64,000 nucleotides of DNA. Source: Sulfurospirillum multivorans DSM 12446 (GTDB taxonomy: Bacteria > Campylobacterota > Campylobacteria > Campylobacterales > Sulfurospirillaceae). The notes below the pieces were generated by a model, which saw only the letters and a program-made list of their open reading frames with translations, was not told the DNA's origin and did no database searches. Position numbers and translations under genes: made by a program. Below, piece by piece: positions 1 to 64,000 of the stretch (positions within the stretch are counted from its first letter, which is position 1; each line of letters starts with the position of its first letter). Location of the stretch: positions 2,861,654 to 2,925,653 of the forward strand of contig NZ_CP007201.1 of assembly GCF_000568815.1 (NCBI RefSeq). Direction: 5' to 3'.

Positions 1-527
1 TCTTCTCCATAAATGAGGTACATCTCTTTCGACCACTTCATGCTTCGCTGCTCATCCATCACAATTTCCCAACTACCAAAATGGGCTATCTCCTCAGCAT
101 TTTGCAGTAACGCTTCACTCTCTTTGAGCTTCTCTTGTGCCTCTATACGACTGGTAATATCCGTAATCGTCCACAACACCTCTTCATTGGAGGGAATCGA
201 ATCCCCCGCAATCCTAAGCCAAAGGGTTGTTCCATCTTTGTGCTTAAAGGGATACTCAAGATTGAGGGCCTCATCTAACCTTACTTTGTTAAACGCAATC
301 TCCGCAAAATTGACATACGTGGCATACGAAAGATGCATCACAAAAGCGGATTGCCCCACTAATTGGTCATAACTAAATCCAAAAATTTTGCAACACGCCT
401 CATTGGCTTCAATGATAAGGCGGTCTTTATCCACAATAAAAATCCCCACGCCACTGTTGTTGAACAGTTGTTCAAAACGCTCTGCTTTTTGTTTGAGCGT
501 TGAAGTTTGCTTTAGTGGTATTGCCAT
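1..527 (-). CDS. PAS-domain sensor protein, 3' end beyond window
   Basis: Reading leftward, the first 175 residues of a signalling protein are visible. A PAS fold starts near residue 17 (FEQLFNNSGVGIFIVDKD) and runs to about residue 125, ending in the usual W-x-I-x-D-I-T-x-R block. A second PAS-like segment then begins (AEEIAHFGSWEI). The output domain, kinase or diguanylate cyclase, lies outside the window. The ATG at 525-527 overlaps the last 16 bases of the upstream response-regulator gene, so the two are probably translationally coupled and form a sensor/regulator pair. No membrane segment is visible, so a cytoplasmic sensor is likely. Confidence 0.8.
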   Translation of the reverse strand, partial: MAIPLKQTSTLKQKAERFEQLFNNSGVGIFIVDKDRLIIEANEACCKIFGFSYDQLVGQSAFVMHLSYATYVNFAEIAFNKVRLDEALNLEYPFKHKDGTTLWLRIAGDSIPSNEEVLWTITDITSRIEAQEKLKESEALLQNAEEIAHFGSWEIVMDEQRSMKWSKEMYLIYGE

Positions 528-1225
528 TTTAATTTATATCCTTGTGCGTAAACGCTTTGAACAAGATCACACCCTACTTTATGGCGCAAACGCGAAAGTA
601 AATTACGCACACGTTTGTTATTGCTAATATCATCATCAAATACAGTATTTTCAATCTCTTCACTGCAAAAAATACGCTGTTTTGATGACGTCAAAAGCTC
701 AAACAACGCTATCTCATGTTTGCTGAGCTTGACAACGGATTGATGATGGCACAATGTTTGCGTTTTTGTATCCCAATAAAATCCATCGATTAAAGCGTTT
801 TTATGAACAGCGTGTGCACTAAAGTGTGTTTGCATAATCTTTTGAAGAATTTCAATAATATCATTAAAAACAAATGGCTTTAAAATATACCCAGAGACAC
901 CTTGTTGAATTGTTTTGAGAAAATACTCCGTATTATCATAAGCAGAAAAAATAACAATAGGAATTGTTGGATTAATTTTACGTATCTTTTGAATCATGAT
1001 AAGCCCATCCATCTTTGGCATATTAATGTCCGTAAAAATCAAATCAAAAGGCTCATGCTCAAAACGAAAAAAACCATCTAACCCATTCTCAACAACGACG
1101 ATTTCTTTAAAATAGAGTTCAAGCATTTTACAGGTTTGCATACGTACATCCATGTCATCTTCAGCATAGAGTATTTTTTTATTTTGACAAATCTCAATCA
1201 AGGATGAAAGTGCTTGTGCATCCAT
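512..1225 (-). CDS. Response regulator, receiver plus winged-helix DNA-binding domain
   Basis: This 237-residue protein has an N-terminal CheY-like receiver (acidic pair D23/D24, phospho-acceptor D66 in IFTDINMP, lysine in the ILKPF block). It is followed by a C-terminal OmpR-type winged helix (about 150-235, ending SVYAQGYKLKW). It is a transcriptional regulator activated by phosphorylation. It precedes and overlaps the PAS sensor gene, its likely signalling partner. A TTTACATGTAAA palindrome lies 10 bases upstream of the start at 1235-1246. Target genes cannot be read from the sequence. Confidence 0.88.
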   Translation of the reverse strand: MDAQALSSLIEICQNKKILYAEDDMDVRMQTCKMLELYFKEIVVVENGLDGFFRFEHEPFDLIFTDINMPKMDGLIMIQKIRKINPTIPIVIFSAYDNTEYFLKTIQQGVSGYILKPFVFNDIIEILQKIMQTHFSAHAVHKNALIDGFYWDTKTQTLCHHQSVVKLSKHEIALFELLTSSKQRIFCSEEIENTVFDDDISNNKRVRNLLSRLRHKVGCDLVQSVYAQGYKLKWQYH

Positions 1226-1234
1226 CTTTTACCT

Positions 1235-1246
1235 TTTACATGTAAA
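1235..1246. repeat. Highly iterated palindrome TTACATGTAA (25 copies; first copy)
   Basis: The palindrome TTACATGTAA, usually as TTTACATGTAAA, was found by reading at about 1235, 8555, 8590, 9674, 10545, 11517, 14212, 14231, 15019, 16677, 16950, 18014, 25231, 26594, 26849, 27515, 27805, 47512, 48096, 48402, 48669, 54365, 56598, 57322 and 62673; 8023 holds a shorter TACATGTA copy. A rough base-composition estimate predicts well under one copy in 64 kb. Copies lie inside genes, where they encode F/L-T-C-K or L-H-V-K, and between genes. None was seen from 29.8 to 45.4 kb. The function is unknown. Confidence 0.9.
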
Positions 1247-1415
1247 GATTTAGTGTGACTTTTAGTAGTTTATAACTTAAATTCTTAAAGTATTATCCTA
1301 AAGTTATACATTAAGTATTCATGATAACTATTTGAAAAGAGATGTTGGCACGAAAGAAGAGTCTCTAGCGCTTGCGAAATGCAACCGCTAGAGAGATGTT
1401 TTGAAGGTTGATTTC

Positions 1416-1892
1416 TTAAACGAAAAAGCGCATAGCCACCATAGCGATACAGCTATTGATAATACTGATAAGCATCAACAACGGCCAGTATTTTTTAGGA
1501 ACATCCGCAACGCCAAGGAGTCGTCCCATGTATTGTAACTGCGACGCCATCAAAAAGAGTGCTGGCATCAGAATTGTGATATGGGTGGTATCGAGCATGC
1601 CTTTGGCAAACAGACTAATCGCAATACCCACACCCGCAGAACACGATAACCACGTGGTAAGAAGCACCGTGATCGCTTCACCAGGTAGTCCAAACAGTCC
1701 CATTGCAGGAGCAAAAAACGCGCCAATGGCTTGCATAGCACCCGTGATATTTAAAATTTCAGCCATAACATACGCCATCAAAACATTGGGCATCAAGTTA
1801 TTAATAGCGATATGAAACCCTTTACGCGCACCAATGACAAAAATATCAAACGGGTTATTGCTTGTTGGAGTTGTGTTATTGTTCATTGGCAA
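1416..1892 (-). CDS. yjiG: YjiG/SpmB-like inner-membrane protein
   Basis: This 158-residue, strongly hydrophobic protein belongs to the nucleoside-recognition (Gate) domain family. It resembles E. coli YjiG over its whole length (GARKGFHIAINNLMPNVLMAY near the start, GLFGLPGEAITVLL in the middle). About four membrane segments are visible. Its start lies inside the end of the yjiH-like gene (17-base overlap), so the two are co-translated and probably form one membrane complex. In other bacteria YjiH/YjiG pairs sit beside peptidases; here an M20 amidohydrolase is divergent. The transport or sensing role is not established. Confidence 0.8.
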   Translation of the reverse strand: MPMNNNTTPTSNNPFDIFVIGARKGFHIAINNLMPNVLMAYVMAEILNITGAMQAIGAFFAPAMGLFGLPGEAITVLLTTWLSCSAGVGIAISLFAKGMLDTTHITILMPALFLMASQLQYMGRLLGVADVPKKYWPLLMLISIINSCIAMVAMRFFV

Positions 1893-2544
1893 AATCCTTC
1901 CTATAGAGCGTATTTAACGTAAAGCGTGCGATCATTGCACCCACAAATTTCAAGACAAACATCAAAACCAATGGCACTAAAACGGGTGCCGTTAACGAAG
2001 CAAAAAGGGCTGAGCCGATCGCAAAATAGTTGTTGATCAGACCCGCACCTGAGTACTGCCATGCCACCATAATGACAAGCTCTTTTTTGGTAATTTGTTT
2101 CTCATCGTACAATTCTTTCGTCAGTGCCGCACCCGCATCGGTACTTTGCAAATCCGTAATCATCGCCAAACCTGTACGCCCTGGAATGTCAAGTAACGGT
2201 CTTAAAAGCGGTGTCAATAATTTGTGCGCTGCGCGAATGGCTCCATAATGCGTAAAAATTTCAAGCACACCCAGTGCTAACATAACCGTAGGAACTAACG
2301 ATAAAGCAAATAAAAATCCACCCTTCGCACTCGTACCTCCCGATCCTACAAACGTACTTTTGGCATCTTGCAGTGTGCCAAATTTCCCTGCCAATGTCGT
2401 AAAATCAAGCGCACCGAGCCATGCCATTCCTTCTACTTTCATAAAAAGACCTGAAAAAAACAGTACCGCAAAAATGAGTGCGATGTACGCCCCAATTCCT
2501 ACTTTCCATTCCTGTGTTGGTTCATTGTTTTCTAATGCCACCAC
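1876..2544 (-). CDS. yjiH: YjiH-like inner-membrane protein
   Basis: This 222-residue polytopic membrane protein resembles YjiH and SpmA-type Gate proteins. Hydrophobic segments lie near residues 18-36, 80-100 and 165-205, and the conserved block LTPLLRPLLDIPGRTGLAMI sits mid-protein. It is the first gene of a two-gene leftward operon with the YjiG-like partner. The 230-base gap to the divergent amidohydrolase gene should contain both promoters. The linked YjiHG plus hydrolase arrangement suggests uptake or release of a small peptide or amide-type substrate, but that is inference. Confidence 0.78.
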   Translation of the reverse strand: MVALENNEPTQEWKVGIGAYIALIFAVLFFSGLFMKVEGMAWLGALDFTTLAGKFGTLQDAKSTFVGSGGTSAKGGFLFALSLVPTVMLALGVLEIFTHYGAIRAAHKLLTPLLRPLLDIPGRTGLAMITDLQSTDAGAALTKELYDEKQITKKELVIMVAWQYSGAGLINNYFAIGSALFASLTAPVLVPLVLMFVLKFVGAMIARFTLNTLYRKDFANEQ

Positions 2545-2774
2545 TTCCTCCCTAAACTAAAATTGATCGAAATTGTATAATTTTCGTCAGCATAATAACC
2601 AAGTTTCATAAAAGTACGCGTAAAATGGTGCTTAAAATATAGTCGTGCCCTGCTTTAATCTTATATCTAAAAACAGAAACGTGCGTATCAAATAAGTCAA
2701 TAATAAGCAAAACTTAGACATTCTTTGCACGAAACTTACCCGTTTCATTTGGAATTAGCCTACAAGGAATAAAC

Positions 2775-3881
2775 ATGTCAAGAGTCATTGAGTTATACGA
2801 TTATCTGCACACCATCCCAGAATTGGGTTACCAAGAACATAAAACCGCTGCCTTTTTGGCAGATGAACTTAAAAAAGCAGGCTTTAGTGTCACAACGAAC
2901 ATCGGAGGAACCACGGGCGTTGTTGGCGTTTATGACAGTGGCGTCAAAGGGCCTGTTATAGCACTCAGGGGCGATATTGACGCGCTTGGACACATCGTTG
3001 AGGGCAAACTCTGCGCGATGCACACGTGTGGTCATGACGCGCACTCCTCGATGGTACTTGCGGCGGCAGAAGAGCTCGTGAAAACAGGCGCCATTACCAA
3101 AGGGAAATTAAAAATTATTTTCCAACCCGCTGAAGAGATCGGAACGGGCGCACTTGCTATGGTTAAAGGCGGAGCGATTGAGGATGTCGATATGATCTTT
3201 GGTCTGCATTTGCGCCCCATTGAAGAGACCACGATGGGCAAAGCAACGCCTGCGTTATACCACGCTGCTTCCGAGAGACTCAAAGCGGTTTTTCACGGTG
3301 TTGCGGCACACGGAGCACGTCCACATTTAGGCGTCAATGCGATTGATGCCGCGGTTGCGGCAATCACAGCTGTCAATGCTATTCACCTCAACCCAACCGA
3401 ATCGTACAGCATTAAAGCCACGCAAATCATCGCAGACGCGGGCGTCACCAATGCCATTCCCAACGAAGCAACCGTCATCTGGGATGTTCGATCCGAATTT
3501 AACCCTACGATGGAAAAATTGCTTGAAAAAGCAAAATCTGCAATCATCGCAGGTGCGGCAACAGTAGGAGCAACAGTCGATGTGAGCAATTATTTCGCCA
3601 TTCCTGCGGCAGAATACGCTGATGAAGCGATTGATATTTTAACCAAAGCCATCATCGAAGTTTATGGAAATGAAGGATTATGCCCACCAATTAAAACCGC
3701 AGGTGGCGAAGATTTTCATTACTACATCAAAGAAAAACCCTCCATCAAAGCGGGCTATTTCGGTCTAGGTTGCGACTTAACCCCAGGGCTTCACAACCCA
3801 GCAATGAAGTTCAATAAAGAGGCGTTAGAGCAAGGTAAAAATGTTTTAATCGCGGCAACGAAGATCGCAATGGATCGTTAA
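2775..3881 (+). CDS. M20-family amidohydrolase (hippurate/aminoacyl hydrolase-like)
   Basis: This 368-residue cytosolic metallo-amidohydrolase is close to hippurate hydrolase, AbgB and N-acyl-amino-acid hydrolases. The metal-binding set is visible: CGHDAH near residue 80, the catalytic Glu-Glu in QPAEEIG near 116, and GGEDFHYY near 312. The lid/dimerisation domain starts near 166 (ERLKAVFHGVAAHGARPH). It hydrolyses an N-acyl or amide bond, but the substrate cannot be assigned. A clear ribosome-binding site (AAGGAATAAAC) precedes the ATG. It stands alone, divergent from yjiHG, and is followed by a strong hairpin terminator. Confidence 0.88.
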   Translation: MSRVIELYDYLHTIPELGYQEHKTAAFLADELKKAGFSVTTNIGGTTGVVGVYDSGVKGPVIALRGDIDALGHIVEGKLCAMHTCGHDAHSSMVLAAAEELVKTGAITKGKLKIIFQPAEEIGTGALAMVKGGAIEDVDMIFGLHLRPIEETTMGKATPALYHAASERLKAVFHGVAAHGARPHLGVNAIDAAVAAITAVNAIHLNPTESYSIKATQIIADAGVTNAIPNEATVIWDVRSEFNPTMEKLLEKAKSAIIAGAATVGATVDVSNYFAIPAAEYADEAIDILTKAIIEVYGNEGLCPPIKTAGGEDFHYYIKEKPSIKAGYFGLGCDLTPGLHNPAMKFNKEALEQGKNVLIAATKIAMDR

Positions 3882-3893
3882 TATTTGCGCATC

Positions 3894-3925
3894 AAAGAAG
3901 CTGCGAGTATCAATCAGCTTCTTTT
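3894..3925 (+). terminator. Rho-independent terminator after amidohydrolase gene
   Basis: AAGAAGCTG and CAGCTTCTT form a 9-bp stem around an 11-base loop, followed by TT. It lies between the amidohydrolase stop and the convergent nspC stop, and the A-rich left flank could let it serve both strands. Confidence 0.75.
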
Positions 3926-3940
3926 ACAAGTAAAGCTCTT

Positions 3941-5086
3941 TTAATTCCGCCTTTTATATTCATCATACCCAAACTGGCTCGTCACTTCGTAGCGTCCATC
4001 TTTGTGAAGTACCGCTAAATCAGGCAATTTTACACCGTTAAACGTTGTATTTTTAACAATCGTATAGTGGATCATATCTTCAAAAATCAGCTTATCGCCG
4101 ATCTTTAGTGGTGCATCAAAACTATAGTCACCCATGATGTCGCCTGCTAAACAGGTTGGGCCTCCAAGGCGGTACAGGTAAGGTTTTTCGCCCACCTCTC
4201 CCGCTCCACGAATCGCGGCGCGGTAGGGCATTGCAAGGGTGTCAGGCATATGCGCTTCTGCGGAGATGTCGAGAATGGCGATGTCCATGCCATTGTGAAC
4301 GATGTCAAGCACACTTGCTACCAATGGCCCCGTTTGCCAACCTACCGCTTCGCCCGGTTCCAAATAAACGTTGATACCGTTATATTTCGCACGAAAATCT
4401 TTAATGAGCTGAATGAGTTTTTCCACATCATACCCCTCGCGCGTGATGTGATGCCCTCCTCCAAAATTAACCCATTTCATTTGGGGTATCAAATCACCAA
4501 AGCGCTCTTCAAACCCTTGCAAAACCGCTTCAAGCGCACTCGCATCTTGTTCGCAAAGAGCATGGAAATGAAGCCCTTCAATGCCTTCTAACTGATCGTA
4601 CTGCATATTTTCTTTCGTGATGCCAAGGCGGCTGTAAAGCCCGCATGGATTGTAAAGATCAACGGGACTGGAAGAGACTTCAGGGTTGAGACGCAGTCCA
4701 CAACTGGTTTTGCCGACTGCTTTGGCTTTGTATTTTTCCCATTGGTTAAACGAGTTAAAAATAAGATGATCGCTTAGCGCAATGACTTCATCAATATCCT
4801 CTTCTTTGTACGCAGGCGAATAGGTGTGAATCGTGCCTTTAAAATACTCTTTCGCAAATTTCGCTTCATGCAAACCACTGCACGTACAACCACTCAGATA
4901 AGTGTCTACAAGTGGAGCGAGCGCTTTAAACGCAAAGCCTTTGAGTGCCAACAGAACGGTTGCGCCTGAGCGCTCACTGACTTCTTTAAGAAGCTTCAAA
5001 TTTGCCTCTAAAAGTGCCTCTTCGCAGACATACGCAGGGGTTTGAATCTGTTCGATGATTGTCTCTATTTTACTGACTTTGACCAT
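3941..5086 (-). CDS. nspC: Carboxynorspermidine decarboxylase
   Basis: This 381-residue PLP-dependent fold-III decarboxylase removes CO2 from carboxynorspermidine or carboxyspermidine, the last step of the alternative polyamine pathway. The PLP lysine is K49 in LLALKGFAF. The glycine-rich phosphate site appears as WVNFGGGHH near 186, and YLEPGEAVGW near 225 is typical of NspC. Ribosome-binding site GGGAGAAAAAC precedes the ATG. The partner carboxynorspermidine dehydrogenase is encoded at 8619-9833 on the same strand, separated by a chemoreceptor and two other genes, so the pathway genes are linked but not in one operon. Confidence 0.93.
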   Translation of the reverse strand: MVKVSKIETIIEQIQTPAYVCEEALLEANLKLLKEVSERSGATVLLALKGFAFKALAPLVDTYLSGCTCSGLHEAKFAKEYFKGTIHTYSPAYKEEDIDEVIALSDHLIFNSFNQWEKYKAKAVGKTSCGLRLNPEVSSSPVDLYNPCGLYSRLGITKENMQYDQLEGIEGLHFHALCEQDASALEAVLQGFEERFGDLIPQMKWVNFGGGHHITREGYDVEKLIQLIKDFRAKYNGINVYLEPGEAVGWQTGPLVASVLDIVHNGMDIAILDISAEAHMPDTLAMPYRAAIRGAGEVGEKPYLYRLGGPTCLAGDIMGDYSFDAPLKIGDKLIFEDMIHYTIVKNTTFNGVKLPDLAVLHKDGRYEVTSQFGYDEYKRRN

Positions 5087-5217
5087 GTTTTTCTCCCAAA
5101 ATGACAGATGAAATGTAGCATTTTTCCTCTTAATAATCTCAATACCACCCGACCATGAATCAATTAGCCAAAAGTTACGATAATATTAGGAATTAGCGCA
5201 AAAAACAAGGAGAATCT

Positions 5218-7356
5218 ATGCGGGCTTTGAGTATTAAAATTAAGGCTTTGATTGTCTTTATGGTGTCCATTGTCTTCGTGGCATCCATCTCTTTGGGGGT
5301 GGTGGTTTACAAATCACAGCAACTCGGGCAAATCCAAACCAAAGATGAGGGCGAACTCATTTTAGAGATCAATAAAAATGAGCTCAAAGCCTTTACAACG
5401 ATGGCGGAAAAGGCGATTGGTTCCTTTTATGAAGCCTCTTCTTCAGAAACAAATATCGCGCAAAAGATCAAAGCCGATGCGATGATTCTCAAAAAAACAT
5501 TGGACGACATCTACACGAACAACAAAGATAAGCTCTCCAAAGATGAACTGCAAACGATGCTTTTAGCGCTGATTAATGGCTACCGCTACAACAACGATGT
5601 GGGGTATTTTTATGCATATAATATGGAAGGTATCAACGTCGTTCATCCCATCAACAAAGCGCTTGTCGGCAAAAATTTGACTGAGATGAAAGACAAAGAG
5701 GGAAACTTCGTTATTAAAGATCTCCTCAAAGCAGCCAAAGAGGGAACAGGGGTTACCAAGTTCATTTGGCCCCACCCCATTACCAAACAAGATGAACCCA
5801 AACTCTCGTATAATTTCTACTATGAACCTTTAAACATCGTTATCGGCACGGGCGATTATGCTTCGAGCATCAAAGAACATTTTCAAAATGAGGCGATTAA
5901 AATTCTCAATACCCTGCGCTACACGGATGACAACGAGGGCTACTTCTTTGGTTTCAAAAAAGGAACTGCGAACAACTATGTTTACGCGTTTCATGCCACA
6001 AAGCAAGATCGCCAAGGAAGCGAGATCAAACTTGACAGTACCGATTCACAAGGGAAACCATTTCGCAAAGAGCTGATTGAGGGGGCAGCGAAAAACCCTA
6101 AAGAGGGTGTCTTTGTCATTTATAATTCGGAGCACCCGATCACGAAAAAAGATGCTCCAAAACTCGCCTACGCCAAATACTTCAAAGAGTGGGATTGGAC
6201 GATTGTCTCAGGCGTTTACATCGACAATATTGAAGAACACACTGCCAAACAAGGTGAAAAAATTTCTGCTAATATCAACGCCATGCTGATCGAAACCGTT
6301 ACCACAGGATCGATTGTCGCGCTTATTGCGATTATCGCGATCTATTTTCTCATCACCAATCTGATTGCAATGCCTCTTTTAAACCTGCAAGCAACCGCGC
6401 ACAATCTAGCCGTTGGTGATGGCGATCTGACCAAACAGCTCGAAATCAAAAACCAAGATGAAATCGGTGGAGCTTCCAAAGAGATCAATAATTTCATCGA
6501 AAAAGTGCGTGCAACGATCATTCTTGCGAAAGAGACGAGCAGTGAAAATGCCTCCATTGCGCATGAACTTTCAACAACGACTTTGCAAGTGGGAAAACGT
6601 GTGGAGGATTCGACCACGATCATCCATCAAACGACAACCATGTCCAACGCGATCCAACAAGAGATTAACGCGTCAGTGGTTAAAGCCAAAGAGAGTAAAG
6701 AAGAGGTGATCAAAGCCAATCAAGAACTCAAATCCGCCCGTAAATTTGTCCAACAACTTGGAGAGCGCGTTCAAAACAGTGCACACACCGAGCTTGAGCT
6801 AGCGCATAAAATCCAACAGCTTAGTTCAGATGCCGACCAAGTGAAAAATGTTCTCACGGTCATCAGCGATATCGCCGATCAGACCAATCTTCTAGCGCTC
6901 AACGCCGCTATAGAAGCAGCACGCGCAGGTGAACACGGAAGGGGATTTGCCGTAGTTGCCGATGAAGTACGCACCTTGGCGGAGCGCACCCAAAAAAGTT
7001 TAGTGGAGATCAATGCCACCATCAATGTGATCGTTCAAGCGATTGTGGACAGCAGTGAGCAGATGAATCATAACTCCAAAGAGGTTCAAGAACTCTCCCT
7101 CATCGCGGAAGATGTGGGCAAAAAAATCAATACCACCGTTGATATTATGGATATTGCGACCATGTTAAACGACAAAACGGTTACGGATTATATTAACACG
7201 GGCTCAAAGATCGAAGCCATTGTCGCAAAAATCGAAGAGATCAACACGCTTTCAACACAAAATACGAGAAGTGTCGAAGAGATAGCAGGAGCAAGCGAGC
7301 ATCTCAATGCGCTCACTGAAAAACTCAACGCGATTTTGAATAAGTTTAGAACCTAA
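5218..7356 (+). CDS. Methyl-accepting chemotaxis protein with double Cache sensor
   Basis: This 712-residue transmembrane chemoreceptor has TM1 at about 10-32. A periplasmic region carries two similar Cache units ([21 protein letters not shown] near 120 and [11 protein letters not shown] near 238), each followed by an EGxG...HPITKxDxPKLxY block, so the sensor is an internal duplication. TM2 lies near 360-382, followed by HAMP. The cytoplasmic signalling tip shows [20 protein letters not shown] near 555-575, the CheA/CheW contact region. The ligand is unknown; sCache_2 domains often bind short carboxylic acids. It is monocistronic and ends at a bidirectional terminator. Confidence 0.93.
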
Positions 7357-7358
7357 GA

Positions 7359-7381
7359 GAAAGCCCTATTTTAGGGCTTTC
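7359..7381. terminator. Bidirectional hairpin terminator
   Basis: GAAAGCCCTA and TAGGGCTTTC form a 10-bp stem with a TTT loop between the convergent chemoreceptor and short-chain dehydrogenase genes. The hairpin overlaps the stop end of the latter. A-rich and T-rich arms allow action in both directions. Confidence 0.8.
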
Positions 7382-8208
7382 TAATCTCCCGCTTTGCGCG
7401 CTATCGTATCCATCCAGCAGGTGGGGAAAAACCGTTTTAGCCAGACAAAAAGCTTGGTTGGGAAGGTCACAGGGTAGCGAAATTTTGGCTTTTTGGCTTC
7501 AATCGCGTGAATCAAAACCTCTAAAACCGCCTCAGCACCCAAGGTAAAAGCGCTGTCGCCACTCTTTTGAAGGCGTTCTAATGTTTTGGTATAAACATCT
7601 TTGTGTGCGGAGCGCTCTTGGTCGATATTGGCGCGAAACTTTGCAAGGGCATTTTTGCGAAATTTGCTTCGAATGGGGCCAGGCTCTATCAAAACAACCT
7701 CAATGCCACTGCCATGAAGCTCCAACCTCAGCGTATCGGCAAGTCCTTCAATGGCAAATTTGGACGCATTGTATGCCCCTCGATACCCCATCGCCACCAA
7801 ACCCAAAATAGAGCTGTTGTAGATGATGCGCCCGTGCCCTTGTTTTCGCATGTAGGGAAGCACAAGGTTTGTCAGCTCTAAGGTGCCAAAAACATTGGTT
7901 TCAAACTGTTCACGAAGCACGTCACGCTTTAGATCTTCCACGGCTCCTGGTTGTCCGTACGCGGCGTTGTTAAAGAGCACATCAATGCGACCACCCGTTT
8001 GGGAAATCATCCACGCAAGCGCTACATGTAAACTGCTAGAGTCGCACAGATCGAGTTTATATGCATTGAGCCCTTCGGCTTGCAAGCGCTTGACATCTTC
8101 GTCCTTGCGACACGTTGCAAAAACGGTGTAACCCAGTTTTGAGAGCCCATGCGCGCAGGTATAGCCAATGCCTGAAGAACAGCCTGTGATAAGAATTGTT
8201 TGAGCCAT
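7381..8208 (-). CDS. Short-chain dehydrogenase/reductase
   Basis: This 275-residue NAD(P)-dependent oxidoreductase begins MAQTILITGCSSGIGYTCA, which contains the nucleotide-binding TGxxxGIG motif. NNAAYG follows near 84, and the catalytic set is S-x(12)-Y-x-x-x-K in SILGLVAMGYRGAYNASK near 135-152. The start at 8208 is preferred over longer in-frame extensions because the protein fold starts there and the ATG overlaps the upstream stop (TGATG), indicating coupling with the DsrE-like gene. The C-terminal tail is hydrophobic and basic. The substrate is unknown; classical SDRs of this type reduce ketones or oxidise alcohols. Confidence 0.87.
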   Translation of the reverse strand: MAQTILITGCSSGIGYTCAHGLSKLGYTVFATCRKDEDVKRLQAEGLNAYKLDLCDSSSLHVALAWMISQTGGRIDVLFNNAAYGQPGAVEDLKRDVLREQFETNVFGTLELTNLVLPYMRKQGHGRIIYNSSILGLVAMGYRGAYNASKFAIEGLADTLRLELHGSGIEVVLIEPGPIRSKFRKNALAKFRANIDQERSAHKDVYTKTLERLQKSGDSAFTLGAEAVLEVLIHAIEAKKPKFRYPVTFPTKLFVWLKRFFPTCWMDTIARKAGD

Positions 8209-8546
8209 CAGACACTCACAATGGTTTCGCCAGAGTTGATCCACGAGCTCAAAAGTTCTCCCGTGTAAAAAACATCGATACCGCAGCTTTGTAACGGCGC
8301 GGTGATCTCCATCGTGTCGGCGCATTTGAGACACGCTACCACTTTGACACCATCCTTTACCATCGCTTCCACTTTGGCTCGCACTTCCGCATCTTCGCTG
8401 ATCAAACGTTGTGAAGCACCCCAAACGAGCACTTCGACTTCATCCATCCAACCCTTTAAAATGGCGTTGTGTGCATAGAGGCAGACCATCAGCAAGGCGG
8501 TTTCTTTGTTACCCGTTGTCCATAAGATTTTTGCTTTTTTTGACAT
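8208..8546 (-). CDS. DsrE-like small cytosolic protein
   Basis: This 112-residue protein has a predicted DsrE/F-like alpha/beta fold, with an N-terminal strand (KAKILWTTGNKE), a middle strand (VEVLVWGAS) and a conserved cysteine block (VVACLKCADTM near 68-78). The family includes sulfur-relay and persulfide-binding proteins, but most members lack an assigned role. It is the first gene of a coupled pair with the dehydrogenase. TTTACATGTAAA palindromes lie at 8555 and 8590, immediately upstream. The cysteine pair suggests thiol or sulfur handling, which is inference. Confidence 0.75.
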   Translation of the reverse strand: MSKKAKILWTTGNKETALLMVCLYAHNAILKGWMDEVEVLVWGASQRLISEDAEVRAKVEAMVKDGVKVVACLKCADTMEITAPLQSCGIDVFYTGELLSSWINSGETIVSV

Positions 8547-8618
8547 GGTGATCCTTTACATGTAAAGTGTCAAAGAGGCGGCTCAAAACTTTACATGTAA
8601 AGCTTTGAGCGAGAGAGA

Positions 8619-9833
8619 TTATTTGATTTCGAACGTTTCGTCAGGTTTCATTTCGATGGTTTTCCAAGGAAGCCCTTGAACATTGAGCTCATCCATAAAG
8701 GGTTTTGCATCGAATTGTTCCATGTTGAAAACACCTTTCCCTGCCCATTTTCCCTCTAACATCATCTTCGCCCCGATCATCGCAGGCACGCCCGTGGTGT
8801 AACTGACCGCTTGAGCGCCCGTCTCACGGTAACACTCTTGGTGATCGCACACGTTGTAGATGTACACTTTGCGTTTTTGACCATCTTTAAGTCCTTCAAA
8901 AACACACCCAATGTTCGTAAAACCAACGGTTCTAGGTCCCAAACTTGCAGGATCTGGAAGGAGCGCTTTTAGCAGTTGAATCGGCACAATTTTCACGCCA
9001 TCAACATCGACCTCATCGATGCGAAGCATGCCGACATTTTCCAAACATTTCATGTGCGTCAGATAGCTTTGACCAAAGGTCATAAAGAAACGAATACGCT
9101 TCAATCCTTTGATGTTTTGAACGAGTGACTCTAACTCTTCATGGTAAAGCAAGTAACTGTCTTTTGGCCCAACTTCGGGGTAATCCCACACCATTTTAAC
9201 CGAAACGGGCTCTGTCTCGATCCACTCTCCATTTTCCCAGTAACGCCCTTTGGAGCTTACTTCGCGAAGGTTGATTTCTGGGTTAAAATTCGTTGCAAAC
9301 GCATAACCGTGATCGCCTGCGTTACAGTCTAAAATATCGATAGAGTTGATCTCATCAAAGAGGTATTGTTGTGCGTAGGCACAAAAAACATTCGTCACAC
9401 CTGGGTCAAATCCACTGCCCAAAAGCGCCATAATGCCGGCATCTTTAAACGCTTTATCTCTAGCCCATTGCTCTTTGTACTCAAATTTTGCGAGGTCTGG
9501 ATGCTCATAGTTAGCGGTATCGAGGTAAGGAACATTGGTTTTAATGCACGCATCCATGATGGTAAGGTCTTGGTACGGAAGAGCGATGTTCATCACCAAA
9601 GCTGGGTTTACTTTTTTGATTAAAGCAACGAGTGCTTCAACATCATCCGCATCAATCGCAGCGGTTTCAATGGTTACATGTAAAGATTCTTTGATTTCAT
9701 TGGCGATTTGGTCGCACTTTGATTTGGTTCTACTTGCCAAGACGATGTGTGAAAACACCGCGCTGTTCATCGCACATTTTTTGGTGACCACACGACTAAC
9801 ACCACCCGCACCAATAATTAATACTGTTGCCAT
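8619..9833 (-). CDS. Carboxynorspermidine dehydrogenase (saccharopine dehydrogenase family)
   Basis: This 404-residue NAD(P)-dependent enzyme condenses a diamine with aspartate semialdehyde to give carboxy(nor)spermidine, the step before NspC. The Rossmann motif is IIGAGGVSRVV at the N-terminus. GSGFDPGVTNVFCAYAQ near 146 and the C-terminal AVSYTTGVPAMIGAKMM block are typical of this saccharopine-dehydrogenase-like group. The start at 9833 is preferred because AAAGGATAGAA directly precedes it; an ATG seven codons upstream has no such site. nspC lies 3.5 kb away on the same strand. Lysine-pathway saccharopine dehydrogenase is a less likely alternative. Confidence 0.9.
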   Translation of the reverse strand: MATVLIIGAGGVSRVVTKKCAMNSAVFSHIVLASRTKSKCDQIANEIKESLHVTIETAAIDADDVEALVALIKKVNPALVMNIALPYQDLTIMDACIKTNVPYLDTANYEHPDLAKFEYKEQWARDKAFKDAGIMALLGSGFDPGVTNVFCAYAQQYLFDEINSIDILDCNAGDHGYAFATNFNPEINLREVSSKGRYWENGEWIETEPVSVKMVWDYPEVGPKDSYLLYHEELESLVQNIKGLKRIRFFMTFGQSYLTHMKCLENVGMLRIDEVDVDGVKIVPIQLLKALLPDPASLGPRTVGFTNIGCVFEGLKDGQKRKVYIYNVCDHQECYRETGAQAVSYTTGVPAMIGAKMMLEGKWAGKGVFNMEQFDAKPFMDELNVQGLPWKTIEMKPDETFEIK

Positions 9834-9937
9834 TTCTATCCTTTGAGGTTTCATTATGAGGCTTCTTTAATAAGCGCTATGATTTAGAGCCATTATCAAA
9901 AAAGCCTAGTCTATTTTACGATTTTTTGGTTACGTTT

Positions 9938-10540
9938 TTATTTCAAACTTTTAAGTACGATGTACGCGAGTTCAAGCGCACGTGCTCGGTGGGAAAAGGC
10001 TTTTTTCACGCTCTCATCCAGTTCACCCAGTGTTTGAGTGTAACCGCAGGGAATGAACATTGGGTCGTATCCAAAGCCGTTGTTTCCACGAGCCTCAGCA
10101 ATGGCATCTCCATGCATCCAGCCATGCACACAAAATTCGCCTTTGGCACAGACAAGCGCAATCGCCGCGGTGTAAAATGCAGGTGTTTTTGCAATACCTT
10201 TGTCTTTAAGCGTCTGAATGAGTTTATTTAAATTATCTTTAGCGTTTGCATGCACACCTGCATAACGCGCACTGTAAATGCCCGGCTCTCCACCTAAAAC
10301 TGGCACGCTGATGCCGCTATCATCGCTTAAAACGATGTCGTTTTTATCTTCCAATTTTTCATACACGGCGCGCGCTTTAATCAGCGCATTGTCTTTAAAC
10401 GTTGTACCTGTTTCGTCGATCTCAAAAGAAGGCATAATGTCGCTGTACGCGACGACTTCATATTCGCTGATCCATGATTGAAACTCTTTGACTTTACCGT
10501 GATTGGATGTGGCTAAAATAATTCTCAAACGCTTCTCCAT
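9938..10540 (-). CDS. rdgB: dITP/XTP pyrophosphatase
   Basis: This 200-residue house-cleaning nucleotidase of the HAM1/RdgB family hydrolyses non-canonical purine triphosphates (dITP, XTP) to monophosphates. Family motifs are visible: LATSNHGKVKEF at the N-terminus, LSDDSGISVPVLGGEPGIYSARYAG mid-protein (general acid/metal residues), and GFGYDPMFIP near 155. The start at 10540 gives the normal family length and follows AAGG; the frame stays open upstream without family sequence. A TTACATGTAA copy sits just before the start. Confidence 0.93.
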   Translation of the reverse strand: MEKRLRIILATSNHGKVKEFQSWISEYEVVAYSDIMPSFEIDETGTTFKDNALIKARAVYEKLEDKNDIVLSDDSGISVPVLGGEPGIYSARYAGVHANAKDNLNKLIQTLKDKGIAKTPAFYTAAIALVCAKGEFCVHGWMHGDAIAEARGNNGFGYDPMFIPCGYTQTLGELDESVKKAFSHRARALELAYIVLKSLK

Positions 10541-10690
10541 TACCTTACATGTAAAAGGTTTTAGAAATAGCCCGCACGCAACACTTTGAGCCGATGGGAC
10601 GAAAAAGCGTAAGCGTTTCGGGGTTCCCATCGTGCCTCAACTGTGTGGAAAAAGGGTTATTTCTATACCTTGATTTTATCCATTCTTTGT

Positions 10691-11770
10691 TTAAAACTTG
10701 GGTTGCATGATCCACAGTTCAAGCGGCGCTTTGAGCTCGCCTGCTATCCACTGTGCCCGCTCTCCATAGCCCATAAACATATCGGCTCGATTTGGCCCTT
10801 TGATCGCACCTCCTGTGTCTTGGGCAAAGACAAACTTCTCGACGTTATAGTTAGGCGATTCACTCTTCACGACCAAAAGTGATCCTAAAGGAATATGAGC
10901 ACGATCGACCGCAACGGAGCGCTCAGGGGTTAGCACCAGTCCCAAACTCCCCGTAGCACGCTGATCCATTCTACGAAAGAAGACATAGCTGGGGTTGGTG
11001 TTGAGCAATGTGTCGATCTGGCTTGGGTGCGCAATAAGCCACGCTCGGATACTCTGCAAAGAGACCTCTTCCACGGAGTTAAAAATCCCACGGTTGATCA
11101 TCTCACGCCCCAAGGATTTGTACGCATGCCCGTTTGAATCGGCATAACCTATAAAAATGACGTTGCCATTTTCCAGCTCAACCCTTCCAGAGCCTTGCAC
11201 TTCCATAAAGAAAAGATCGATCTTATCGTCCACATAACAAAGTACTTCGGCGTTGAGTTTACGCTTTCCGATCTCTTCGCGCGTAAAATAAGGCATCATT
11301 TTGCCTTTTACGGAACGTCCTCGCATCTTTTTGTCATTCTCACCCACGATCATCACAAGGTCTTTGGGTTTGCCGTAAACGGGGTATTTGAACCGTTCTG
11401 TTTTTTTCAAACTGCCGTGCAATAAAGGCTCATAATAGCCTGTCAGCATCGAGCGTTGTTCGTTGGGTTGGATTTTTTTAAGCTCAAAAGAGTTTTTAAA
11501 AAAGGCTTTCGCATCGTTTACATGTAAAGCTTGTTCGCAGACATTGGCATACACTTTTTGGGTTAAAGGTGCCGCACAATTCTGGAGAAACAAGACAAGG
11601 AGTTCATCAAAATTCTCAGTGTGACTCAGCATTTCAAAGCGTTCATTTTGCTCTTGAAGCGAGAGTACTAAAGCTTCATCTTGAAGCGTTGGAGCAGTTG
11701 TTTTAAAGCTACAACCGCTCACCAAAACCATTAAACAACCACAAAAATAGAGACTCTTTCGCATTACCAT
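10691..11770 (-). CDS. mltA: Membrane-bound lytic murein transglycosylase A
   Basis: This 359-residue outer-membrane lipoprotein cleaves peptidoglycan glycan strands with 1,6-anhydro ring formation. The N-terminus carries a lipoprotein signal ending in the lipobox LVSGC (cysteine near 20). The MltA domain is visible from LTGYYEPLLHGS near 128 to the C-terminal 3D domain with FAQDTGGAIKGPNRADMFMG near 315, which holds the catalytic aspartate. The start may be either of two methionines two codons apart. A small membrane-protein gene lies immediately upstream on the same strand. Confidence 0.92.
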   Translation of the reverse strand: MVMRKSLYFCGCLMVLVSGCSFKTTAPTLQDEALVLSLQEQNERFEMLSHTENFDELLVLFLQNCAAPLTQKVYANVCEQALHVNDAKAFFKNSFELKKIQPNEQRSMLTGYYEPLLHGSLKKTERFKYPVYGKPKDLVMIVGENDKKMRGRSVKGKMMPYFTREEIGKRKLNAEVLCYVDDKIDLFFMEVQGSGRVELENGNVIFIGYADSNGHAYKSLGREMINRGIFNSVEEVSLQSIRAWLIAHPSQIDTLLNTNPSYVFFRRMDQRATGSLGLVLTPERSVAVDRAHIPLGSLLVVKSESPNYNVEKFVFAQDTGGAIKGPNRADMFMGYGERAQWIAGELKAPLELWIMQPKF

Positions 11771-11802
11771 CCATTAAGAAGAGACACAGAAGTGTCTCGC
11801 AT

Positions 11803-11961
11803 TTACTTTTTAAGCGTCGCTAACTCCGCTTTTATCGCATCAAACTCAGCATAGATTTTATTGTGTTCCATGACAATCCAGTGGTTCAATCCCACATAAT
11901 ACAGCGAAACAAAATACGCAACCACACACCCTACAAAACCTAAAATATGTGTAATTTCCAT
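11803..11961 (-). CDS. Small single-pass membrane protein, unrecognised
   Basis: This 52-residue reading frame starts MEITHILGFVGC, has one hydrophobic segment (about residues 5-27) and a charged, possibly coiled-coil tail (EHNKIYAEFDAIKAELATLKK). A good ribosome-binding site (AAAAGGATAGGCC) precedes the ATG. It is 32 bases upstream of mltA on the same strand, so the two may be co-transcribed. I do not recognise a family. The composition and ribosome-binding site argue that it is a real gene. Confidence 0.65.
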   Translation of the reverse strand: MEITHILGFVGCVVAYFVSLYYVGLNHWIVMEHNKIYAEFDAIKAELATLKK

Positions 11962-12004
11962 GGCCTATCCTTTTCATTTGATTTAAGTTCTTACAGAACT
12001 CTTT

Positions 12005-12088
12005 GACACGCTTTTCAAGCAAAGCTTTAAAAGCTACGTTAACACTAGGTAAACTTGGGCAGAGTGCCCGCGCACCGTTGGTGCTTTT
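12005..12088 (+). ncRNA. 84-bp dispersed intergenic element, copy A (candidate small RNA)
   Basis: This segment is almost repeated, in opposite orientation, at 18029-18112. Shared blocks include GACACGCTTTT, AAGCAAAGCTTTAAAAGC, TACGTTAACACT and GCCCGCGCACC. It ends in GCACC-GTT-GGTGC followed by TTTT, a terminator-like hairpin. The internal GCTTTTCAAGC and AAAGCTTT palindromes could form further stems. It lies upstream of the MFS gene without a good reading frame. Either a small-RNA gene family or a REP-like element would fit. Confidence 0.6.
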
Positions 12089-12239
12089 CTGTGTGCAAAG
12101 TAAGTTTTGGACGAACTTTAATGCAAAAAGTATAACATAAATATACCTTGCACGATGTGATGCTTACAAAACCCATAGAATTTTCAAAGTTTAACAAGGG
12201 TAGAATTTGTCCTGATTAAATTTCGAGGAATTCCTATTT

Positions 12240-13556
12240 ATGTTTAAAACTATTTTTCCCCTTAGCCTTATTATTTCCCTCCGTTTTTTAGGTCTCTTTA
12301 TCGTCCTACCCGTCCTCTCCGTTTATGCGCTTCATCTGGAAGGCTCTAACGAATTTTTAGTGGGCATCACCATCGGTGGATACGCGCTGACGCAGATGCT
12401 CCTCCAAATCCCTTTTGGCATTATATCCGACAAGATTGGACGCAAAATTACCATTTTTATTGGACTGGTGATTTTTCTTGTAGGCTCACTGGTGTGTGCG
12501 TACAGTGAAACCATTTACGGTCTGATGATCGGACGCTTTTTACAAGGTGCCGCTGCCATTGGCGCTGTGGGAACCGCGATGATCAGTGATATGGTCAAAG
12601 AAGAGGTTCGTGGTCATGCGATGGCGATTATGGGTGGCTTTATTGCCGCGAGTTTTGCCATTTCGATGATGCTAGGCTCTGTCATTGGTGGGTATTATGG
12701 AGTTGACAAACTCTTTTTTATCACCGCAGGACTCTCGCTTTTTGCGATCCTTGTGCTTTACACCAAAGTGCCCAATCCTCCTAAAATCGTTCACCATTAC
12801 GGTGCCGATGAGACGGAACTTAAGCACATTTTAAAAGACCGCAACCTTATGAACATGAACATCACCAACATGCTGCAAAAAGGGATGATGACACTCGCTT
12901 TTATGGTCATTCCTATCATTATGGTTCAAGAGTTTGGGTTTGCCAAAAAAGAGCTCTGGATGGTTTACTTACCTGCCATGCTCTTTGGTGTCCTTGCGAT
13001 GGGGCCGTCTGCGATTTTAGGTGAGAAAAAACACCGCTCTAAAGAGATGCTGATGATAGGCGTTGCGCTCTTTGCGATCAGCTACGTTATGATGGGCTAC
13101 GCAAAAAGTGCACCATGGTTTATCGTGGGTGTGGTGATCTTTTTCATCGGCTTTAACATGCACGAACCACTTATGCAATCCATGGCAAGCAAATATGCCA
13201 AAGTTCACCAAAAAGGTGCGGCTCTTGGTGTCTTTAACACCTTTGGTTACGCAGGAACCTTTGTGGGTGGCGTTTTTGGTGGGTATTTCTTGCAACATTT
13301 TGGCATTATGGAGATCGCTTGGGTTGTTTTTATCGCCTGTATCGGCTGGCTATTTTTAATAGCCGCCCTCAAAAATCCAAGCCTCAATAAAAATCTCTAT
13401 TTACCATTTTCCACCATCGACATGACACGCACCTTGCATCTCAGCCACGTCAAAGGCGTCGTCGAATGGTACAAAAATGAAAGTGAAGCGCTTCTTGTTA
13501 TCAAGTACGACTCACAAGCCACCGACAAAGAGACCATCTTAGCGGTTTTAGAATAG
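12240..13556 (+). CDS. MFS transporter with soluble C-terminal extension
   Basis: This 438-residue major-facilitator permease has about twelve membrane segments. The conserved loop-2 motif appears as GIISDKIGRKITI near 60-72. The drug:H+ antiporter-type N-terminus resembles YajR-like proteins (SLRFLGLFIVLPVLSVYAL). After the last segment, a 50-residue cytosolic tail (VVEWYKNESEALLVIKYDSQ) resembles the small ferredoxin-like domain found at the end of YajR. The substrate is unknown. Ribosome-binding site GAGGAATTCC precedes the ATG. The stop TAG is directly followed by the GTG of the next gene, so the three genes here form an operon. Confidence 0.88.
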   Translation: MFKTIFPLSLIISLRFLGLFIVLPVLSVYALHLEGSNEFLVGITIGGYALTQMLLQIPFGIISDKIGRKITIFIGLVIFLVGSLVCAYSETIYGLMIGRFLQGAAAIGAVGTAMISDMVKEEVRGHAMAIMGGFIAASFAISMMLGSVIGGYYGVDKLFFITAGLSLFAILVLYTKVPNPPKIVHHYGADETELKHILKDRNLMNMNITNMLQKGMMTLAFMVIPIIMVQEFGFAKKELWMVYLPAMLFGVLAMGPSAILGEKKHRSKEMLMIGVALFAISYVMMGYAKSAPWFIVGVVIFFIGFNMHEPLMQSMASKYAKVHQKGAALGVFNTFGYAGTFVGGVFGGYFLQHFGIMEIAWVVFIACIGWLFLIAALKNPSLNKNLYLPFSTIDMTRTLHLSHVKGVVEWYKNESEALLVIKYDSQATDKETILAVLE

Positions 13557-13979
13557 GTGAACTACCTCGGCCTTTTTCTCGCAAGCTTCGCCTCCGCCAC
13601 GCTATTGCCCGGTGGAAGCGAAGCGCTTTTTGTCTATCTTCTAAGCGAACAATTAAACCCTTTTGTACTCCTACTCATCGCCACACTGGGCAACACCTTA
13701 GGCTCGTTTGTGAACTATGTGCTTGGAAAATACGCCACCACCTTCGCCCTCTCCAAAGGCTACATGAGCGAAAAACAGCTCCAAAAAGCCTCCACCCTTT
13801 TTGAAAAATACGGCGCAATAAGCCTACTCTTCTCATGGCTCCCGATCATCGGCGACCCGCTCACCTTTGTCGCTGGTATCGTGCGCTATTCATGGTGGAA
13901 GTTTCTCATCATCGTAGGTCTTGCCAAGTTGGCGCGGTATAGTTTTGTCTATCTTGGATTTTTGGCGGTAACACAATGA
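13557..13979 (+). CDS. YqaA/DedA-like membrane protein
   Basis: This 140-residue membrane protein of the SNARE-associated (DedA/VTT) group most resembles YqaA. It has a GSEALF block near residue 20, a conserved glycine/asparagine stretch (TLGNTLGSFVNYVLGKY) and a C-terminal re-entrant-like segment (FSWLPIIGDPLTFVAGIVR). The GTG start abuts the MFS stop codon with no gap, so translation is coupled. Family members are linked to lipid scrambling or membrane homeostasis; no specific role is visible here. Confidence 0.82.
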   Translation: MNYLGLFLASFASATLLPGGSEALFVYLLSEQLNPFVLLLIATLGNTLGSFVNYVLGKYATTFALSKGYMSEKQLQKASTLFEKYGAISLLFSWLPIIGDPLTFVAGIVRYSWWKFLIIVGLAKLARYSFVYLGFLAVTQ

Positions 13980-14206
13980 ACACACCCATCTCCTGCGAAT
14001 TTTACGACCAACTCATGGTCGTCATTCAGCGCAAAATTCCTTCCACGATTGTCTATCTGGAAAATGAGCAAACTGCCACCGTTAAAGGCGTTGTTACGGA
14101 ATTAATGATGATCGAGTATGAAGAGTTTTTGGTTTTAGAAGGTGGGAAAAAGATCAATCTTCAGACGATTTTTTTGTTTAATGGGAAGAGGCATAAAGAG
14201 ATTTGA
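13976..14206 (+). CDS. Rof-like small protein (possible Rho-binding antiterminator)
   Basis: This 76-residue protein starts within the stop of the YqaA-like gene (ATGA overlap). The pattern ISCEFYDQL... then VKGVVTELMMIEYEEFLVLEGGKKINL resembles the Sm-like beta-barrel of Rof (YaeO), which binds Rho and blocks termination. Similarity is by pattern only, and key surface residues cannot be compared here. Third place in an operon with transporter-type genes gives no functional clue. Alternative: an unrelated small beta-rich protein. Confidence 0.55.
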   Translation: MNTPISCEFYDQLMVVIQRKIPSTIVYLENEQTATVKGVVTELMMIEYEEFLVLEGGKKINLQTIFLFNGKRHKEI

Positions 14207-14211
14207 GCACG

Positions 14212-14241
14212 TTACATGTAAAGAAAAATCTTTACATGTAA
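14212..14241. repeat. Paired TTACATGTAA palindromes between convergent genes
   Basis: Two copies of the iterated palindrome (14212-14221 and 14231-14241), spaced by AAGAAAAATC, lie just after the Rof-like gene stop and before the stop of the convergent exported-protein gene. The long AAAG...CTTT arrangement could form a larger stem, so the pair may act as a terminator. Confidence 0.7.
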
Positions 14242-14253
14242 GCCATTTTTTCA

Positions 14254-14688
14254 CTAAAAATTAATGTTTTTAAACGCTGGATCTACCAAATTTTTAGCAA
14301 CCATTGGTGGTTTAGCAACACTCACACCTTCAAGTAATGCTGTAGCATCTTTACCTGCTGTAGGGAGGAAAAGAGGACACACTTGTACGATTGCACCTGC
14401 TTTGATTAAACCTTGTAGTGCACTTTTAGGATTGACATTTTGTCCATCCGCACGTTTGACAGAACCAGATTCAAACTCTTTAAGTGCTAAGTTTCCTGCA
14501 GGGCCGCATAAAGTGATGTTCACAATCTTATTGTGGTCTTTGATTACGCTGGTTGAGAGCACCATACCCATCATTTGAGTTTGCGTATCTGCTGAAACCA
14601 TCAACACATTGAGACCTTTTACCTCTTGCGCACTTAAAGGCAACACTAAAGCACCTGCTACAACCATCGATAAAAAAACTTTTTTCAT
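14254..14688 (-). CDS. Exported DsrE-family protein
   Basis: This 144-residue protein begins with a typical signal peptide (MKKVFLSMVVAGALVLPLSAQ, cleavage about 20/21). The mature part looks DsrE/F-like, with strands LNVLMVSAD and KIVNITLCGPAGNLAL and a second cysteine block (AIVQVCPLFLP). Family members bind or transfer sulfur or have no known role. Two cysteines in the mature protein suggest periplasmic thiol chemistry, which is inference. It is transcribed alone, with a good GGAG-type site before the ATG. Confidence 0.72.
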   Translation of the reverse strand: MKKVFLSMVVAGALVLPLSAQEVKGLNVLMVSADTQTQMMGMVLSTSVIKDHNKIVNITLCGPAGNLALKEFESGSVKRADGQNVNPKSALQGLIKAGAIVQVCPLFLPTAGKDATALLEGVSVAKPPMVAKNLVDPAFKNINF

Positions 14689-14781
14689 ACATACTCCTCA
14701 TTATGATTTAAGATGAATACTATTATAACAAAATCTTAAATAGTTATGGAAATGTAATAGGAAAAAGTGAAACCCTTTCTA

Positions 14782-14988
14782 TTAAACCTCATTGCCTTCA
14801 ATAGAGTTGATGCGAATCTCCACGCTCTCATCACTCTTTGCTGCAATGTAAATTTCAATAGGTCGACAGCAGACATAGCAGTCTTCCACATAGCACTCTC
14901 CCACTTCGCTGCTTGGTTCAATGAAAATAGAAAAATTTTCCCAACAATAAGGACAGCTTATGGTCTTCTCAAACAGTTCGTTATTCAT
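14782..14988 (-). CDS. CPXCG-type cysteine-rich protein
   Basis: This 68-residue cytosolic protein has paired cysteine motifs (CPYC at 12-15 and CYVCCRP near 38-44), fitting the small CPXCG cysteine-rich family, and is probably a zinc ribbon. Length and spacing match the family. It lies between the exported DsrE-like gene and moeA on the same strand. The function of the family is unknown. A second, longer-looking frame at 14736-14921 is its shadow and has no family features. Confidence 0.75.
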   Translation of the reverse strand: MNNELFEKTISCPYCWENFSIFIEPSSEVGECYVEDCYVCCRPIEIYIAAKSDESVEIRINSIEGNEV

Positions 14989-15053
14989 AAAAACCTTTCT
15001 AAAAGTAGCGGGTATGTGTTTACATGTAAAGGCAAAAAAGTATTGCCAGACCT

Positions 15054-16268
15054 TTACAAGTCTAGCAATACCACGTCAACCATCTCACCTTTTTCAATTT
15101 TTTGCACCTCTTTTTCAACGCGTAGAAGCACGGGATTGCCTAAGAGATTATTGAGTATGGCGCTACTGCCCTCTTTTTTGCCTTGCAAGTCAACGACAAG
15201 CTGACCTTCGACAAAGCGAAGATTGCAAGCAGTAAATTCCACAAATTTGGAGCGTTTTTTATAGAGTTCTCCCATGAACGCTTTAATCGTTGGTAAGGCA
15301 AAGGTTTGAGCGCGCAGTTTGCGAAGCAGTGGAGCGATGAATAAAAAGGTACAGACCGAAGCACTGTAGGGAAAGCCTGGAAGCGCATAAATGTATTTGT
15401 GTCCTGTTTTGACGACACGAATGTGGCGCCCTGGTTTCATGTAGGAGCCGTCGATGATATTTTCGATCTTCATATCGGTCAGAATGCTTTGCAAATAGTC
15501 AAAATCCCCGACACTGCCGCCACCCGTGGTGATGACGATGTCGCTCCACATGAGCGCTTGTCTGAGTTGCTGTTCGATCACATCACGATCATCTCGGATG
15601 AGTTTAAAACGCATTGTTTCACAACTGAGTTGGCGTAAAATCGCTTCAACGGTGACGTGGTTTGAACTGCGAATTTGTGCAAAAGAGGTTTTTGGCTCAC
15701 CAAAATCTAAGATTTCATTGCCGGTTGAAAGAATGGCGATGCGCGGTTTCATAAAGACTTCGACTTGCACCATACTCACTTCCGCCATCACACCGATCTC
15801 AGCAAAACCGATCTTTGTACCTTTTTTGATGAGCACTTCACCCGCCTTGTAGTTTTCGCCAATCGGTCGAACCGCAAAACCTTTGGAGACTGCGGAAGTG
15901 ATGTGAATCTTGCCCTCTTTTACTTCGACATTTTCGATGGGAATCAGCGTGTCGCTACCTTCGCTCATCAGTGTGCCCGTAAAGGTTTTCACACATTCGC
16001 CTTTATTTACGACACCGTGTGTTTCAGTTCCAGCAGGGATAAAATCGCTGATGGTGAGTGAGCCTAGTTGTTGATCTTCAAAACGAATGGCATACCCATC
16101 CATCGAAGAGGTTGCGTGTGTTGGGTTATTTTCAAGGGCTACGATGTCAACGGCAAGAAAGCGACCAAGGGCATCGCCGATGAAAATATTTTCAATGCCA
16201 ATTTCTGTTTTTATGGAGTTTTCAAGTGCTCTGAGGGTTTCATCAAAGGGTAGGAAATTCTTGCTCAT
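15054..16268 (-). CDS. moeA: Molybdopterin molybdenumtransferase
   Basis: This 404-residue MoeA inserts molybdate into adenylylated molybdopterin in the last common step of molybdenum cofactor synthesis. Visible motifs are SSMDGYA near 53, the MoCF-domain block TTGGGSVGDFD near 246-256, and ALPGFPYSASV near 293. It overlaps moaE by four bases (ATGA) and is the last gene of moaD-moaE-moeA. The cofactor serves molybdoenzymes such as the large oxidoreductase encoded at 52.8-55.5 kb. Confidence 0.94.
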   Translation of the reverse strand: MSKNFLPFDETLRALENSIKTEIGIENIFIGDALGRFLAVDIVALENNPTHATSSMDGYAIRFEDQQLGSLTISDFIPAGTETHGVVNKGECVKTFTGTLMSEGSDTLIPIENVEVKEGKIHITSAVSKGFAVRPIGENYKAGEVLIKKGTKIGFAEIGVMAEVSMVQVEVFMKPRIAILSTGNEILDFGEPKTSFAQIRSSNHVTVEAILRQLSCETMRFKLIRDDRDVIEQQLRQALMWSDIVITTGGGSVGDFDYLQSILTDMKIENIIDGSYMKPGRHIRVVKTGHKYIYALPGFPYSASVCTFLFIAPLLRKLRAQTFALPTIKAFMGELYKKRSKFVEFTACNLRFVEGQLVVDLQGKKEGSSAILNNLLGNPVLLRVEKEVQKIEKGEMVDVVLLDL

Positions 16269-16711
16269 GCATCCGCCTTTAACAGTCCAGAACCACTAAG
16301 AAGATGAGAACGCTCTTTGGCGTAGACGCGTTTTCCATCCACCAGGTCATACTTCCAAATCGGTGCATTGGCTTTAAAATCTTCAACAAAATCGTTGATC
16401 ATTGAAAGTGCCACTTTGCGTTTGGGAGAAACCACAGCGGCGATGTAACTTGAAGTGTGATTGAGCACGTCACCACGAGAGTGCGCCATGAGAAGGTAAG
16501 CGTTTTGCGCTTTGGCTTTTTCTTGCCATGCGTTAAACCAGTTATTTAAGATAGGCTCATAAATATCAAAACTAAGACCCTCTATGCCATCTTCATCTCG
16601 AACGATGCCGACAAAAGGGATAAATGCGCCGTAATTTTGCTCGCTGATTTGATCGTACCAAGCAGCCAAAATACTCTTTACATGTAAAGATCCATCGTGA
16701 AGTTCTAACAT
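16265..16711 (-). CDS. moaE: Molybdopterin synthase catalytic subunit
   Basis: This 148-residue MoaE pairs with MoaD to convert precursor Z (cPMP) to molybdopterin by adding two sulfurs. Conserved features are FIPFVGIVRDEDGI near 36 and the C-terminal PIWKYDLVDGKRVY with the active-site lysines. The ATG at 16711 follows GGAGG by eight bases and is preferred over a GTG five codons upstream that overlaps moaD. It ends overlapping moeA. A TTTACATGTAAA copy lies inside the gene and encodes L-H-V-K. Confidence 0.92.
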   Translation of the reverse strand: MLELHDGSLHVKSILAAWYDQISEQNYGAFIPFVGIVRDEDGIEGLSFDIYEPILNNWFNAWQEKAKAQNAYLLMAHSRGDVLNHTSSYIAAVVSPKRKVALSMINDFVEDFKANAPIWKYDLVDGKRVYAKERSHLLSGSGLLKADA

Positions 16712-16715
16712 AAGA

Positions 16716-16937
16716 TCAACCTCCACAAACGGGAGGGAGAAGTGAGATTTTATCTTCTTTTTTAAGGGGAATATTGAGGTCGCAAACGAGGGTATCGTTT
16801 ATGGCAACCGCGCAGATGGCAAGCCAATCTTGAAGTTCTTTATCGTCTTTGAAAAAGGTTTTAAGTTCGTTTAAATTCGCAATATCCACTTCAATACTAG
16901 GACGCCCAAGGGGGCCTAAAAATTCGACTTTTGCCAC
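16716..16937 (-). CDS. moaD: Molybdopterin synthase sulfur carrier
   Basis: This 73-residue ubiquitin-like protein ends in the Gly-Gly tail (LLPPVCGG) that is thiocarboxylated and delivers sulfur to MoaE. It is the first gene of moaD-moaE-moeA. Ribosome-binding site AAGGAAAAGATG precedes it, and a TTACATGTAA copy lies at 16950. Length and the C-terminal motif are normal for the family. Confidence 0.93.
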   Translation of the reverse strand: MAKVEFLGPLGRPSIEVDIANLNELKTFFKDDKELQDWLAICAVAINDTLVCDLNIPLKKEDKISLLPPVCGG

Positions 16938-16964
16938 ATCTTTTCCTTATTACATGTAAGAAAT

Positions 16965-16997
16965 TTCAAGGAAGTGCGGGGGTGCAACTTCCTTGAA
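16965..16997 (-). terminator. Terminator after nifU
   Basis: TTCAAGGAAGT and ACTTCCTTGAA form an 11-bp perfect stem around an 11-base loop. On the minus strand it is followed by ATTTCTT, just past the nifU stop and before moaD. It separates the nifU and moaD transcripts. Confidence 0.75.
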
Positions 16998-17003
16998 GTC
17001 TTT

Positions 17004-17993
17004 TCAGACAGGTAATATTCGTATATTTTTACTTAATTTCTCTTGTAGGACAGCTTCGATCGCAAAAAGTGTGCCTGTTGAGCTACTCGCACAACCACTG
17101 CACGCGCCAAGATAACGGATGTAAACATCGCTCATACCATCACCACCCTCTTTAATGTCAAGGATTTCGAGGTTACCGCCATCCATGACCAGCATCGGAC
17201 GAATGTTTTCGTCGATCACCGCTTCAATTTGTTGGAATTTTTTAACCACGGTCAGATCATCAAAGTTCACGGTATTGCTACCTTCGATTTTTGAATCAGA
17301 GATCGCAAGCAGATGATCATGGTCCATCTCAGCTCTCGTGTCTCTTAGAATGTCAACAAGGTAATGCTCACGTGCCTCATGTCCACCAGGCTTGATACAG
17401 GATTTACAAAACGCACCTGCTTTGGTGTAGTTGGTGATCTCTTCAATGGTTTTGAGGTTGTTGATCTTGATGACCTCTTTGATCGTTCCAAGACTCACAC
17501 GCGCACATTCACACACGATAACGTCGTCTTCAAAGGAAGCGGCATCCACGCCTTTATACGAAGCTGCTGCTGCTTTAATAACATCGTATGCCATAACAGA
17601 ACAGTGCATTTTTTGAGGCGGAACCGCTGGAACATCGGGTGTATCGCGCATCGCTTTTTCAACGTCAATATTGGTAATTTTGACCGCTTCAGAAACCGTT
17701 TTGCCTTTACAAAGCTCTGCCATGGTATCGGAACTTGCGATCGCTGTACCGCAGCCAAAACTTTTAAATTTAGCTTGTTTAATCACTTCTGTTGCTTCAT
17801 CAACGATCCAGTAAAGTCTGACGGCGTCGCCACAGCTCTCTGCGCCAAAGTCCGCAATAATGAGCTTTCCGCCCTCATTTTTTGCATCATCTTCCGTCAA
17901 CTCACCCATATTTTGGGGATGGTTCATCAAATCTTGTACTTTTTGGCTGTATTCTTCCCAGATGGAACCGCCAATTAAACTATTTTTTGCCAT
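17004..17993 (-). CDS. nifU: NifU-type Fe-S cluster scaffold
   Basis: This 329-residue scaffold has three domains. The IscU-like N-terminal domain has ligands in GAESCGDA, FKSFGCGTA and PQKMHCSV. The central BFD-like [2Fe-2S] domain has VCECARV and CKSCIKPGG. The C-terminal NifU domain has GACSGCASS near 304. This full-length form, rather than separate IscU and Nfu, is typical of Campylobacterota and acts as the general Fe-S assembly scaffold fed by NifS. A repeat element lies between it and nifS, on the same strand. Confidence 0.94.
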   Translation of the reverse strand: MAKNSLIGGSIWEEYSQKVQDLMNHPQNMGELTEDDAKNEGGKLIIADFGAESCGDAVRLYWIVDEATEVIKQAKFKSFGCGTAIASSDTMAELCKGKTVSEAVKITNIDVEKAMRDTPDVPAVPPQKMHCSVMAYDVIKAAAASYKGVDAASFEDDVIVCECARVSLGTIKEVIKINNLKTIEEITNYTKAGAFCKSCIKPGGHEAREHYLVDILRDTRAEMDHDHLLAISDSKIEGSNTVNFDDLTVVKKFQQIEAVIDENIRPMLVMDGGNLEILDIKEGGDGMSDVYIRYLGACSGCASSSTGTLFAIEAVLQEKLSKNIRILPV

Positions 17994-18028
17994 TTTTTTA
18001 TCCTTTATAATTCTTTACATGTAAACGT

Positions 18029-18112
18029 AAAAGCACCAAAGGTGCGCGGGCGCTCTGCCAAAGAGAACCCAGTGTTAACGTAGCTTTTAAAGCTTTGCTT
18101 TAAAAGCGTGTC
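18029..18112 (-). ncRNA. 84-bp dispersed intergenic element, copy B (candidate small RNA)
   Basis: This is the opposite-orientation partner of 12005-12088, the same length and nearly the same sequence. Read leftward it runs GACACGCTTTTAAAGC, AAAGCTTTAAAAGC, TACGTTAACACTGGG, and ends GCACC-TTT-GGTGC-TTTT. Compensating or loop differences (GTT versus TTT in the hairpin loop) leave the stem intact, which favours a folded RNA or terminator. It lies in the nifS-nifU gap and may tune expression between them. Confidence 0.6.
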
Positions 18113-18120
18113 TAGATCGC

Positions 18121-19329
<1,209 letters not shown>

Positions 19330-19403
19330 CTATATAGGATAAAGTTTATCCTAATTAATTTTTGAATACTAGTATTTTCTATATTAAAAAATACTAAAGA
19401 AAT

Positions 19404-20708
19404 TTAGGCAATAATCTGTTTTAACTCAGCAACGGTTGCTTCAAACTCAAAAACCTCTTCGGGCGCTTGCTGTAAAAAGCCATTCATCTTCTCTTTTTTA
19501 TTGATCGCCATATCGAGTTCTTTATCGTTGCCCTTTTCGTATGCACCGATGCGGACGAGAACTTCGTTCTCTTTCAAAATGGAATTGAGCCGTTTAAAAC
19601 GCATCGCCGCTTTTTTATGCTCGGCATCGATGACATCCCCCATAACCCTTGAAGCACTGTTTTGAATGCTAATGGGAGGATAAATACCATAATCGGTAAG
19701 CTCACGACTCAGCACGATGTGACCATCCAAAATACTCCGAGACTGATCGGCAATCGGATCGCTTAGATCATCACCTTCAACAAGTACCGTAAAGAACGCT
19801 GTAATCGAGCCTTTGCCCTCTTCTTTTCCCGCTCGCTCCATGAGTTGAGGCAAAAGAGCCAAAACAGAAGGCGGGTAGCCTTTAGAGGTGGGTGGCTCAC
19901 CCAAAGACAGACCAATTTCACGTTGTGCCATTGCAAAACGTGTCACAGAATCCATCATAAACAGAACATCGCGTCCTTGGTCTTTAAAATACTCGGCAAT
20001 GCTCATCGCTGAAAAGGCACCGTATTTGCGCATCAAAGGCGAATCATCGCTGGTTGCAACCACAATTACAGTATTTTCAAGGTTACCGCCTAAGTTTTTT
20101 TCAATAAACTCAGGCACCTCACGTCCACGTTCCCCTATGAGCGCTACGACTTTAATGGAAGCTTCAGCCCCTTTAACGATCATGCCCATCAGCGTGGACT
20201 TACCCACACCACTTCCTGCGAAAATGCCCATTTTCTGACCTTTGCCACAGGTTAAAAGTCCATCAATGGTCTTGACACCGACACGAAATGGCTCGTTAAT
20301 AAGCCCTCGTTTCATCGGATCAAGTGGCGCTTTCATGATCGGTGCTTGTGAACTTGCACCTATCGTTCCTTTGCCATCTTTGGGGCGAATAAACGGATCA
20401 ACCACGCGTCCAAGAAGCTCTTCGCCCACAGGAATCATCATGCCCTGCTCGCTGATAAACACTTTATCGCCTGTTTTGAAGCCTTCAATAAAACCAAAAG
20501 GAGAGATAAAAAAGGAGTTGCGATCCACTTCCGTGATCATGCCAAGCTCACTTTTATGACCATCCAAAGAGACGATTTTGACAATATCGCCAATACTGGG
20601 TCTTAGTCCACACGCCTCAATGGTCGTGGAGCTGATTTTGGTGATCGTGCCAAACATGGGAGAGAGGCTTTTACCGTTAAGTTGTTTTTTGAGGCGTTCG
20701 AGTGGCAT
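19404..20708 (-). CDS. fliI: Flagellar export ATPase
   Basis: This 434-residue ATPase of the flagellar type III export apparatus acts at the inner-membrane base of the flagellum. It shows Walker A GIFAGSGVGKSTLMG near 165, Walker B VLFMMDSVTRFAMAQREIG near 248, and the LGEPPTSKGYPPSV signature near 268. The ATG overlaps the folE stop by one base (TAATG), so flagellar and folate genes are coupled. Other flagellar genes are not in the window, as expected for the scattered flagellar genes of this phylum. Confidence 0.95.
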   Translation of the reverse strand: MPLERLKKQLNGKSLSPMFGTITKISSTTIEACGLRPSIGDIVKIVSLDGHKSELGMITEVDRNSFFISPFGFIEGFKTGDKVFISEQGMMIPVGEELLGRVVDPFIRPKDGKGTIGASSQAPIMKAPLDPMKRGLINEPFRVGVKTIDGLLTCGKGQKMGIFAGSGVGKSTLMGMIVKGAEASIKVVALIGERGREVPEFIEKNLGGNLENTVIVVATSDDSPLMRKYGAFSAMSIAEYFKDQGRDVLFMMDSVTRFAMAQREIGLSLGEPPTSKGYPPSVLALLPQLMERAGKEEGKGSITAFFTVLVEGDDLSDPIADQSRSILDGHIVLSRELTDYGIYPPISIQNSASRVMGDVIDAEHKKAAMRFKRLNSILKENEVLVRIGAYEKGNDKELDMAINKKEKMNGFLQQAPEEVFEFEATVAELKQIIA

Positions 20709-21283
20709 TAGTAGCGATTAGCCTGTGGTGCATTAATGATGTCAAAAAACTCTTTTCGCGTATCTGCTTTGAGAAAAAGTCCTCGAAGGGCTGATGTAGT
20801 GGTGTTGGAGTGTGTTTTTTCAACGCCTCGCATTTCCATGCACATATGGCGCGCTTGAATGACAACACCCACGCCTTTAGGAGCAATGACATCATCAATC
20901 GCTTTAGCGATCTGTTCAGTGAGTTGTTCTTGAATTTGAAGACGACGGGCAAAAATGTCAACCATACGAGGAATTTTAGAAAGTCCAACGACTTTTCCAT
21001 TCGGAATGTAGGCAACATGCGCGCGTCCAATAATCGGTAAAAGGTGATGTTCACACATCGAATAAAATTCTATATCTTTAATCAGTACCATTTGGTTATT
21101 ATCGCTCTCAAAAAGTGCCTCACCTAAAACTTCATTGGGACTTTGATGATAGCCTTGTGTCATATGTTCATACGCTTTAAACACACGTGTTGGTGTCTTT
21201 AAAAGCCCCTCACGCTCGGTATTTTCACCGATGATTTCTAACATCGTTTTAACGGCTTGTTCGAACTCTTCTCTTCGTTGCAT
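20708..21283 (-). CDS. folE: GTP cyclohydrolase I
   Basis: This 191-residue enzyme converts GTP to dihydroneopterin triphosphate, the first step of folate synthesis. Zinc ligands are visible in MCEHHLLPI near 77 and CMEMRGV near 147, with GLSKIPRMV between. Length and motifs are typical. It is upstream of and coupled to fliI. The divergent tig gene begins 128 bases away. Confidence 0.95.
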
Positions 21284-21364
21284 TGTGATTCACTTCTGTT
21301 AAAATTAAGACGAGATATTTTATCTGCTTTTTGCTTTTTAATGGATAAAAAGCGACTTAAAAGC

Positions 21365-21392
21365 AAATTTTTGCTATATTTGAGCAAAATTT
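21365..21392. promoter_or_regulatory. Inverted repeat upstream of tig
   Basis: AAATTTTTGCT and AGCAAAATTT form an inverted repeat around ATATTTG, 20 bases before the tig ATG. TTTTGCTATATT inside it resembles an extended -10 element of this phylum, so the repeat may overlap the tig promoter. A role as operator or 5'-UTR hairpin is inferred only from position. Confidence 0.4.
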
Positions 21393-21411
21393 TATATCGA
21401 AAAGGGATTTT

Positions 21412-22710
21412 ATGCAAATTAAAGTTAACCGTACTAATAGTGCTAATGCTGCAGTTGAAGCGACTATTTCACCTGCACTTTTACAAAAGAAAGAAGAGAA
21501 GATGATTGCATCGGCTGCTTCAAATATGAAAGTGGATGGGTTTAGAAAAGGAAAGGTTCCTGCACACATCGTTAAAGCACGTTACGGCAAACAACTTAAA
21601 GAAGACGCACAAACCGAAGTTCTCAGAGAACTTTACACGAAAGCTTTGGCTGAACTTGATGTTAAAGCAGACCTTGTTGTTGGAGAGCCAAGTTTCTCAA
21701 AATTTGAAGAGAAAGAGGGCGGGTTAGAACTTGTGATGAAACTTTCATTTAAACCAACCGTAGTTGTTGAAGGCTACAAAGAGTGCGTACCTGAATACAA
21801 AGCGCCAAAAGTAACGAAAAAAGAGATCAGTGAGCGACTTGAGAAAACGTTAGCACTGGTTGCTGAGCTTAAAACCGTTGAAGAAAAACGTGCTGTTAAA
21901 TCAGGCGACTTTGTTGTGATCGATTTTGAAGGTTTTGTCGATGGTGTCGCGTTTGAAGGTGGAAAAGCGGAGAGCTATACCCTTGAAATCGGAAGTGGAT
22001 CATTTATCCCAGGTTTTGAAGATGGCATTATCGGACTCAAAGTCAGTAGCAAAAGCAAAGATATTGCAGTAACGTTCCCAGAGACTTACGGAAACAAAGA
22101 CCTTGCAGGTAAACCAACGGTGTTTAAAGTCACCATTAAAGAGATCAAAGTCAAAGATGTTCCTGAAACACCAAGTGAAGAGATGATCAAAAAATTACTT
22201 CCAGGGGTTGAAACTCCAACGTTAGCCGTACTTGAAGAGCAAATTGAGACCGAAATCCGCAATGAAAAACTTGCAAAACTTTTCAACGATGAAGTCAAAC
22301 CTAAATTTGTTGAAAATATTTTAGAAAAACTCGCTCTTGACTTACCAGAAAACATCGTTGACCAAGAGATTGATCTTCAAATGCGTGGCGTGTTTGGAAA
22401 GCTCAGTGAAGACGAAATCAAAGAATATGCAGGCAATCCTGAGAAAATCAAAGAAAAACGAGAAGAGTTTAGAACAGAGTCAGAAAAAAGTGTTAAACTT
22501 ACCTTTATTGTTGACGAACTAGCCAAACAAGAAGGGATTAATGTCAGTGACCAAGAAGTCCTTCAAATGATCTACTTTGAAGCGATGCAACAAGGTGCAA
22601 ATCCAAAAGAGTACCTAGAGTATTATGAGAAACAAGGTGTTCTTCCAGCGATTAAAATGTCCATCATTGAAGAGAGACTCTTCACAAAGCTTTTTACTAA
22701 AGGTAAATAA
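21412..22710 (+). CDS. tig: Trigger factor
   Basis: This 432-residue ribosome-associated chaperone has an N-terminal ribosome-binding loop ([17 protein letters not shown] near 43), a central FKBP-type PPIase domain ([13 protein letters not shown] near 164 and [15 protein letters not shown] near 194) and a helical C-terminal chaperone domain. Its stop overlaps the clpP start by one base. The linked tig-clpP-def order couples nascent-chain folding, proteolysis and deformylation. Confidence 0.96.
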
Positions 22711-23300
22711 TGAGCTATTATGTTCCAGTCGTTATCGAAAAAACGGGTCGAGGGGAAAGAAGTTATGACATCTATTCTCGCCTTTTAAAAGATCGTATCA
22801 TCATGCTTAGCGGTGAGATTAATGATGTTGTTGCTTCTTCCATTGTTGCACAGCTACTTTTCCTTGAAGCGGAAGATCCTGAAAAAGACATCTATCTTTA
22901 CATCAACTCTCCGGGTGGTGTTATTACCAGTGGTTTTAGCATCTATGACACGATGAATTATGTCAGACCCGATATCAGCACTATTTGTATCGGTCAAGCG
23001 GCATCCATGGGAGCATTTTTACTTAGCTCTGGCGCCAAAGGTAAACGTTACGCGCTTCCAAATGCACGCATTATGATTCACCAACCCTTAGGTGGTGCTC
23101 AAGGACAAGCAACCGACATTGAGATTCAAGCGAAAGAAATTTTGAGAATGAAACAAGTGCTCAATGAAATTTTGGCAAAAAACTGTTCACAAAAACTCCC
23201 TAAAATCATCAAAGATACAGAGAGAGACTTTTTCATGAGTGCGGAAGAGTCAAGTGCATACGGTTTAATTGATAAAGTATTAGATAAAAGTTTTAAATAA
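22710..23300 (+). CDS. clpP: ATP-dependent Clp protease proteolytic subunit
   Basis: This 196-residue serine protease forms the tetradecameric Clp chamber. The catalytic serine sits in [14 protein letters not shown] near 98, the histidine in [15 protein letters not shown] near 123, and the aspartate follows near 172. Standard length. It is translationally coupled to tig (TAATG). The next gene starts 17 bases after its stop. Confidence 0.97.
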
Positions 23301-23317
23301 CATAAAGAAGGCAAACA

Positions 23318-24410
23318 ATGGTTCGTTTTAACAAAGAAAAAGGGAAGACGGGTGTTTATAATATCGATGTCAAGGATGATTCGATTGAGCAAGCTCCACC
23401 CCCCGCCCATTCCTAAAGAGCCTATTGTTCCTCAAGCTTCTAATGTGGAGCTTGAAAAATTTGCCGCGTTGGTACTCAAGGTGTTGGGAGATGAAAATAT
23501 CCCTCCCACCCCTACCAATTTTCAGATCTATTTTGACAAACTTTTAGAGAGTAAACCCGTTGCGTTTAGAAAACGCATTAATGACTTTTTGGATCTAGAA
23601 AATACAAACAATGATGAAAATCATGCACGCATTGAGCGCGAAGTGAAAGAGGGTTTTGCGCAGATTAAAAACATTATGCAAGTGGTTTCTACGGTCTATC
23701 GCAACCTTAATGTCATGCAAGAGATTATCAAAAAACGCTCAACCCAGCTAGAGATAAACTCTAACCCACTTTCGATTCAAAATATTATCTCAACGCTGAG
23801 TGAAGATCTTAATAAAATGTTTGCGTTGACCACCAAGCAAATTGATCTTTTAAAAGATTATTACCAAAAAACAACAACGATCCTGCAAGAGGTCGATAAC
23901 CAATCTATTTTTGATGTCAAATACGGTGTTTACAATCGCAGATACCTGCTTAAATCGCTCCAAGATGAGATCAAATTGATTAAAAATTATGCGCATTCAA
24001 GCTCTTTGGTGTTAGCGCGCGTTAAAGAAGATACGTTGGAGAAGATTGTCAATAAAAAAGACAAAGACACCGTTGTGCGCAACATTGCTAAATTGCTTCT
24101 GAAAACGTCTCGCAGAAGCGATATTGTAGCGCATTTTGGCGATGGCATTTTTGCGATGATTCTCAAACATACTGATATTACGAGTGCGAAAAAAGCGTGC
24201 GATCGTATCAGTGAACTGGTCTATCAAACCAGCTTTTTTGTGGGAACAGGCGAAGTTGAAACAGACATCGAGCTTTCCATCGTTGCCCTCGATACCGAGC
24301 ATAATTCCGAGGAGTTTATTTCTGCAACGCTTGAAGAACTCCCGCACACAGGTAAAAAATTTGTTCCTTACATTGTGTGCACGCCTTCCCTCCCAAGCGA
24401 GGAGCTATGA
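23318..24410 (+). CDS. Degenerate GGDEF-domain protein with a frameshift at a C6 tract
   Basis: The natural start appears to be ATG at 23318 (after AAAGAAGG), encoding MVRFNKEKGKTGVYNIDVKD and then a proline run that soon meets a stop. One base away, at C6 (23399-23404), the other frame continues PIPKEPIVPQ and stays open for over 330 codons. The main part has a helical N-terminal region and a C-terminal GGDEF-like domain near 190-345 (FDVKYGVYNRRYLLKSL). The GGDEF loop reads HFGDGIFA, so cyclase activity is doubtful. Its stop overlaps def. The frameshift is a sequencing error, a disrupted gene or slipped-strand variation. Confidence 0.75.
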
Positions 24411-24922
24411 TTAGAGAGATTCTTGTTTATCCCAATAAGCTTTTAAGAGAGACCTCCAAAGAGGTGACGCATTTTGATGTGCATTTGCACACGCTTTTAC
24501 ACGATATGTACGAAACAATGGTTGCCAAAGAGGGTATTGGGCTTGCGGCGATTCAAGTGGGTGTGCCTTTGAACGTACTCATCATCAATCTTGTCGATGA
24601 AGAAGGGTACCAAACAGCTGAAACTCTCTATGAAATGATCAATCCCGTCATTCTTGAAAAAGATGGTATTACGATTTATCAAGAGGGATGTTTAAGTGTC
24701 CCTGGATATTACGATGAAATCGAGCGTGCTGCGCATATTAAAGTTGTTTATTGTGATCGAGATGGCAACCGATGCGAAGAAGAGTTTACCGATCTGATGG
24801 CAATTGCCGTACAACACGAGATGGACCACCTCAAAGGTCGTCTTTTTATCGAAAAACTCTCTTATTTAAAACGTAAAAAATTTGACAAAGAGTGGAAAAA
24901 AAAGCAAAAAGCGGGTAAATAA
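24407..24922 (+). CDS. def: Peptide deformylase
   Basis: This 171-residue iron/zinc hydrolase removes the N-formyl group from new proteins. All three motifs are present: GIGLAAIQVG near 46, EGCLSVPG near 92 (metal cysteine) and QHEMDHLKG near 134 (metal histidines). The ATG at 24407 follows GAGGAGCT and overlaps the previous stop (ATGA); the frame is open upstream but non-homologous. The C-terminal lysine-rich tail is usual in this phylum. Confidence 0.95.
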   Translation: MIREILVYPNKLLRETSKEVTHFDVHLHTLLHDMYETMVAKEGIGLAAIQVGVPLNVLIINLVDEEGYQTAETLYEMINPVILEKDGITIYQEGCLSVPGYYDEIERAAHIKVVYCDRDGNRCEEEFTDLMAIAVQHEMDHLKGRLFIEKLSYLKRKKFDKEWKKKQKAGK

Positions 24923-24924
24923 TC

Positions 24925-26460
24925 GTGGAAGAAGCTGTTGCACTCTCCAAGGTCAAACATGCAAAGTGCGCCACGCTATTTGGGAACAAAGCTTATGAGG
25001 TTGATGTAGAATCAACCCTTGTTCGAGCCCTTCCTGGATTTAATATTGTCGGCCTTACCGATGTTTCCATCCAAGAGTCACGCGAGCGCGTAAAATCAGC
25101 CCTTTCGAGCATCGATTTCCAATTTCCTTCCCAAAAGATTACGATTAATCTCTCCCCTTCTGATCTTAAAAAAGAGGGAAGCCACTTTGATTTGGTCACG
25201 GCCCTGCTTATTGCCATTCAAAAAGAACGCTTTACATGTAAAGATTTTTTCATCTTCGGAGAGCTAGGACTTGATGGCAAAATCAAGAAAACAAACTCCA
25301 TGTTTCCGATTATCCTTTCCTTAGCTTCGCACACACCTAACCTTCGCGTCTTGGTTCCCAATGAACTCCTCGCCAAAGTGCACCAAATCCCTAATATTGA
25401 GGCATTTGGTGTTGAAACCCTGCGTGATGCCCTGCTTTTTTTCAAAGAAAAACGCTTTGAGACTGAAGTGCCTACTCCACACCAAAATTTTTGCGAGAAT
25501 GCTTTGGACATTGAAAATAAACGCTACTTTTACAGCACGCAGTTTCCACTCGATTTTAGCGATGTTTTAGGACAACACCGTGCCAAACGCGCCATGCTCA
25601 TCGCCGCAGCGGGCATGCACAACCTTCTCATGGAAGGAAGCCCGGGATGCGGCAAAAGTATGAGCATCAAACGCCTTCGCTACATTTTACCCCCTCAAAG
25701 CATCGAAGAAATTTTAGAGTCAAACGCCTATCAATCACTCCAAGAAGAGGACGTGGAGCTAAGCCCCTTGCGCCCTTTTAGGTCGCCACATCACACCTCT
25801 TCGCGTCCTTCCATCTTTGGTGGTGGAAGCACCCAAAGCCGCGCAGGTGAAATCGCGCTCGCTCACAATGGCATTTTGTTTTTTGACGAATTTCCCAACT
25901 TTTCCAAAACCGTTTTGGAGAGCCTTCGAGAACCTTTAGAAGATCATCGCGTCCTCATCTCTCGGGTCAATACCAAAGTAAGTTACGCGACCAAATTTCT
26001 GTTTGCCGCGGCTCAAAATCCTTGCCCATGTGGCAATCTTTTTAGCCAAACACACGAGTGTCGTTGTTCTGAAGTCGAGATCAATCGCTATAAAAACCGC
26101 ATCTCTGAACCCATTATGGATAGAATCGATCTGTACATTCAGATGAGCGAAGAGAGTTCTAAAGAGCAAGGTCTCAGCTCAAAAGAGATGTTTGAACAGG
26201 TGCTAAAAGCCTTTGTCATGCAAAAAAGTCGTGGGCAAAATGAGCTCAATGGCAAACTAGATGAGCACAACACGATGCGTTTTTGCACCCTCGAAGCAAA
26301 AGCAAATGAGAGTTTAGAAATGGCACAAAGTCGCTTAGGGCTGAGTCAGCGAAGTATCCACAAAGTGCTTCGCATTGCGCGCTCCATCGCCGATTTGGCA
26401 CAGAGTGAATTGATCTTACAAGAGCATCTTTTAGAAGCTTTGAGCTTCCGTAAGCGTTAG
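24925..26460 (+). CDS. comM: ComM/YifB-like AAA+ ATPase
   Basis: This 511-residue Mg-chelatase-like AAA+ protein has an N-terminal ChlI-like domain (VESTLVRALPGFNIVGLTD near 27), Walker A EGSPGCGKSM near 237, Walker B NGILFFDEFPNF near 312, and a C-terminal helical domain (SQRSIHKVLRIARSIADL). In naturally competent bacteria ComM is a helicase promoting branch migration during integration of transformed DNA. The start is GTG with a weak ribosome-binding site. A TTTACATGTAAA copy lies inside the gene. Its presence is consistent with, but does not prove, natural competence. Confidence 0.88.
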   Translation: MEEAVALSKVKHAKCATLFGNKAYEVDVESTLVRALPGFNIVGLTDVSIQESRERVKSALSSIDFQFPSQKITINLSPSDLKKEGSHFDLVTALLIAIQKERFTCKDFFIFGELGLDGKIKKTNSMFPIILSLASHTPNLRVLVPNELLAKVHQIPNIEAFGVETLRDALLFFKEKRFETEVPTPHQNFCENALDIENKRYFYSTQFPLDFSDVLGQHRAKRAMLIAAAGMHNLLMEGSPGCGKSMSIKRLRYILPPQSIEEILESNAYQSLQEEDVELSPLRPFRSPHHTSSRPSIFGGGSTQSRAGEIALAHNGILFFDEFPNFSKTVLESLREPLEDHRVLISRVNTKVSYATKFLFAAAQNPCPCGNLFSQTHECRCSEVEINRYKNRISEPIMDRIDLYIQMSEESSKEQGLSSKEMFEQVLKAFVMQKSRGQNELNGKLDEHNTMRFCTLEAKANESLEMAQSRLGLSQRSIHKVLRIARSIADLAQSELILQEHLLEALSFRKR

Positions 26461-26469
26461 GAGAAACCG

Positions 26470-27867
26470 ATGCAGTACGTCTATGAAGAAACAAACCGTT
26501 TAGATGAGCGTTGTTATAAAAATTTTGATTTAACTCCTGAAATTTTGATGGAACATGCAGGGCTTGCGCTCGCTCGCGCTGTGAAAAAAAAGCTTACATG
26601 TAAAAAGAGTGCGCTCTTTGTCTGTGGCATGGGGAACAATGGAGCGGATGGCATTGTTGCGGCACGGTTGCTTCATGGCATGTATCATGTGAGCCTTTAT
26701 CTCCCCTATGAGCTTAAATCTGAGCTTGCCAAACGCCAACTAGAACGTGCCAAAAAAGTGGGTGTTGTCGTGGTCAATGAACTCGTCGATGCTGATATCT
26801 ACATCGATGCACTCTTTGGCGCGGGGCTCAATCGTCCTTTAGATGATCTTACATGTAAACTGCTCGAAACACTCAACGCGAAGCAAGGCTACAAAATTGC
26901 CTGCGACATTCCCAGTGGCATTTTGAATGATTTAACGCTGAGTCCTGTCATTTTCAAAGCCAATGAAACCGTGACGATGGGCGCTTTGAAGCTAGCTCTT
27001 TTGAATGACACGGTTAAAGACGCCATAGGTGATATCAAAGTCGCCAATCTGGGCATCGCGCGAAATCAGTATGAAACACCTAGCTCCAACTTTCTGCTTC
27101 GTAAAAGCGATCTCAAACTCCCACTTCGCATCAAAAAAAACAGCAACAAAGGCACTTTTGGACACGTTGCCATTGTGCAAGGCGCCAAAGAGGGCGCGGC
27201 ACGACTTGCAGGAATGGGCGCATTTCATTTTGGCGCTGGGCTTGTGACACTTCTTGGCGAAAAGCCAAAAAAATTGCCTATTTATCTGATGCACAGCGAT
27301 ACACTGCCCAAAAATGCCAATGTGATTGTCGCAGGCATGGGGCTTGAAATGCCATTTGATGATGCAGCGCTTAAAACGCTTTTGCTCTCCAACACACTAC
27401 CCCTAGTTATCGATGCTTCATTATCACATCATCCGCTGATAAACGACATCATCGCATCCAAAAAACCCGTCGTTTTAACCCCACACCCCAAAGAATTTAG
27501 CGCGATTTTAGAGCTTACATGTAAAGAAAAAATCAGTGTCGAAATGATCCAAGCTAACCGCTTTAAACACGCCAAACATTTCAGCCTTGCCTTTCCCCAT
27601 GTCGTACTCGTTCTCAAAGGTGCAAACACCATCATCGCGCACAAGGGCGAGCTTTTCATCAACACCTATGGCACGCCTTCCCTTGCCAAAGGCGGCAGTG
27701 GCGATGTCATGTCTGGCATGATAGGAGCACTTTTAGCCCAAGGCTACACCCCAAAAGATGCGGCAATCAGTGCCTCTTTGGCGCATGCACTCGTCTCACG
27801 TAAGTTTACATGTAATAATTTTGCGCTCACCCCGATGGATATTTGTAAAGGTCTTAAATGGTTATAA
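26470..27867 (+). CDS. nnr: Bifunctional NAD(P)H-hydrate epimerase/dehydratase
   Basis: This 465-residue fusion repairs hydrated NAD(P)H. The N-terminal epimerase domain shows CGMGNNGADGIVAARLL near 55, and the C-terminal ADP-dependent dehydratase domain shows KGGSGDVMSGMIGALLAQG near 405-423. Ribosome-binding site AGGAG precedes the ATG. It overlaps purN by ten bases. Four TTACATGTAA copies lie inside this single gene (26594, 26849, 27515, 27805), encoding L-T-C-K or F-T-C-N, the densest cluster in the window. Confidence 0.93.
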   Translation: MQYVYEETNRLDERCYKNFDLTPEILMEHAGLALARAVKKKLTCKKSALFVCGMGNNGADGIVAARLLHGMYHVSLYLPYELKSELAKRQLERAKKVGVVVVNELVDADIYIDALFGAGLNRPLDDLTCKLLETLNAKQGYKIACDIPSGILNDLTLSPVIFKANETVTMGALKLALLNDTVKDAIGDIKVANLGIARNQYETPSSNFLLRKSDLKLPLRIKKNSNKGTFGHVAIVQGAKEGAARLAGMGAFHFGAGLVTLLGEKPKKLPIYLMHSDTLPKNANVIVAGMGLEMPFDDAALKTLLLSNTLPLVIDASLSHHPLINDIIASKKPVVLTPHPKEFSAILELTCKEKISVEMIQANRFKHAKHFSLAFPHVVLVLKGANTIIAHKGELFINTYGTPSLAKGGSGDVMSGMIGALLAQGYTPKDAAISASLAHALVSRKFTCNNFALTPMDICKGLKWL

Positions 27868-28436
27868 AGAAAATTGCTATTTTATTCAGTGGAGAAGGAA
27901 GTAATTTGGAAAAATTGCTCGCGTGCCTTCACAATCAAGTATTTGAACACTGTAAAATCAAAGTTGCAATCGCCATTTGCAACCGCCCCAACGCCGCAGG
28001 AATCGAAAAGTCACGCAGTTACGGCATAGAACCTCTCATCATCGATCATGCGCGCTATGAGAGCCGTGAAGCCTTTGATGAAGCCCTTGTCGAGGCTATC
28101 CATCACAGTGGTGCCGAACTGACCGTGCTGGCTGGCTTTATGCGTTTTCTCACCCCGTATTTCACACAACAGGTTAAAGCGATCAATTTACATCCCTCAC
28201 TCCTTCCACTTTTTAAGGGAGGCAATGCTATAAAAGAGAGCTTTGATTCACCGATGAAGGTCGCTGGCATCAGCGTTCACTACGTCAGTGAAGAGCTCGA
28301 TGGTGGTGAAATCATCGCGCAACGCTGTTTTGAGAAAAGTGAAGGCATGAGCTTAGAAGATTTTGAAGCTAAAATCCACACACTTGAACACGAACTCCTT
28401 CCCGAAACCGTGAAAAATTTACTCAATAGGAACTAA
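27858..28436 (+). CDS. purN: Phosphoribosylglycinamide formyltransferase
   Basis: This 192-residue folate-dependent GAR transformylase acts in the third step of purine synthesis. Visible are [12 protein letters not shown] near 9, the catalytic asparagine/histidine stretch [18 protein letters not shown] near 105-122, and [15 protein letters not shown] near 134 containing the catalytic aspartate. It overlaps nnr and is one base from thiG, so the run is an operon. Confidence 0.94.
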
Positions 28437-28437
28437 A

Positions 28438-29229
28438 ATGAACGACATTCTTAAAGTTGGAAATATCGAATTTGCAAGCCGTTTGATCGTCGGAAGCGGT
28501 AAATACCCTGACTTTCAAACCACCAAAGATGCAACACTTGCCAGTGGCTCAAAACTCATCACCGTCGCAGTACGTCGTGTCAACATTACCAATCCGAACG
28601 AAGAAAATCTCATGGACTACTTCAAAGGGACTGACATTAAACTGCTCCCAAACTCCGCAGGCTGCACCACGGCAGAAGATGCCATTACGCTTTTCAGAAT
28701 GGTGAGAGAAGCAACAGGGCTTGATCTGATCAAACTCGAAGTTATCGGCGATACCGCAAAAACCCTCTACCCCGATGTCATGGAAACCCTTAAAGCGTGT
28801 GAAGTTTTGGCACGAGATGGTTTTACCATCATGACCTACACCAATGATGACCCGATTATGGCAAAGCGTCTTGAGAACGCTGGAAGTGCCGCAGTGATGC
28901 CTTTGGCTTCTCCGATTGGCAGTGGGCTAGGCATTCAAAATCGTTACAACGTTCTGTTTATTAAAGAAGCGGTCAATATTCCTGTTATCGTTGATGCAGG
29001 TATCGGCTGTGCGAGTGACGCGGCGATTGCGATGGAAATAGGTGCCGATGGCGTACTAACCAACACGGCGATTGCGCAAGCGAAGAACCCTATTGTGATG
29101 GCTGAAGCGATGAAATATGCTGTCCTTGCGGGACGTGCGAGTTACCTTGCGGGAAGAATCGCCAAAAAGCCTTTTGCCACCGCAAGTTCACCCACAGAAG
29201 GACTGATCGAATTCCAGCCAAAAGCTTAA
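28438..29229 (+). CDS. thiG: Thiazole synthase
   Basis: This 263-residue TIM-barrel enzyme makes the thiazole phosphate of thiamine from deoxyxylulose phosphate, dehydroglycine and ThiS thiocarboxylate. Visible are [13 protein letters not shown] near 14, the Schiff-base lysine in [10 protein letters not shown] near 97, and [15 protein letters not shown] near 183. ThiS, ThiH and ThiF are not nearby, so the pathway genes are split in this genome. Last gene of the tig-thiG run. Confidence 0.95.
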
Positions 29230-29240
29230 AAAACTTTTCC

Positions 29241-29269
29241 TTGACAAAAGGCTGGATTTTGGCTAGAAT
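29241..29269 (+). promoter_or_regulatory. Sigma70 promoter of the tRNA cluster
   Basis: TTGACA at 29241-29246, a 17-base spacer and TAGAAT at 29264-29269 lie 40 bases before tRNA-Pro. This is one of the best promoter matches in the window, as expected for stable RNA. Confidence 0.8.
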
Positions 29270-29308
29270 TTCAGCCTTAAAAAGACCATCTTAGGTTTTT
29301 TTAAATGT

Positions 29309-29386
29309 CGGGGCGTAGCGCAGTCTGGTCAGCGCACCTGGTTTGGGACCAGGGGGTCGAAGGTTCGAATCCTTTCGCCCCGACCA
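29309..29386 (+). tRNA. tRNA-Pro (anticodon TGG)
   Basis: A 7-bp acceptor stem (CGGGGCG/CGCCCCG), an anticodon stem CCTGG/CCAGG with loop TTTGGGA, a GGTTCGAAT T-loop and encoded ACCA are visible. First of five tRNAs in the cluster. Confidence 0.96.
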
Positions 29387-29406
29387 TGTCATAATTTTAA
29401 AATGAT

Positions 29407-29484
29407 GGTGGGTGTAGCTCAGTCGGTTAGAGCATCAGGTTGTGGTTCTGAGGGTCGTGGGTTCGATCCCCATCACTCACCCCA
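29407..29484 (+). tRNA. tRNA-His (anticodon GTG)
   Basis: The acceptor GTGGGTG pairs with CACTCAC. The extra 5' G (position -1) pairs with C73, the tRNA-His identity feature. The anticodon loop TTGTGGT gives GTG, and CCA is encoded. Confidence 0.96.
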
Positions 29485-29502
29485 TTGTTTAGAGCGGTTT
29501 AT

Positions 29503-29579
29503 GCGCTCGTAGCTCAATTGGATAGAGCAACGGACTTCGGATCCGTAGGTTGTAGGTTCGACTCCTTTCGAGCGCACCA
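29503..29579 (+). tRNA. tRNA-Arg (anticodon TCG)
   Basis: Acceptor GCGCTCG/CGAGCGC, anticodon stem ACGGA/TCCGT with loop CTTCGGA, a GGTTCGACT T-loop and encoded CCA are visible. Confidence 0.96.
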
Positions 29580-29595
29580 CCTAAACCGAGAAGAT

Positions 29596-29672
<77 letters not shown>

Positions 29673-29718
29673 CCCTTAAGACGAAGCTTCAGCTTCGCAA
29701 AATTTACTACTGTTGTGT

Positions 29719-29803
29719 GCGGATATGGTGAAATTGGTAGACACGCCAGACTTAGGATCTGGTGCCGCAAGGCATGGGAGTTCGAGTCTCTTTATCCGCA
29801 CCA
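29719..29803 (+). tRNA. tRNA-Leu (anticodon TAG), island insertion site
   Basis: This is an 85-base type II tRNA with a long variable arm (GGTGCCGCAAGGCATG), anticodon stem CCAGA/TCTGG, loop CTTAGGA, acceptor GCGGATA/TATCCGC and encoded CCA. Its 3' half is repeated at 45413-45495, marking it as the attachment site of the adjacent genomic island. The intact copy is the left one. Confidence 0.96.
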
Positions 29804-29830
29804 TCCCTATTTTAGGGACTTTCAAACAAA
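29748..29830 (+). repeat. attL: tRNA-Leu 3' half plus terminator
   Basis: The 83 bases from the anticodon stem through the terminator hairpin match 45413-45495 with 7 mismatches and no gaps. This copy is part of the functional tRNA. Confidence 0.88.
29804..29822 (+). terminator. Terminator of tRNA cluster
   Basis: TCCCTA-TTT-TAGGGA followed by CTTT immediately after the tRNA-Leu CCA end. A copy with one changed base is carried in attR. Confidence 0.65.
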
Positions 29831-29854
29831 TTATAATCCTCAAACTTTTTACTA

Positions 29855-29874
29855 GGTGACGAAATAGGTGACGG
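29855..29874. promoter_or_regulatory. Tandem GGTGACG motif near attL
   Basis: GGTGACG-N5-GGTGACGG (12-base period) lies 25 bases inside attL. The same arrangement occurs at 45288-45307 inside attR. Placement at both island ends suggests arm-type binding sites for the integrase or excisionase. Confidence 0.6.
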
Positions 29875-29924
29875 TAGATTACTAAGATAATTAAATATTT
29901 TAGGCATTCTAACATTCAATATCT

Positions 29925-30182
29925 CTATTTTTTGAGAGGAAGAAGATCTTTACGAAACAAAATAACAGGTTTCCCTTCTTTGGCGAATGGAATTTTACCA
30001 TCTCGAATTAACATACGAATATACGATTCTTTTCGCCCTGTAAACTCTGCCGCCTCTTTTGGCGCAAATTTTTGACGATTAGCGTACTTATCAAGCTTTT
30101 GCTCTAAAAAAACTTGTTTGACTGCATTTTTAATTAGATTTGCAAGATCTGATTTAGTGATTACAACTAGTTCTTCGATCAT
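29925..30182 (-). CDS. Helix-turn-helix (excisionase-like) protein
   Basis: This 85-residue basic protein has a C-terminal MerR/Xis-type helix-turn-helix (FAPKEAAEFTGRKESYIRML, then IPFAKEGKPVILFRKDLL, the pattern of helix_turn_helix_17 proteins). It lies beside attL and reads toward it, where an excisionase or island regulator would be expected. Its ATG overlaps the stop of the upstream gene (ATGA). A role in excision together with the integrase at the opposite end is inferred from position. Confidence 0.7.
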   Translation of the reverse strand: MIEELVVITKSDLANLIKNAVKQVFLEQKLDKYANRQKFAPKEAAEFTGRKESYIRMLIRDGKIPFAKEGKPVILFRKDLLPLKK

Positions 30183-30535
30183 GCGATCTCCTTTTGCGCT
30201 TTAGCGAGTTCGAAGAATTTATCTTTTTCTTGGAAAAGATAGTTCCACATTTCAAAGCTCTCTTCTTTTTGCATAAACTTTTGAGTATGAAAATCATAAA
30301 TCAAGTCATTTTTGAAACAAAAACCTTGATGCTCTTTAATATAATTAAATTTATTTGGATATGGTAATTTAAACTCAAAATTCGGGAATAATCTAAGAAG
30401 CTCTTTTTTAAAAGTTTTAAAATCAACTTTCTCAAGAGAGAGGTTAAATGAAGATTCATAATGATGGTTAATTGATGGTTCATATACTTGTCTACACGGT
30501 AGACTAGCCTTGTCTACGTCATGGACTACCCCTAG
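30179..30535 (-). pseudogene. Unrecognised island gene, 5' end removed by IS21 copy 1
   Basis: About 119 codons of open frame run from the IS junction to a TGA overlapping the HTH gene start. The sequence (for example LPYPNKFNYIKEHQGFCFKN) matches nothing I recognise. No good start codon or ribosome-binding site is visible before the IS edge at 30536, so the native start probably lay beyond the insertion. The first bases contain alternating GTAGAC/GTCTAC repeats (30490-30520), which could instead be an operator of a shorter gene. Confidence 0.5.
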
Positions 30536-30660
30536 TGTCAAACGAAGTGCTAAACTGGTCAGTAGAAAATGTAATTAAAGAGTTGCATTTTGATTTAAAA
30601 CCTTAAGAAACCAAGTTAAATTGGTTAAACTCCATTTTCAAATTTTTGGAAAGGAGTTTG

Positions 30661-31763
30661 GTGTTAAAAAAAGGTGAAATTAAAATGATAAAGAAGTTTT
30701 TAGCTGAGGGTTTTAGTAAAAGTGCCATTGCACGAAAGTTAGGTATTTCAAGAGAAACTGTAAGGCGCTATGCCAATCTTCCTGATGATTATGTTCCCCA
30801 TATTAATCGACCTCCCGTCATCAATAGTGTTGATCCCTACCTTCCCCATATTGCAAAGATGCTAGAGATGGCAGAGCAACAGAAAAGTGAAATACCCTTA
30901 ACCGTCATTTATGAAGAGATCAAGAAGCTTGGATACGATGGAAGTTTACGTTGGCTACAGCAAGTCATTGGGCGTTATGAGCTTAGAGCTCGGGCAAAGA
31001 GTGATGAACCTATTATACGCTTTGAAACCAAACCCGCCCAGCAAATGCAGGTCGATTGGGTAGAGTTTCCCAAAGATAATTTATCCGCCTTTGTGGCGAC
31101 GATGGGTTACTCTAGGGCATCTTATGTGGAATATGTTAATAATGAGAAGATTGAGACCTTGATAGGGTGCCATATGAACGCTTTTGCCTACTTTGGTGGT
31201 GTTCCTAGGGACTGTCTCTATGACAATATGAAAACGGTTATATTGTCGCGCAATGACTATGGTAAAGGTGATCATAGATTCAATCCCTTGTTTGCTGACT
31301 TTGCTAAACATTGTGGATTTAGTATCAAAGTATGTAAACCATATCGTGCTAAGACCAAAGGAAAAGTAGAGAGATTTAACCATTATCTGCGGTATAACTT
31401 TCATAATGGATTGAGAGTGAGACTAGCGATGAAACATTACACATTAACGCTTGATAATGCAAATGCGGAAGTTCTAAAATGGTTGGACAATACCGCCAAT
31501 AAACGCATCCACCAAACGACATTACAGATGCCATTTGAGTTGTTAGCACAGGAGCAGTTACAGCTACTTCCTGTGCCTAAAGCCTATCAAGGAATCCACC
31601 CTAAAGCTTTGATTGAAAGTGTAGCTAAAAAATATTCTCCAATCAATTCTCACAAAGACTTGGAAAAATTGTATATCCCCAATAGAGACATTCAATGTTA
31701 CGATGAGTTTATACCCATGGTTGCAAATATCATCCTTCCTGTTGGATTTTATGGTGGTGCATT

Positions 31764-31773
<10 letters not shown>
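30661..31773 (+). CDS. istA: IS21 transposase IstA
   Basis: This is a 370-residue DDE transposase. The N-terminal helix-turn-helix (GFSKSAIARKLGISRETVRRY) is followed by the catalytic core with first Asp in QMQVDWVEF, second in CLYDNMKT and Glu in KTKGKVERFNHYLRYNF. The GTG at 30661, four bases after AAAGGAGT, is taken as start rather than the TTG five codons upstream. It overlaps istB by ten bases, as usual in IS21. The frame is intact, so it could still act if IstB is supplied from elsewhere. Confidence 0.92.
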
Positions 31774-32583
<810 letters not shown>

Positions 32584-32734
32584 GTTTCAATTCGCAACTT
32601 TTTTACATTAAAAACTGACCAGTTCTGCGCTTCGCTTGACAGTGATAGCACTTATGGTTGCAGTGGCTATAGAAATTTAATAGATATCTTTAAAAGGGGA
32701 AGCGACATATTCATATTGATCTGTCAACACAAAA

Positions 32735-32785
32735 TGATCTGGCTACACTTATTAGGACACAGAAATGATAAGTATAGCCAGATCA
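32735..32785. repeat. Long hairpin: 18-bp inverted repeat
   Basis: TGATCTGGCTACACTTAT (32735-32752) and its complement at 32768-32785, with one mismatch, enclose a 15-base loop. It lies 94 bases after IS copy 1, in a region with no intact gene. It may be the joined ends of a lost insertion sequence or a transcript hairpin. Confidence 0.65.
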
Positions 32786-32815
32786 CTATACATCAAAAGA
32801 ATTTTCTTTTCGATC

Positions 32816-33093
32816 TTATCTGAGATGGTAGTTTAGATGTTGTTTATCTATTTGAAGTTCGACGTTTCGATCTCTTGTGGTTTCAAGTTCACAAAAACTC
32901 TCTAAGCCATTTTTACAGTTTACTTCTCCTCCAAGCATATAATAGAGTCTCTCTGCTTCAAGAGCTTCTTCAGTGAGTTATTTGATAAGTGGAGTGGAGT
33001 TAAAAGACCATCCTTATTTATACGTCTTTTCAGCTTTAAATTCTTTTGAAACTTCATAAAATTAAATTCTATTTGATCTTCTATTGTTGACAT
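32816..33093 (-). pseudogene. Decayed small gene with frameshift
   Basis: From ATG 33093 the frame reads MSTIEDQIEFNFMKFQKN and soon ends. A second frame then continues EALEAERLYYMLGGEVNC to a TAA at 32816-32818. The two parts, helical and similar in composition, look like one gene of about 92 codons broken by a frameshift. I do not recognise the family. The rest of 32642-33505 holds the hairpin at 32735, AT-rich DNA and an 18-bp palindrome before the porin, and no other gene. Confidence 0.4.
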
Positions 33094-33376
33094 TTTTGAT
33101 TAGCCTTGAAACAAAATTTTAAATACTATCACTTTTATTACTTTAAGATTTAGGAGCTTTTCTTTGACATTGGCAATTATATGTGTCATTACATCATGGA
33201 TTGTAATTTTTGTATCTTTTATCTCTCTTAATCCAACTATACGTATATTTCTTTATATTCAACAATATAAGTTCTAATATTTTGTATCTTAAAGTTTTAT
33301 TTATTATAGTAAAAGATTAATTATTTCAATTTATTTAAGTTTAATTTAATGCAATTGCTATTAGAATTACTCCATA

Positions 33377-33394
33377 AATGACTTATTGGTCATT
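33377..33394. promoter_or_regulatory. Palindrome upstream of island porin
   Basis: AATGAC-TTATTG-GTCATT lies about 110 bases before the porin start, a possible operator. No matching copy was noticed before the other porin. Confidence 0.4.
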
Positions 33395-33505
33395 AATAAA
33401 ACACCCTGGGCATGAAGTAATTAAGACGAGAGTTGTTACAACAAAATAAGTAACTTGATAACTGCCATTTAATTGATGGTGTAAATTTCAAAAGAGGAGA
33501 CGTAT

Positions 33506-34756
33506 ATGACTAAAATTGCAAAGTTAAGCTTGGTGGTTTCTATGGTGCTTGTAACTTCGACGTGTGCAGATACTTTAGAAGAAGCATTTAAAGCTTCCAA
33601 AGTAACAGGTGAAATCAAAGCTGAATACGCGGATTCAAATTTTCTTGGCAAAGCAAGTTCTGATAACGTGAGCGCAGTTGGTGGAAGCTTAGGTATAGTG
33701 ACAGGGCAATATTATGGCTTGAAAGCGGGTGTAACATTTCAGACATCCCATTTACTCGATATTGACAATGAGGGTAGTGTCTTTAAAGATGATTTGGATG
33801 CTCAAGGTTCTGTTTTATCTGAGGCGTATCTTGATTATAAAATTTCAAATACAAGTTTAAAAGTTGGTAGACAATATATCTATACACCACTTGTTAGTAC
33901 TTCTGTGGATGGACAGCCTTCTGAATCTCTTTTAAAAGACTCCTTTGAAGCCTATATGGTAACTAATTCTGACCTCCCAAATGACCTCCCAAATACAACA
34001 TTAATGGCAGGATATATCTCTAAATATCAAAATCAAACAGATGGTGATGGGAATACTGGAGAATTTGTAAAAGATCAAGTTCAAGATGGTGCTTATACCG
34101 TACATGTTAAAAATAAATCTATTGAGAATTTGACACTTCAAGCTCAATATCTTGGAATCAATGGATATACATCAGGTTCTGATAAAGATGTACTCTATTT
34201 TCAAGCTGATTATGTGCTAGCAAAGCATACTCTCTCTGCTCAATATATTTCTTCAACAGATAAATCACTAGGTTCTACTCTCAAAGATGGACAAGCATGG
34301 GGTGTAAAAGCAACAGGACCTCTTGGACTTGGTCAGTTGGGTTATGTAACGGCTTTTACATCTAGTATGGATGATGGAGAGGTTTATGCAGGCCTTGGGA
34401 AAGGGACAAGTGACTTACTCTTTACAGCGATGCCGGTTAATGGTGCTGGAGTAGCGCAACGAGGCAATGCTGATACTATCGTTGGTGGAATTATGGTTCC
34501 AATCGCTGGTGTGACATTTGTACCGTATGCTGGAAAATCTTTTTGTAATCCAAATTCTATCAATAGCAGTAGCCTAATGGGCGATGTGACAGGAACGGGT
34601 TTAATCGTTATATACCCATACAATAAAAATTTCTTTATCAAAGCAAATTATGAGCATGTAACGACAGAAAACACTTATCCAGGAGTGCTTCCTAACGGAT
34701 ATCTTAATGATAAAGCTACTGATGTGGCAAAAGTATATTTATCGTATAAATTCTAA
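33506..34756 (+). CDS. Outer-membrane porin (Campylobacter MOMP/OprD-like), island copy
   Basis: This 416-residue precursor has a signal peptide ending near STCA-D (residues 1-22). The mature N-terminus DTLEEAFKASKVTGEIKAEY is the usual start of this porin family, repeated amphipathic beta-strands follow, and it ends in aromatic phenylalanine (VYLSYKF), the BAM signal. A matching block, VGRQYIYTPLVSTS, lies near 120. It is strongly expressed to judge by AGAGGAG before the ATG, and is followed by a terminator. It leads the dehydratase/ETF cluster and may admit that pathway's substrate. Confidence 0.9.
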   Translation: MTKIAKLSLVVSMVLVTSTCADTLEEAFKASKVTGEIKAEYADSNFLGKASSDNVSAVGGSLGIVTGQYYGLKAGVTFQTSHLLDIDNEGSVFKDDLDAQGSVLSEAYLDYKISNTSLKVGRQYIYTPLVSTSVDGQPSESLLKDSFEAYMVTNSDLPNDLPNTTLMAGYISKYQNQTDGDGNTGEFVKDQVQDGAYTVHVKNKSIENLTLQAQYLGINGYTSGSDKDVLYFQADYVLAKHTLSAQYISSTDKSLGSTLKDGQAWGVKATGPLGLGQLGYVTAFTSSMDDGEVYAGLGKGTSDLLFTAMPVNGAGVAQRGNADTIVGGIMVPIAGVTFVPYAGKSFCNPNSINSSSLMGDVTGTGLIVIYPYNKNFFIKANYEHVTTENTYPGVLPNGYLNDKATDVAKVYLSYKF

Positions 34757-34763
34757 AAGCATT

Positions 34764-34800
34764 TTGCTACTTCATATGATGGGGTAGCAAGTTGTTTTTT
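34764..34800 (+). terminator. Terminator after island porin
   Basis: TTGCTAC and GTAGCAA form a 7-bp stem around a 13-base loop and are followed by GTTGTTTTTT. Confidence 0.75.
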
Positions 34801-34889
34801 ACATTATCATGGCTGCTCCCGGGCACTAGCGCATCTAACTTTAACTAGTAGCTTGGGTTCTCTCAAAAAAATAAAGGAGTGGATATCCC

Positions 34890-35135
34890 GTGAAAACACA
34901 ATTTAGTTCACACATTTTAGATGAATTCAAAGAGGCAGCAACTTCTTTGCATAATCCTGCTATGGACGAATGGATAAAGAATGGCGGTAAGATACTCGGC
35001 TGTATGTATCACTACATTCCAGAAGAGCTTATTACTGCTGCAGGTTTGATGCCTTATCGTATGAGAGCGACAGGAAGTGAAGGTACAGAATATTCTGAAT
35101 CTGATTTTTCAGAGATAAACTGTAGTTTTGTACGT
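34890..35135 (+). pseudogene. 2-hydroxyacyl-CoA dehydratase/benzoyl-CoA reductase (HgdB/BcrC)-like gene, truncated after 82 codons
   Basis: A GTG with AAAGGAG upstream starts MKTQFSSHILDEFKEAATSL. The frame shows the family pattern of a G-x-M-x-H-Y-IPEELITAAGLMPYRM strand-helix and the NCSFVR cysteine that ligates the Fe-S cluster in this family. It is cut by IS21 copy 2 at 35136. Full members have about 380-430 residues, so most of the gene is missing and no remnant lies on the other side of the IS. The family performs radical dehydration or ring reduction of CoA esters. The fragment cannot be functional. Confidence 0.75.
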
Positions 35136-35193
35136 TGTCAAGCGAAGCGCAGAACTGGTCAGTTTATAGTGTAAAAAAGTTGCGAATTGAAAC

Positions 35194-36006
35194 TTAAACC
35201 ACCTCTTGATTTCGACCTTCCATGTTTGAGGATTTATCTTCAAACTTATAGATTTCTGAGTGTAAAACTCCTGTTTGTTTCTTCTCTTTAAGTCGGTAGC
35301 TATCTCCTTGAATATTGATGATATGTGAGTGATGTAATACCCGATCTAATATGGCAGTAGTGACTATTTTATCCCCTGCAAACACTTGAACCCATTTACT
35401 GAATACTAAATTGGATGTAAAGATGGTGGAGCTTTTTTCATAGCGTTTAGAAATAATTTGAAAGAAGTGATTGGCTTCTTCTTTGCTCATGTTAAAATAT
35501 CCAATTTCGTCAACAACAAGAACCGATGGAGAGGCGATAGATTTAAGAAGCTATTTTTTCTCTTTTTTAGCTCTATTGGCACTACTTAAAAGCTCACTAA
35601 TGGTGGTAAATCTTACCTTATAGCGATGTTGCACCGCTTTTAATGCTAGCGCAATAGCAAGATGTGTTTTACCCACACCACTTTCTCCTAAGAGGATGAT
35701 GTTCTCATGCTTTTTAACAAATATTAGGCTTGAGAGTTCTTCAATCTGTTTACGGTTCACACCAACGGAGAAAGTGTAATCAAACTGCTCTAATGTCTTA
35801 ATAACGGGGAATCCTGCAAGTTTGGTCAGCATATTTTTAGACCTTCCTAGTCTATTATCTACTTCCACTCGTAATACCTCCTCTAAGAACTGTGTATATT
35901 GCCAATTCTCTTTAGCTGCCATACTGGCAATATCATGATATTTTTCGCCTATGATAGAGAGCTTGAGCTCTTTACATAACTCATCGATAGACGTATCTAA
36001 CTCCAT
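35194..36006 (-). pseudogene. istB: IS21 helper ATPase IstB, interrupted by one in-frame TAG
   Basis: The frame is continuous from 36006 to 35194 except for a single TAG at 35551-35553, right after RAKKEKK. Codons beyond it read [19 protein letters not shown], the Walker B block, in the same frame. Walker A (LLGESGVGKTH) is intact. Copy 1 has the same TAG six bases further on plus frameshifts, so the stop predates the split of the copies. A truncated 151-residue IstB or an internal restart is possible. Confidence 0.88.
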
Positions 36007-37109
36007 AATGCACCACCATAAAATCCAACAGGAAGGATGATATTTGCAACCATGGGTATAAACTCATCGTAACATTGAATGTCTCTATTGGGGATATACA
36101 ATTTTTCCAAGTCTTTGTGAGAATTGATTGGAGAATATTTTTTAGCTACACTTTCAATCAAAGCTTTAGGGTGGATTCCTTGATAGGCTTTAGGCACAGG
36201 AAGTAGCTGTAACTGCTCCTGTGCTAACAACTCAAATGGCATCTGTAATGTCGTTTGGTGGATGCGTTTATTGGCGGTATTGTCCAACCATTTTAGAACT
36301 TCCGCATTTGCATTATCAAGCGTTAATGTGTAATGTTTCATCGCTAGTCTCACTCTCAATCCATTATGAAAGTTATACCGCAGATAATGGTTAAATCTCT
36401 CTACTTTTCCTTTGGTCTTAGCACGATATGGTTTACATACTTTGATACTAAATCCACAATGTTTAGCAAAGTCAGCAAACAAGGGATTGAATCTATGATC
36501 ACCTTTACCATAGTCATTGCGCGACAATATAACCGTTTTCATATTGTCATAGAGACAGTCCCTAGGAACACCACCAAAGTAGGCAAAAGCGTTCATATGG
36601 CACCCTATCAAGGTCTCAATCTTCTCATTATTAACATATTCCACATAAGATGCCCTAGAGTAACCCATCGTCGCCACAAAGGCGGATAAATTATCTTTGG
36701 GAAACTCTACCCAGTCAACTTGCATCTGCTGGGCTGGTTTGGTTTCAAAGCGTATAATAGGCTCATCTAATTTGGCTCGAGCTCTAAGCTCATATCTTAG
36801 TATGACTTGTTGAAGCCACCTTAGACTTCCATCATATCCAAGCTTCTTAATCTCTTCATAAATGACGGTTAAGGGTATTTCACTTTTCTGCTGCTCTGCC
36901 GTCTCTAACATCTTGGCGATATGTGGCAAATAAGGATCAACACTGTTAATCACAGGAGGTCTATTGATATGGGGAATATAATCATCTGGAAGATTGGCAT
37001 AGCGCCTTACAGTTTCTCTTGAAATACCTAACTTTCGTGCAATGGCACTTTTACTAAAACCCTCAGCTAAAAACTTCTTTATCATTTTAATTTCACCTTT
37101 TTTTAACAC
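35997..37109 (-). CDS. istA: IS21 transposase IstA, copy 2
   Basis: This is a 370-residue DDE transposase equivalent to the copy at 30661-31773, with the same helix-turn-helix and D, D, E catalytic positions intact. It differs at scattered residues (DDYIPHI, MLETAEQ, VILRYEL, AKLDEP). The GTG start follows AAAGGAG. It overlaps istB by ten bases. Confidence 0.92.
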   Translation of the reverse strand: MLKKGEIKMIKKFLAEGFSKSAIARKLGISRETVRRYANLPDDYIPHINRPPVINSVDPYLPHIAKMLETAEQQKSEIPLTVIYEEIKKLGYDGSLRWLQQVILRYELRARAKLDEPIIRFETKPAQQMQVDWVEFPKDNLSAFVATMGYSRASYVEYVNNEKIETLIGCHMNAFAYFGGVPRDCLYDNMKTVILSRNDYGKGDHRFNPLFADFAKHCGFSIKVCKPYRAKTKGKVERFNHYLRYNFHNGLRVRLAMKHYTLTLDNANAEVLKWLDNTANKRIHQTTLQMPFELLAQEQLQLLPVPKAYQGIHPKALIESVAKKYSPINSHKDLEKLYIPNRDIQCYDEFIPMVANIILPVGFYGGALWS

Positions 37110-37235
37110 CAAACTCCTTTCCAAAAATTTGAAAATGGAGTTTAACCAATTTAACTTGGTTTCTTAAGGTTTTAAATCAAAATGCAACTCTTTAATTACA
37201 TTTTCTACTGACCAGTTTAGCACTTCGTTTGACAT

Positions 37236-37949
37236 AAATGGGCTAGAGACCCAGAAGCAGCGACAGTACGCTTAGATGGTTCTATTGATTGGAGAGGTGC
37301 AAAAATGGTTGCTGGAGAAGATGACCCAGCAGCTCTTGATGCTGCGAAAACTATGGCAGAAGGTTCAGAAACTGAAATTGTTGGTATAACTATTGGTGAT
37401 GGAGATGCAAGTTGGATCCTTGCGCGTGGTGTTCAAGAAACTTTTAGCGTAGCAGATGTTCCTAATTTAACAGACCAAGCTACTATTGGTAAAATTTTGG
37501 CATCCGTAGTTAAAAGAACTAAAGATATTGATGTAATTGTTATAGGGGATCCTAAGTCTTATTCTGGTGTTCCAGTATCATTAGCTGGTTCACTTGGTTG
37601 GCCATCAATTATGGAGCTTACGAGTGCAAAAATAGAAGGGGATAAGATTATTGCTACTAGACATGTAGGAAGTGAAGAGCAAACTATCACTATCAGTACG
37701 CCAGTAGTTTTAGGATTTGTTGCTAAATCAGAAGAAAAGAGAACGCCAGGGATGAAAGAAATGTTGATGGCGCGGAAACGACCCATAAATAAAATTTTAC
37801 TTTCTGATTTAAATATAATAGTTGATGATAGGATTGATTCTCGTGGTAGTCGTGCACCTGAAGTAAAATATGCACATTTATTCGAAGGTAATCCATCTGA
37901 TTCTGCTGCTCAATTAATTGATGCATTACGGAAAGAAGGAGTATTGTAA
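37236..37949 (+). pseudogene. etfB: Electron transfer flavoprotein beta subunit (FixA/EtfB), first few codons lost
   Basis: The open frame begins right at the IS edge with KWARDPEAATVRLDGSIDWR, which corresponds to about residue 8 of ETF beta proteins, so only the N-terminal strand is missing. The rest is complete, including the AMP-site region (VVIGDPKSYSGVPVSLAGSL) and the recognition-loop region. The first usable ATG is 37305 (MVAGEDDPAAL), about 30 residues in. Its stop overlaps the etfA start. Whether a shortened protein folds is doubtful. Confidence 0.85.
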
Positions 37950-38842
37950 TGAGTACTTGTATTATTATTACAGATGAAGCACCTTTTAATGGTCTTATTA
38001 ATATTGCTAAACCTTTAGGCGAAATGAATGCTATTGTTGTTGGCTCTAAAGATCTAGCAAAAAAAGTAGCAATAAGTGGCGTTAGTTCAGTTTTGTTTCT
38101 AGAAGCATGTTTGCCTGAGGCAAAAGCTAATATTGTAGCAAAAGCTGTTCGAGAGCTTTCTCCTAAAATAGTCTTAACAAGTCCAACTTCTGGTGCAAGG
38201 GCAATCGCTGGTGCTATTGCAATTGCATTGGATGCCGTCATCATACAAGGGATTATAAATATATCTACAGAGAACGATACAGTAGTTGTTGAACAAATGG
38301 CTTTAAATGGACGTGTTTTAGACACTTTAACTAGTAAAAACCATATTGTAGGATTTTTTGCTGGTGAAGATATTGAACTTTCAGAGAATTCTCCTGTAGC
38401 AATAAATGCACTTGACGGTGATGGATATGCAATGGATATTAATATTTCAAGTGCAGGTTCTGAAACGTCTGGGTTAGCAGAAGCATCTCGTGTTGTATCC
38501 TTTGGACGAGGTATAAAAGCCAAAGAAGATATTGCTTTAATTAACTCTTTTGCTTCAGCAATAGGTGCTGAAGTTGGGTGTTCTATGCCAATCGCAGATG
38601 ATTTAAGTTGGCTGCCCAAAGAGTGCTATATTGGTCGTTCTGGTCAAACAACTTCACCAAGAGTTTATTTTGCTATAGGTATTTCAGGTGCCCCACAACA
38701 CTTAGAAGGTGTTCGTAGAGCTAAAGTTATTGTAGCGATTAATAATGATCCAGAAGCAAGGATTTTTCGTTCTGCTGACTATGGAATCGTTGGAGATCTA
38801 TATGAAATCATTCCAGCACTTAAAAAAGTGCTCAATTCATAA
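37949..38842 (+). CDS. etfA: Electron transfer flavoprotein alpha subunit
   Basis: This 297-residue FixB/EtfA carries a complete C-terminal FAD domain: GRSGQTTSPRVYFAIGISGA near 230, QHLEGVR, and IVAINNDPEARIFRSADYGI near 262. It pairs with EtfB to shuttle electrons between flavoenzymes. It overlaps etfB by one base (TAATG) and is 12 bases before the FAD reductase gene. In this cluster electrons would move between the FixC/FixX quinone arm and the FAD-dependent reductase. With etfB damaged, the chain is probably inactive. Confidence 0.9.
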   Translation: MSTCIIITDEAPFNGLINIAKPLGEMNAIVVGSKDLAKKVAISGVSSVLFLEACLPEAKANIVAKAVRELSPKIVLTSPTSGARAIAGAIAIALDAVIIQGIINISTENDTVVVEQMALNGRVLDTLTSKNHIVGFFAGEDIELSENSPVAINALDGDGYAMDINISSAGSETSGLAEASRVVSFGRGIKAKEDIALINSFASAIGAEVGCSMPIADDLSWLPKECYIGRSGQTTSPRVYFAIGISGAPQHLEGVRRAKVIVAINNDPEARIFRSADYGIVGDLYEIIPALKKVLNS

Positions 38843-38854
38843 AAGGAATAAAAA

Positions 38855-40327
38855 ATGAGTATTAAATTTGATGCAGAATATGATGTAGTAGTGATTGGTG
38901 GTGGCGGTTCAGGGCTTTCTGCTGCTGTCCAAGTTGCTAGAAATGGTAACACTTGTGCCGTTTTAGAAAAAGGGTCAACTACTGGAGGTAGTTCATCTTT
39001 TGCTGAAGGCCATGCCGCGTTTGAGTCTGATGAGCAAGAGAAAAGAGGTATTCATGTGAGTAAAACAGAAGCTTTTAATACTTATATGGATTATTCTCAT
39101 TGGAGAGCAGATCCTGCTTTAATTTCTCGTTTTGTAGAAAATGCTGCAACGACCATTGTAAAAATGCGTGATGAGATTGGTGCACATTATGAAAATGTTG
39201 AAATTACTGCACCTGATCAACCAGGTGAACTCGTTACGTGGCACTTACCAGAAGGTGAAGTGGCACGAGTTATTGAACTCTTAGAAGCAGATGCTATAAG
39301 ACGCGGCGTTGATTTATTTATGTCAACATCAGCAACAGAGGTTTTAAGAGAGAATGGAAAAATTATTGGTGTTAAAGCGATCGATGCCGATGGTCAAGAA
39401 GTCATATTAGGTGCAAAAGCTGTTATTGTTGGAACTGGAGGTTATGCAAATAACCCAGAGATGATGGATAAATACGCTAAATACAATATTGGTAAAGATC
39501 TAATCAATGTTGGAGCTGAAGGAAATACTGGTGATGGTATCAAAATGGTACTTGAAGCGGGTGGAATAGAAAACCCTAATATTGGTACACGTCTATTATT
39601 TCCTTTAATGCGAGACAAAACTATTACGAGCCATACTAATGCTGCAGGTTTCCAACCTTATTTTTGGGTTGATCAAACAGGTAAGCGTTTTGTAAATGAA
39701 ATAGTTGGCCTTAATTTTGGTCACGCAGGAGATGTAGTTGCATCTTTACCAGGAGCAATGTATTGGTCAATTCTTAGTAAAGAATCAATTGACCATTTAG
39801 TAAATATTGGGAATGATGTAGGCCTTGGTATCTATGTAAGAAATTATGAGAAATTAGTCAATTTATCAAATGAAATTGCAGCAGACGCTACTGATAAAGA
39901 TAGAACAAATGTATTATCTGCAGGTACTATTGAAGAACTTGCAACAAAAATGAAGATTGCCCCATCTATTTTAAGAGCAGAAGTTGATGAGTATAACAAT
40001 TATTGCGATGCTGGTGAAGATAAAAAATTCCACAAACGCGCTAAATATCTCCATACCATAAAAGAAGGCCCATTTTATGCCATTAAAATGGAAACTGGAA
40101 TTATGATTACAATGGGGGCTCTTCAAATCAATGAATATATGGAAGCTCTTAATTCAGATCATGAACCAATCTCTGGATTATATGTTGTTGGTTGTGATGC
40201 AGGTGGATTATATGGTGAATCTTATACATTGCCAATTCCTGGTTCAGCTAATGGATTTGCATTGACATCTGGGTGGTTAGCCGCAGATGATATTAGCGAA
40301 AAAATTAAATCTGGAAAGCTCAAGTAA
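38855..40327 (+). CDS. FAD-dependent ene-reductase-like flavoprotein (fumarate-reductase/KstD superfamily)
   Basis: This 490-residue cytosolic protein has the FAD_binding_2 fold: dinucleotide motif VVVIGGGGSGLSAAVQVA near 10, GGSSSFAEGHAAF near 46, and C-terminal FAD contact GESYTLPIPGSANGFALTSG near 454. There is no Tat signal and no heme or FMN domain. At 405-426 the block GPFYAIKMETGIMITMGALQ replaces the HHTMGG of fumarate reductases, so C4-dicarboxylates are unlikely substrates. Related ETF-linked enzymes reduce C=C bonds of unsaturated acids or steroids. The substrate here is unknown. Confidence 0.85.
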   Translation: MSIKFDAEYDVVVIGGGGSGLSAAVQVARNGNTCAVLEKGSTTGGSSSFAEGHAAFESDEQEKRGIHVSKTEAFNTYMDYSHWRADPALISRFVENAATTIVKMRDEIGAHYENVEITAPDQPGELVTWHLPEGEVARVIELLEADAIRRGVDLFMSTSATEVLRENGKIIGVKAIDADGQEVILGAKAVIVGTGGYANNPEMMDKYAKYNIGKDLINVGAEGNTGDGIKMVLEAGGIENPNIGTRLLFPLMRDKTITSHTNAAGFQPYFWVDQTGKRFVNEIVGLNFGHAGDVVASLPGAMYWSILSKESIDHLVNIGNDVGLGIYVRNYEKLVNLSNEIAADATDKDRTNVLSAGTIEELATKMKIAPSILRAEVDEYNNYCDAGEDKKFHKRAKYLHTIKEGPFYAIKMETGIMITMGALQINEYMEALNSDHEPISGLYVVGCDAGGLYGESYTLPIPGSANGFALTSGWLAADDISEKIKSGKLK

Positions 40328-40391
40328 GTTTCTTTATGAGTAAGGATAAAAGATATTCTTACTCATGTTAATTTCATAAAAGGTTAATAAT

Positions 40392-41687
40392 ATGGATGAA
40401 GAAATATTCGATGTCATTGTTGTTGGGGGCGGTATCGCTGGATTAGTAAGCGCATATCAACTTGCAAAATCAGGGCATGAAGTTGTATTGATTGAACGAG
40501 GAGTAGAAGCTGGCTCTAAAAATTTATCTGGAGGTGTTTTTTATTCTAGGATTATGGAAGAAATTTTTCCAGACTTTTTAAAAGAAGCACCCGTTGAACG
40601 TCATATCACACGTAATATAATCAGTTTTTTAAATCAAACATCAGCAGTAAATATAGATTATTGGGACCAACGCCTTGCAGACCCTATTAATGCAGTTTCA
40701 GTTTTACGAGTAAAATTAGATGCATGGCTATCAGGAAAATGCGAAGAAGCTGGAGTAATGATTATGCCAGGCGTTCGTGTTGACTCACTCCTAAAAGAAG
40801 GAGATCAATATGTTGGTGTTAAAGCTGGGGAAGATGAGTTACGGGCTAAAGTCATAATTTTAGCAGATGGAGTGAACTCATTTTTAGCACAAGATGAAGG
40901 TATCCGTCCAAAACAACTACCAAAATATTTAGCAGTTGGCGTCAAATCAGTTATTGGATTACCGCGCAAAGTGATAGAAGATCGTTTCCGTGTTCGTGGA
41001 AATGAGGGTGTCGCATATGCTATCGTTGGTGATTGTACCAAATCTGTAGCGGGTGGTGGATTTTTATACACAAATTCAGAATCCATTTCCATTGGAGTTG
41101 TTCTACAACTTGAGAGTATAGAAAAGAAAGGGCTAACTTCTACAGTTATCTTTGATCAATTTTTAGAACATCCCGCTATTGCACCTCTAATTGCTGATGG
41201 TGAGCTGTTAGAATATGGTTGCCATTTAACAATGGAAGATGGCCCTGCTATGGTTGCTCAAGAGGTCTCACGACCTGGACTACTTATTGTTGGTGATGCT
41301 GCTGGATTTACAGTGAATACTGGATTAACCATCAGAGGAATGGACTTTGCTGCTGGTTCAGCGCTAGCTGTTGCTAAAACAATTGATAATGCTCTTAAAA
41401 ATAAAGATTTTTCTCAAAGTGCCATGAATATGTATCGAATGGAACTTGATAGTCATTGGGTCGGGCAAGATATGAAAACATATAAAAATGCTCCAGCTTT
41501 TTTTGAAACATCAAGATTATATGGTGATTACGGGCAATTATTAGCCGATATTTTCTATAGAATTTTTCATCATGATCTAACACCAAGAAAACGTTTAACA
41601 TCAGTAGTATTAGGTGCTTTTAAAGCCTCTAGCCTTAAAGTAACAAATCTTATACGAGATGCTTTCTTTGGCTTAAAATCTTTATAA
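40392..41687 (+). CDS. fixC: FixC-type ETF:quinone oxidoreductase flavoprotein
   Basis: This 431-residue FAD protein starts with the Rossmann motif VIVVGGGIAGLVSAYQLA near 9-26, continues NLSGGVFYSRI near 50, and carries GLLIVGDAAGFTVNTGLTIRGMDFA near 295. Length is normal for FixC. It links electron transfer flavoprotein to the quinone pool together with FixX, the next gene. The 64-base gap before it may hold a weak promoter. It appears intact. Confidence 0.9.
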   Translation: MDEEIFDVIVVGGGIAGLVSAYQLAKSGHEVVLIERGVEAGSKNLSGGVFYSRIMEEIFPDFLKEAPVERHITRNIISFLNQTSAVNIDYWDQRLADPINAVSVLRVKLDAWLSGKCEEAGVMIMPGVRVDSLLKEGDQYVGVKAGEDELRAKVIILADGVNSFLAQDEGIRPKQLPKYLAVGVKSVIGLPRKVIEDRFRVRGNEGVAYAIVGDCTKSVAGGGFLYTNSESISIGVVLQLESIEKKGLTSTVIFDQFLEHPAIAPLIADGELLEYGCHLTMEDGPAMVAQEVSRPGLLIVGDAAGFTVNTGLTIRGMDFAAGSALAVAKTIDNALKNKDFSQSAMNMYRMELDSHWVGQDMKTYKNAPAFFETSRLYGDYGQLLADIFYRIFHHDLTPRKRLTSVVLGAFKASSLKVTNLIRDAFFGLKSL

Positions 41688-41699
41688 AGGAGATTAACT

Positions 41700-41990
41700 A
41701 TGGCAAATTTTGGATCTATTGTTGAACGATTAAATGGTAACATTTATCACTTAGATGAAGAAGAATCACACATTGAAGTGAATCAAGAAATTGCAAAAAA
41801 AATGGGTGTAGGTAAACTTTTTGTACGTATTTGCCCAGCTCATGTATACAGTGAAGAAACAGATGGATCTATTGGTGTCTCTTACGCAGCATGTCTTGAA
41901 TGCGGTACATGCCTGGCTGTCGCTACTCCTGGTTCATTGAAATGGCATTATCCTAAAGGTGGATGTGGCATCGCTTTTAGAGAAGGTTAA
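41700..41990 (+). CDS. fixX: FixX-type ferredoxin
   Basis: This 96-residue ferredoxin-like protein has cysteines in RICPAHVY near 44, AACLECGTC near 63-72 and GGCGIAF near 90, the pattern of FixX proteins that carry one [4Fe-4S] cluster. It acts with FixC between ETF and quinone. It is the last gene of the operon; its end is followed within 15 bases by the left arm of the 86-bp inverted repeat. Confidence 0.9.
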   Translation: MANFGSIVERLNGNIYHLDEEESHIEVNQEIAKKMGVGKLFVRICPAHVYSEETDGSIGVSYAACLECGTCLAVATPGSLKWHYPKGGCGIAFREG

Positions 41991-42002
41991 ATATATAGAG
42001 TC

Positions 42003-42088
42003 AAATGAAATGCAGTTTTAGTCACTTTCCCATTCAATTAAAGACTAGAATGCAAATTTTAATTTAAAAATCTATACAGAATTTTGCA
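42003..42088 (+). repeat. 86-bp perfect inverted repeat, left arm
   Basis: It is identical to the complement of 42446-42531 over all 86 bases. It runs on into TTGCACTTCGTCTGACA, which resembles the IS21 end in this window (GCACTTCGTTTGACA). Probably the end of a decayed transposon or a MITE-like element. Confidence 0.85.
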
Positions 42089-42110
42089 CTTCGTCTGACA
42101 AGAGGCTTAA

Positions 42111-42194
42111 AGCCATGAGCTTCATTATCCTAAAGAGGTGATTAGCAAGATTGCATTTGAGGCGTATAAGATCTTTGAAAAGAAAAAGGGTTAA
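42111..42194 (+). other. C-terminal gene remnant between the inverted repeats
   Basis: A 27-codon open stretch, SHELHYPKEVISKIAFEAYK and on to a lysine-rich end and stop, lies inside the 86-bp arms with no start or ribosome-binding site. It looks like the tail of a lost gene. The remaining DNA to 42445 shows only broken frames. Confidence 0.35.
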
Positions 42195-42445
42195 TCATGA
42201 TGGTACAATGAATCACTTTGCAATGAAACAATCCCCATATGGAGGGATAAATCCATACGGGGGACACTGTATTGGTGTAAGATTTAGAGAATATAGGTTT
42301 TAAGTACTTTGAAGCGATTCTAGGGCGTGTAAGATTTGTCCTCACAGGTGTTATACTATCTATAAACTACCTCTATCAGTATCAACACTCGAGGGTTTAA
42401 AAAAGAGTGGCTTTATCATCCTAGAGCACTATCTATTAGACAGAA

Positions 42446-42531
42446 TGCAAAATTCTGTATAGATTTTTAAATTAAAATTTGCATTCTAGTCTTTAATTGA
42501 ATGGGAAAGTGACTAAAACTGCATTTCATTT
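42446..42531 (-). repeat. 86-bp perfect inverted repeat, right arm
   Basis: Exact complement of 42003-42088, separated by 357 bases. Perfect identity in an otherwise decayed stretch implies recent duplication or gene conversion, and the arms could form a very large cruciform. Confidence 0.85.
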
Positions 42532-42672
42532 TACAACATCCTATGAGGATAAACTTTTTAGTATCGTCAAATATTGGTTGCCACATATAAAAATTTCACA
42601 TCCTATAGAGTTGCAAACTAAGTTCGAGAATATTTACAAGCCTACTTGTTGAGCAATAAGATATAAATATAC

Positions 42673-43800
42673 TTATAGAACAATTTTATAGCTAATATTC
42701 CGCCCAGCCGTACCCTCAATCTGCTCTATACACCCGAACTCTAGCAATTCTGAAATATCTCGTGATGCTGTTGTTGAAGCAGTATCGGCAATACTCATGT
42801 ATTTCTTCTTACTCAAATTCCCTTTGAAATTCTCTATGCCAATATCTAAAATAAAGTTCAACACTTTGATCTGTCTAGCATTGAGTGGTTGATCTCTATG
42901 TTTATCCCAAAACTTCGTTTTAAAGACAATGTGATTAAGCTTTCCTTTGGCATCGAGGAGTGCTTGATAGAGGGTATTTAAAAACCATTCACACCATAGT
43001 GTAATATCCAATGGGTTTTCTTCTTTGTGAATATAAACCGTTGTATTTTCAAGTGCAGAATAGTAAGCTTTTTTATTCTCATTAATTGTACTTGACATCG
43101 AGTAAAGCCGTGAGATTTTAGAGTTTTCAATGCTGGAAAGCACTAAATCTGTAATGGCTCGTGTGATCTTTCCATTGCCATCATCAAAGGGGTGAACAAT
43201 AACAAACCAAAGATGAGCAATACATGCTTTTATAAGGCTTAGTTTTTCAGTATTGAACCAATCTAAAAAGTGTTGCATCTCTTTTTCTAAATCTTTTCGT
43301 GGTGGTGCTTCATAATAGACAACTTCTTTTCCGATATGTCCACCTACAATTTGCATGGTATCTTCACCCCTAAAGGTTGCTATATTTATCTTACGTAACC
43401 CACTATACCCTTTAGGAAACAATGCATTATGCCAACCAAAGAGCCTCTCTAGTGTTAAATCTTTATCATAGTTGGTATTGGCATCAATGAGGATTGAAAC
43501 TAAATTATCTGTTGAATCAATAATCTTCTTATCATCAATATTTTGAAATCCAAATTTCTTAGCAATAGAGGCTTTAACACTATCACGATTGAGTATTTCT
43601 CCCTCAATAGCAGAAGTGCTCAATGTTTCATTGAGCAACGCATCGCATTGTCTTTGATGAATGGTATCTTGGCTTAATGTTTGTGAAAGTGCTAGGAGAT
43701 AGCCTTGTTCCATTGATATTTTTTGAAGTAAATGCTCTAGCTTTTCAAATTGATAGGTAAAATGTGGATAATTTTCATATTGCCAGATCCATCGTTTCAT
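42673..43800 (-). CDS. Fic-domain protein with N-terminal inhibitory helix and C-terminal winged helix
   Basis: This 375-residue protein of the Fic/DOC family has an N-terminal DUF4172-like region (MKRWIWQYENYPHFTYQFEK), the inhibitory motif TSAIEG at 62-67 (pattern S/T-xxx-E-G), and the active-site loop HPFDDGNGKITR at 203-214, with K in place of the usual first R. A winged-helix-like end (ISELLEFGCIEQI) completes it. Fic proteins transfer AMP to proteins; the in-cis inhibitory helix makes a separate antitoxin unnecessary. The gene stands alone in the island. Role in defence or regulation is unproven. Confidence 0.88.
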   Translation of the reverse strand: MKRWIWQYENYPHFTYQFEKLEHLLQKISMEQGYLLALSQTLSQDTIHQRQCDALLNETLSTSAIEGEILNRDSVKASIAKKFGFQNIDDKKIIDSTDNLVSILIDANTNYDKDLTLERLFGWHNALFPKGYSGLRKINIATFRGEDTMQIVGGHIGKEVVYYEAPPRKDLEKEMQHFLDWFNTEKLSLIKACIAHLWFVIVHPFDDGNGKITRAITDLVLSSIENSKISRLYSMSSTINENKKAYYSALENTTVYIHKEENPLDITLWCEWFLNTLYQALLDAKGKLNHIVFKTKFWDKHRDQPLNARQIKVLNFILDIGIENFKGNLSKKKYMSIADTASTTASRDISELLEFGCIEQIEGTAGRNISYKIVL

Positions 43801-44111
43801 AGTTGTGTTCCAAAGCGGTTTGATTAGATAGCATAATCATACCATAAATGGTGCGATAAATTTTATGAATAGTTTCAAATGATAAAGTTACTTCCACCCT
43901 ATCCCTTTCATTTTTTTTCTTTGAACAAATTTATAATCTCATACAACTCCTCATTAATCTTATACTAGACGAATAGCAATTCTAGCCATACCCGATATTC
44001 CAAAAGCCTAAATATAGAGTGGACTTAAAATATATATATCTGCGCTTCATTTGGTATCTAGGTATTATACAAGGTGAATTTTCCAATTTTTAAGCCTTCT
44101 AAACCTCAAGA

Positions 44112-44132
44112 AATATAGAATTTTCCTATATT
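44112..44132 (-). terminator. Possible terminator after integrase gene
   Basis: AATATAG and CTATATT form a 7-bp stem, with TTCTT downstream on the minus strand, seven bases past the integrase stop. The rest of the 338-base gap to the Fic gene is AT-rich and shows no gene. It contains GCGCTTCATTTGGTA (near 44043), vaguely like an IS21 end. Confidence 0.4.
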
Positions 44133-44138
44133 CATATG

Positions 44139-45275
44139 CTACTTCTTGTCTGAATTAGAAGTATTTTTGACAACACTTAATAAATTGGCAACCATATCAG
44201 TGTCAACATTGGCATATCTCATTGTAGTTTGAATAGACCTATGTCCTAACGTTTTAGAAATTATGTGCAGTGGTAATTGTGCTTTTGAGGCACGATATCC
44301 TATAAGATGTCGCATATCATGCAAACGCATTTTCTCTGCACCCACAGTTTTTTTAATTTTTTCCCAAATTGTTCGAATATCTTTGCGATGTTCACCTTGC
44401 TCACTTGGGAAAATATATCCACTTGTTTGGGGACCTAATTCTTGAAGCGCAATAGCAATATCTTCAGTTAAAGGATAACTAAAACTTTTGTCTGCTTTTG
44501 TAATAGTGTCAGGTGTAGCATAAATTTTATTTTCAAAATCAATATACTCCCAACACATTTTTAATGTTTCGCCTCGTCTTCGGCCATTAATTAAAAATGC
44601 AAAAATTGCTTTATTTACAGGTGAAAGGTTTTGAATAACATCATAAAGCTTTAAAGCTTTTTCATCCGACAAAGCAAAATAAACTTGATTATCATATTTT
44701 TGAATTTCAATATCTTTTGCTGGGTTTTCTTTAATATATTTACGTTTGATTGCATAATTAAAAACCGCGCTAAGAATTTGTTTTGCCGTATGCGCTGTAC
44801 GAGGTTTATCTACACTTCTAAGAATGTCATTATAAAGAGTTTGAAGATAACCAACTTCAATTTCGTCGATTGATTTATCAAATAATACTACTAAATGTTT
44901 ATTAACATATGTCTTTCTAACATACTTCCATTTTGAGGAAACAATAGTTTCCTTGTCAACTTCATCAAATAACTCTTTAAAGGTCATTTTTAGCGGTCTG
45001 ATGGATTTAAAACTTTTTTCTATTTGAACAGTATCTCTTTTAGCTTGTAACTCATCACAAACTCGTTTCATTGTATGTCTAGCATCTGCAATATGTATTT
45101 GTTCTAACTTGAGTTTTTTACCCTCATAAAATTTTAAAACTATTGTATACGGTGGTTTGACTTTTTTTTGAAGTTCACTTGTCGTTACAATCGAGCAATC
45201 AAATAACGTTTTATCATTTTTAAAATATATTCCTGTATAGTTTTCAATCTTGATTAGTTTATCTTTTAATGACAT
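44139..45275 (-). CDS. int: Tyrosine recombinase (island integrase)
   Basis: This 378-residue phage-type integrase has an N-terminal arm-binding region, a SAM-like core-binding domain near 97-185, and a catalytic domain with R233 (NGRRRGETLKM), H319-R322 (LHDMRH), H345 (LGHRSIQT) and nucleophile Y354 (TMRYANV). All catalytic residues are present, so it may be active. It starts 138 bases from attR and near the GGTGACG tandem. It would recombine the two tRNA-Leu half sites. Confidence 0.93.
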   Translation of the reverse strand: MSLKDKLIKIENYTGIYFKNDKTLFDCSIVTTSELQKKVKPPYTIVLKFYEGKKLKLEQIHIADARHTMKRVCDELQAKRDTVQIEKSFKSIRPLKMTFKELFDEVDKETIVSSKWKYVRKTYVNKHLVVLFDKSIDEIEVGYLQTLYNDILRSVDKPRTAHTAKQILSAVFNYAIKRKYIKENPAKDIEIQKYDNQVYFALSDEKALKLYDVIQNLSPVNKAIFAFLINGRRRGETLKMCWEYIDFENKIYATPDTITKADKSFSYPLTEDIAIALQELGPQTSGYIFPSEQGEHRKDIRTIWEKIKKTVGAEKMRLHDMRHLIGYRASKAQLPLHIISKTLGHRSIQTTMRYANVDTDMVANLLSVVKNTSNSDKK

Positions 45276-45287
45276 TAATCTCCATTG

Positions 45288-45307
45288 GGTGACGGTATAG
45301 GTGACGG
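45288..45307. promoter_or_regulatory. Tandem GGTGACGG motif near attR
   Basis: GGTGACGG-N4-GGTGACGG (12-base period) lies just upstream of the integrase ATG and 105 bases inside attR. It mirrors the motif at 29855-29874 in the same orientation. Confidence 0.6.
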
Positions 45308-45412
45308 CTATTATATCATAATGATATAAAATAATATTAATACAAAAGTATTTAAATGCCTATTTTTAGGCGTTAATCGCCACTACAATGGATAGTATTA
45401 GTGCCATAAATA

Positions 45413-45495
45413 AGACTTAGGATCTGGTACCGCAAGGTATGGAAGTTCGAGTCTTCTTATCCGCACCATCCATATTTTAGGGACTTTCAAATAAA
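45413..45495 (+). repeat. attR: tRNA-Leu 3'-half repeat
   Basis: It repeats 29748-29830 with 7 mismatches, lacks the tRNA 5' half and so is not a gene. Mismatches fall in the variable arm, T-stem and terminator, which suggests either an old insertion or an island that brought a diverged tRNA end. Confidence 0.88.
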
Positions 45496-45569
45496 CTTTT
45501 CAACTTCTTTTTACTACTGTTAAAAAACTCAGGGTGCGGCTTAAGAATTTATTTCGATAAAAAATTCTT

Positions 45570-45597
45570 AATGCAGTCATACTATGATCACTGCATT
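45570..45597 (-). terminator. Terminator after second porin
   Basis: AATGCAGT and ACTGCATT form an 8-bp stem, followed on the minus strand by AAGAATTTTTT, 20 bases after the porin stop. Confidence 0.75.
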
Positions 45598-45617
45598 AAG
45601 AGAGAAATCGTTACGAT

Positions 45618-46859
45618 TTAGAATTTATAATTCGCTTTGAACCAAAAATCGTGTCCATCAGCATCTTTTCCCCAATCTTGATACATAATATCTGTCGATA
45701 ATCCTTTAAGGGCGCCTACAAAGGTATATGTCGTATAAATATCGGTATAGGCATACTCTTTATCATTTGCATTATCCTCAACTCCGGTGTATCTTGCCCC
45801 CAATTTGAAATTAATGTTTTTAAATAAATAGTTTGCATCAACAGAATAGGCATCCGTATCTTTGGTAAAGGTGCCTGGTTTATTTTGTAATCCCTTGGCA
45901 AACACCGTTTGGGTGCCACCACCAAGACCACCGCCCATTGAATTACCTTTGATATCACCATCTTTGGTAATGGTAGTATACGCAACGTAGGTATTAAAAT
46001 CACCATACCCTAAACTGGCTTTTGCACCGTACATTTTGCCGTCTTCTTCATTCAACTTTTCAGTTACTTTATACTCATGGTTCAAAGCAAGACCATATCG
46101 ATATTCACCCAATGTATTGGCATAAGCAGCTTCTAGATAATAAAAATCACCTACGCCTGTAGCTGTATTATTACCATTAATGCCTAACCACTGCGCTGTC
46201 AATGTTGTATTGGAAAGCGATTTATTGATAGCAAGGAGTGTATAGGCATAGGAACCAAGAGCGGAATCAAGATTTTGAAAATCCGCAATATTTCCCGCAA
46301 AATCTGTTCTATCTTGATATTTTGTAATAACACCTGCAACGATAGTTGTTTGAGGAAGATCGGTATTGGTAAGCATAGCCCCTTCAAAGGATTGCAAAAT
46401 AATACGTGAAGGGCTACCTGCAACTAAAGGAGTGTTAATAAATTGGCGACCCACTTTAACAGATGTCTTATCAAGTGTATACTCTATATAGGCTTCTGAT
46501 AATACTGTGCCAGAACCATACATCTCATTTTTAAAATCATCTTTTGCCGTACCCGCAGTGCCAATAGCACCATCAGCAAAAGGCGAACTGCTTGATTGCA
46601 TCGTCGCACCCAATTTAAAGCCGTAGAAGGCATCCGTATTATAATGAAGCATAATACCTGTTGTGAAAATGTCAGAATTAATTTTTTCGGTTGCGGCAGT
46701 ACTTAAATTTGGCGAACCTTCTCTGTCAAAATAGTACGCCTTAATCTCTCCATTAATCTTTCCATTTTTAAAAGCATCCGCCAGTGTATCTGCTGCAAAT
46801 GAGCTAGTGGTTAAACCAGCAACAACGATCGTTACCAAACTAAGTTTAGCTAATTTCAT
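45618..46859 (-). CDS. Outer-membrane porin (Campylobacter MOMP/OprD-like), second copy
   Basis: This 413-residue precursor has signal peptide MKLAKLSLVTIVVAGLTTSS ending FAA, mature start DTLADAFKNGKINGEIKAYY, many amphipathic strands and a terminal WFKANYKF. It is of the same family as the island porin (shared VGRQFINTPLVAG and SLSNTTLTAQWLGINGN-type blocks) but clearly diverged. It lies outside attR. Its upstream region, from about 47.0 to 47.4 kb, is a duplicate of the promoter of the molybdoenzyme operon, so it may be expressed under the same conditions. Confidence 0.9.
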   Translation of the reverse strand: MKLAKLSLVTIVVAGLTTSSFAADTLADAFKNGKINGEIKAYYFDREGSPNLSTAATEKINSDIFTTGIMLHYNTDAFYGFKLGATMQSSSSPFADGAIGTAGTAKDDFKNEMYGSGTVLSEAYIEYTLDKTSVKVGRQFINTPLVAGSPSRIILQSFEGAMLTNTDLPQTTIVAGVITKYQDRTDFAGNIADFQNLDSALGSYAYTLLAINKSLSNTTLTAQWLGINGNNTATGVGDFYYLEAAYANTLGEYRYGLALNHEYKVTEKLNEEDGKMYGAKASLGYGDFNTYVAYTTITKDGDIKGNSMGGGLGGGTQTVFAKGLQNKPGTFTKDTDAYSVDANYLFKNINFKLGARYTGVEDNANDKEYAYTDIYTTYTFVGALKGLSTDIMYQDWGKDADGHDFWFKANYKF

Positions 46860-47001
46860 ATTATCTCCTTAAAAAACCTTTTAGAAGAACAAGGTAAACA
46901 TATTAAGATCCTTATTCATCACCGTTGTTAAAATTACCCGCTTAAGATACAAAATGGAATAGCAACACACTAAATATTGCCAAACTAAAACTATACGCTA
47001 C

Positions 47002-47046
47002 TTACATCTCAACCGTTTGTAACGAGATTTTTTCAGTCATATCCAT
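47002..47046 (-). pseudogene. Truncated copy of the molybdoenzyme-operon leader gene
   Basis: A 14-residue frame (MDMTEKISLQTVEM, then stop) matches the start of the leader protein at 55517-56131 (MDRTQKVSLQSLEEAM). Its position relative to the duplicated promoter is the same (138 versus 136 bases). It is the broken end of the duplicated segment. Confidence 0.75.
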
Positions 47047-47183
47047 TTTTGAATCCTTCCTCTGTGAAATCCAAATTCACGCTTTTCCTATCGTTACCCA
47101 AGAATCCCATGACCATAAGATTCTTTTACAAACAGATATAATAATGATTTATTTCTGTTTAGATTTATCGATTCATCTGTATC

Positions 47184-47213
47184 ATTATAAGATTCATTGC
47201 CACCTTTTATCAA
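47184..47213 (-). promoter_or_regulatory. Duplicated sigma70 promoter facing the second porin
   Basis: Read leftward: TTGATA (47208-47213), 18-base spacer, TATAAT (47184-47189). The spacer AAAGGTGGCAATGAATCT is nearly identical to the right copy. Downstream ATCTGT/ACAGAT motifs at 47175, 47153 (TTCTGT) and 47132 are kept. The porin ATG lies 325 bases downstream. Confidence 0.7.
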
Positions 47214-47545
47214 GACTATTATATATATTTTTATATTCTTTTTAATTTTAATATATTTCAGTATATAGCTACTTTTTTAAGAATAAATAACTTATCTATT
47301 AAAACTATTCTCAAAAAATATAAATGTATAAAATTAATTAATTATTTTTAATATTTTTATATTTTTTAGTGTTAAAATGAGTGAAATAGTTAATCTTATT
47401 CAATGACGTGATTTTTGTTGTTCTTTGATGCTTCTATTTTGGGCTATGCGAAGTATGTAACATGATTGAAAGTTTGGTATGATTATTCTATCAATCTTAT
47501 TTTACATGTAAGGTTTGAGGTTCACGTTTTATAAGGGAAGTGATT

Positions 47546-47854
47546 ATGCGCAAAAAACGTTCATCTTTTACAACTGAGTTTAAAACGCTGGTTGTTCTTG
47601 AAGCACTTAAAGGGGAACTAACCATTTCACAATTAGCCGCTAAGTATACGATTACATCTAAAAACATTCTCAATTGGAAACAACTCTTTTTAGACAATGC
47701 CGCGCTTGCTTTTGAAGCTAATAATTCAACCAAATCTTCCAAAGCCGAACTTGCCAAGCTCAAAAAAGAGAATGAAAAACTTGCCTCCAAATTATCCTCT
47801 TTAGCGTCTGAAAGGGATTATGCGATTGAAAAACTCAAAGATTTAGATTTATAA
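47546..47854 (+). CDS. IS3-type OrfA-like helix-turn-helix protein, C-terminus cut
   Basis: This 102-residue protein has the transposase_8 helix-turn-helix (TTEFKTLVVLEALKGELTIS, then KNILNWKQLFLDN) and a coiled-coil leucine/lysine tail (KLKKENEKLASKL). Compared with the copy at 56659 it ends early, at KDLDL, with no OrfB or DDE domain following. It may be an IS remnant or a retained DNA-binding protein. Ribosome-binding site GGGAAG precedes the ATG. TTACATGTAA lies 25 bases upstream at 47512. Confidence 0.75.
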   Translation: MRKKRSSFTTEFKTLVVLEALKGELTISQLAAKYTITSKNILNWKQLFLDNAALAFEANNSTKSSKAELAKLKKENEKLASKLSSLASERDYAIEKLKDLDL

Positions 47855-47894
47855 TACTTCTTTTCCACGCTCTAAGATTTTCTTGACAAATGCA

Positions 47895-48965
47895 CTAGGT
47901 ACTGTAAATTTTCGCCCCCAAAAGTTTACTCATTTTTTCAGCAACAAAGGGCAAAACATCTTCACTCTTTTGACGTTCATACAAAAGAGAATGTTCCGCT
48001 GTGAAAATCGAATGAAGATCAGTGTAAGCATCAAGCGTGATAGCCTTTTTAAAGCAAACATCCACGCATAAATGGCATGCAACGCAGCGTGAACGTTTAC
48101 ATGTAATCCTCAAATTCTCCTCGCTGGTATCTGTTTCAAGGGCTCCCGTTGGGCAGACATTGGCGCAGATAGTGCATCCGATGCACTGCGTCATATCGAT
48201 GGTTGGAGATAGAAATAAAGTATCATCGCTGCGAGTCAAAGGTATTTTCCCCGCCAATAGTTGTAAAGACTGAATAACCCGTTGATGCTTTTTGGGTACG
48301 GGTAATTTTGTAGTGTTATGTGTGATCTTTGCCGTTTCTACCAATGGTTCCACACGTTTTTGACGAAACAGTTTTAAAAAAAATGTTCTACGCGAATGAT
48401 CTTTACATGTAAGATTATTATCTGACATATTCTGTACGCATTCCCATGTAATTGGGGTATGAACCGTGCACAGATCAGCATATTTTTGTGTCATTTCAAT
48501 CGTTTTGTGAATGGAAGGCAACGTATGGTTAAGAGCGCATTTGTGGCACTCTCCTGAGATCAGTTTAATTTCCGATGCACCTTTTGCAAAGGCAAGAAGA
48601 AGCAAAGAAGGCTCAAGCCGTGCAAGGCAGTTGAGAGAAATTGCACCTTCAGACTTCGTTTCAGATTCTTTACATGTAAAGATAATTTTCGCATTCAAAC
48701 CAGCCCTAGCGATCATTTCTTCTTCAAGTTGTGCATCACTTGGCGTTAGAACTTCGATAACACCCATTGGACAAACACTCGCACACGCTCCACATTGAAG
48801 ACAAAGCGCAGCATCGTAAATAGGATGATTTAGGGTGAGCGTTATAGCACCTGTTGGACACGCTTCACTGCAACATTGGCACGTTGAGGCTTTATGCAAA
48901 TAGCGTGTACACTGCTCTTGCGCAATGCTCACCCCTGTATTTTCTAACCTCTTGTCTTTTACCAT
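47895..48965 (-). CDS. Multi-cluster ferredoxin-like protein (NapF-like)
   Basis: This 356-residue cytosolic Fe-S protein has two N-terminal [4Fe-4S] motifs (CQCCSEACP near 29, CLQCGACASVCP near 55) and two C-terminal ones (CIGCTICANVCP near 263, CVACHLCVDVCF near 291). These flank a middle domain with further cysteines (GECHKCALNH near 144). No signal peptide or membrane segment is visible. It is the last gene of the molybdoenzyme operon, so it likely delivers electrons for enzyme maturation or acts in cytosolic electron supply, as proposed for NapF. Three TTACATGTAA copies lie inside it. Confidence 0.82.
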   Translation of the reverse strand: MVKDKRLENTGVSIAQEQCTRYLHKASTCQCCSEACPTGAITLTLNHPIYDAALCLQCGACASVCPMGVIEVLTPSDAQLEEEMIARAGLNAKIIFTCKESETKSEGAISLNCLARLEPSLLLLAFAKGASEIKLISGECHKCALNHTLPSIHKTIEMTQKYADLCTVHTPITWECVQNMSDNNLTCKDHSRRTFFLKLFRQKRVEPLVETAKITHNTTKLPVPKKHQRVIQSLQLLAGKIPLTRSDDTLFLSPTIDMTQCIGCTICANVCPTGALETDTSEENLRITCKRSRCVACHLCVDVCFKKAITLDAYTDLHSIFTAEHSLLYERQKSEDVLPFVAEKMSKLLGAKIYST

Positions 48966-48976
48966 TGCATTTTGCC

Positions 48977-49822
48977 TTAAAGGGGCTTATCTTTTTTTTG
49001 ACTAAAAAAAGGAAATTTGATCGCACTCATTGGACACACATCCGCACAGTCACGACACTTTGTACACCTCGAAAGGGTTGAAGCCTTGGCTGGTTCATGC
49101 AGATCAATCGCCTCATTGCAGACACTTTTGCACAGCTTACACTCAATTCCTTTACTGGTTTGCAGACATTTCGTTGGATCAATTTTGGGACGTGTAAAAA
49201 TATTTAAACGGCTTACCAAAGAGATCAGTGCACCTAAAGGGCAAAATTTGCTGCAAGAGTACCGATAAAATACCAACTCTAACACCAAGATCACAGGAAA
49301 GATAAGCAGCGACCATGTTGGTTCATTAAACTGTATCAATCGCCAAGCACCAATCAATACCGCAAAGGTTAACCCCACAGGACAAATCAAACAAAAGACA
49401 GGAAACCCAAAGATAAAGCTTGATGTCAAAGCGCCACCTAATACAAAATAACTGGTATCTACCGTCTTTGAAATTTTTGCAGAGGAAGTGTGTAGCTCTT
49501 TTTCCGCAGGGTCTATTTTTGGATTATTTTTAGGAAACCATTTGCGAAACAGAGGAACAGGGCATGCCCAAGCGCAAAAAATACGACCAAAAAGGATGGT
49601 AATCAACACAAATACCGCCAAAGAAATCACTACCTGAGGTATGAATGTTCTGCTGGCTAATTGCGCTTCAAGAGAGCCCAAAGGACAAATGGCGGAGATC
49701 GTTTGATACCCAAACGCAGAAATAGTTCCCGTGCCTGTGTGGAAAGCCAAACCGATGATCACCAACAGTACAAACGCTAAAATCGTCAGGGTACGAAGGG
49801 TTGATGCTTTAATTTTTTTCAT
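48977..49822 (-). CDS. NapH-like membrane ferredoxin
   Basis: This 281-residue inner-membrane protein has about four to five membrane helices, the CxxxCP motifs typical of NapH/NosR-type proteins (FCAWACPVP near 80 and KFCPLGAL near 186), and two C-terminal [4Fe-4S] motifs (CKLCKSVC and CTKCRDCADVCP). The start at 49822 overlaps the NapG-like stop (ATGA). NapGH forms a quinol dehydrogenase that passes electrons to periplasmic reductases. Here it would be a second quinol-oxidising module in an operon that also has a DmsC-like anchor. Confidence 0.85.
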   Translation of the reverse strand: MKKIKASTLRTLTILAFVLLVIIGLAFHTGTGTISAFGYQTISAICPLGSLEAQLASRTFIPQVVISLAVFVLITILFGRIFCAWACPVPLFRKWFPKNNPKIDPAEKELHTSSAKISKTVDTSYFVLGGALTSSFIFGFPVFCLICPVGLTFAVLIGAWRLIQFNEPTWSLLIFPVILVLELVFYRYSCSKFCPLGALISLVSRLNIFTRPKIDPTKCLQTSKGIECKLCKSVCNEAIDLHEPAKASTLSRCTKCRDCADVCPMSAIKFPFFSQKKDKPL

Positions 49823-50451
49823 ATGATTGCCTCTTTTACTATGGGTCTCACTTCGATACCACGCACTGTTCCGCCGATATACGATCTTAAAACAAGGGCT
49901 GGGCATATTTTTTCACAAACGCCACATCCATTGCATTTATCAGCATCAATGATAGGTCGTTTTTGATCATCTAACGAAATCGCTTTATATTCGCATGCTT
50001 CAAAACAGAGTGTACAGCCGCCATAGTTGAGGGCAATACAGGTGTCGGTGAGGGTTGCTAGTCCAATTTTAACCGTTTGTTTATCAAAAGGCTCTAGGGC
50101 TTGTGTGGGACAGACCTCAACACATTGGTTACAAAAATCACAAAACCCGAGGTGAAACTTCATCACAGGCGTTCGCGCAGTAATAAATCCCTCTTCAATG
50201 GGAGCAACACCAATGACAGACGTGTGGCACACGCTTCTACAACGATCACATTTGATACATTTTGCCCTAAACGCATCTTCATTTTGCCCGCCTGGAGGAC
50301 GAAGCAACTTTTGCGTTTTACTCTGTGCTCCAACAAACCCAAGACCAAGCATGACGACAATACCTGCGCTTGCTGAGAGGAATGAGCGACGCTGAAAGCT
50401 TTTTGAAGCTTTGGTGGTATTTTTTTCCGTATACAATTCATTCTGTTTCAT
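49819..50451 (-). CDS. NapG-like periplasmic ferredoxin, Tat-exported
   Basis: This 210-residue protein has a twin-arginine motif (FQRRSFLSAS near 20) and hydrophobic stretch. Four [4Fe-4S] binding sets follow: CIKCDRCRSVCH near 65, CDFCNQCVEVCP near 104, CTLCFEAC near 146 and CNGCGVCEKICP near 173. It is the partner of the NapH-like protein, relaying electrons from quinol across the membrane to the periplasm. It is coupled to napH by ATGA overlap. Confidence 0.86.
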   Translation of the reverse strand: MKQNELYTEKNTTKASKSFQRRSFLSASAGIVVMLGLGFVGAQSKTQKLLRPPGGQNEDAFRAKCIKCDRCRSVCHTSVIGVAPIEEGFITARTPVMKFHLGFCDFCNQCVEVCPTQALEPFDKQTVKIGLATLTDTCIALNYGGCTLCFEACEYKAISLDDQKRPIIDADKCNGCGVCEKICPALVLRSYIGGTVRGIEVRPIVKEAII

Positions 50452-50503
50452 TCTGGTTTCACTCTTTTCTTAGAATAGATCACGCTTCATTCTAAAAGAT
50501 CGA

Positions 50504-51229
50504 TTACGATGCATCTTTTGTGCTATTTTCGATACCCATTTCATTATTGCTTGACACCATCGTTTCGCTCAAATACTGGATCATGAGCGTATCCAAGTTT
50601 AAATATCCATGGGTTATTTTGCCAATCGCTTTGTAGAAATCAACGTGTGCACATTTTTGAATGTCGGCACAAAATTCGCTCATCCAATTAAGCAGGTGCT
50701 GTTCTAAAAACTCTTTTTGTATCTGAAGTGACACAGCAACCGAAGACCAATCCTTTAAAATGAAAGCCTCTTTGGCTTCATGGCATAAATATGCCATAAA
50801 TTCCAGCTCAAGACCGACATGATCCTCAGGAATATCCAAAGCTTCATCTTTATCCAAACCTTTCTCACGGTAAAGGGCAAGCACCTTATCTCTGGCATCT
50901 TGCATAATGAGTCGCTCAGGACTGGTGTACACAGACTCATACGGATACGCAACCGTACCATCGGCAATGCCAGCACCTAAAAAAACAGCCGCATAGTCAA
51001 CTGCAAGTTCGGTTAATACGTCTATTTTTGGTTGTTTAAAATAGTCCTCAAACAGTTGGTATCCCTCAGCCAGTTCACTTTCACTGCCGCTACACTCTTT
51101 TGAAAAGTGCATGTGTGACATGTGATCTAACAATGTTTTGTCTACTTCGAGCTTGTATATTCGACCCAAAAATTGGTACATATTTTCGCGATTTTCCATT
51201 AAGGTTATAATTTCAGTTAATTGATTCAT
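50504..51229 (-). CDS. TorD-family molybdoenzyme chaperone
   Basis: This 241-residue all-helical cytosolic protein is of the TorD/DmsD type (ENMYQFLGRIYKLEV near 13, VDYAAVFLGAGIADGTVAYPYESVY near 85, and the E-x-D-H-V-GLELEFMAYLC block near 137). Such chaperones bind the Tat signal of the catalytic subunit and aid cofactor insertion. The start at 51229 is preferred, since family similarity begins there; the frame is open about 24 codons further. It lies between the anchor and NapG-like genes. Confidence 0.85.
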   Translation of the reverse strand: MNQLTEIITLMENRENMYQFLGRIYKLEVDKTLLDHMSHMHFSKECSGSESELAEGYQLFEDYFKQPKIDVLTELAVDYAAVFLGAGIADGTVAYPYESVYTSPERLIMQDARDKVLALYREKGLDKDEALDIPEDHVGLELEFMAYLCHEAKEAFILKDWSSVAVSLQIQKEFLEQHLLNWMSEFCADIQKCAHVDFYKAIGKITHGYLNLDTLMIQYLSETMVSSNNEMGIENSTKDAS

Positions 51230-51308
51230 CTGTTTTCCAATGCTAGTAAGATTATGAAGCGATGTTAAACGAATGAGAGAGGCTAAAACCTCTCTCATCA
51301 TCCCTCAT

Positions 51309-52139
51309 TTAGAAAAACTGCCAAACCGTAGAGCCCAAATTAAACATCAGCACTCTAAAGGCGGCGGCTCCTATAAAAACACACACCAATCCAAGCGCTG
51401 CTGACATTGCTGAAGCGACACTCTCTTTCTTAAGCGTGGTTAAGCCAAAAGGGATCAAAAGCCCAATAATGACGATTCCACCCCAAAATAGAGCAGAAAA
51501 TCCTCCCATCAAAACCTGCGTGGCGGATCTACTGACATCACTGTAAGGGGCATTGGATAAGGCAACTAAATAAGCAACCATTAAAACCGCTTGTATAACC
51601 AATAAGCCTTGCATAAGCAATTTCAACTGAGTCACCAAGTGCTCACTAGGGTTTACAACCAATATCCTATACGCAAAGCAACCTAAAACAGCCGCTGAAC
51701 CTAAATAAGCAAAAGGTAACACCAGCGTATCCCACGCTGGACGCGAAGCCATAACATACGAGTCACCTACGGCAAACGCAAGGATCACCGCAGGAACGGC
51801 ACCGATCAATGTGATCAGTTTAAGATTTTGATGCGATGCATTGCGTTTGAGCGCAAAAAGGTATGCCAACACACAAATGCCCGTAATTGCTATCATAGAA
51901 GACTCAATGAAAATACCAGAGGTTGGATGACTAAACGCTCCAAAAATTCTCTCTGGATGGCCTAAGTGTAATACACTGGATACGCCACCAAGCGCTAATG
52001 TAACAAGCACTGCGATAGCCCCACGCCATCGTACTTGTGGATTGATACTGAACCATTCATTAATGGCTAATGCAACAAACAATCCACACCCCAAGTCAAC
52101 AAACGATGTAAAAAAGACTAATGACCATTCGCTACCCAT
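51309..52139 (-). CDS. DmsC-like membrane anchor subunit
   Basis: This 276-residue protein has about eight membrane helices and belongs to the DmsC anchor family (VSSVLHLGHPERIFGAFSHP near 55, the quinol-site region). It would oxidise menaquinol and pass electrons through the Fe-S subunit to the molybdoenzyme. It overlaps the Fe-S subunit gene by eight bases. NrfD-type anchors are the alternative, but the HLGHPxR motif favours DmsC. Confidence 0.86.
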   Translation of the reverse strand: MGSEWSLVFFTSFVDLGCGLFVALAINEWFSINPQVRWRGAIAVLVTLALGGVSSVLHLGHPERIFGAFSHPTSGIFIESSMIAITGICVLAYLFALKRNASHQNLKLITLIGAVPAVILAFAVGDSYVMASRPAWDTLVLPFAYLGSAAVLGCFAYRILVVNPSEHLVTQLKLLMQGLLVIQAVLMVAYLVALSNAPYSDVSRSATQVLMGGFSALFWGGIVIIGLLIPFGLTTLKKESVASAMSAALGLVCVFIGAAAFRVLMFNLGSTVWQFF

Positions 52140-52770
52140 GTTGTTTATCTCCCTTTCGTCCAGATTGATTACTATTTCTCCACGTCTCTTTGGGTGGAGT
52201 TGCTTGCCATGCAGCTGTCTTGCGGTGTAAGATATATTTCACAGAAGGGTGGTTACCACTATCGGGTAAAGTATGAATATTATCACTTCCCGCTTCTCTT
52301 AATACTTTTGAAATATGACTGTTTGGATCTTCGATGTCTCCAAATGTTCGCGCTTTCGAGCAACAGACTTTCACACAAGCAGGTTCTTCGCCAATGGCTT
52401 GAAGGTGTCCGCACAGTGTGCATTTTTCAACAACTTTTTGAGCTTCATTGAAAGAACGCGCACCGTAAGGACATGCCATCATGCAGTATTTACAGCCAAT
52501 GCACAGCTCTTTATTGACAAGCACCGTACCATCAGCCGCTTTATACGCGGCACCCGTTGGACAGACGCCCACACACGGGGCGTCATAGCATTGTTGACAA
52601 ATGGTTGGCAGAAAATACTGTTCAAGATCAGGAAATGTTCCTGTTGGTCCAATTGTCAACACTTTATTGTAATAAACACCTAGCGCAACGTCATTCTCCA
52701 TCTTACATGCAATTTCGCACGAGTAACAGCCGATGCAGCGGTCTAGGTCAATAACCATTGTATTTTTCAT
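52132..52770 (-). CDS. Molybdoenzyme Fe-S subunit (DmsB/PsrB-like)
   Basis: This 212-residue protein has four [4Fe-4S] motifs: CIGCYSCEIAC near 14, CQQCYDAPCVGVCP near 58, CIGCKYCMMACPYG near 91 and CTLCGHLQAIGEEPACVKVC near 117-136. It is the electron-transfer subunit between anchor and catalytic subunit. It has no signal peptide of its own, as usual for subunits exported by riding with the Tat-signalled partner. Ribosome-binding site AAAGGA precedes the ATG. Confidence 0.92.
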   Translation of the reverse strand: MKNTMVIDLDRCIGCYSCEIACKMENDVALGVYYNKVLTIGPTGTFPDLEQYFLPTICQQCYDAPCVGVCPTGAAYKAADGTVLVNKELCIGCKYCMMACPYGARSFNEAQKVVEKCTLCGHLQAIGEEPACVKVCCSKARTFGDIEDPNSHISKVLREAGSDNIHTLPDSGNHPSVKYILHRKTAAWQATPPKETWRNSNQSGRKGDKQHG

Positions 52771-52791
52771 ATGTAAATTCCTTTGTTAAAG

Positions 52792-55491
52792 TTACAGAAC
52801 CACAGTTTTGGTTGCATCCGTTGGCTCAGGAAGCCACGGTTTGAAATCTTCCGGCTTTTGCCAAATACCTTTTGGTGCGCTATTGGCTTTAGAAATCTTA
52901 ACTTGATAGCCACGCAACGTATACGTTCCAAACATATCATTGTAAGGACCTGTATATTTGGAGAGAACATTCACATTCATCTCTTTCCAGCCTTTTGTAG
53001 GACTATCAAGGGTTTCAGGATTCCAAAAACGTTCCATGTAAACCGTATTCGGTGGGATTCCCTCCGTGACACGTGCTTTTGCTTGGATCTTTCCACGAAG
53101 TGATTCAACCCAAACCCAATCACCTTGTGCTACACCGTATTTTTGAGCCGCAATTGGGTTAACCCAAATCTCAGCTACAGGAAAAATCTCACGAAGAAAT
53201 GGGCTATTGCGCAATGTTCCGTGATGGTAGATTGGTAAACGTCCATTGGTCATGACCAGTGGGTACTCTTTTCCCGTTTCAGATTTTGGATTTTCAGGTG
53301 GCTCCATATAGTAAGGAAGCGGATCGTAATCTTTGGAAGATGGTGGAAGATCATACGTTGTCCAAGGACGACCTGTACGACCCAGTGTTATAAAGCTCTC
53401 ACCATACACTTCACATTTTTTAGAAGGTGTTCCAAACCCTTTTGGTTTTCCTGTTTTTGGATCAATCTCTTTATAAATGTAATAGCGTCTCCACTCATTA
53501 TAAGGAACATAATCAAAAGGAACTTTAGCTTTATACTCTGCCCATGTCATGCCAAAGTATTGACTCCACCCATCTAACTGCTCTTCATAGGTGTTATAGT
53601 AAGGAAGCTCAGGTGCAGTTTCTTTAGGATCAAAGGCTCGCTTGCATGCTTCATGTCCAAGCTCACCACATTTTTTCGCCAACCTTGCCCAAAAGAAACT
53701 CTCATTACAGGTCTCCCAAAGATGTGTAACGGCTTGCCTAGCAAACATACGGTTGTGAGAACTGACAATAAAATCAGACTCTAACCATTCATTCATAGGA
53801 AGAAGATAATCCGCATAAGCTGAAAATGACGTAGGATAGACAAAGGCATGGACGACTAAATCCAATTGATTTAACCCTTCAATCCATTTAGCAGCGTCCG
53901 CGACCACAGCAAGTTTATTGCCAGAGCGCTCAATCCACGCATGAATGCCATAAGGTTTACGTGTTGTCATCGCTTCTAATAAGGCACCCGGTTGCGCAAC
54001 CCACCACCTTAGCATTCCCTTATGCTCAATACTTCCTAAACGTTTACGTAGCTGCTCTTCAGGAAGGAATTCTTTCAACATCGTGGTACGAAGATTGCCG
54101 ATTCCACCCCCGGCGTAACGTTGTAAAGCCGTACCTGGTTTTTCAACGTTCCCCATGAGCATATCAAGCGCTGCTGTACACATAGGCGCTTGCGCCGAAT
54201 TGACATTGTGATCGGTTGCGACCCCTAGCGCAATACTTGAAGGCGTGTTTTTGGCATACAGATTGATTGCTTTTTCAATTTTATGGGCTTCTAATCCACA
54301 CTCTTCGGCGACGCTTGCAATGGTAAAAGGCTCTACGCGCTCTTTAAGAAGGCTAAAACCTGTTTTACATGTAACGCCATTAACGCTAAAAGCACCTTCT
54401 AATGCAGGATCTAAATTATCATCCCATGGATAGGCAATTGGCTTAGCTGCATTGGTTTTTTTATCCCAAACAACAAAGGTATCCGCACGGCCACCGACGA
54501 TCAGATCACTTTCGCGAAGGAGCATTTTTGTTTTGGTATTGACAAGATAAGGAAGATTGGTCCACTTCATGACAAAATCAAGGTCATACATGTTTTTTTC
54601 AATAATATATTTAATCCATCCCATCATCAATGCAACATCAGTGCCTGGACGAATCGGTAACCAGATATCTGCCTTAGCAGCGTCAGGTGTAAAACGTGGA
54701 TCAATCACGATCGTTTGAACACCACGTGCACGAAGTTCCACTAAAGCACGTCCTGCTTGAGAAGGTCCACTGTACGATGGATCTGTTCCCCACAGTACAA
54801 ACGTTTTCATCTTGATGTCATCGTAAAAATACGCTTCGATACAGTTAGAATCGCCTAAGCTTGTATTGCCAGAAGGTCCACCACCGTACATCATTTGATA
54901 GACCATTTGACGTGGCATATAACATTGTGAAGCACCAGGTTCAAACCAATTTGGGGTACCAAAAACATCACAAAAACGACAACAGCTGAGGAAGTTTGGA
55001 TTTCCGCCACCGCCAGTGCTTCCCATGACCGCTTCGGCACCATATTTTTCACGGATTTCCATCAATTTTTTAGCAATGTCATCCAGTGCTTCATCCCAAG
55101 TGACACGCATCCATTTATTTTCACCACGCGCACCCATACGCTTCATTGGGTATTTATTGCGTTGAGGATGGTACAGTGCTGTAATTCCAGATAAGCCTTT
55201 AACGCATAAAGCACCTTCACTTCTCTCAAAGTCAGGATCGCCTTCAAGCTTAATCACACGACCATCTCGCACATGCGCTAAAACGCCACAATCGGCAGTA
55301 CAGCTACGACAGTTCGTCTTCATAATTTTTGTTCCGGTACGTTCTTTGGTCATTGCAGTTTCGCTGGCTGCATTCGCCCGTGGGACAAGCCCACTTGACC
55401 ACGAACTGCTTAGCGCACCAAAGGCGCCTATAACAGCAGTCGTCTTGAGAAAATCTCTTCTCCCGAGCGCTGGTTGTTCTATTTTTTCCAT
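52792..55491 (-). CDS. Tat-exported molybdopterin oxidoreductase catalytic subunit
   Basis: This 899-residue DMSO-reductase-family enzyme has twin-arginine signal GRRDFLKTT near 10-18 and [4Fe-4S] ligands C61, C64, C68 and C96 (CRSCTADC...GALCVKG). Molybdopterin-binding blocks are FVLWGTDPSYSGPSQAG near 231 and VIDPRFTPDAAKADIWLPIR near 265; C190 in GASQCYMPRQ is the likely Mo ligand. Length and pattern exceed PsrA/PhsA and resemble the large group that includes arsenate reductases and catechol dehydroxylases, so the substrate is open. AAGGAG precedes the ATG. Confidence 0.9.
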   Translation of the reverse strand: MEKIEQPALGRRDFLKTTAVIGAFGALSSSWSSGLVPRANAASETAMTKERTGTKIMKTNCRSCTADCGVLAHVRDGRVIKLEGDPDFERSEGALCVKGLSGITALYHPQRNKYPMKRMGARGENKWMRVTWDEALDDIAKKLMEIREKYGAEAVMGSTGGGGNPNFLSCCRFCDVFGTPNWFEPGASQCYMPRQMVYQMMYGGGPSGNTSLGDSNCIEAYFYDDIKMKTFVLWGTDPSYSGPSQAGRALVELRARGVQTIVIDPRFTPDAAKADIWLPIRPGTDVALMMGWIKYIIEKNMYDLDFVMKWTNLPYLVNTKTKMLLRESDLIVGGRADTFVVWDKKTNAAKPIAYPWDDNLDPALEGAFSVNGVTCKTGFSLLKERVEPFTIASVAEECGLEAHKIEKAINLYAKNTPSSIALGVATDHNVNSAQAPMCTAALDMLMGNVEKPGTALQRYAGGGIGNLRTTMLKEFLPEEQLRKRLGSIEHKGMLRWWVAQPGALLEAMTTRKPYGIHAWIERSGNKLAVVADAAKWIEGLNQLDLVVHAFVYPTSFSAYADYLLPMNEWLESDFIVSSHNRMFARQAVTHLWETCNESFFWARLAKKCGELGHEACKRAFDPKETAPELPYYNTYEEQLDGWSQYFGMTWAEYKAKVPFDYVPYNEWRRYYIYKEIDPKTGKPKGFGTPSKKCEVYGESFITLGRTGRPWTTYDLPPSSKDYDPLPYYMEPPENPKSETGKEYPLVMTNGRLPIYHHGTLRNSPFLREIFPVAEIWVNPIAAQKYGVAQGDWVWVESLRGKIQAKARVTEGIPPNTVYMERFWNPETLDSPTKGWKEMNVNVLSKYTGPYNDMFGTYTLRGYQVKISKANSAPKGIWQKPEDFKPWLPEPTDATKTVVL

Positions 55492-55516
55492 AAAGTTCTC
55501 CTTATAGGGTCAATCA

Positions 55517-56131
55517 TTAGGAATGAAGATTGGCTGTATGTATAGACGATGATCCATTTTCATTCATCGCGTTCATGCCCATACGTGTCGTTTGCCATTT
55601 GTCTCTCCACTCCAAACCGCCGGCATTTTCAAGTGTCTCAATGAAATAGTTTGCATAAATTTTCGGACTTTCAAGAATCGGATTGCCTCGTAACATTACC
55701 TCAATTTCTGCTCTGGTTTGAGGAGCAACGCATGTGCTTAAAATTTGCCAATAGACGCTCACATAGGCAGGTTCTTGCATGAATAATGCGGCTATCTTAT
55801 CGCCACTGTTTTCTTTATCCAGCACCGCCTTTCCTGCTATCGTCGTACGGAACATAAGCGCTTTTTCTTCTCTATCCGCTAAAACCACTTCTTCTATTCC
55901 ATCGCACTCAATCAACCATGAGAGCAATAGTGAAACAGGCTGCAAAGAACTTTTCATCTCAGGATATGAGCATACTTCTTTAGCTATATCAACTGACGAG
56001 TGTGTTTCTTGGCAGAATGCAAGCATTTTAAAAAGAACGGTTTTATAGGCAGGTTCATAGACTATTCTTTGATGAATTTTTGCCATAGCTTCTTCTAAGC
56101 TTTGTAACGAGACCTTTTGAGTCCTATCCAT
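55517..56131 (-). CDS. Leader protein of molybdoenzyme operon, two similar helical domains
   Basis: This 204-residue protein is of no family I recognise. Two halves look alike: EPAYKTVLFKMLAFC near 30 and EPAYVSVYWQILSTC near 128, each followed by about 45 residues ending in L-IE-x-x-GG/DGIEE-type segments, a winged-helix-like pattern. It may regulate or assist the reductase. The ATG at 56131 (MDRTQKVSLQ) follows AAAGGATTGAAA and is preferred because the truncated duplicate at 47046 keeps exactly this start. First gene of the operon, 136 bases after the promoter. Confidence 0.72.
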   Translation of the reverse strand: MDRTQKVSLQSLEEAMAKIHQRIVYEPAYKTVLFKMLAFCQETHSSVDIAKEVCSYPEMKSSLQPVSLLLSWLIECDGIEEVVLADREEKALMFRTTIAGKAVLDKENSGDKIAALFMQEPAYVSVYWQILSTCVAPQTRAEIEVMLRGNPILESPKIYANYFIETLENAGGLEWRDKWQTTRMGMNAMNENGSSSIHTANLHS

Positions 56132-56215
56132 TTTCAATCCTTTACCTATCAAATCTACATTCACTCTATTAACACAGTTACCCAAGAATCCTCTGGTCAT
56201 AAGATTCTCTTACAA

Positions 56216-56263
56216 ACAGATACAATAATGATATGATCTGTTTAGATTAATCGATTCATCTGT
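56216..56263. promoter_or_regulatory. Repeated ATCTGT/ACAGAT motifs in operon leader
   Basis: ACAGAT (56216), ATCTGT (56236) and ATCTGT (56258) lie between the -10 element and the leader gene, with about 20-22-base spacing. The same motifs (one as TTCTGT) occur at the left copy. Conservation in both duplicates suggests a regulator-binding site. Confidence 0.55.
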
Positions 56264-56266
56264 GTC

Positions 56267-56296
56267 ATTATATGCTTCATTGCCACCTTTTGTCAA
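56267..56296 (-). promoter_or_regulatory. Sigma70 promoter of molybdoenzyme operon
   Basis: Read leftward: TTGACA (56291-56296), 18-base spacer, TATAAT (56267-56272). Both hexamers are full consensus. The start point would fall near 56260, over the ATCTGT motif, a position suited to repression. Confidence 0.75.
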
Positions 56297-56658
56297 GACA
56301 TATTTTATTAATTATTTATTCTTTTAATATCTCTTATAGTTTGCTATATCAATTTTTATATAAAAATAGATTACTTATTTTGTGAAATACTTCTCTAAAG
56401 TATTTAATATTTATAATTAATAATTTATTTTTAGTAATTTTCAACAATTTAGTGCTAGAATTATCGCAATATATAATTTTATATAAAGATTTTTTCGTTT
56501 TTATTTTTCTTATTTACGTTGATTGAGTGTTAATGAGGTATTTAAAATTATTGAAAGTTTGGTAAGATTGTTCAAGTGATCTTGTTTTTAACGTGTTTTA
56601 CATGTAATGGTTTATCATTACGTTGTTGACACTTTAAAAGGGAATGTATAGGGGAGTT

Positions 56659-57321
56659 ATGATGAGTAGAAAACGTTCAACTTTTACGACTGAGTTTAAA
56701 ACGCACGTTGTTCTTGAAGCGCTTCAAGGGGAACTAACCATTTCACAATTAGCCACTAAATATGCTATTACATCTAAAAACATTCTCAATTGGAAACAAC
56801 TTTTTTTAGACAATGCCGCGCTTGCTTTTGAAGCTACTGACTCAACCAAATCTTCCAAAGCCGAACTTGCCAAGCTCAAAAAGGAGAATGAAAAACTAAA
56901 CGCTAAACTCAATAACGTAGCTTCGCAAAGGGATGCGGCGATCACGAAACTTCAAGGACTCGATGTCGCTGTCAAAAAGAAGCTCATCGATACACACTAC
57001 AGCAAGCTCTCTATTGCTAGGCAATGTGAAATTATCAATCTGAATCGCACTTCTCTTTATTATGCACCCAAACCAACCGATGACAAAGACGCAAAAATCA
57101 TCAATCGAATTCAGGAAATTCACACATCCATCTCCTCCGCTTACGGTTACCGTATGATGCATCAGCAACTGATTAAAGAGGGGTATCGTATTGGCGTCAA
57201 TAAAGTACACAAGCTTATGAAAATGATGGAGCTACAAGCGAAACAGAAACAGGATGATCAAAACAAGATTCATCCCTATCTCTTACACGATCTTTCCCTT
57301 GCAAAACCAACTAAATTATAG
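56659..57321 (+). CDS. IS3-type OrfA fused to the start of OrfB, catalytic domain missing
   Basis: This 220-residue frame has an N-terminal transposase_8 helix-turn-helix and coiled coil nearly identical to 47546-47854. It then continues without a frameshift into an OrfB-like HTH_21 region (IARQCEIINLNRTSLYYAPK and ISSAYGYRMMHQQLIKEGYR). It ends before any DDE (rve) core. IS3 elements normally make OrfAB by frameshifting, so an in-frame fusion lacking catalysis is either a remnant or a retained DNA-binding protein. GGGGAG precedes the start. TTACATGTAA lies on both sides (56598, 57322). Confidence 0.75.
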   Translation: MMSRKRSTFTTEFKTHVVLEALQGELTISQLATKYAITSKNILNWKQLFLDNAALAFEATDSTKSSKAELAKLKKENEKLNAKLNNVASQRDAAITKLQGLDVAVKKKLIDTHYSKLSIARQCEIINLNRTSLYYAPKPTDDKDAKIINRIQEIHTSISSAYGYRMMHQQLIKEGYRIGVNKVHKLMKMMELQAKQKQDDQNKIHPYLLHDLSLAKPTKL

Positions 57322-57355
57322 TTTACATGTAAACATAATATTTAGGACTGAAGGC

Positions 57356-57754
57356 TTAGTTAATCAATAAATAATCTAAGGCAATGATCTCACGCTGTTT
57401 TTTCTCTAACGTATGGCTTCGCGCATTCATCAACCTTCTGTTGTGCGCGATAGATAAGCTTTGCAACGCACACCATACCACATCTCGCTCCGTTGTAACT
57501 TTTTCCACCATGAATGTTAATTTTTGATTCTCTTTAACATACTGTTCAACCCTTCTTTTTAATGCTTTTTTGGATCTTTGCGTCTCAAATATCTGTGAAG
57601 CATTGGCTAAGAATTGTTGTTTCCACATCGAAAGATTTTCAACGGTTGTTCCATATTGGGTGGCAATCTCTATGAGGTTAGGTTTTCCGTGTAACAATTC
57701 AAGAACAATTTTTGTCTTTAGTTCAGTGCTAAAGGTTATGGGTGATTGATTCAT
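57356..57754 (-). CDS. OrfA-like helix-turn-helix protein
   Basis: This 132-residue protein has a transposase_8-type N-terminus (FSTELKTKIVLELLHGKPNL, then NLSMWKQQFLANA), a basic coiled-coil middle (KKALKRRVEQYVKENQKL) and a novel tail (NARSHTLEKKQREIIALDYL). No OrfB follows. It is diverged from the other two OrfA-like genes and convergent with one of them. Intact length and a ribosome-binding site (AAGGAGGAATT) suggest it may be expressed. Confidence 0.7.
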   Translation of the reverse strand: MNQSPITFSTELKTKIVLELLHGKPNLIEIATQYGTTVENLSMWKQQFLANASQIFETQRSKKALKRRVEQYVKENQKLTFMVEKVTTERDVVWCALQSLSIAHNRRLMNARSHTLEKKQREIIALDYLLIN

Positions 57755-58058
57755 AAATTCCTCCTTTATCCATTTGGAAATTATTCAATTACCCCAATCT
57801 TAACACTAAAGCATCCAATAAGCAGTAAATGGTTGGTAACAATTCAAAATAGTTGTATATTTGTATATTTTACGTTTATTTATGCTCTAGTAGTTTACGA
57901 CATACCCGTTATAATCGGATAAAAATGCTCAAAATACCTCTGAAATACTTTCATGTGCCATTTGAAAAATCGTCTTATATTTCTGAGATGAATGATATAT
58001 TTTAAAAATAATTGAATTTATTTTTTTAGTTTTATAACTTTAGAGGTATAATGAGTCC
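57755..58058. other. Intergenic region before two-component genes
   Basis: This 304-base AT-rich gap lies between the divergent OrfA-like and response-regulator genes. TATAAT at 57910-57915 could be a -10 element for the two-component operon, although no good -35 is visible. I see no gene or RNA here. Confidence 0.4.
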
Positions 58059-58727
58059 ATGATAAAAATTTTACTGATTGAAGATGATGTCGAATTAGCA
58101 CGTCTCCTTCAACGCATACTTTTAACAGAAGAAGTCGAAACAGTCATGGCTTTTAATCCTGTTGAGGGGTTGAAAATCCTTGAGCATGAGACATTTGATG
58201 CCCTCGTGTTGGATCTTTCCCTACCCCAAATTGATGGCTTAGATGTCTGTCGCACCGTGAGGGCATCGTTTCCAGATCTTCCCATTATTATCTCATCTGC
58301 AAGGTCAGATACCGTCGATAAGATCATTGGTTTTGAACTCGGGGCAGATGATTATCTTCCAAAGCCTTATGAACCAATAGAATTAGCCTTTAGATTACGC
58401 GCTATTTTACGAAGAGGCATTCACGTAAAAACATCTTCGGAAGTTTTTAGTATTGATGAAAAACAACATGTTATCAAACGCAATAATCGTGAATTGAACC
58501 TCACAAAAGCTGAATATGATATTATGGCTTTTCTGCTTGACAAAGAAGGTTTTGTTATCTCACGCGAAGAGCTTTTGCTCAATATCAATTCGATTAAATT
58601 TCAAAGTGGACTCAAAAGTATTGATGTTATTATTGGACGAATTCGTCAAAAAATAGGCGATGATCCCAAAAATCCTCATTCTATCCTCTCTGTCAGAGGG
58701 GTAGGGTATAAATTTATCAATGCGTAA
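58059..58727 (+). CDS. OmpR-family response regulator
   Basis: This 222-residue protein has a receiver domain (acidic pair in LIEDDVELA, phospho-acceptor D52 in LVLDLSLPQIDG, lysine in YLPKPYEPIEL) and an OmpR winged helix (ending HSILSVRGVGYKFINA). It overlaps the histidine kinase gene by eight bases. Being adjacent to the molybdoenzyme operon, it is the best candidate to act on the duplicated ATCTGT-bearing promoters, but this is inferred from position only. Confidence 0.93.
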   Translation: MIKILLIEDDVELARLLQRILLTEEVETVMAFNPVEGLKILEHETFDALVLDLSLPQIDGLDVCRTVRASFPDLPIIISSARSDTVDKIIGFELGADDYLPKPYEPIELAFRLRAILRRGIHVKTSSEVFSIDEKQHVIKRNNRELNLTKAEYDIMAFLLDKEGFVISREELLLNINSIKFQSGLKSIDVIIGRIRQKIGDDPKNPHSILSVRGVGYKFINA

Positions 58728-60021
58728 TATTTCAATTATTAAACTTATCTCCTTTTTTTTTATTTTGGCGCTTGTCGTTATTAATATCTCTTTTACCATT
58801 GAATACAACAGGCAAATTAAGGACTTAAACTACTTTACCTTTCAACGTTTTATGATGGGAATGCGCACGATTGGAGAAGAGCCTCACAATAAGGATGCTC
58901 TGCTTGCAGAGCTTGGTATTAAACTAAGCGATACTCCAAAAAATGAGATACGCACCAACGGCAAAAAACTTCTTGAAGATTCGTATTGTGATATGATTTT
59001 GTATCACAATACACTCTATTTTGTCCCACGCGATCCCCCTCCTCCTAAAAAAGCTATGGTTAAAATCATGCTATTAGCAGGCATTGCTCCAAAGTCTGAT
59101 GAAGAAGTCATTTCAATGGATGATCGACCCGCACTTGAAAACTTAGAAAATTTTTCACTCAATCGTTTATGGATTTTATGGGGAACCATGAATGTCGTAA
59201 CCGTGATCTTTTTTATTATTGTCTTACGCAAGCTATTACGACTCCGTAATTTAAAAAGTGCTATTCGCGCGTTTGGTGATCAAACAATCTTTCAAGAAAT
59301 CCCCGTAGATAGTAAAGATGAATTGGGAGAAATTGCGGCTGAATTTAATCTCGCTATGAAAAAAATTCACCTCTTGAAAGAATCTCGAACGCTCTTTTTG
59401 CGCAATATTTTACATGAGCTTAGAACACCTGTCATGAAAGGAAAAATCCTCGCAAGCATTATTAAAGATGACGAGTTTAAAGGACAGCTCAGGCAGATAT
59501 TTATTCGGCAAGAGGTGCTTTTAGGCGAAATGGTCAAAGTTGAAAAATTGGCTTCTAACGAATGGATATTATCCACCAAAGAGTACCGCTTGGTGGACAT
59601 TTTAGACCATGCAATTGACCTTCTTTTGATGCACGATACAAAGCGCATCTGTATTAATGCCGAAGATACGACGCCTATTCTTATGGCTGATTTTGAGCTT
59701 TTAGCCACGGCTGTTAAAAACTTACTGGATAATGCCCTCAAATATTCTAAAAATGACGTTATCGTTGATATATGTCCCGATCATATTAGTATCTGCAGTG
59801 ATGGTGAAAAAATTCCTGAACAACGACTAGATTTTACACGCGCCTTTAACCGTGATATAGAAAGTACCAGTATTGGTTTGGGGCTTGGACTTTATATCGC
59901 CAACAGTATTATTTTGAAACACTCATTTGATCTTCTTTACCATCATGAAAATGGGAAAAACTATTTTCGCATCTTTTTTCAACCCATCTTACATAAGCCA
60001 TACGAAGAAACTTCTGCCTAA
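58720..60021 (+). CDS. Sensor histidine kinase
   Basis: This 433-residue membrane kinase has TM1 at about 6-28, a periplasmic sensor of about 120 residues (with PRDPPPPKKA near 103), TM2 near 150-170 and a HAMP-like linker. The phospho-accepting H232 lies in LRNILHELRTPVMKG, followed by the N-box LLDNALKYS near 337 and G-box GLGLGLYIANSI near 387. Overall it resembles the ArsS-type kinases of Campylobacterota. It pairs with the overlapping response regulator. The signal is unknown. Confidence 0.92.
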   Translation: MRNISIIKLISFFFILALVVINISFTIEYNRQIKDLNYFTFQRFMMGMRTIGEEPHNKDALLAELGIKLSDTPKNEIRTNGKKLLEDSYCDMILYHNTLYFVPRDPPPPKKAMVKIMLLAGIAPKSDEEVISMDDRPALENLENFSLNRLWILWGTMNVVTVIFFIIVLRKLLRLRNLKSAIRAFGDQTIFQEIPVDSKDELGEIAAEFNLAMKKIHLLKESRTLFLRNILHELRTPVMKGKILASIIKDDEFKGQLRQIFIRQEVLLGEMVKVEKLASNEWILSTKEYRLVDILDHAIDLLLMHDTKRICINAEDTTPILMADFELLATAVKNLLDNALKYSKNDVIVDICPDHISICSDGEKIPEQRLDFTRAFNRDIESTSIGLGLGLYIANSIILKHSFDLLYHHENGKNYFRIFFQPILHKPYEETSA

Positions 60022-60158
60022 AATACCTTCAGATGAAGATTAATGCAATCTAAAATAAATAGTTAGTTTAGCCATTGTCTTTGTTGTTAAAGCTTACTGG
60101 AATAGAGTGTACGTAGAGATAATTATTATCTTTTAACTCTATCAAGAAAGGTGCAAAA

Positions 60159-61655
60159 ATGGCATATTCTAGACCTACATACAAACCGCGTTATGAAAAC
60201 TTTATTGGTGGCGAATGGGTTCCACCTCTTAATGGTGAATATTTTGACAACCTCTCACCCGTTGATGGTGAACTTTTAACAAAAATTCCACGCTCTTCGG
60301 AAGCGGATGTCGATGCAGCGGTCGCTGCAGGTGTTAAAGCGTTTGAAACGTACAGACACACTTCGGTCATCGAGCGAAGTACCCTTCTAAATAAAATTGC
60401 CGACAAAATCGAAGCTAACCTCGAAGCGCTCGCTATTGCTGAGACGCTTGACAATGGTAAAGCCGTTCGCGAAACGTTAAATGCGGATGTTCCTTTGGTC
60501 ATTGATCATTTCAGATACTTTGCTTCTGTCATTCGTGGCGAAGCTGGAACCGTTGCAGACCTTGATGAAAATACCATTTCTCAAGAGATTCACGAACCTT
60601 TAGGCGTTGTCGCGCAAATCATTCCATGGAACTTCCCACTCTTAATGGCCGCATGGAAGATTGCTCCAGCAATCGCCGCTGGAAACTGCGTTGTTTTAAA
60701 ACCAGCGAGTGCAACCCCAATGTCAATCCTCCTTTTAATGGAAACCATCCAAGATGTGTTACCAAAAGGCGTGGTCAATATCATTAACGGTGCAGGCGGG
60801 AAAATCGGCAAGCATCTTGCCACGCACCCAGACATCAAAAAAGTAGGCTTTACGGGTGAGACGACGACTGGTCAGCTCATCATGCAGTACGCTACTGAAA
60901 ATATTATTCCTTCTACACTTGAACTCGGTGGTAAATCGCCTAATGTTTTCTTTGAATCCATTATGGCGAAAGACGATGAATTTTTTGACAAAGCGATCGA
61001 AGGCTTGGTACTCTTTGCCTTTAACAGTGGCGAAGTCTGCACATGCCCTTCACGCGCACTCATTCAAGAGTCCATCTATGAGCCGTTTATGAAACGTGTT
61101 CTAGAGCGCGTTAAAGCGATCACCCAAGAAAATCCTCTTGATCCGACGACCAAAATGGGAGCGCAAGCTTCAGTCAATCAAAAAGAGAAAATCTTGGATT
61201 ATATTCGCATCGGTAAAGAAGAAGGGGCTGAATGCCTTATCGGTGGAGCTGAGTATAAAAACAAAACCTTCCCAAAAGGCAATTACATTCAACCAACCAT
61301 CTTCAAAGGTCACAATAAAATGCGTATCTTCCAAGAAGAGATTTTTGGACCTGTGCTATGTGTGACTACCTTTAAAGATGAAGCCGAAGCGCTTGCCATT
61401 GCCAATGACACGATTTACGGTCTAGGCTCAGGCGTGTGGTCAAGAGACGCGCATCAACTCCACAGCATGTCACGTGGCATTGAAGCGGGACGTGTGTGGG
61501 TCAACTGCTACCATCTCTACCCATCACATGCCTCTTTTGGTGGGTATAAAAAATCAGGTATCGGTCGTGAGACGCACATGATGATGCTTAATGCCTATCG
61601 CCATACCAAAAACATCTTGACGTCCTACAATAAAAATAAATTAGGCTTCTTTTAG
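60159..61655 (+). CDS. NAD(P)-dependent aldehyde dehydrogenase
   Basis: This 498-residue ALDH has the PWNFPLLMAAWKIAPAIAAG cofactor region near 151, the catalytic glutamate in LELGGKSPN near 257 and the catalytic cysteine in FNSGEVCTCPSRALI near 290. N-terminal YENFIGGEWVPP and the pairing with a DUF779 gene are typical of acetaldehyde-type (AldB/ExaC-like) dehydrogenases. It oxidises short aldehydes to acids in the cytosol. AAAGGTGC precedes the ATG. A hairpin separates it from the next gene. Confidence 0.93.
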   Translation: MAYSRPTYKPRYENFIGGEWVPPLNGEYFDNLSPVDGELLTKIPRSSEADVDAAVAAGVKAFETYRHTSVIERSTLLNKIADKIEANLEALAIAETLDNGKAVRETLNADVPLVIDHFRYFASVIRGEAGTVADLDENTISQEIHEPLGVVAQIIPWNFPLLMAAWKIAPAIAAGNCVVLKPASATPMSILLLMETIQDVLPKGVVNIINGAGGKIGKHLATHPDIKKVGFTGETTTGQLIMQYATENIIPSTLELGGKSPNVFFESIMAKDDEFFDKAIEGLVLFAFNSGEVCTCPSRALIQESIYEPFMKRVLERVKAITQENPLDPTTKMGAQASVNQKEKILDYIRIGKEEGAECLIGGAEYKNKTFPKGNYIQPTIFKGHNKMRIFQEEIFGPVLCVTTFKDEAEALAIANDTIYGLGSGVWSRDAHQLHSMSRGIEAGRVWVNCYHLYPSHASFGGYKKSGIGRETHMMMLNAYRHTKNILTSYNKNKLGFF

Positions 61656-61666
61656 CCTACCCAAAC

Positions 61667-61688
61667 GCATGGGCATCAAAGCCCATGC
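61667..61688 (+). terminator. Hairpin between aldehyde dehydrogenase and DUF779 genes
   Basis: GCATGGGC-ATCAAA-GCCCATGC, an 8-bp perfect stem, is followed by ACCTCTTTTT. It would weaken or end transcription before the DUF779 gene. Confidence 0.7.
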
Positions 61689-61711
61689 ACCTCTTTTTGA
61701 AAGGAGCTCAA

Positions 61712-62089
61712 ATGAGCATCCATCGTCTGAGTGCGACAGCTGAAGCGCTTAAAGTCATCGAAATGCTCAAACGTGAGTACGGAGAACTTGTTTTCAATCA
61801 AAGTGGGGGCTGTTGCGATGGCACGGCACCGATGTGTTATGAAAAAAAAGATTTTCACGTTCCTTCCCGCAATGTCAAAATGGGTGAAGTCGGTGGCTGT
61901 GAGTTTTTCATCGACAAAGACCAATTTGAATATTTTCGTTACTCTCAAATCGTCTTAGATGTGAAAGAAGAAAAAGCCGCGTTTGGCAACTCTTTTTCAT
62001 TGGAAATTGATGAAGGGTATCAGTTTATTACACGTTCGCGTATTTTTAGCGATGAAGAAAACAGGCTTTTGAGAGAACAGGAGAAGTGA
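61712..62089 (+). CDS. DUF779 protein, aldehyde-dehydrogenase partner
   Basis: This 125-residue protein has the family cysteine block QSGGCCDGTAPMCYEK near 33-48 and GCEFFIDKDQFEY near 65. DUF779 genes regularly accompany acetaldehyde dehydrogenase genes; the function is not known. The ATG at 61712 follows AAAGGAGCTCA and is preferred over an upstream in-frame start inside the hairpin. Confidence 0.86.
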   Translation: MSIHRLSATAEALKVIEMLKREYGELVFNQSGGCCDGTAPMCYEKKDFHVPSRNVKMGEVGGCEFFIDKDQFEYFRYSQIVLDVKEEKAAFGNSFSLEIDEGYQFITRSRIFSDEENRLLREQEK

Positions 62090-62102
62090 AATTCACTTCT
62101 CC
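62080..62102. terminator. Bidirectional terminator between convergent genes
   Basis: GGAGAAGTGAA and TTCACTTCTCC form an 11-bp stem overlapping the DUF779 stop and lying before the stop of the exported-protein gene. Confidence 0.7.
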
Positions 62103-62108
62103 ACTTTG

Positions 62109-62543
62109 TTAGAGTTTCTCTTTATAATCAATAGCGGTGACACTTAGATTATCAAGCGTAATCACTGTCATTAGATCCTCTTTTTTAGGAAAATACGCCA
62201 CATCCTTTTCATTCTCCAAAAGCCCTATCGCATAAGGATATTTCTTAAACTTTGGCATCATAAACATACTCATGACGATACTTGGAACAGCGGTTGCGTC
62301 CATAAGATAAAGCGCACTGTTTTCGCTTAAGTAATTGGGATTGGCTTCAAAAAAAGCTTTCATCACATCGCCTTGAGATTTGGTGTAGGCAATGATAATC
62401 TGCTTGGTTTGCGGTGTAATGCTCATTGTTTTTTCAAACTGATCTTTAATCGCAGGCGCTTGAATCGGCGAGCCCTCTTTCAATGTGTCAGCAAAGAGTC
62501 CAAAAGGCAAAATGAGCGCGATGAGGAGTAGAAGTTTTTTCAT
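62109..62543 (-). CDS. Small exported protein, unrecognised (possible thioredoxin-like fold)
   Basis: This 144-residue protein has a clear signal peptide (MKKLLLLIALILPFGLFADT). The mature part (IQAPAIKDQFEKTMSITPQT, then KQIIIAYTKSQGDVMKAFFE) has the strand-helix order of a thioredoxin-like fold but no CxxC, and no cysteine is visible. It is probably periplasmic. It is monocistronic and convergent with DUF779. Function unknown. Confidence 0.7.
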   Translation of the reverse strand: MKKLLLLIALILPFGLFADTLKEGSPIQAPAIKDQFEKTMSITPQTKQIIIAYTKSQGDVMKAFFEANPNYLSENSALYLMDATAVPSIVMSMFMMPKFKKYPYAIGLLENEKDVAYFPKKEDLMTVITLDNLSVTAIDYKEKL

Positions 62544-62695
62544 AGAATTCCTTTAATTGATAATTATTCTCTGATTGTATCTTTTCAAAGTAAATAGCAG
62601 ATTAACAAAAATTGATCAATCTTCTCAGTAAAGTTTGAAAAAAGCATGCTATACTTTATTCACATTAGACGCTTTACATGTAAAAGGAAATTCCC

Positions 62696-63619
62696 ATGAA
62701 AATTGCTGTGATTACCCCTCTTTTCTCGCGCTCACGTGAGCTGATGAACGAGCTTACCTTTCATTTTCCAGATGTCAAACACAATGCGGACAACACGCTT
62801 AAAACCAAAGAAGATATGATCGCTTTTTTGCACGATGTCGATGGGGCGATTGTCGGGCGTGAAATGATCGACGATGAGATCTTAAGCGCGTGTCCTAGGC
62901 TTAAAATCCTCTCACGTTACGGTGTCGGACTGGACAATCTTGACCTTGACGCGATGCAAAAAAGAGGCGTGAAGCTTGGTTGGAGTGGTGGAACGAACAG
63001 CAATTCGGTCGCCGAAATCACGCTTTCGTTGATGCTTTCACTCATCCGCAACCTGCACATTGCAACGACCCTTTTAAAACAGCACACATGGAAAGTCAAT
63101 GGAGGAAGTGAACTTAGCGGCAAAACCATCGGTCTGTTTGGTTTTGGAAACATCGCCAAGCGTCTGATTGAGCTTTTAAGCCCTTTTCACTGCACCATTC
63201 TTGTCTGCAACCGTACCCACGATGAAGCCGAAGCGCAAAAGTATGGCATCACCTTTGCAACCAAAGAGCGCATTTTAGAAGAAGCGGACATCATCTCTAT
63301 TCATCTGCCACTCACCCCTACGAGTCAAAACCTCTTCTCAACCGATGCATTTAAAGCGATGAAAAAAAGCGCATTTATTATTAACACAGCACGCGGTGGC
63401 ATCATCGATGAAGAAGCGCTCAAAGTGGCGCTTAAAAATGGTGAAATCGCAGGAGCGGGACTGGAAGCGTTTGAGGTAGAGCCTACGCAAAATTGGGAGC
63501 TGATCGACCTTCCAAACCTTGTCTGCACGCCGCATCTTGGGGGAAATTCTAAAGAAAGCATTTTAGCGATGGGCTACGCCTGTATCGATCATCTCAAGAA
63601 TTTTTTTATTATGAAATAA
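62696..63619 (+). CDS. D-2-hydroxyacid dehydrogenase (phosphoglycerate-dehydrogenase-like)
   Basis: This 307-residue NAD-dependent enzyme has SRYGVGLDNLDLDAMQKRGV near 77-96, the nucleotide-binding GKTIGLFGFGNIAKRLIEL near 142, the catalytic Arg in INTARGGIIDEEAL near 231, and Glu/His in the GLEAFEVEP and CTPHLGGNSKES blocks near 256 and 280. There is no regulatory ACT domain, so it is a short form; substrate may be 3-phosphoglycerate or another D-2-hydroxyacid. A TTTACATGTAAA copy directly upstream overlaps the ribosome-binding site region (AAAAGGAAA). Confidence 0.88.
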   Translation: MKIAVITPLFSRSRELMNELTFHFPDVKHNADNTLKTKEDMIAFLHDVDGAIVGREMIDDEILSACPRLKILSRYGVGLDNLDLDAMQKRGVKLGWSGGTNSNSVAEITLSLMLSLIRNLHIATTLLKQHTWKVNGGSELSGKTIGLFGFGNIAKRLIELLSPFHCTILVCNRTHDEAEAQKYGITFATKERILEEADIISIHLPLTPTSQNLFSTDAFKAMKKSAFIINTARGGIIDEEALKVALKNGEIAGAGLEAFEVEPTQNWELIDLPNLVCTPHLGGNSKESILAMGYACIDHLKNFFIMK

Positions 63620-63680
63620 GTTATCAGAATTTTATTCTTTTTAGGTACAATAAGACCGATTTTGTGTTAGCAGGGAAGAA

Positions 63681-64000
63681 ATGGAAGATTCATTCAGTCA
63701 CGCCGAAAAAATAATTGATCAGTTTTTAACAGAGTTCGATCCAAATCGTTACCTCTTTCTGGATGTGCTTTACCGTTTTGAAGAAGAGGATCTTGAGCCG
63801 ATTATCTCTGCCATTTCTCATTGTAAACTCCCCAAGCGTTATGCTTCGTATGTCGATGTTTTACACGAAAAATTTGCCAATAAAGTCGATCTGAATGCCT
63901 CGGATCTTTTTATCTGCACGGATGATGAAATCTACATCAAACGTTATTTTCAAGTTGAAATACCTGAAAACAGTGCAGATCGCAGAGCGTGCGGCATTCC
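63681..64000 (+). CDS. Unrecognised protein, 3' end beyond window
   Basis: An open frame starting MEDSFSHAEKIIDQFLTEFD after AGGGAAGAA runs 106 codons to the window edge. It is acidic and helical, with no signal peptide or known motif (YASYVDVLHEKFANKVDLNA). It starts 62 bases after the dehydrogenase gene on the same strand. No function is proposed. Confidence 0.65.
   Translation, partial: MEDSFSHAEKIIDQFLTEFDPNRYLFLDVLYRFEEEDLEPIISAISHCKLPKRYASYVDVLHEKFANKVDLNASDLFICTDDEIYIKRYFQVEIPENSADRRACGI

What the first reader, a model, noticed from the sequence alone, without database searches (positions are those of the whole stretch)
47016..56950. Promoter, leader-gene start and orfA-like gene duplicated 9 kb apart, placing a porin under the molybdoenzyme promoter
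47016-47220 and 56101-56300 share long runs, including -35/-10 hexamers with an 18-base spacer and the first codons of the leader gene. In the left copy the leader gene stops after 14 codons and a porin gene follows. A matching orfA-like gene lies at the far end of both. This looks like regulatory duplication that co-opts a porin into the same regulon as a periplasmic reductase.
Basis: partly seen in the sequence, partly recalled or inferred. Interest (0 to 1): 0.72.

Follow-up and report, generated by a model that had tools for sequence, protein, structure and literature searches.

The report
Twin promoter units linking porin and reductase
In a Sulfurospirillum bacterium, a respiratory metal-enzyme operon and an outer-membrane pore gene each start from a copy of the same old promoter module, each with a divergent gene for a tamed transposon DNA-binding protein; relatives show the two were already together, so the pore was not newly captured by a copied promoter.

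Summary
The repeat is real: 47016-47820 matches 56101-56936 at 75% over 860 nt (E 1e-171). It holds a sigma70-like core promoter (P1 TTGATA-18-TATAAT, P2 TTGACA-18-TATAAT), the first codons of the leader gene (a 14-codon stub before the porin) and a divergent IS3 OrfA-like gene. Both copies occur in three Sulfurospirillum genomes. A fourth, divergent genome has both units at the same syntenic positions, but there the porin lies directly downstream of dmsABC. So the porin-reductase link is old and dmsABC changed operon; 'promoter duplication co-opted a porin' is not the best history, while shared regulation is well supported. The core motif TTGAYAAAWRGTGGC occurs exactly twice in each of the four cluster genomes, always at P1 and P2, and three times in 20 cluster-less congeners. 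The OrfA genes are not mobile: the DDE domain is absent, they are under purifying selection, and gene conversion has homogenised exactly the DNA-binding half (codons 1-78: dS 0.15-0.5; codons 79-102 mostly saturated). Best reading: a two-promoter regulon, probably run by the adjacent OmpR-type two-component system and/or the domesticated OrfA proteins, co-producing a periplasmic molybdoenzyme and a dedicated OprD-type porin. No expression data were available.

The parts
45618..46859 (-). OprD-type outer membrane porin gene, behind P1
   Evidence: Pfam OprD 2.9e-9; dN/dS 0.02-0.07
47002..47046 (-). 14-codon remnant of the leader-gene start (MDMTEKISLQTVEM*)
   Evidence: frameshifted in G012
47100..47125 (-). 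5' UTR inverted repeat/hairpin (counterpart in P2), one compensatory change in G012
47184..47213 (-). P1 core promoter TTGATA-N18-TATAAT with conserved GTGGC in the spacer
47546..47854 (+). orfA_L: domesticated IS3 OrfA-like HTH protein (102 aa), divergent from P1
   Evidence: HTH_Tnp_1 9.6e-9; dN/dS 0.08-0.19
47546..47781 (+). gene-conversion tract over the HTH half of orfA_L (partner 56662-56897)
47895..48965 (-). 4Fe-4S polyferredoxin, last gene of the reductase operon
48977..49906 (-). NapH-like membrane ferredoxin (the ORF start overlaps napG and is probably too far upstream)
   Evidence: Fer4_5
49819..50451 (-). NapG/NapF-like ferredoxin
50504..51301 (-). TorD/DmsD-like chaperone (true start probably further in)
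   Evidence: Nitrate_red_del 3.8e-31
51309..52139 (-). DmsC/NrfD-like membrane anchor; hairpin downstream
52132..52770 (-). DmsB/ArrB-like Fe-S subunit
52792..55491 (-). Tat-exported molybdopterin enzyme, Cys at the metal-ligand position, closest PDB sequence acetylene hydratase
55517..56131 (-). leader gene: 204-aa protein modelled as two winged-helix-like modules, known only with this cluster
56267..56296 (-). P2 core promoter TTGACA-N18-TATAAT with conserved GTGGC in the spacer
56662..57321 (+). orfA_R: OrfA plus HTH_21 part of an IS3 transposase, ends before the DDE domain, divergent from P2
   Evidence: dN/dS 0.08-0.20
57356..57754 (-). orfC: third, more diverged OrfA-like gene
58059..58727 (+). 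OmpR-family response regulator
   Evidence: Response_reg + Trans_reg_C
58720..60021 (+). sensor histidine kinase
   Evidence: HATPase_c

Best explanation
The two repeats are two old copies of one regulatory module: a core promoter with a divergent gene for a domesticated IS3 OrfA-type HTH protein. They drive one small regulon. P2 drives leader-dmsABC-torD-napG-napH-ferredoxin, a periplasmic molybdoenzyme that takes electrons from the quinol pool. P1 drives an OprD-type porin that probably lets the enzyme's substrate or product cross the outer membrane. The porin is directly downstream of dmsABC behind P1 in G017; in the window's lineage dmsABC sits in the P2 operon and the porin alone is behind P1. 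SHOWN: duplication, shared core motif restricted to P1/P2, alternative gene order in G017, purifying selection on orfA_L and orfA_R, gene conversion over their HTH halves. INFERRED: the same regulator acts at both promoters (adjacent OmpR-type two-component system, with or without the OrfA proteins), porin and reductase are made together, and gene conversion is kept because both OrfA proteins must read the same operators.
For: Repeat E 1e-171, only two copies in the genome. Both units in G000, G006, G012; same synteny in G017 with porin downstream of dmsC. Core motif TTGAYAAAWRGTGGC: exactly 2 per cluster genome, all 8 at P1/P2, against 3 in 20 other congeners; it is the main conserved stretch of the promoter regions out to G017. 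No terminator-like site between P1 and the porin. dN/dS 0.08-0.2 for orfA_L and orfA_R. L/R dS in codons 1-78 is 0.15-0.51, ortholog-like, but over 1.2 (mostly saturated) in codons 79-102; the tree rejects L-only and R-only clades, p 0.002 and 0.003. RR/HK adjacent in all four cluster genomes. In S. multivorans most RpoD promoters have weak -35 boxes and another response regulator (RR2) binds across the -35 (PMC7755780), so a conserved -35/spacer motif plausibly includes an operator. Nearest porin relatives belong to organic-solute transporter operons.
Against: No transcription-start, expression or binding data. The promoter match is to a consensus only. The direction of the dmsABC move cannot be polarised because no outgroup has the cluster. 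The G017 dmsC-porin gap holds a hairpin that may reduce read-through. G017 is a metagenome-assembled genome. OrfA binding to P1/P2 is untested.
Confidence: 0.7

Rival explanations
1. One reading: a promoter-plus-leader-start segment was duplicated from the reductase operon to a place upstream of an unrelated porin, co-opting it.
For: The P1 copy carries a broken leader-gene start, as expected if P2 sequence was copied over P1.
Against: G017 has both units at the same positions and the porin already next to dmsABC. The orfA_L/orfA_R 3' parts are mostly saturated at synonymous sites while their 5' parts are not, so an old duplication was overwritten later by gene conversion.
Confidence: 0.15
2. 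The orfA-like genes are dead or passing IS3 fragments; the repeat is two remnants of one insertion sequence that brought similar flanks.
For: OrfA homology to IS3 transposases; a full-length relative is in the same genome.
Against: Intact frames under purifying selection, the same positions and the same truncation points in two divergent lineages, no further copies, set apart from the mobile relatives sampled in the tree (98/94).
Confidence: 0.08
3. The similarity of the two units is kept by selection on the same RNA or DNA elements rather than by gene conversion, and the OrfA proteins have a role unrelated to these promoters.
For: The AT-rich part between promoter and orfA is only 62% alike, so homogenisation is not over one long tract.
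Against: Synonymous sites of the HTH half are as similar between paralogs as between orthologs, with a sharp edge at codon 78, which selection on protein alone does not give.
Confidence: 0.2

Closest known systems
Complex iron-sulfur molybdoenzyme operons (Psr/Phs, Dms, catechol dehydroxylases) with NapGH-type quinol dehydrogenase genes
   Same: Tat-exported Mo subunit, Fe-S subunit, NrfD/DmsC anchor, TorD-like chaperone, NapG/NapH genes.
   Different: No curated family cut-off reached; closest PDB sequence is acetylene hydratase; extra leader gene, paired porin and OrfA-like genes.
PCE-responsive two-component regulon of Sulfurospirillum (PceS/PceP, PMC7755780)
   Same: Same genus; respiratory operons under several promoters that share a cis element around the -35 box, read by one two-component system.
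   Different: Different motif, two promoters only, a molybdoenzyme instead of a reductive dehalogenase, plus OrfA-like genes at each promoter.
IS3-family transposase OrfA/OrfAB
   Same: HTH_Tnp_1 N-terminus and, in orfA_R, HTH_21.
   Different: No DDE domain, no sign of mobility, vertical descent with the cluster, purifying selection.
OprD-family porins co-operonic with uptake systems
   Same: Nearest relatives (63-65%) lie in TRAP/branched-chain ABC transporter operons.
   Different: Here linked to a periplasmic reductase, with no inner-membrane transporter.

Membership tests
IS3 insertion sequence | OrfA-type HTH N-terminus | tested here: met
   HTH_Tnp_1 9e-9
IS3 insertion sequence | OrfB DDE catalytic domain | tested here: not met
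   Absent; frame ends before it in both lineages and no remnant is detectable nearby
IS3 insertion sequence | further copies or varied positions | tested here: not met
   Two copies only, same synteny in four genomes
IS3 insertion sequence | terminal inverted repeats and target-site duplication | not tested
   Not searched for specifically
Complex iron-sulfur molybdoenzyme | Mo-bis-MGD catalytic subunit, Fe-S subunit, membrane anchor | tested here: met
   Pfam Molybdopterin 2.8e-32, Fer4_11 2.6e-22, DmsC 1.4e-13
Catechol dehydroxylase | closest characterised homologue acetylene hydratase; Tat signal; Fe-S partner and anchor | tested here: met
   criteria from PMC7028382; the RRDFLK Tat motif is read from the sequence
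Catechol dehydroxylase | over 30% identity to a proven dehydroxylase, or activity | not testable with these tools
   No Eggerthella reference sequence at hand
OprD porin family | OprD profile match | tested here: met
   PF03573 2.9e-9, above its cut-off

The most novel reading that the evidence does not exclude
A domesticated IS3 OrfA family has become the local transcription regulator of a respiratory regulon. Each of two promoters carries its own divergent OrfA gene, and the HTH halves of the two paralogs are kept matched by repeated gene conversion, so that two regulators and two promoters evolve in concert.
Probability: 0.4. Interest if true: 0.65.

Novelty: new variant of a known kind. 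Interest (0 to 1): 0.45.

Why it matters
It gives a compact two-promoter regulon in which a periplasmic reductase is matched with an outer-membrane pore. It shows how an operon can be re-partitioned while its genes stay under the same control. It also offers a testable bacterial case of transposase HTH domains kept by selection and homogenised domain by domain, possibly as transcription regulators. The porin pairing hints that the uncharacterised enzyme acts on an organic solute.

Tried and rejected
Riboswitch or other known RNA in the shared 5' UTR: no Rfam match. Leader fold search: two winged-helix-like modules, but no hit below E 1e-3, so no function assigned. Wider regulon: the 2-mismatch genome scan is barely above its control, 93 against 60. 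Other truncated OrfA homologues in the order (G136, G064) are not beside respiratory genes. Wider search for the leader or enzyme: only four genomes in the genus, so the move of dmsABC could not be polarised. Enzyme homologues on plasmids only at 25-28% identity. The papers read did not describe this cluster.

Full report
WHERE. The window lies in a 3,175,729-base single-contig genome. A congener held as G012 has a contig of the same length, 55,639 bases, as Sulfurospirillum sp. UBA1314 contig DBTO01000187.1, and G017's contig likewise matches MAG CTSoil_042; so the genus is Sulfurospirillum.

OBSERVATION. The repeat is confirmed: 75% over 860 alignment columns, E 1e-171. Conservation is uneven: leader start 88%, 5' UTR 79%, core promoter 89%, AT-rich stretch 62%, orfA codons 1-78 92%, orfA end 47%. 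P2 is a perfect 12/12 sigma70 consensus and P1 11/12, both with 18-base spacers, and no terminator-like site follows P1 or P2. The genome holds no third copy. The 14-codon leader stub is intact in G000 and G006 but frameshifted in G012, so it is a relic.

ANATOMY. P2 faces leader - dmsA - dmsB - dmsC - torD - napG - napH - polyferredoxin. The Mo enzyme carries a Tat-type RRDFLK motif, has Cys at the metal-ligand position in the alignment with acetylene hydratase and thiosulfate reductase, and its best PDB match is acetylene hydratase. Catechol dehydroxylases have acetylene hydratase as their closest characterised relative and also carry Tat, Fe-S and anchor parts (PMC7028382); an organic substrate is therefore a fair guess, no more. 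P1 faces an OprD-type porin. Its nearest relatives elsewhere in the genus lie in TRAP and branched-chain ABC transporter operons (transporter names read from the protein sequences, not from a profile search), which fits a porin for an organic solute. Beyond P2 lie orfA_R, orfC and an OmpR-type response regulator with its kinase.

RELATIVES. G006 and G012 have the same arrangement. In G017 the order is porin < dmsC < dmsB < dmsA < P1 / orfA_L > then ferredoxin < napH < napG < torD < leader < P2 / orfA_R > then orfC < and RR > HK >. The two promoter/orfA units, the convergent ferredoxin, orfC and RR/HK keep their places; only dmsABC has changed place. The porin is behind P1 in all four. Hence the link of porin and reductase is old, and the promoter was not freshly duplicated to capture the porin. 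Which state came first cannot be told, since no other genome searched has the cluster.

SHARED CONTROL. In an alignment of all eight promoter regions the stretch GT.TTGAYAAA..GTGGC with the -10 hexamer is the main part conserved out to G017. As an exact pattern, TTGAYAAAWRGTGGC occurs twice in each cluster genome, always at P1 and P2, and three times in total in the 20 other congeners. In S. multivorans most RpoD promoters have a weak -35 box and the PCE regulator RR2 binds around the -35 (PMC7755780). A conserved -35/spacer element at just two promoters, near a two-component system, is what a two-promoter regulon should look like. Which protein reads it is inference.

THE ORFA GENES. orfA_L ends where IS3 OrfA ends; orfA_R continues through HTH_21 and stops before the DDE domain; both endings are the same in G017. 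dN/dS within the clade is 0.08-0.19 (L) and 0.08-0.20 (R), but 0.2-0.7 for orfC, so the case for function is strong for L and R and weak for orfC. L and R do not form position-wise clades (AU p 0.0017 and 0.0028); the two G017 copies are sisters (99/97), though branches are long there. Within the S. multivorans clade, codons 1-78 of L and R are as alike as orthologs (88-94%, dS 0.15-0.51), while codons 79-102 are 54-58% alike with dS above 1.2, mostly saturated. In the window pair 32 of 50 mismatches fall in the last 72 of 306 bases (no shuffle in 100,000 matched this). That is a gene-conversion tract confined to the DNA-binding half.

WHAT IS SHOWN AND WHAT IS NOT. Shown by sequence: the duplication, its age relative to G017, alternative operon membership of dmsABC, purifying selection, conversion, and the restricted core motif. 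Not shown: transcription starts, co-expression, the regulator, the substrate, and any OrfA function.

VERDICT.

Noticed in passing
whole window, e.g. 47502, 48097, 48403, 48670, 54365, 56598, 57323: The palindrome TTACATGTAA occurs 25 times in the window (0.19 expected), 1,484 times in the genome (reversed control 2) and 49 to 1,496 times in each of 24 congeners. It looks like a highly iterated palindrome of the HIP1 kind; none of the 18 papers holding this string appeared, by title and abstract, to concern Sulfurospirillum.
   Followed up: partly
55517-56131: The leader protein is modelled as two tandem winged-helix-like modules and is found only with this cluster.
   Followed up: partly
47100-47125 and P2 counterpart: Hairpin in the shared 5' UTR; G012 P1 shows one compensatory C-G to T-A change.
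   Followed up: partly
51235-51312 and L018:5196-5276: A strong hairpin follows dmsC in both gene orders (before torD in the window, before the porin in G017), as if it travelled with dmsABC or marks partial termination.
   Followed up: partly
42673-45275: Fic protein and phage-type integrase next to the porin; G017 also has a distant integrase relative on the far side of the porin.
   Followed up: no
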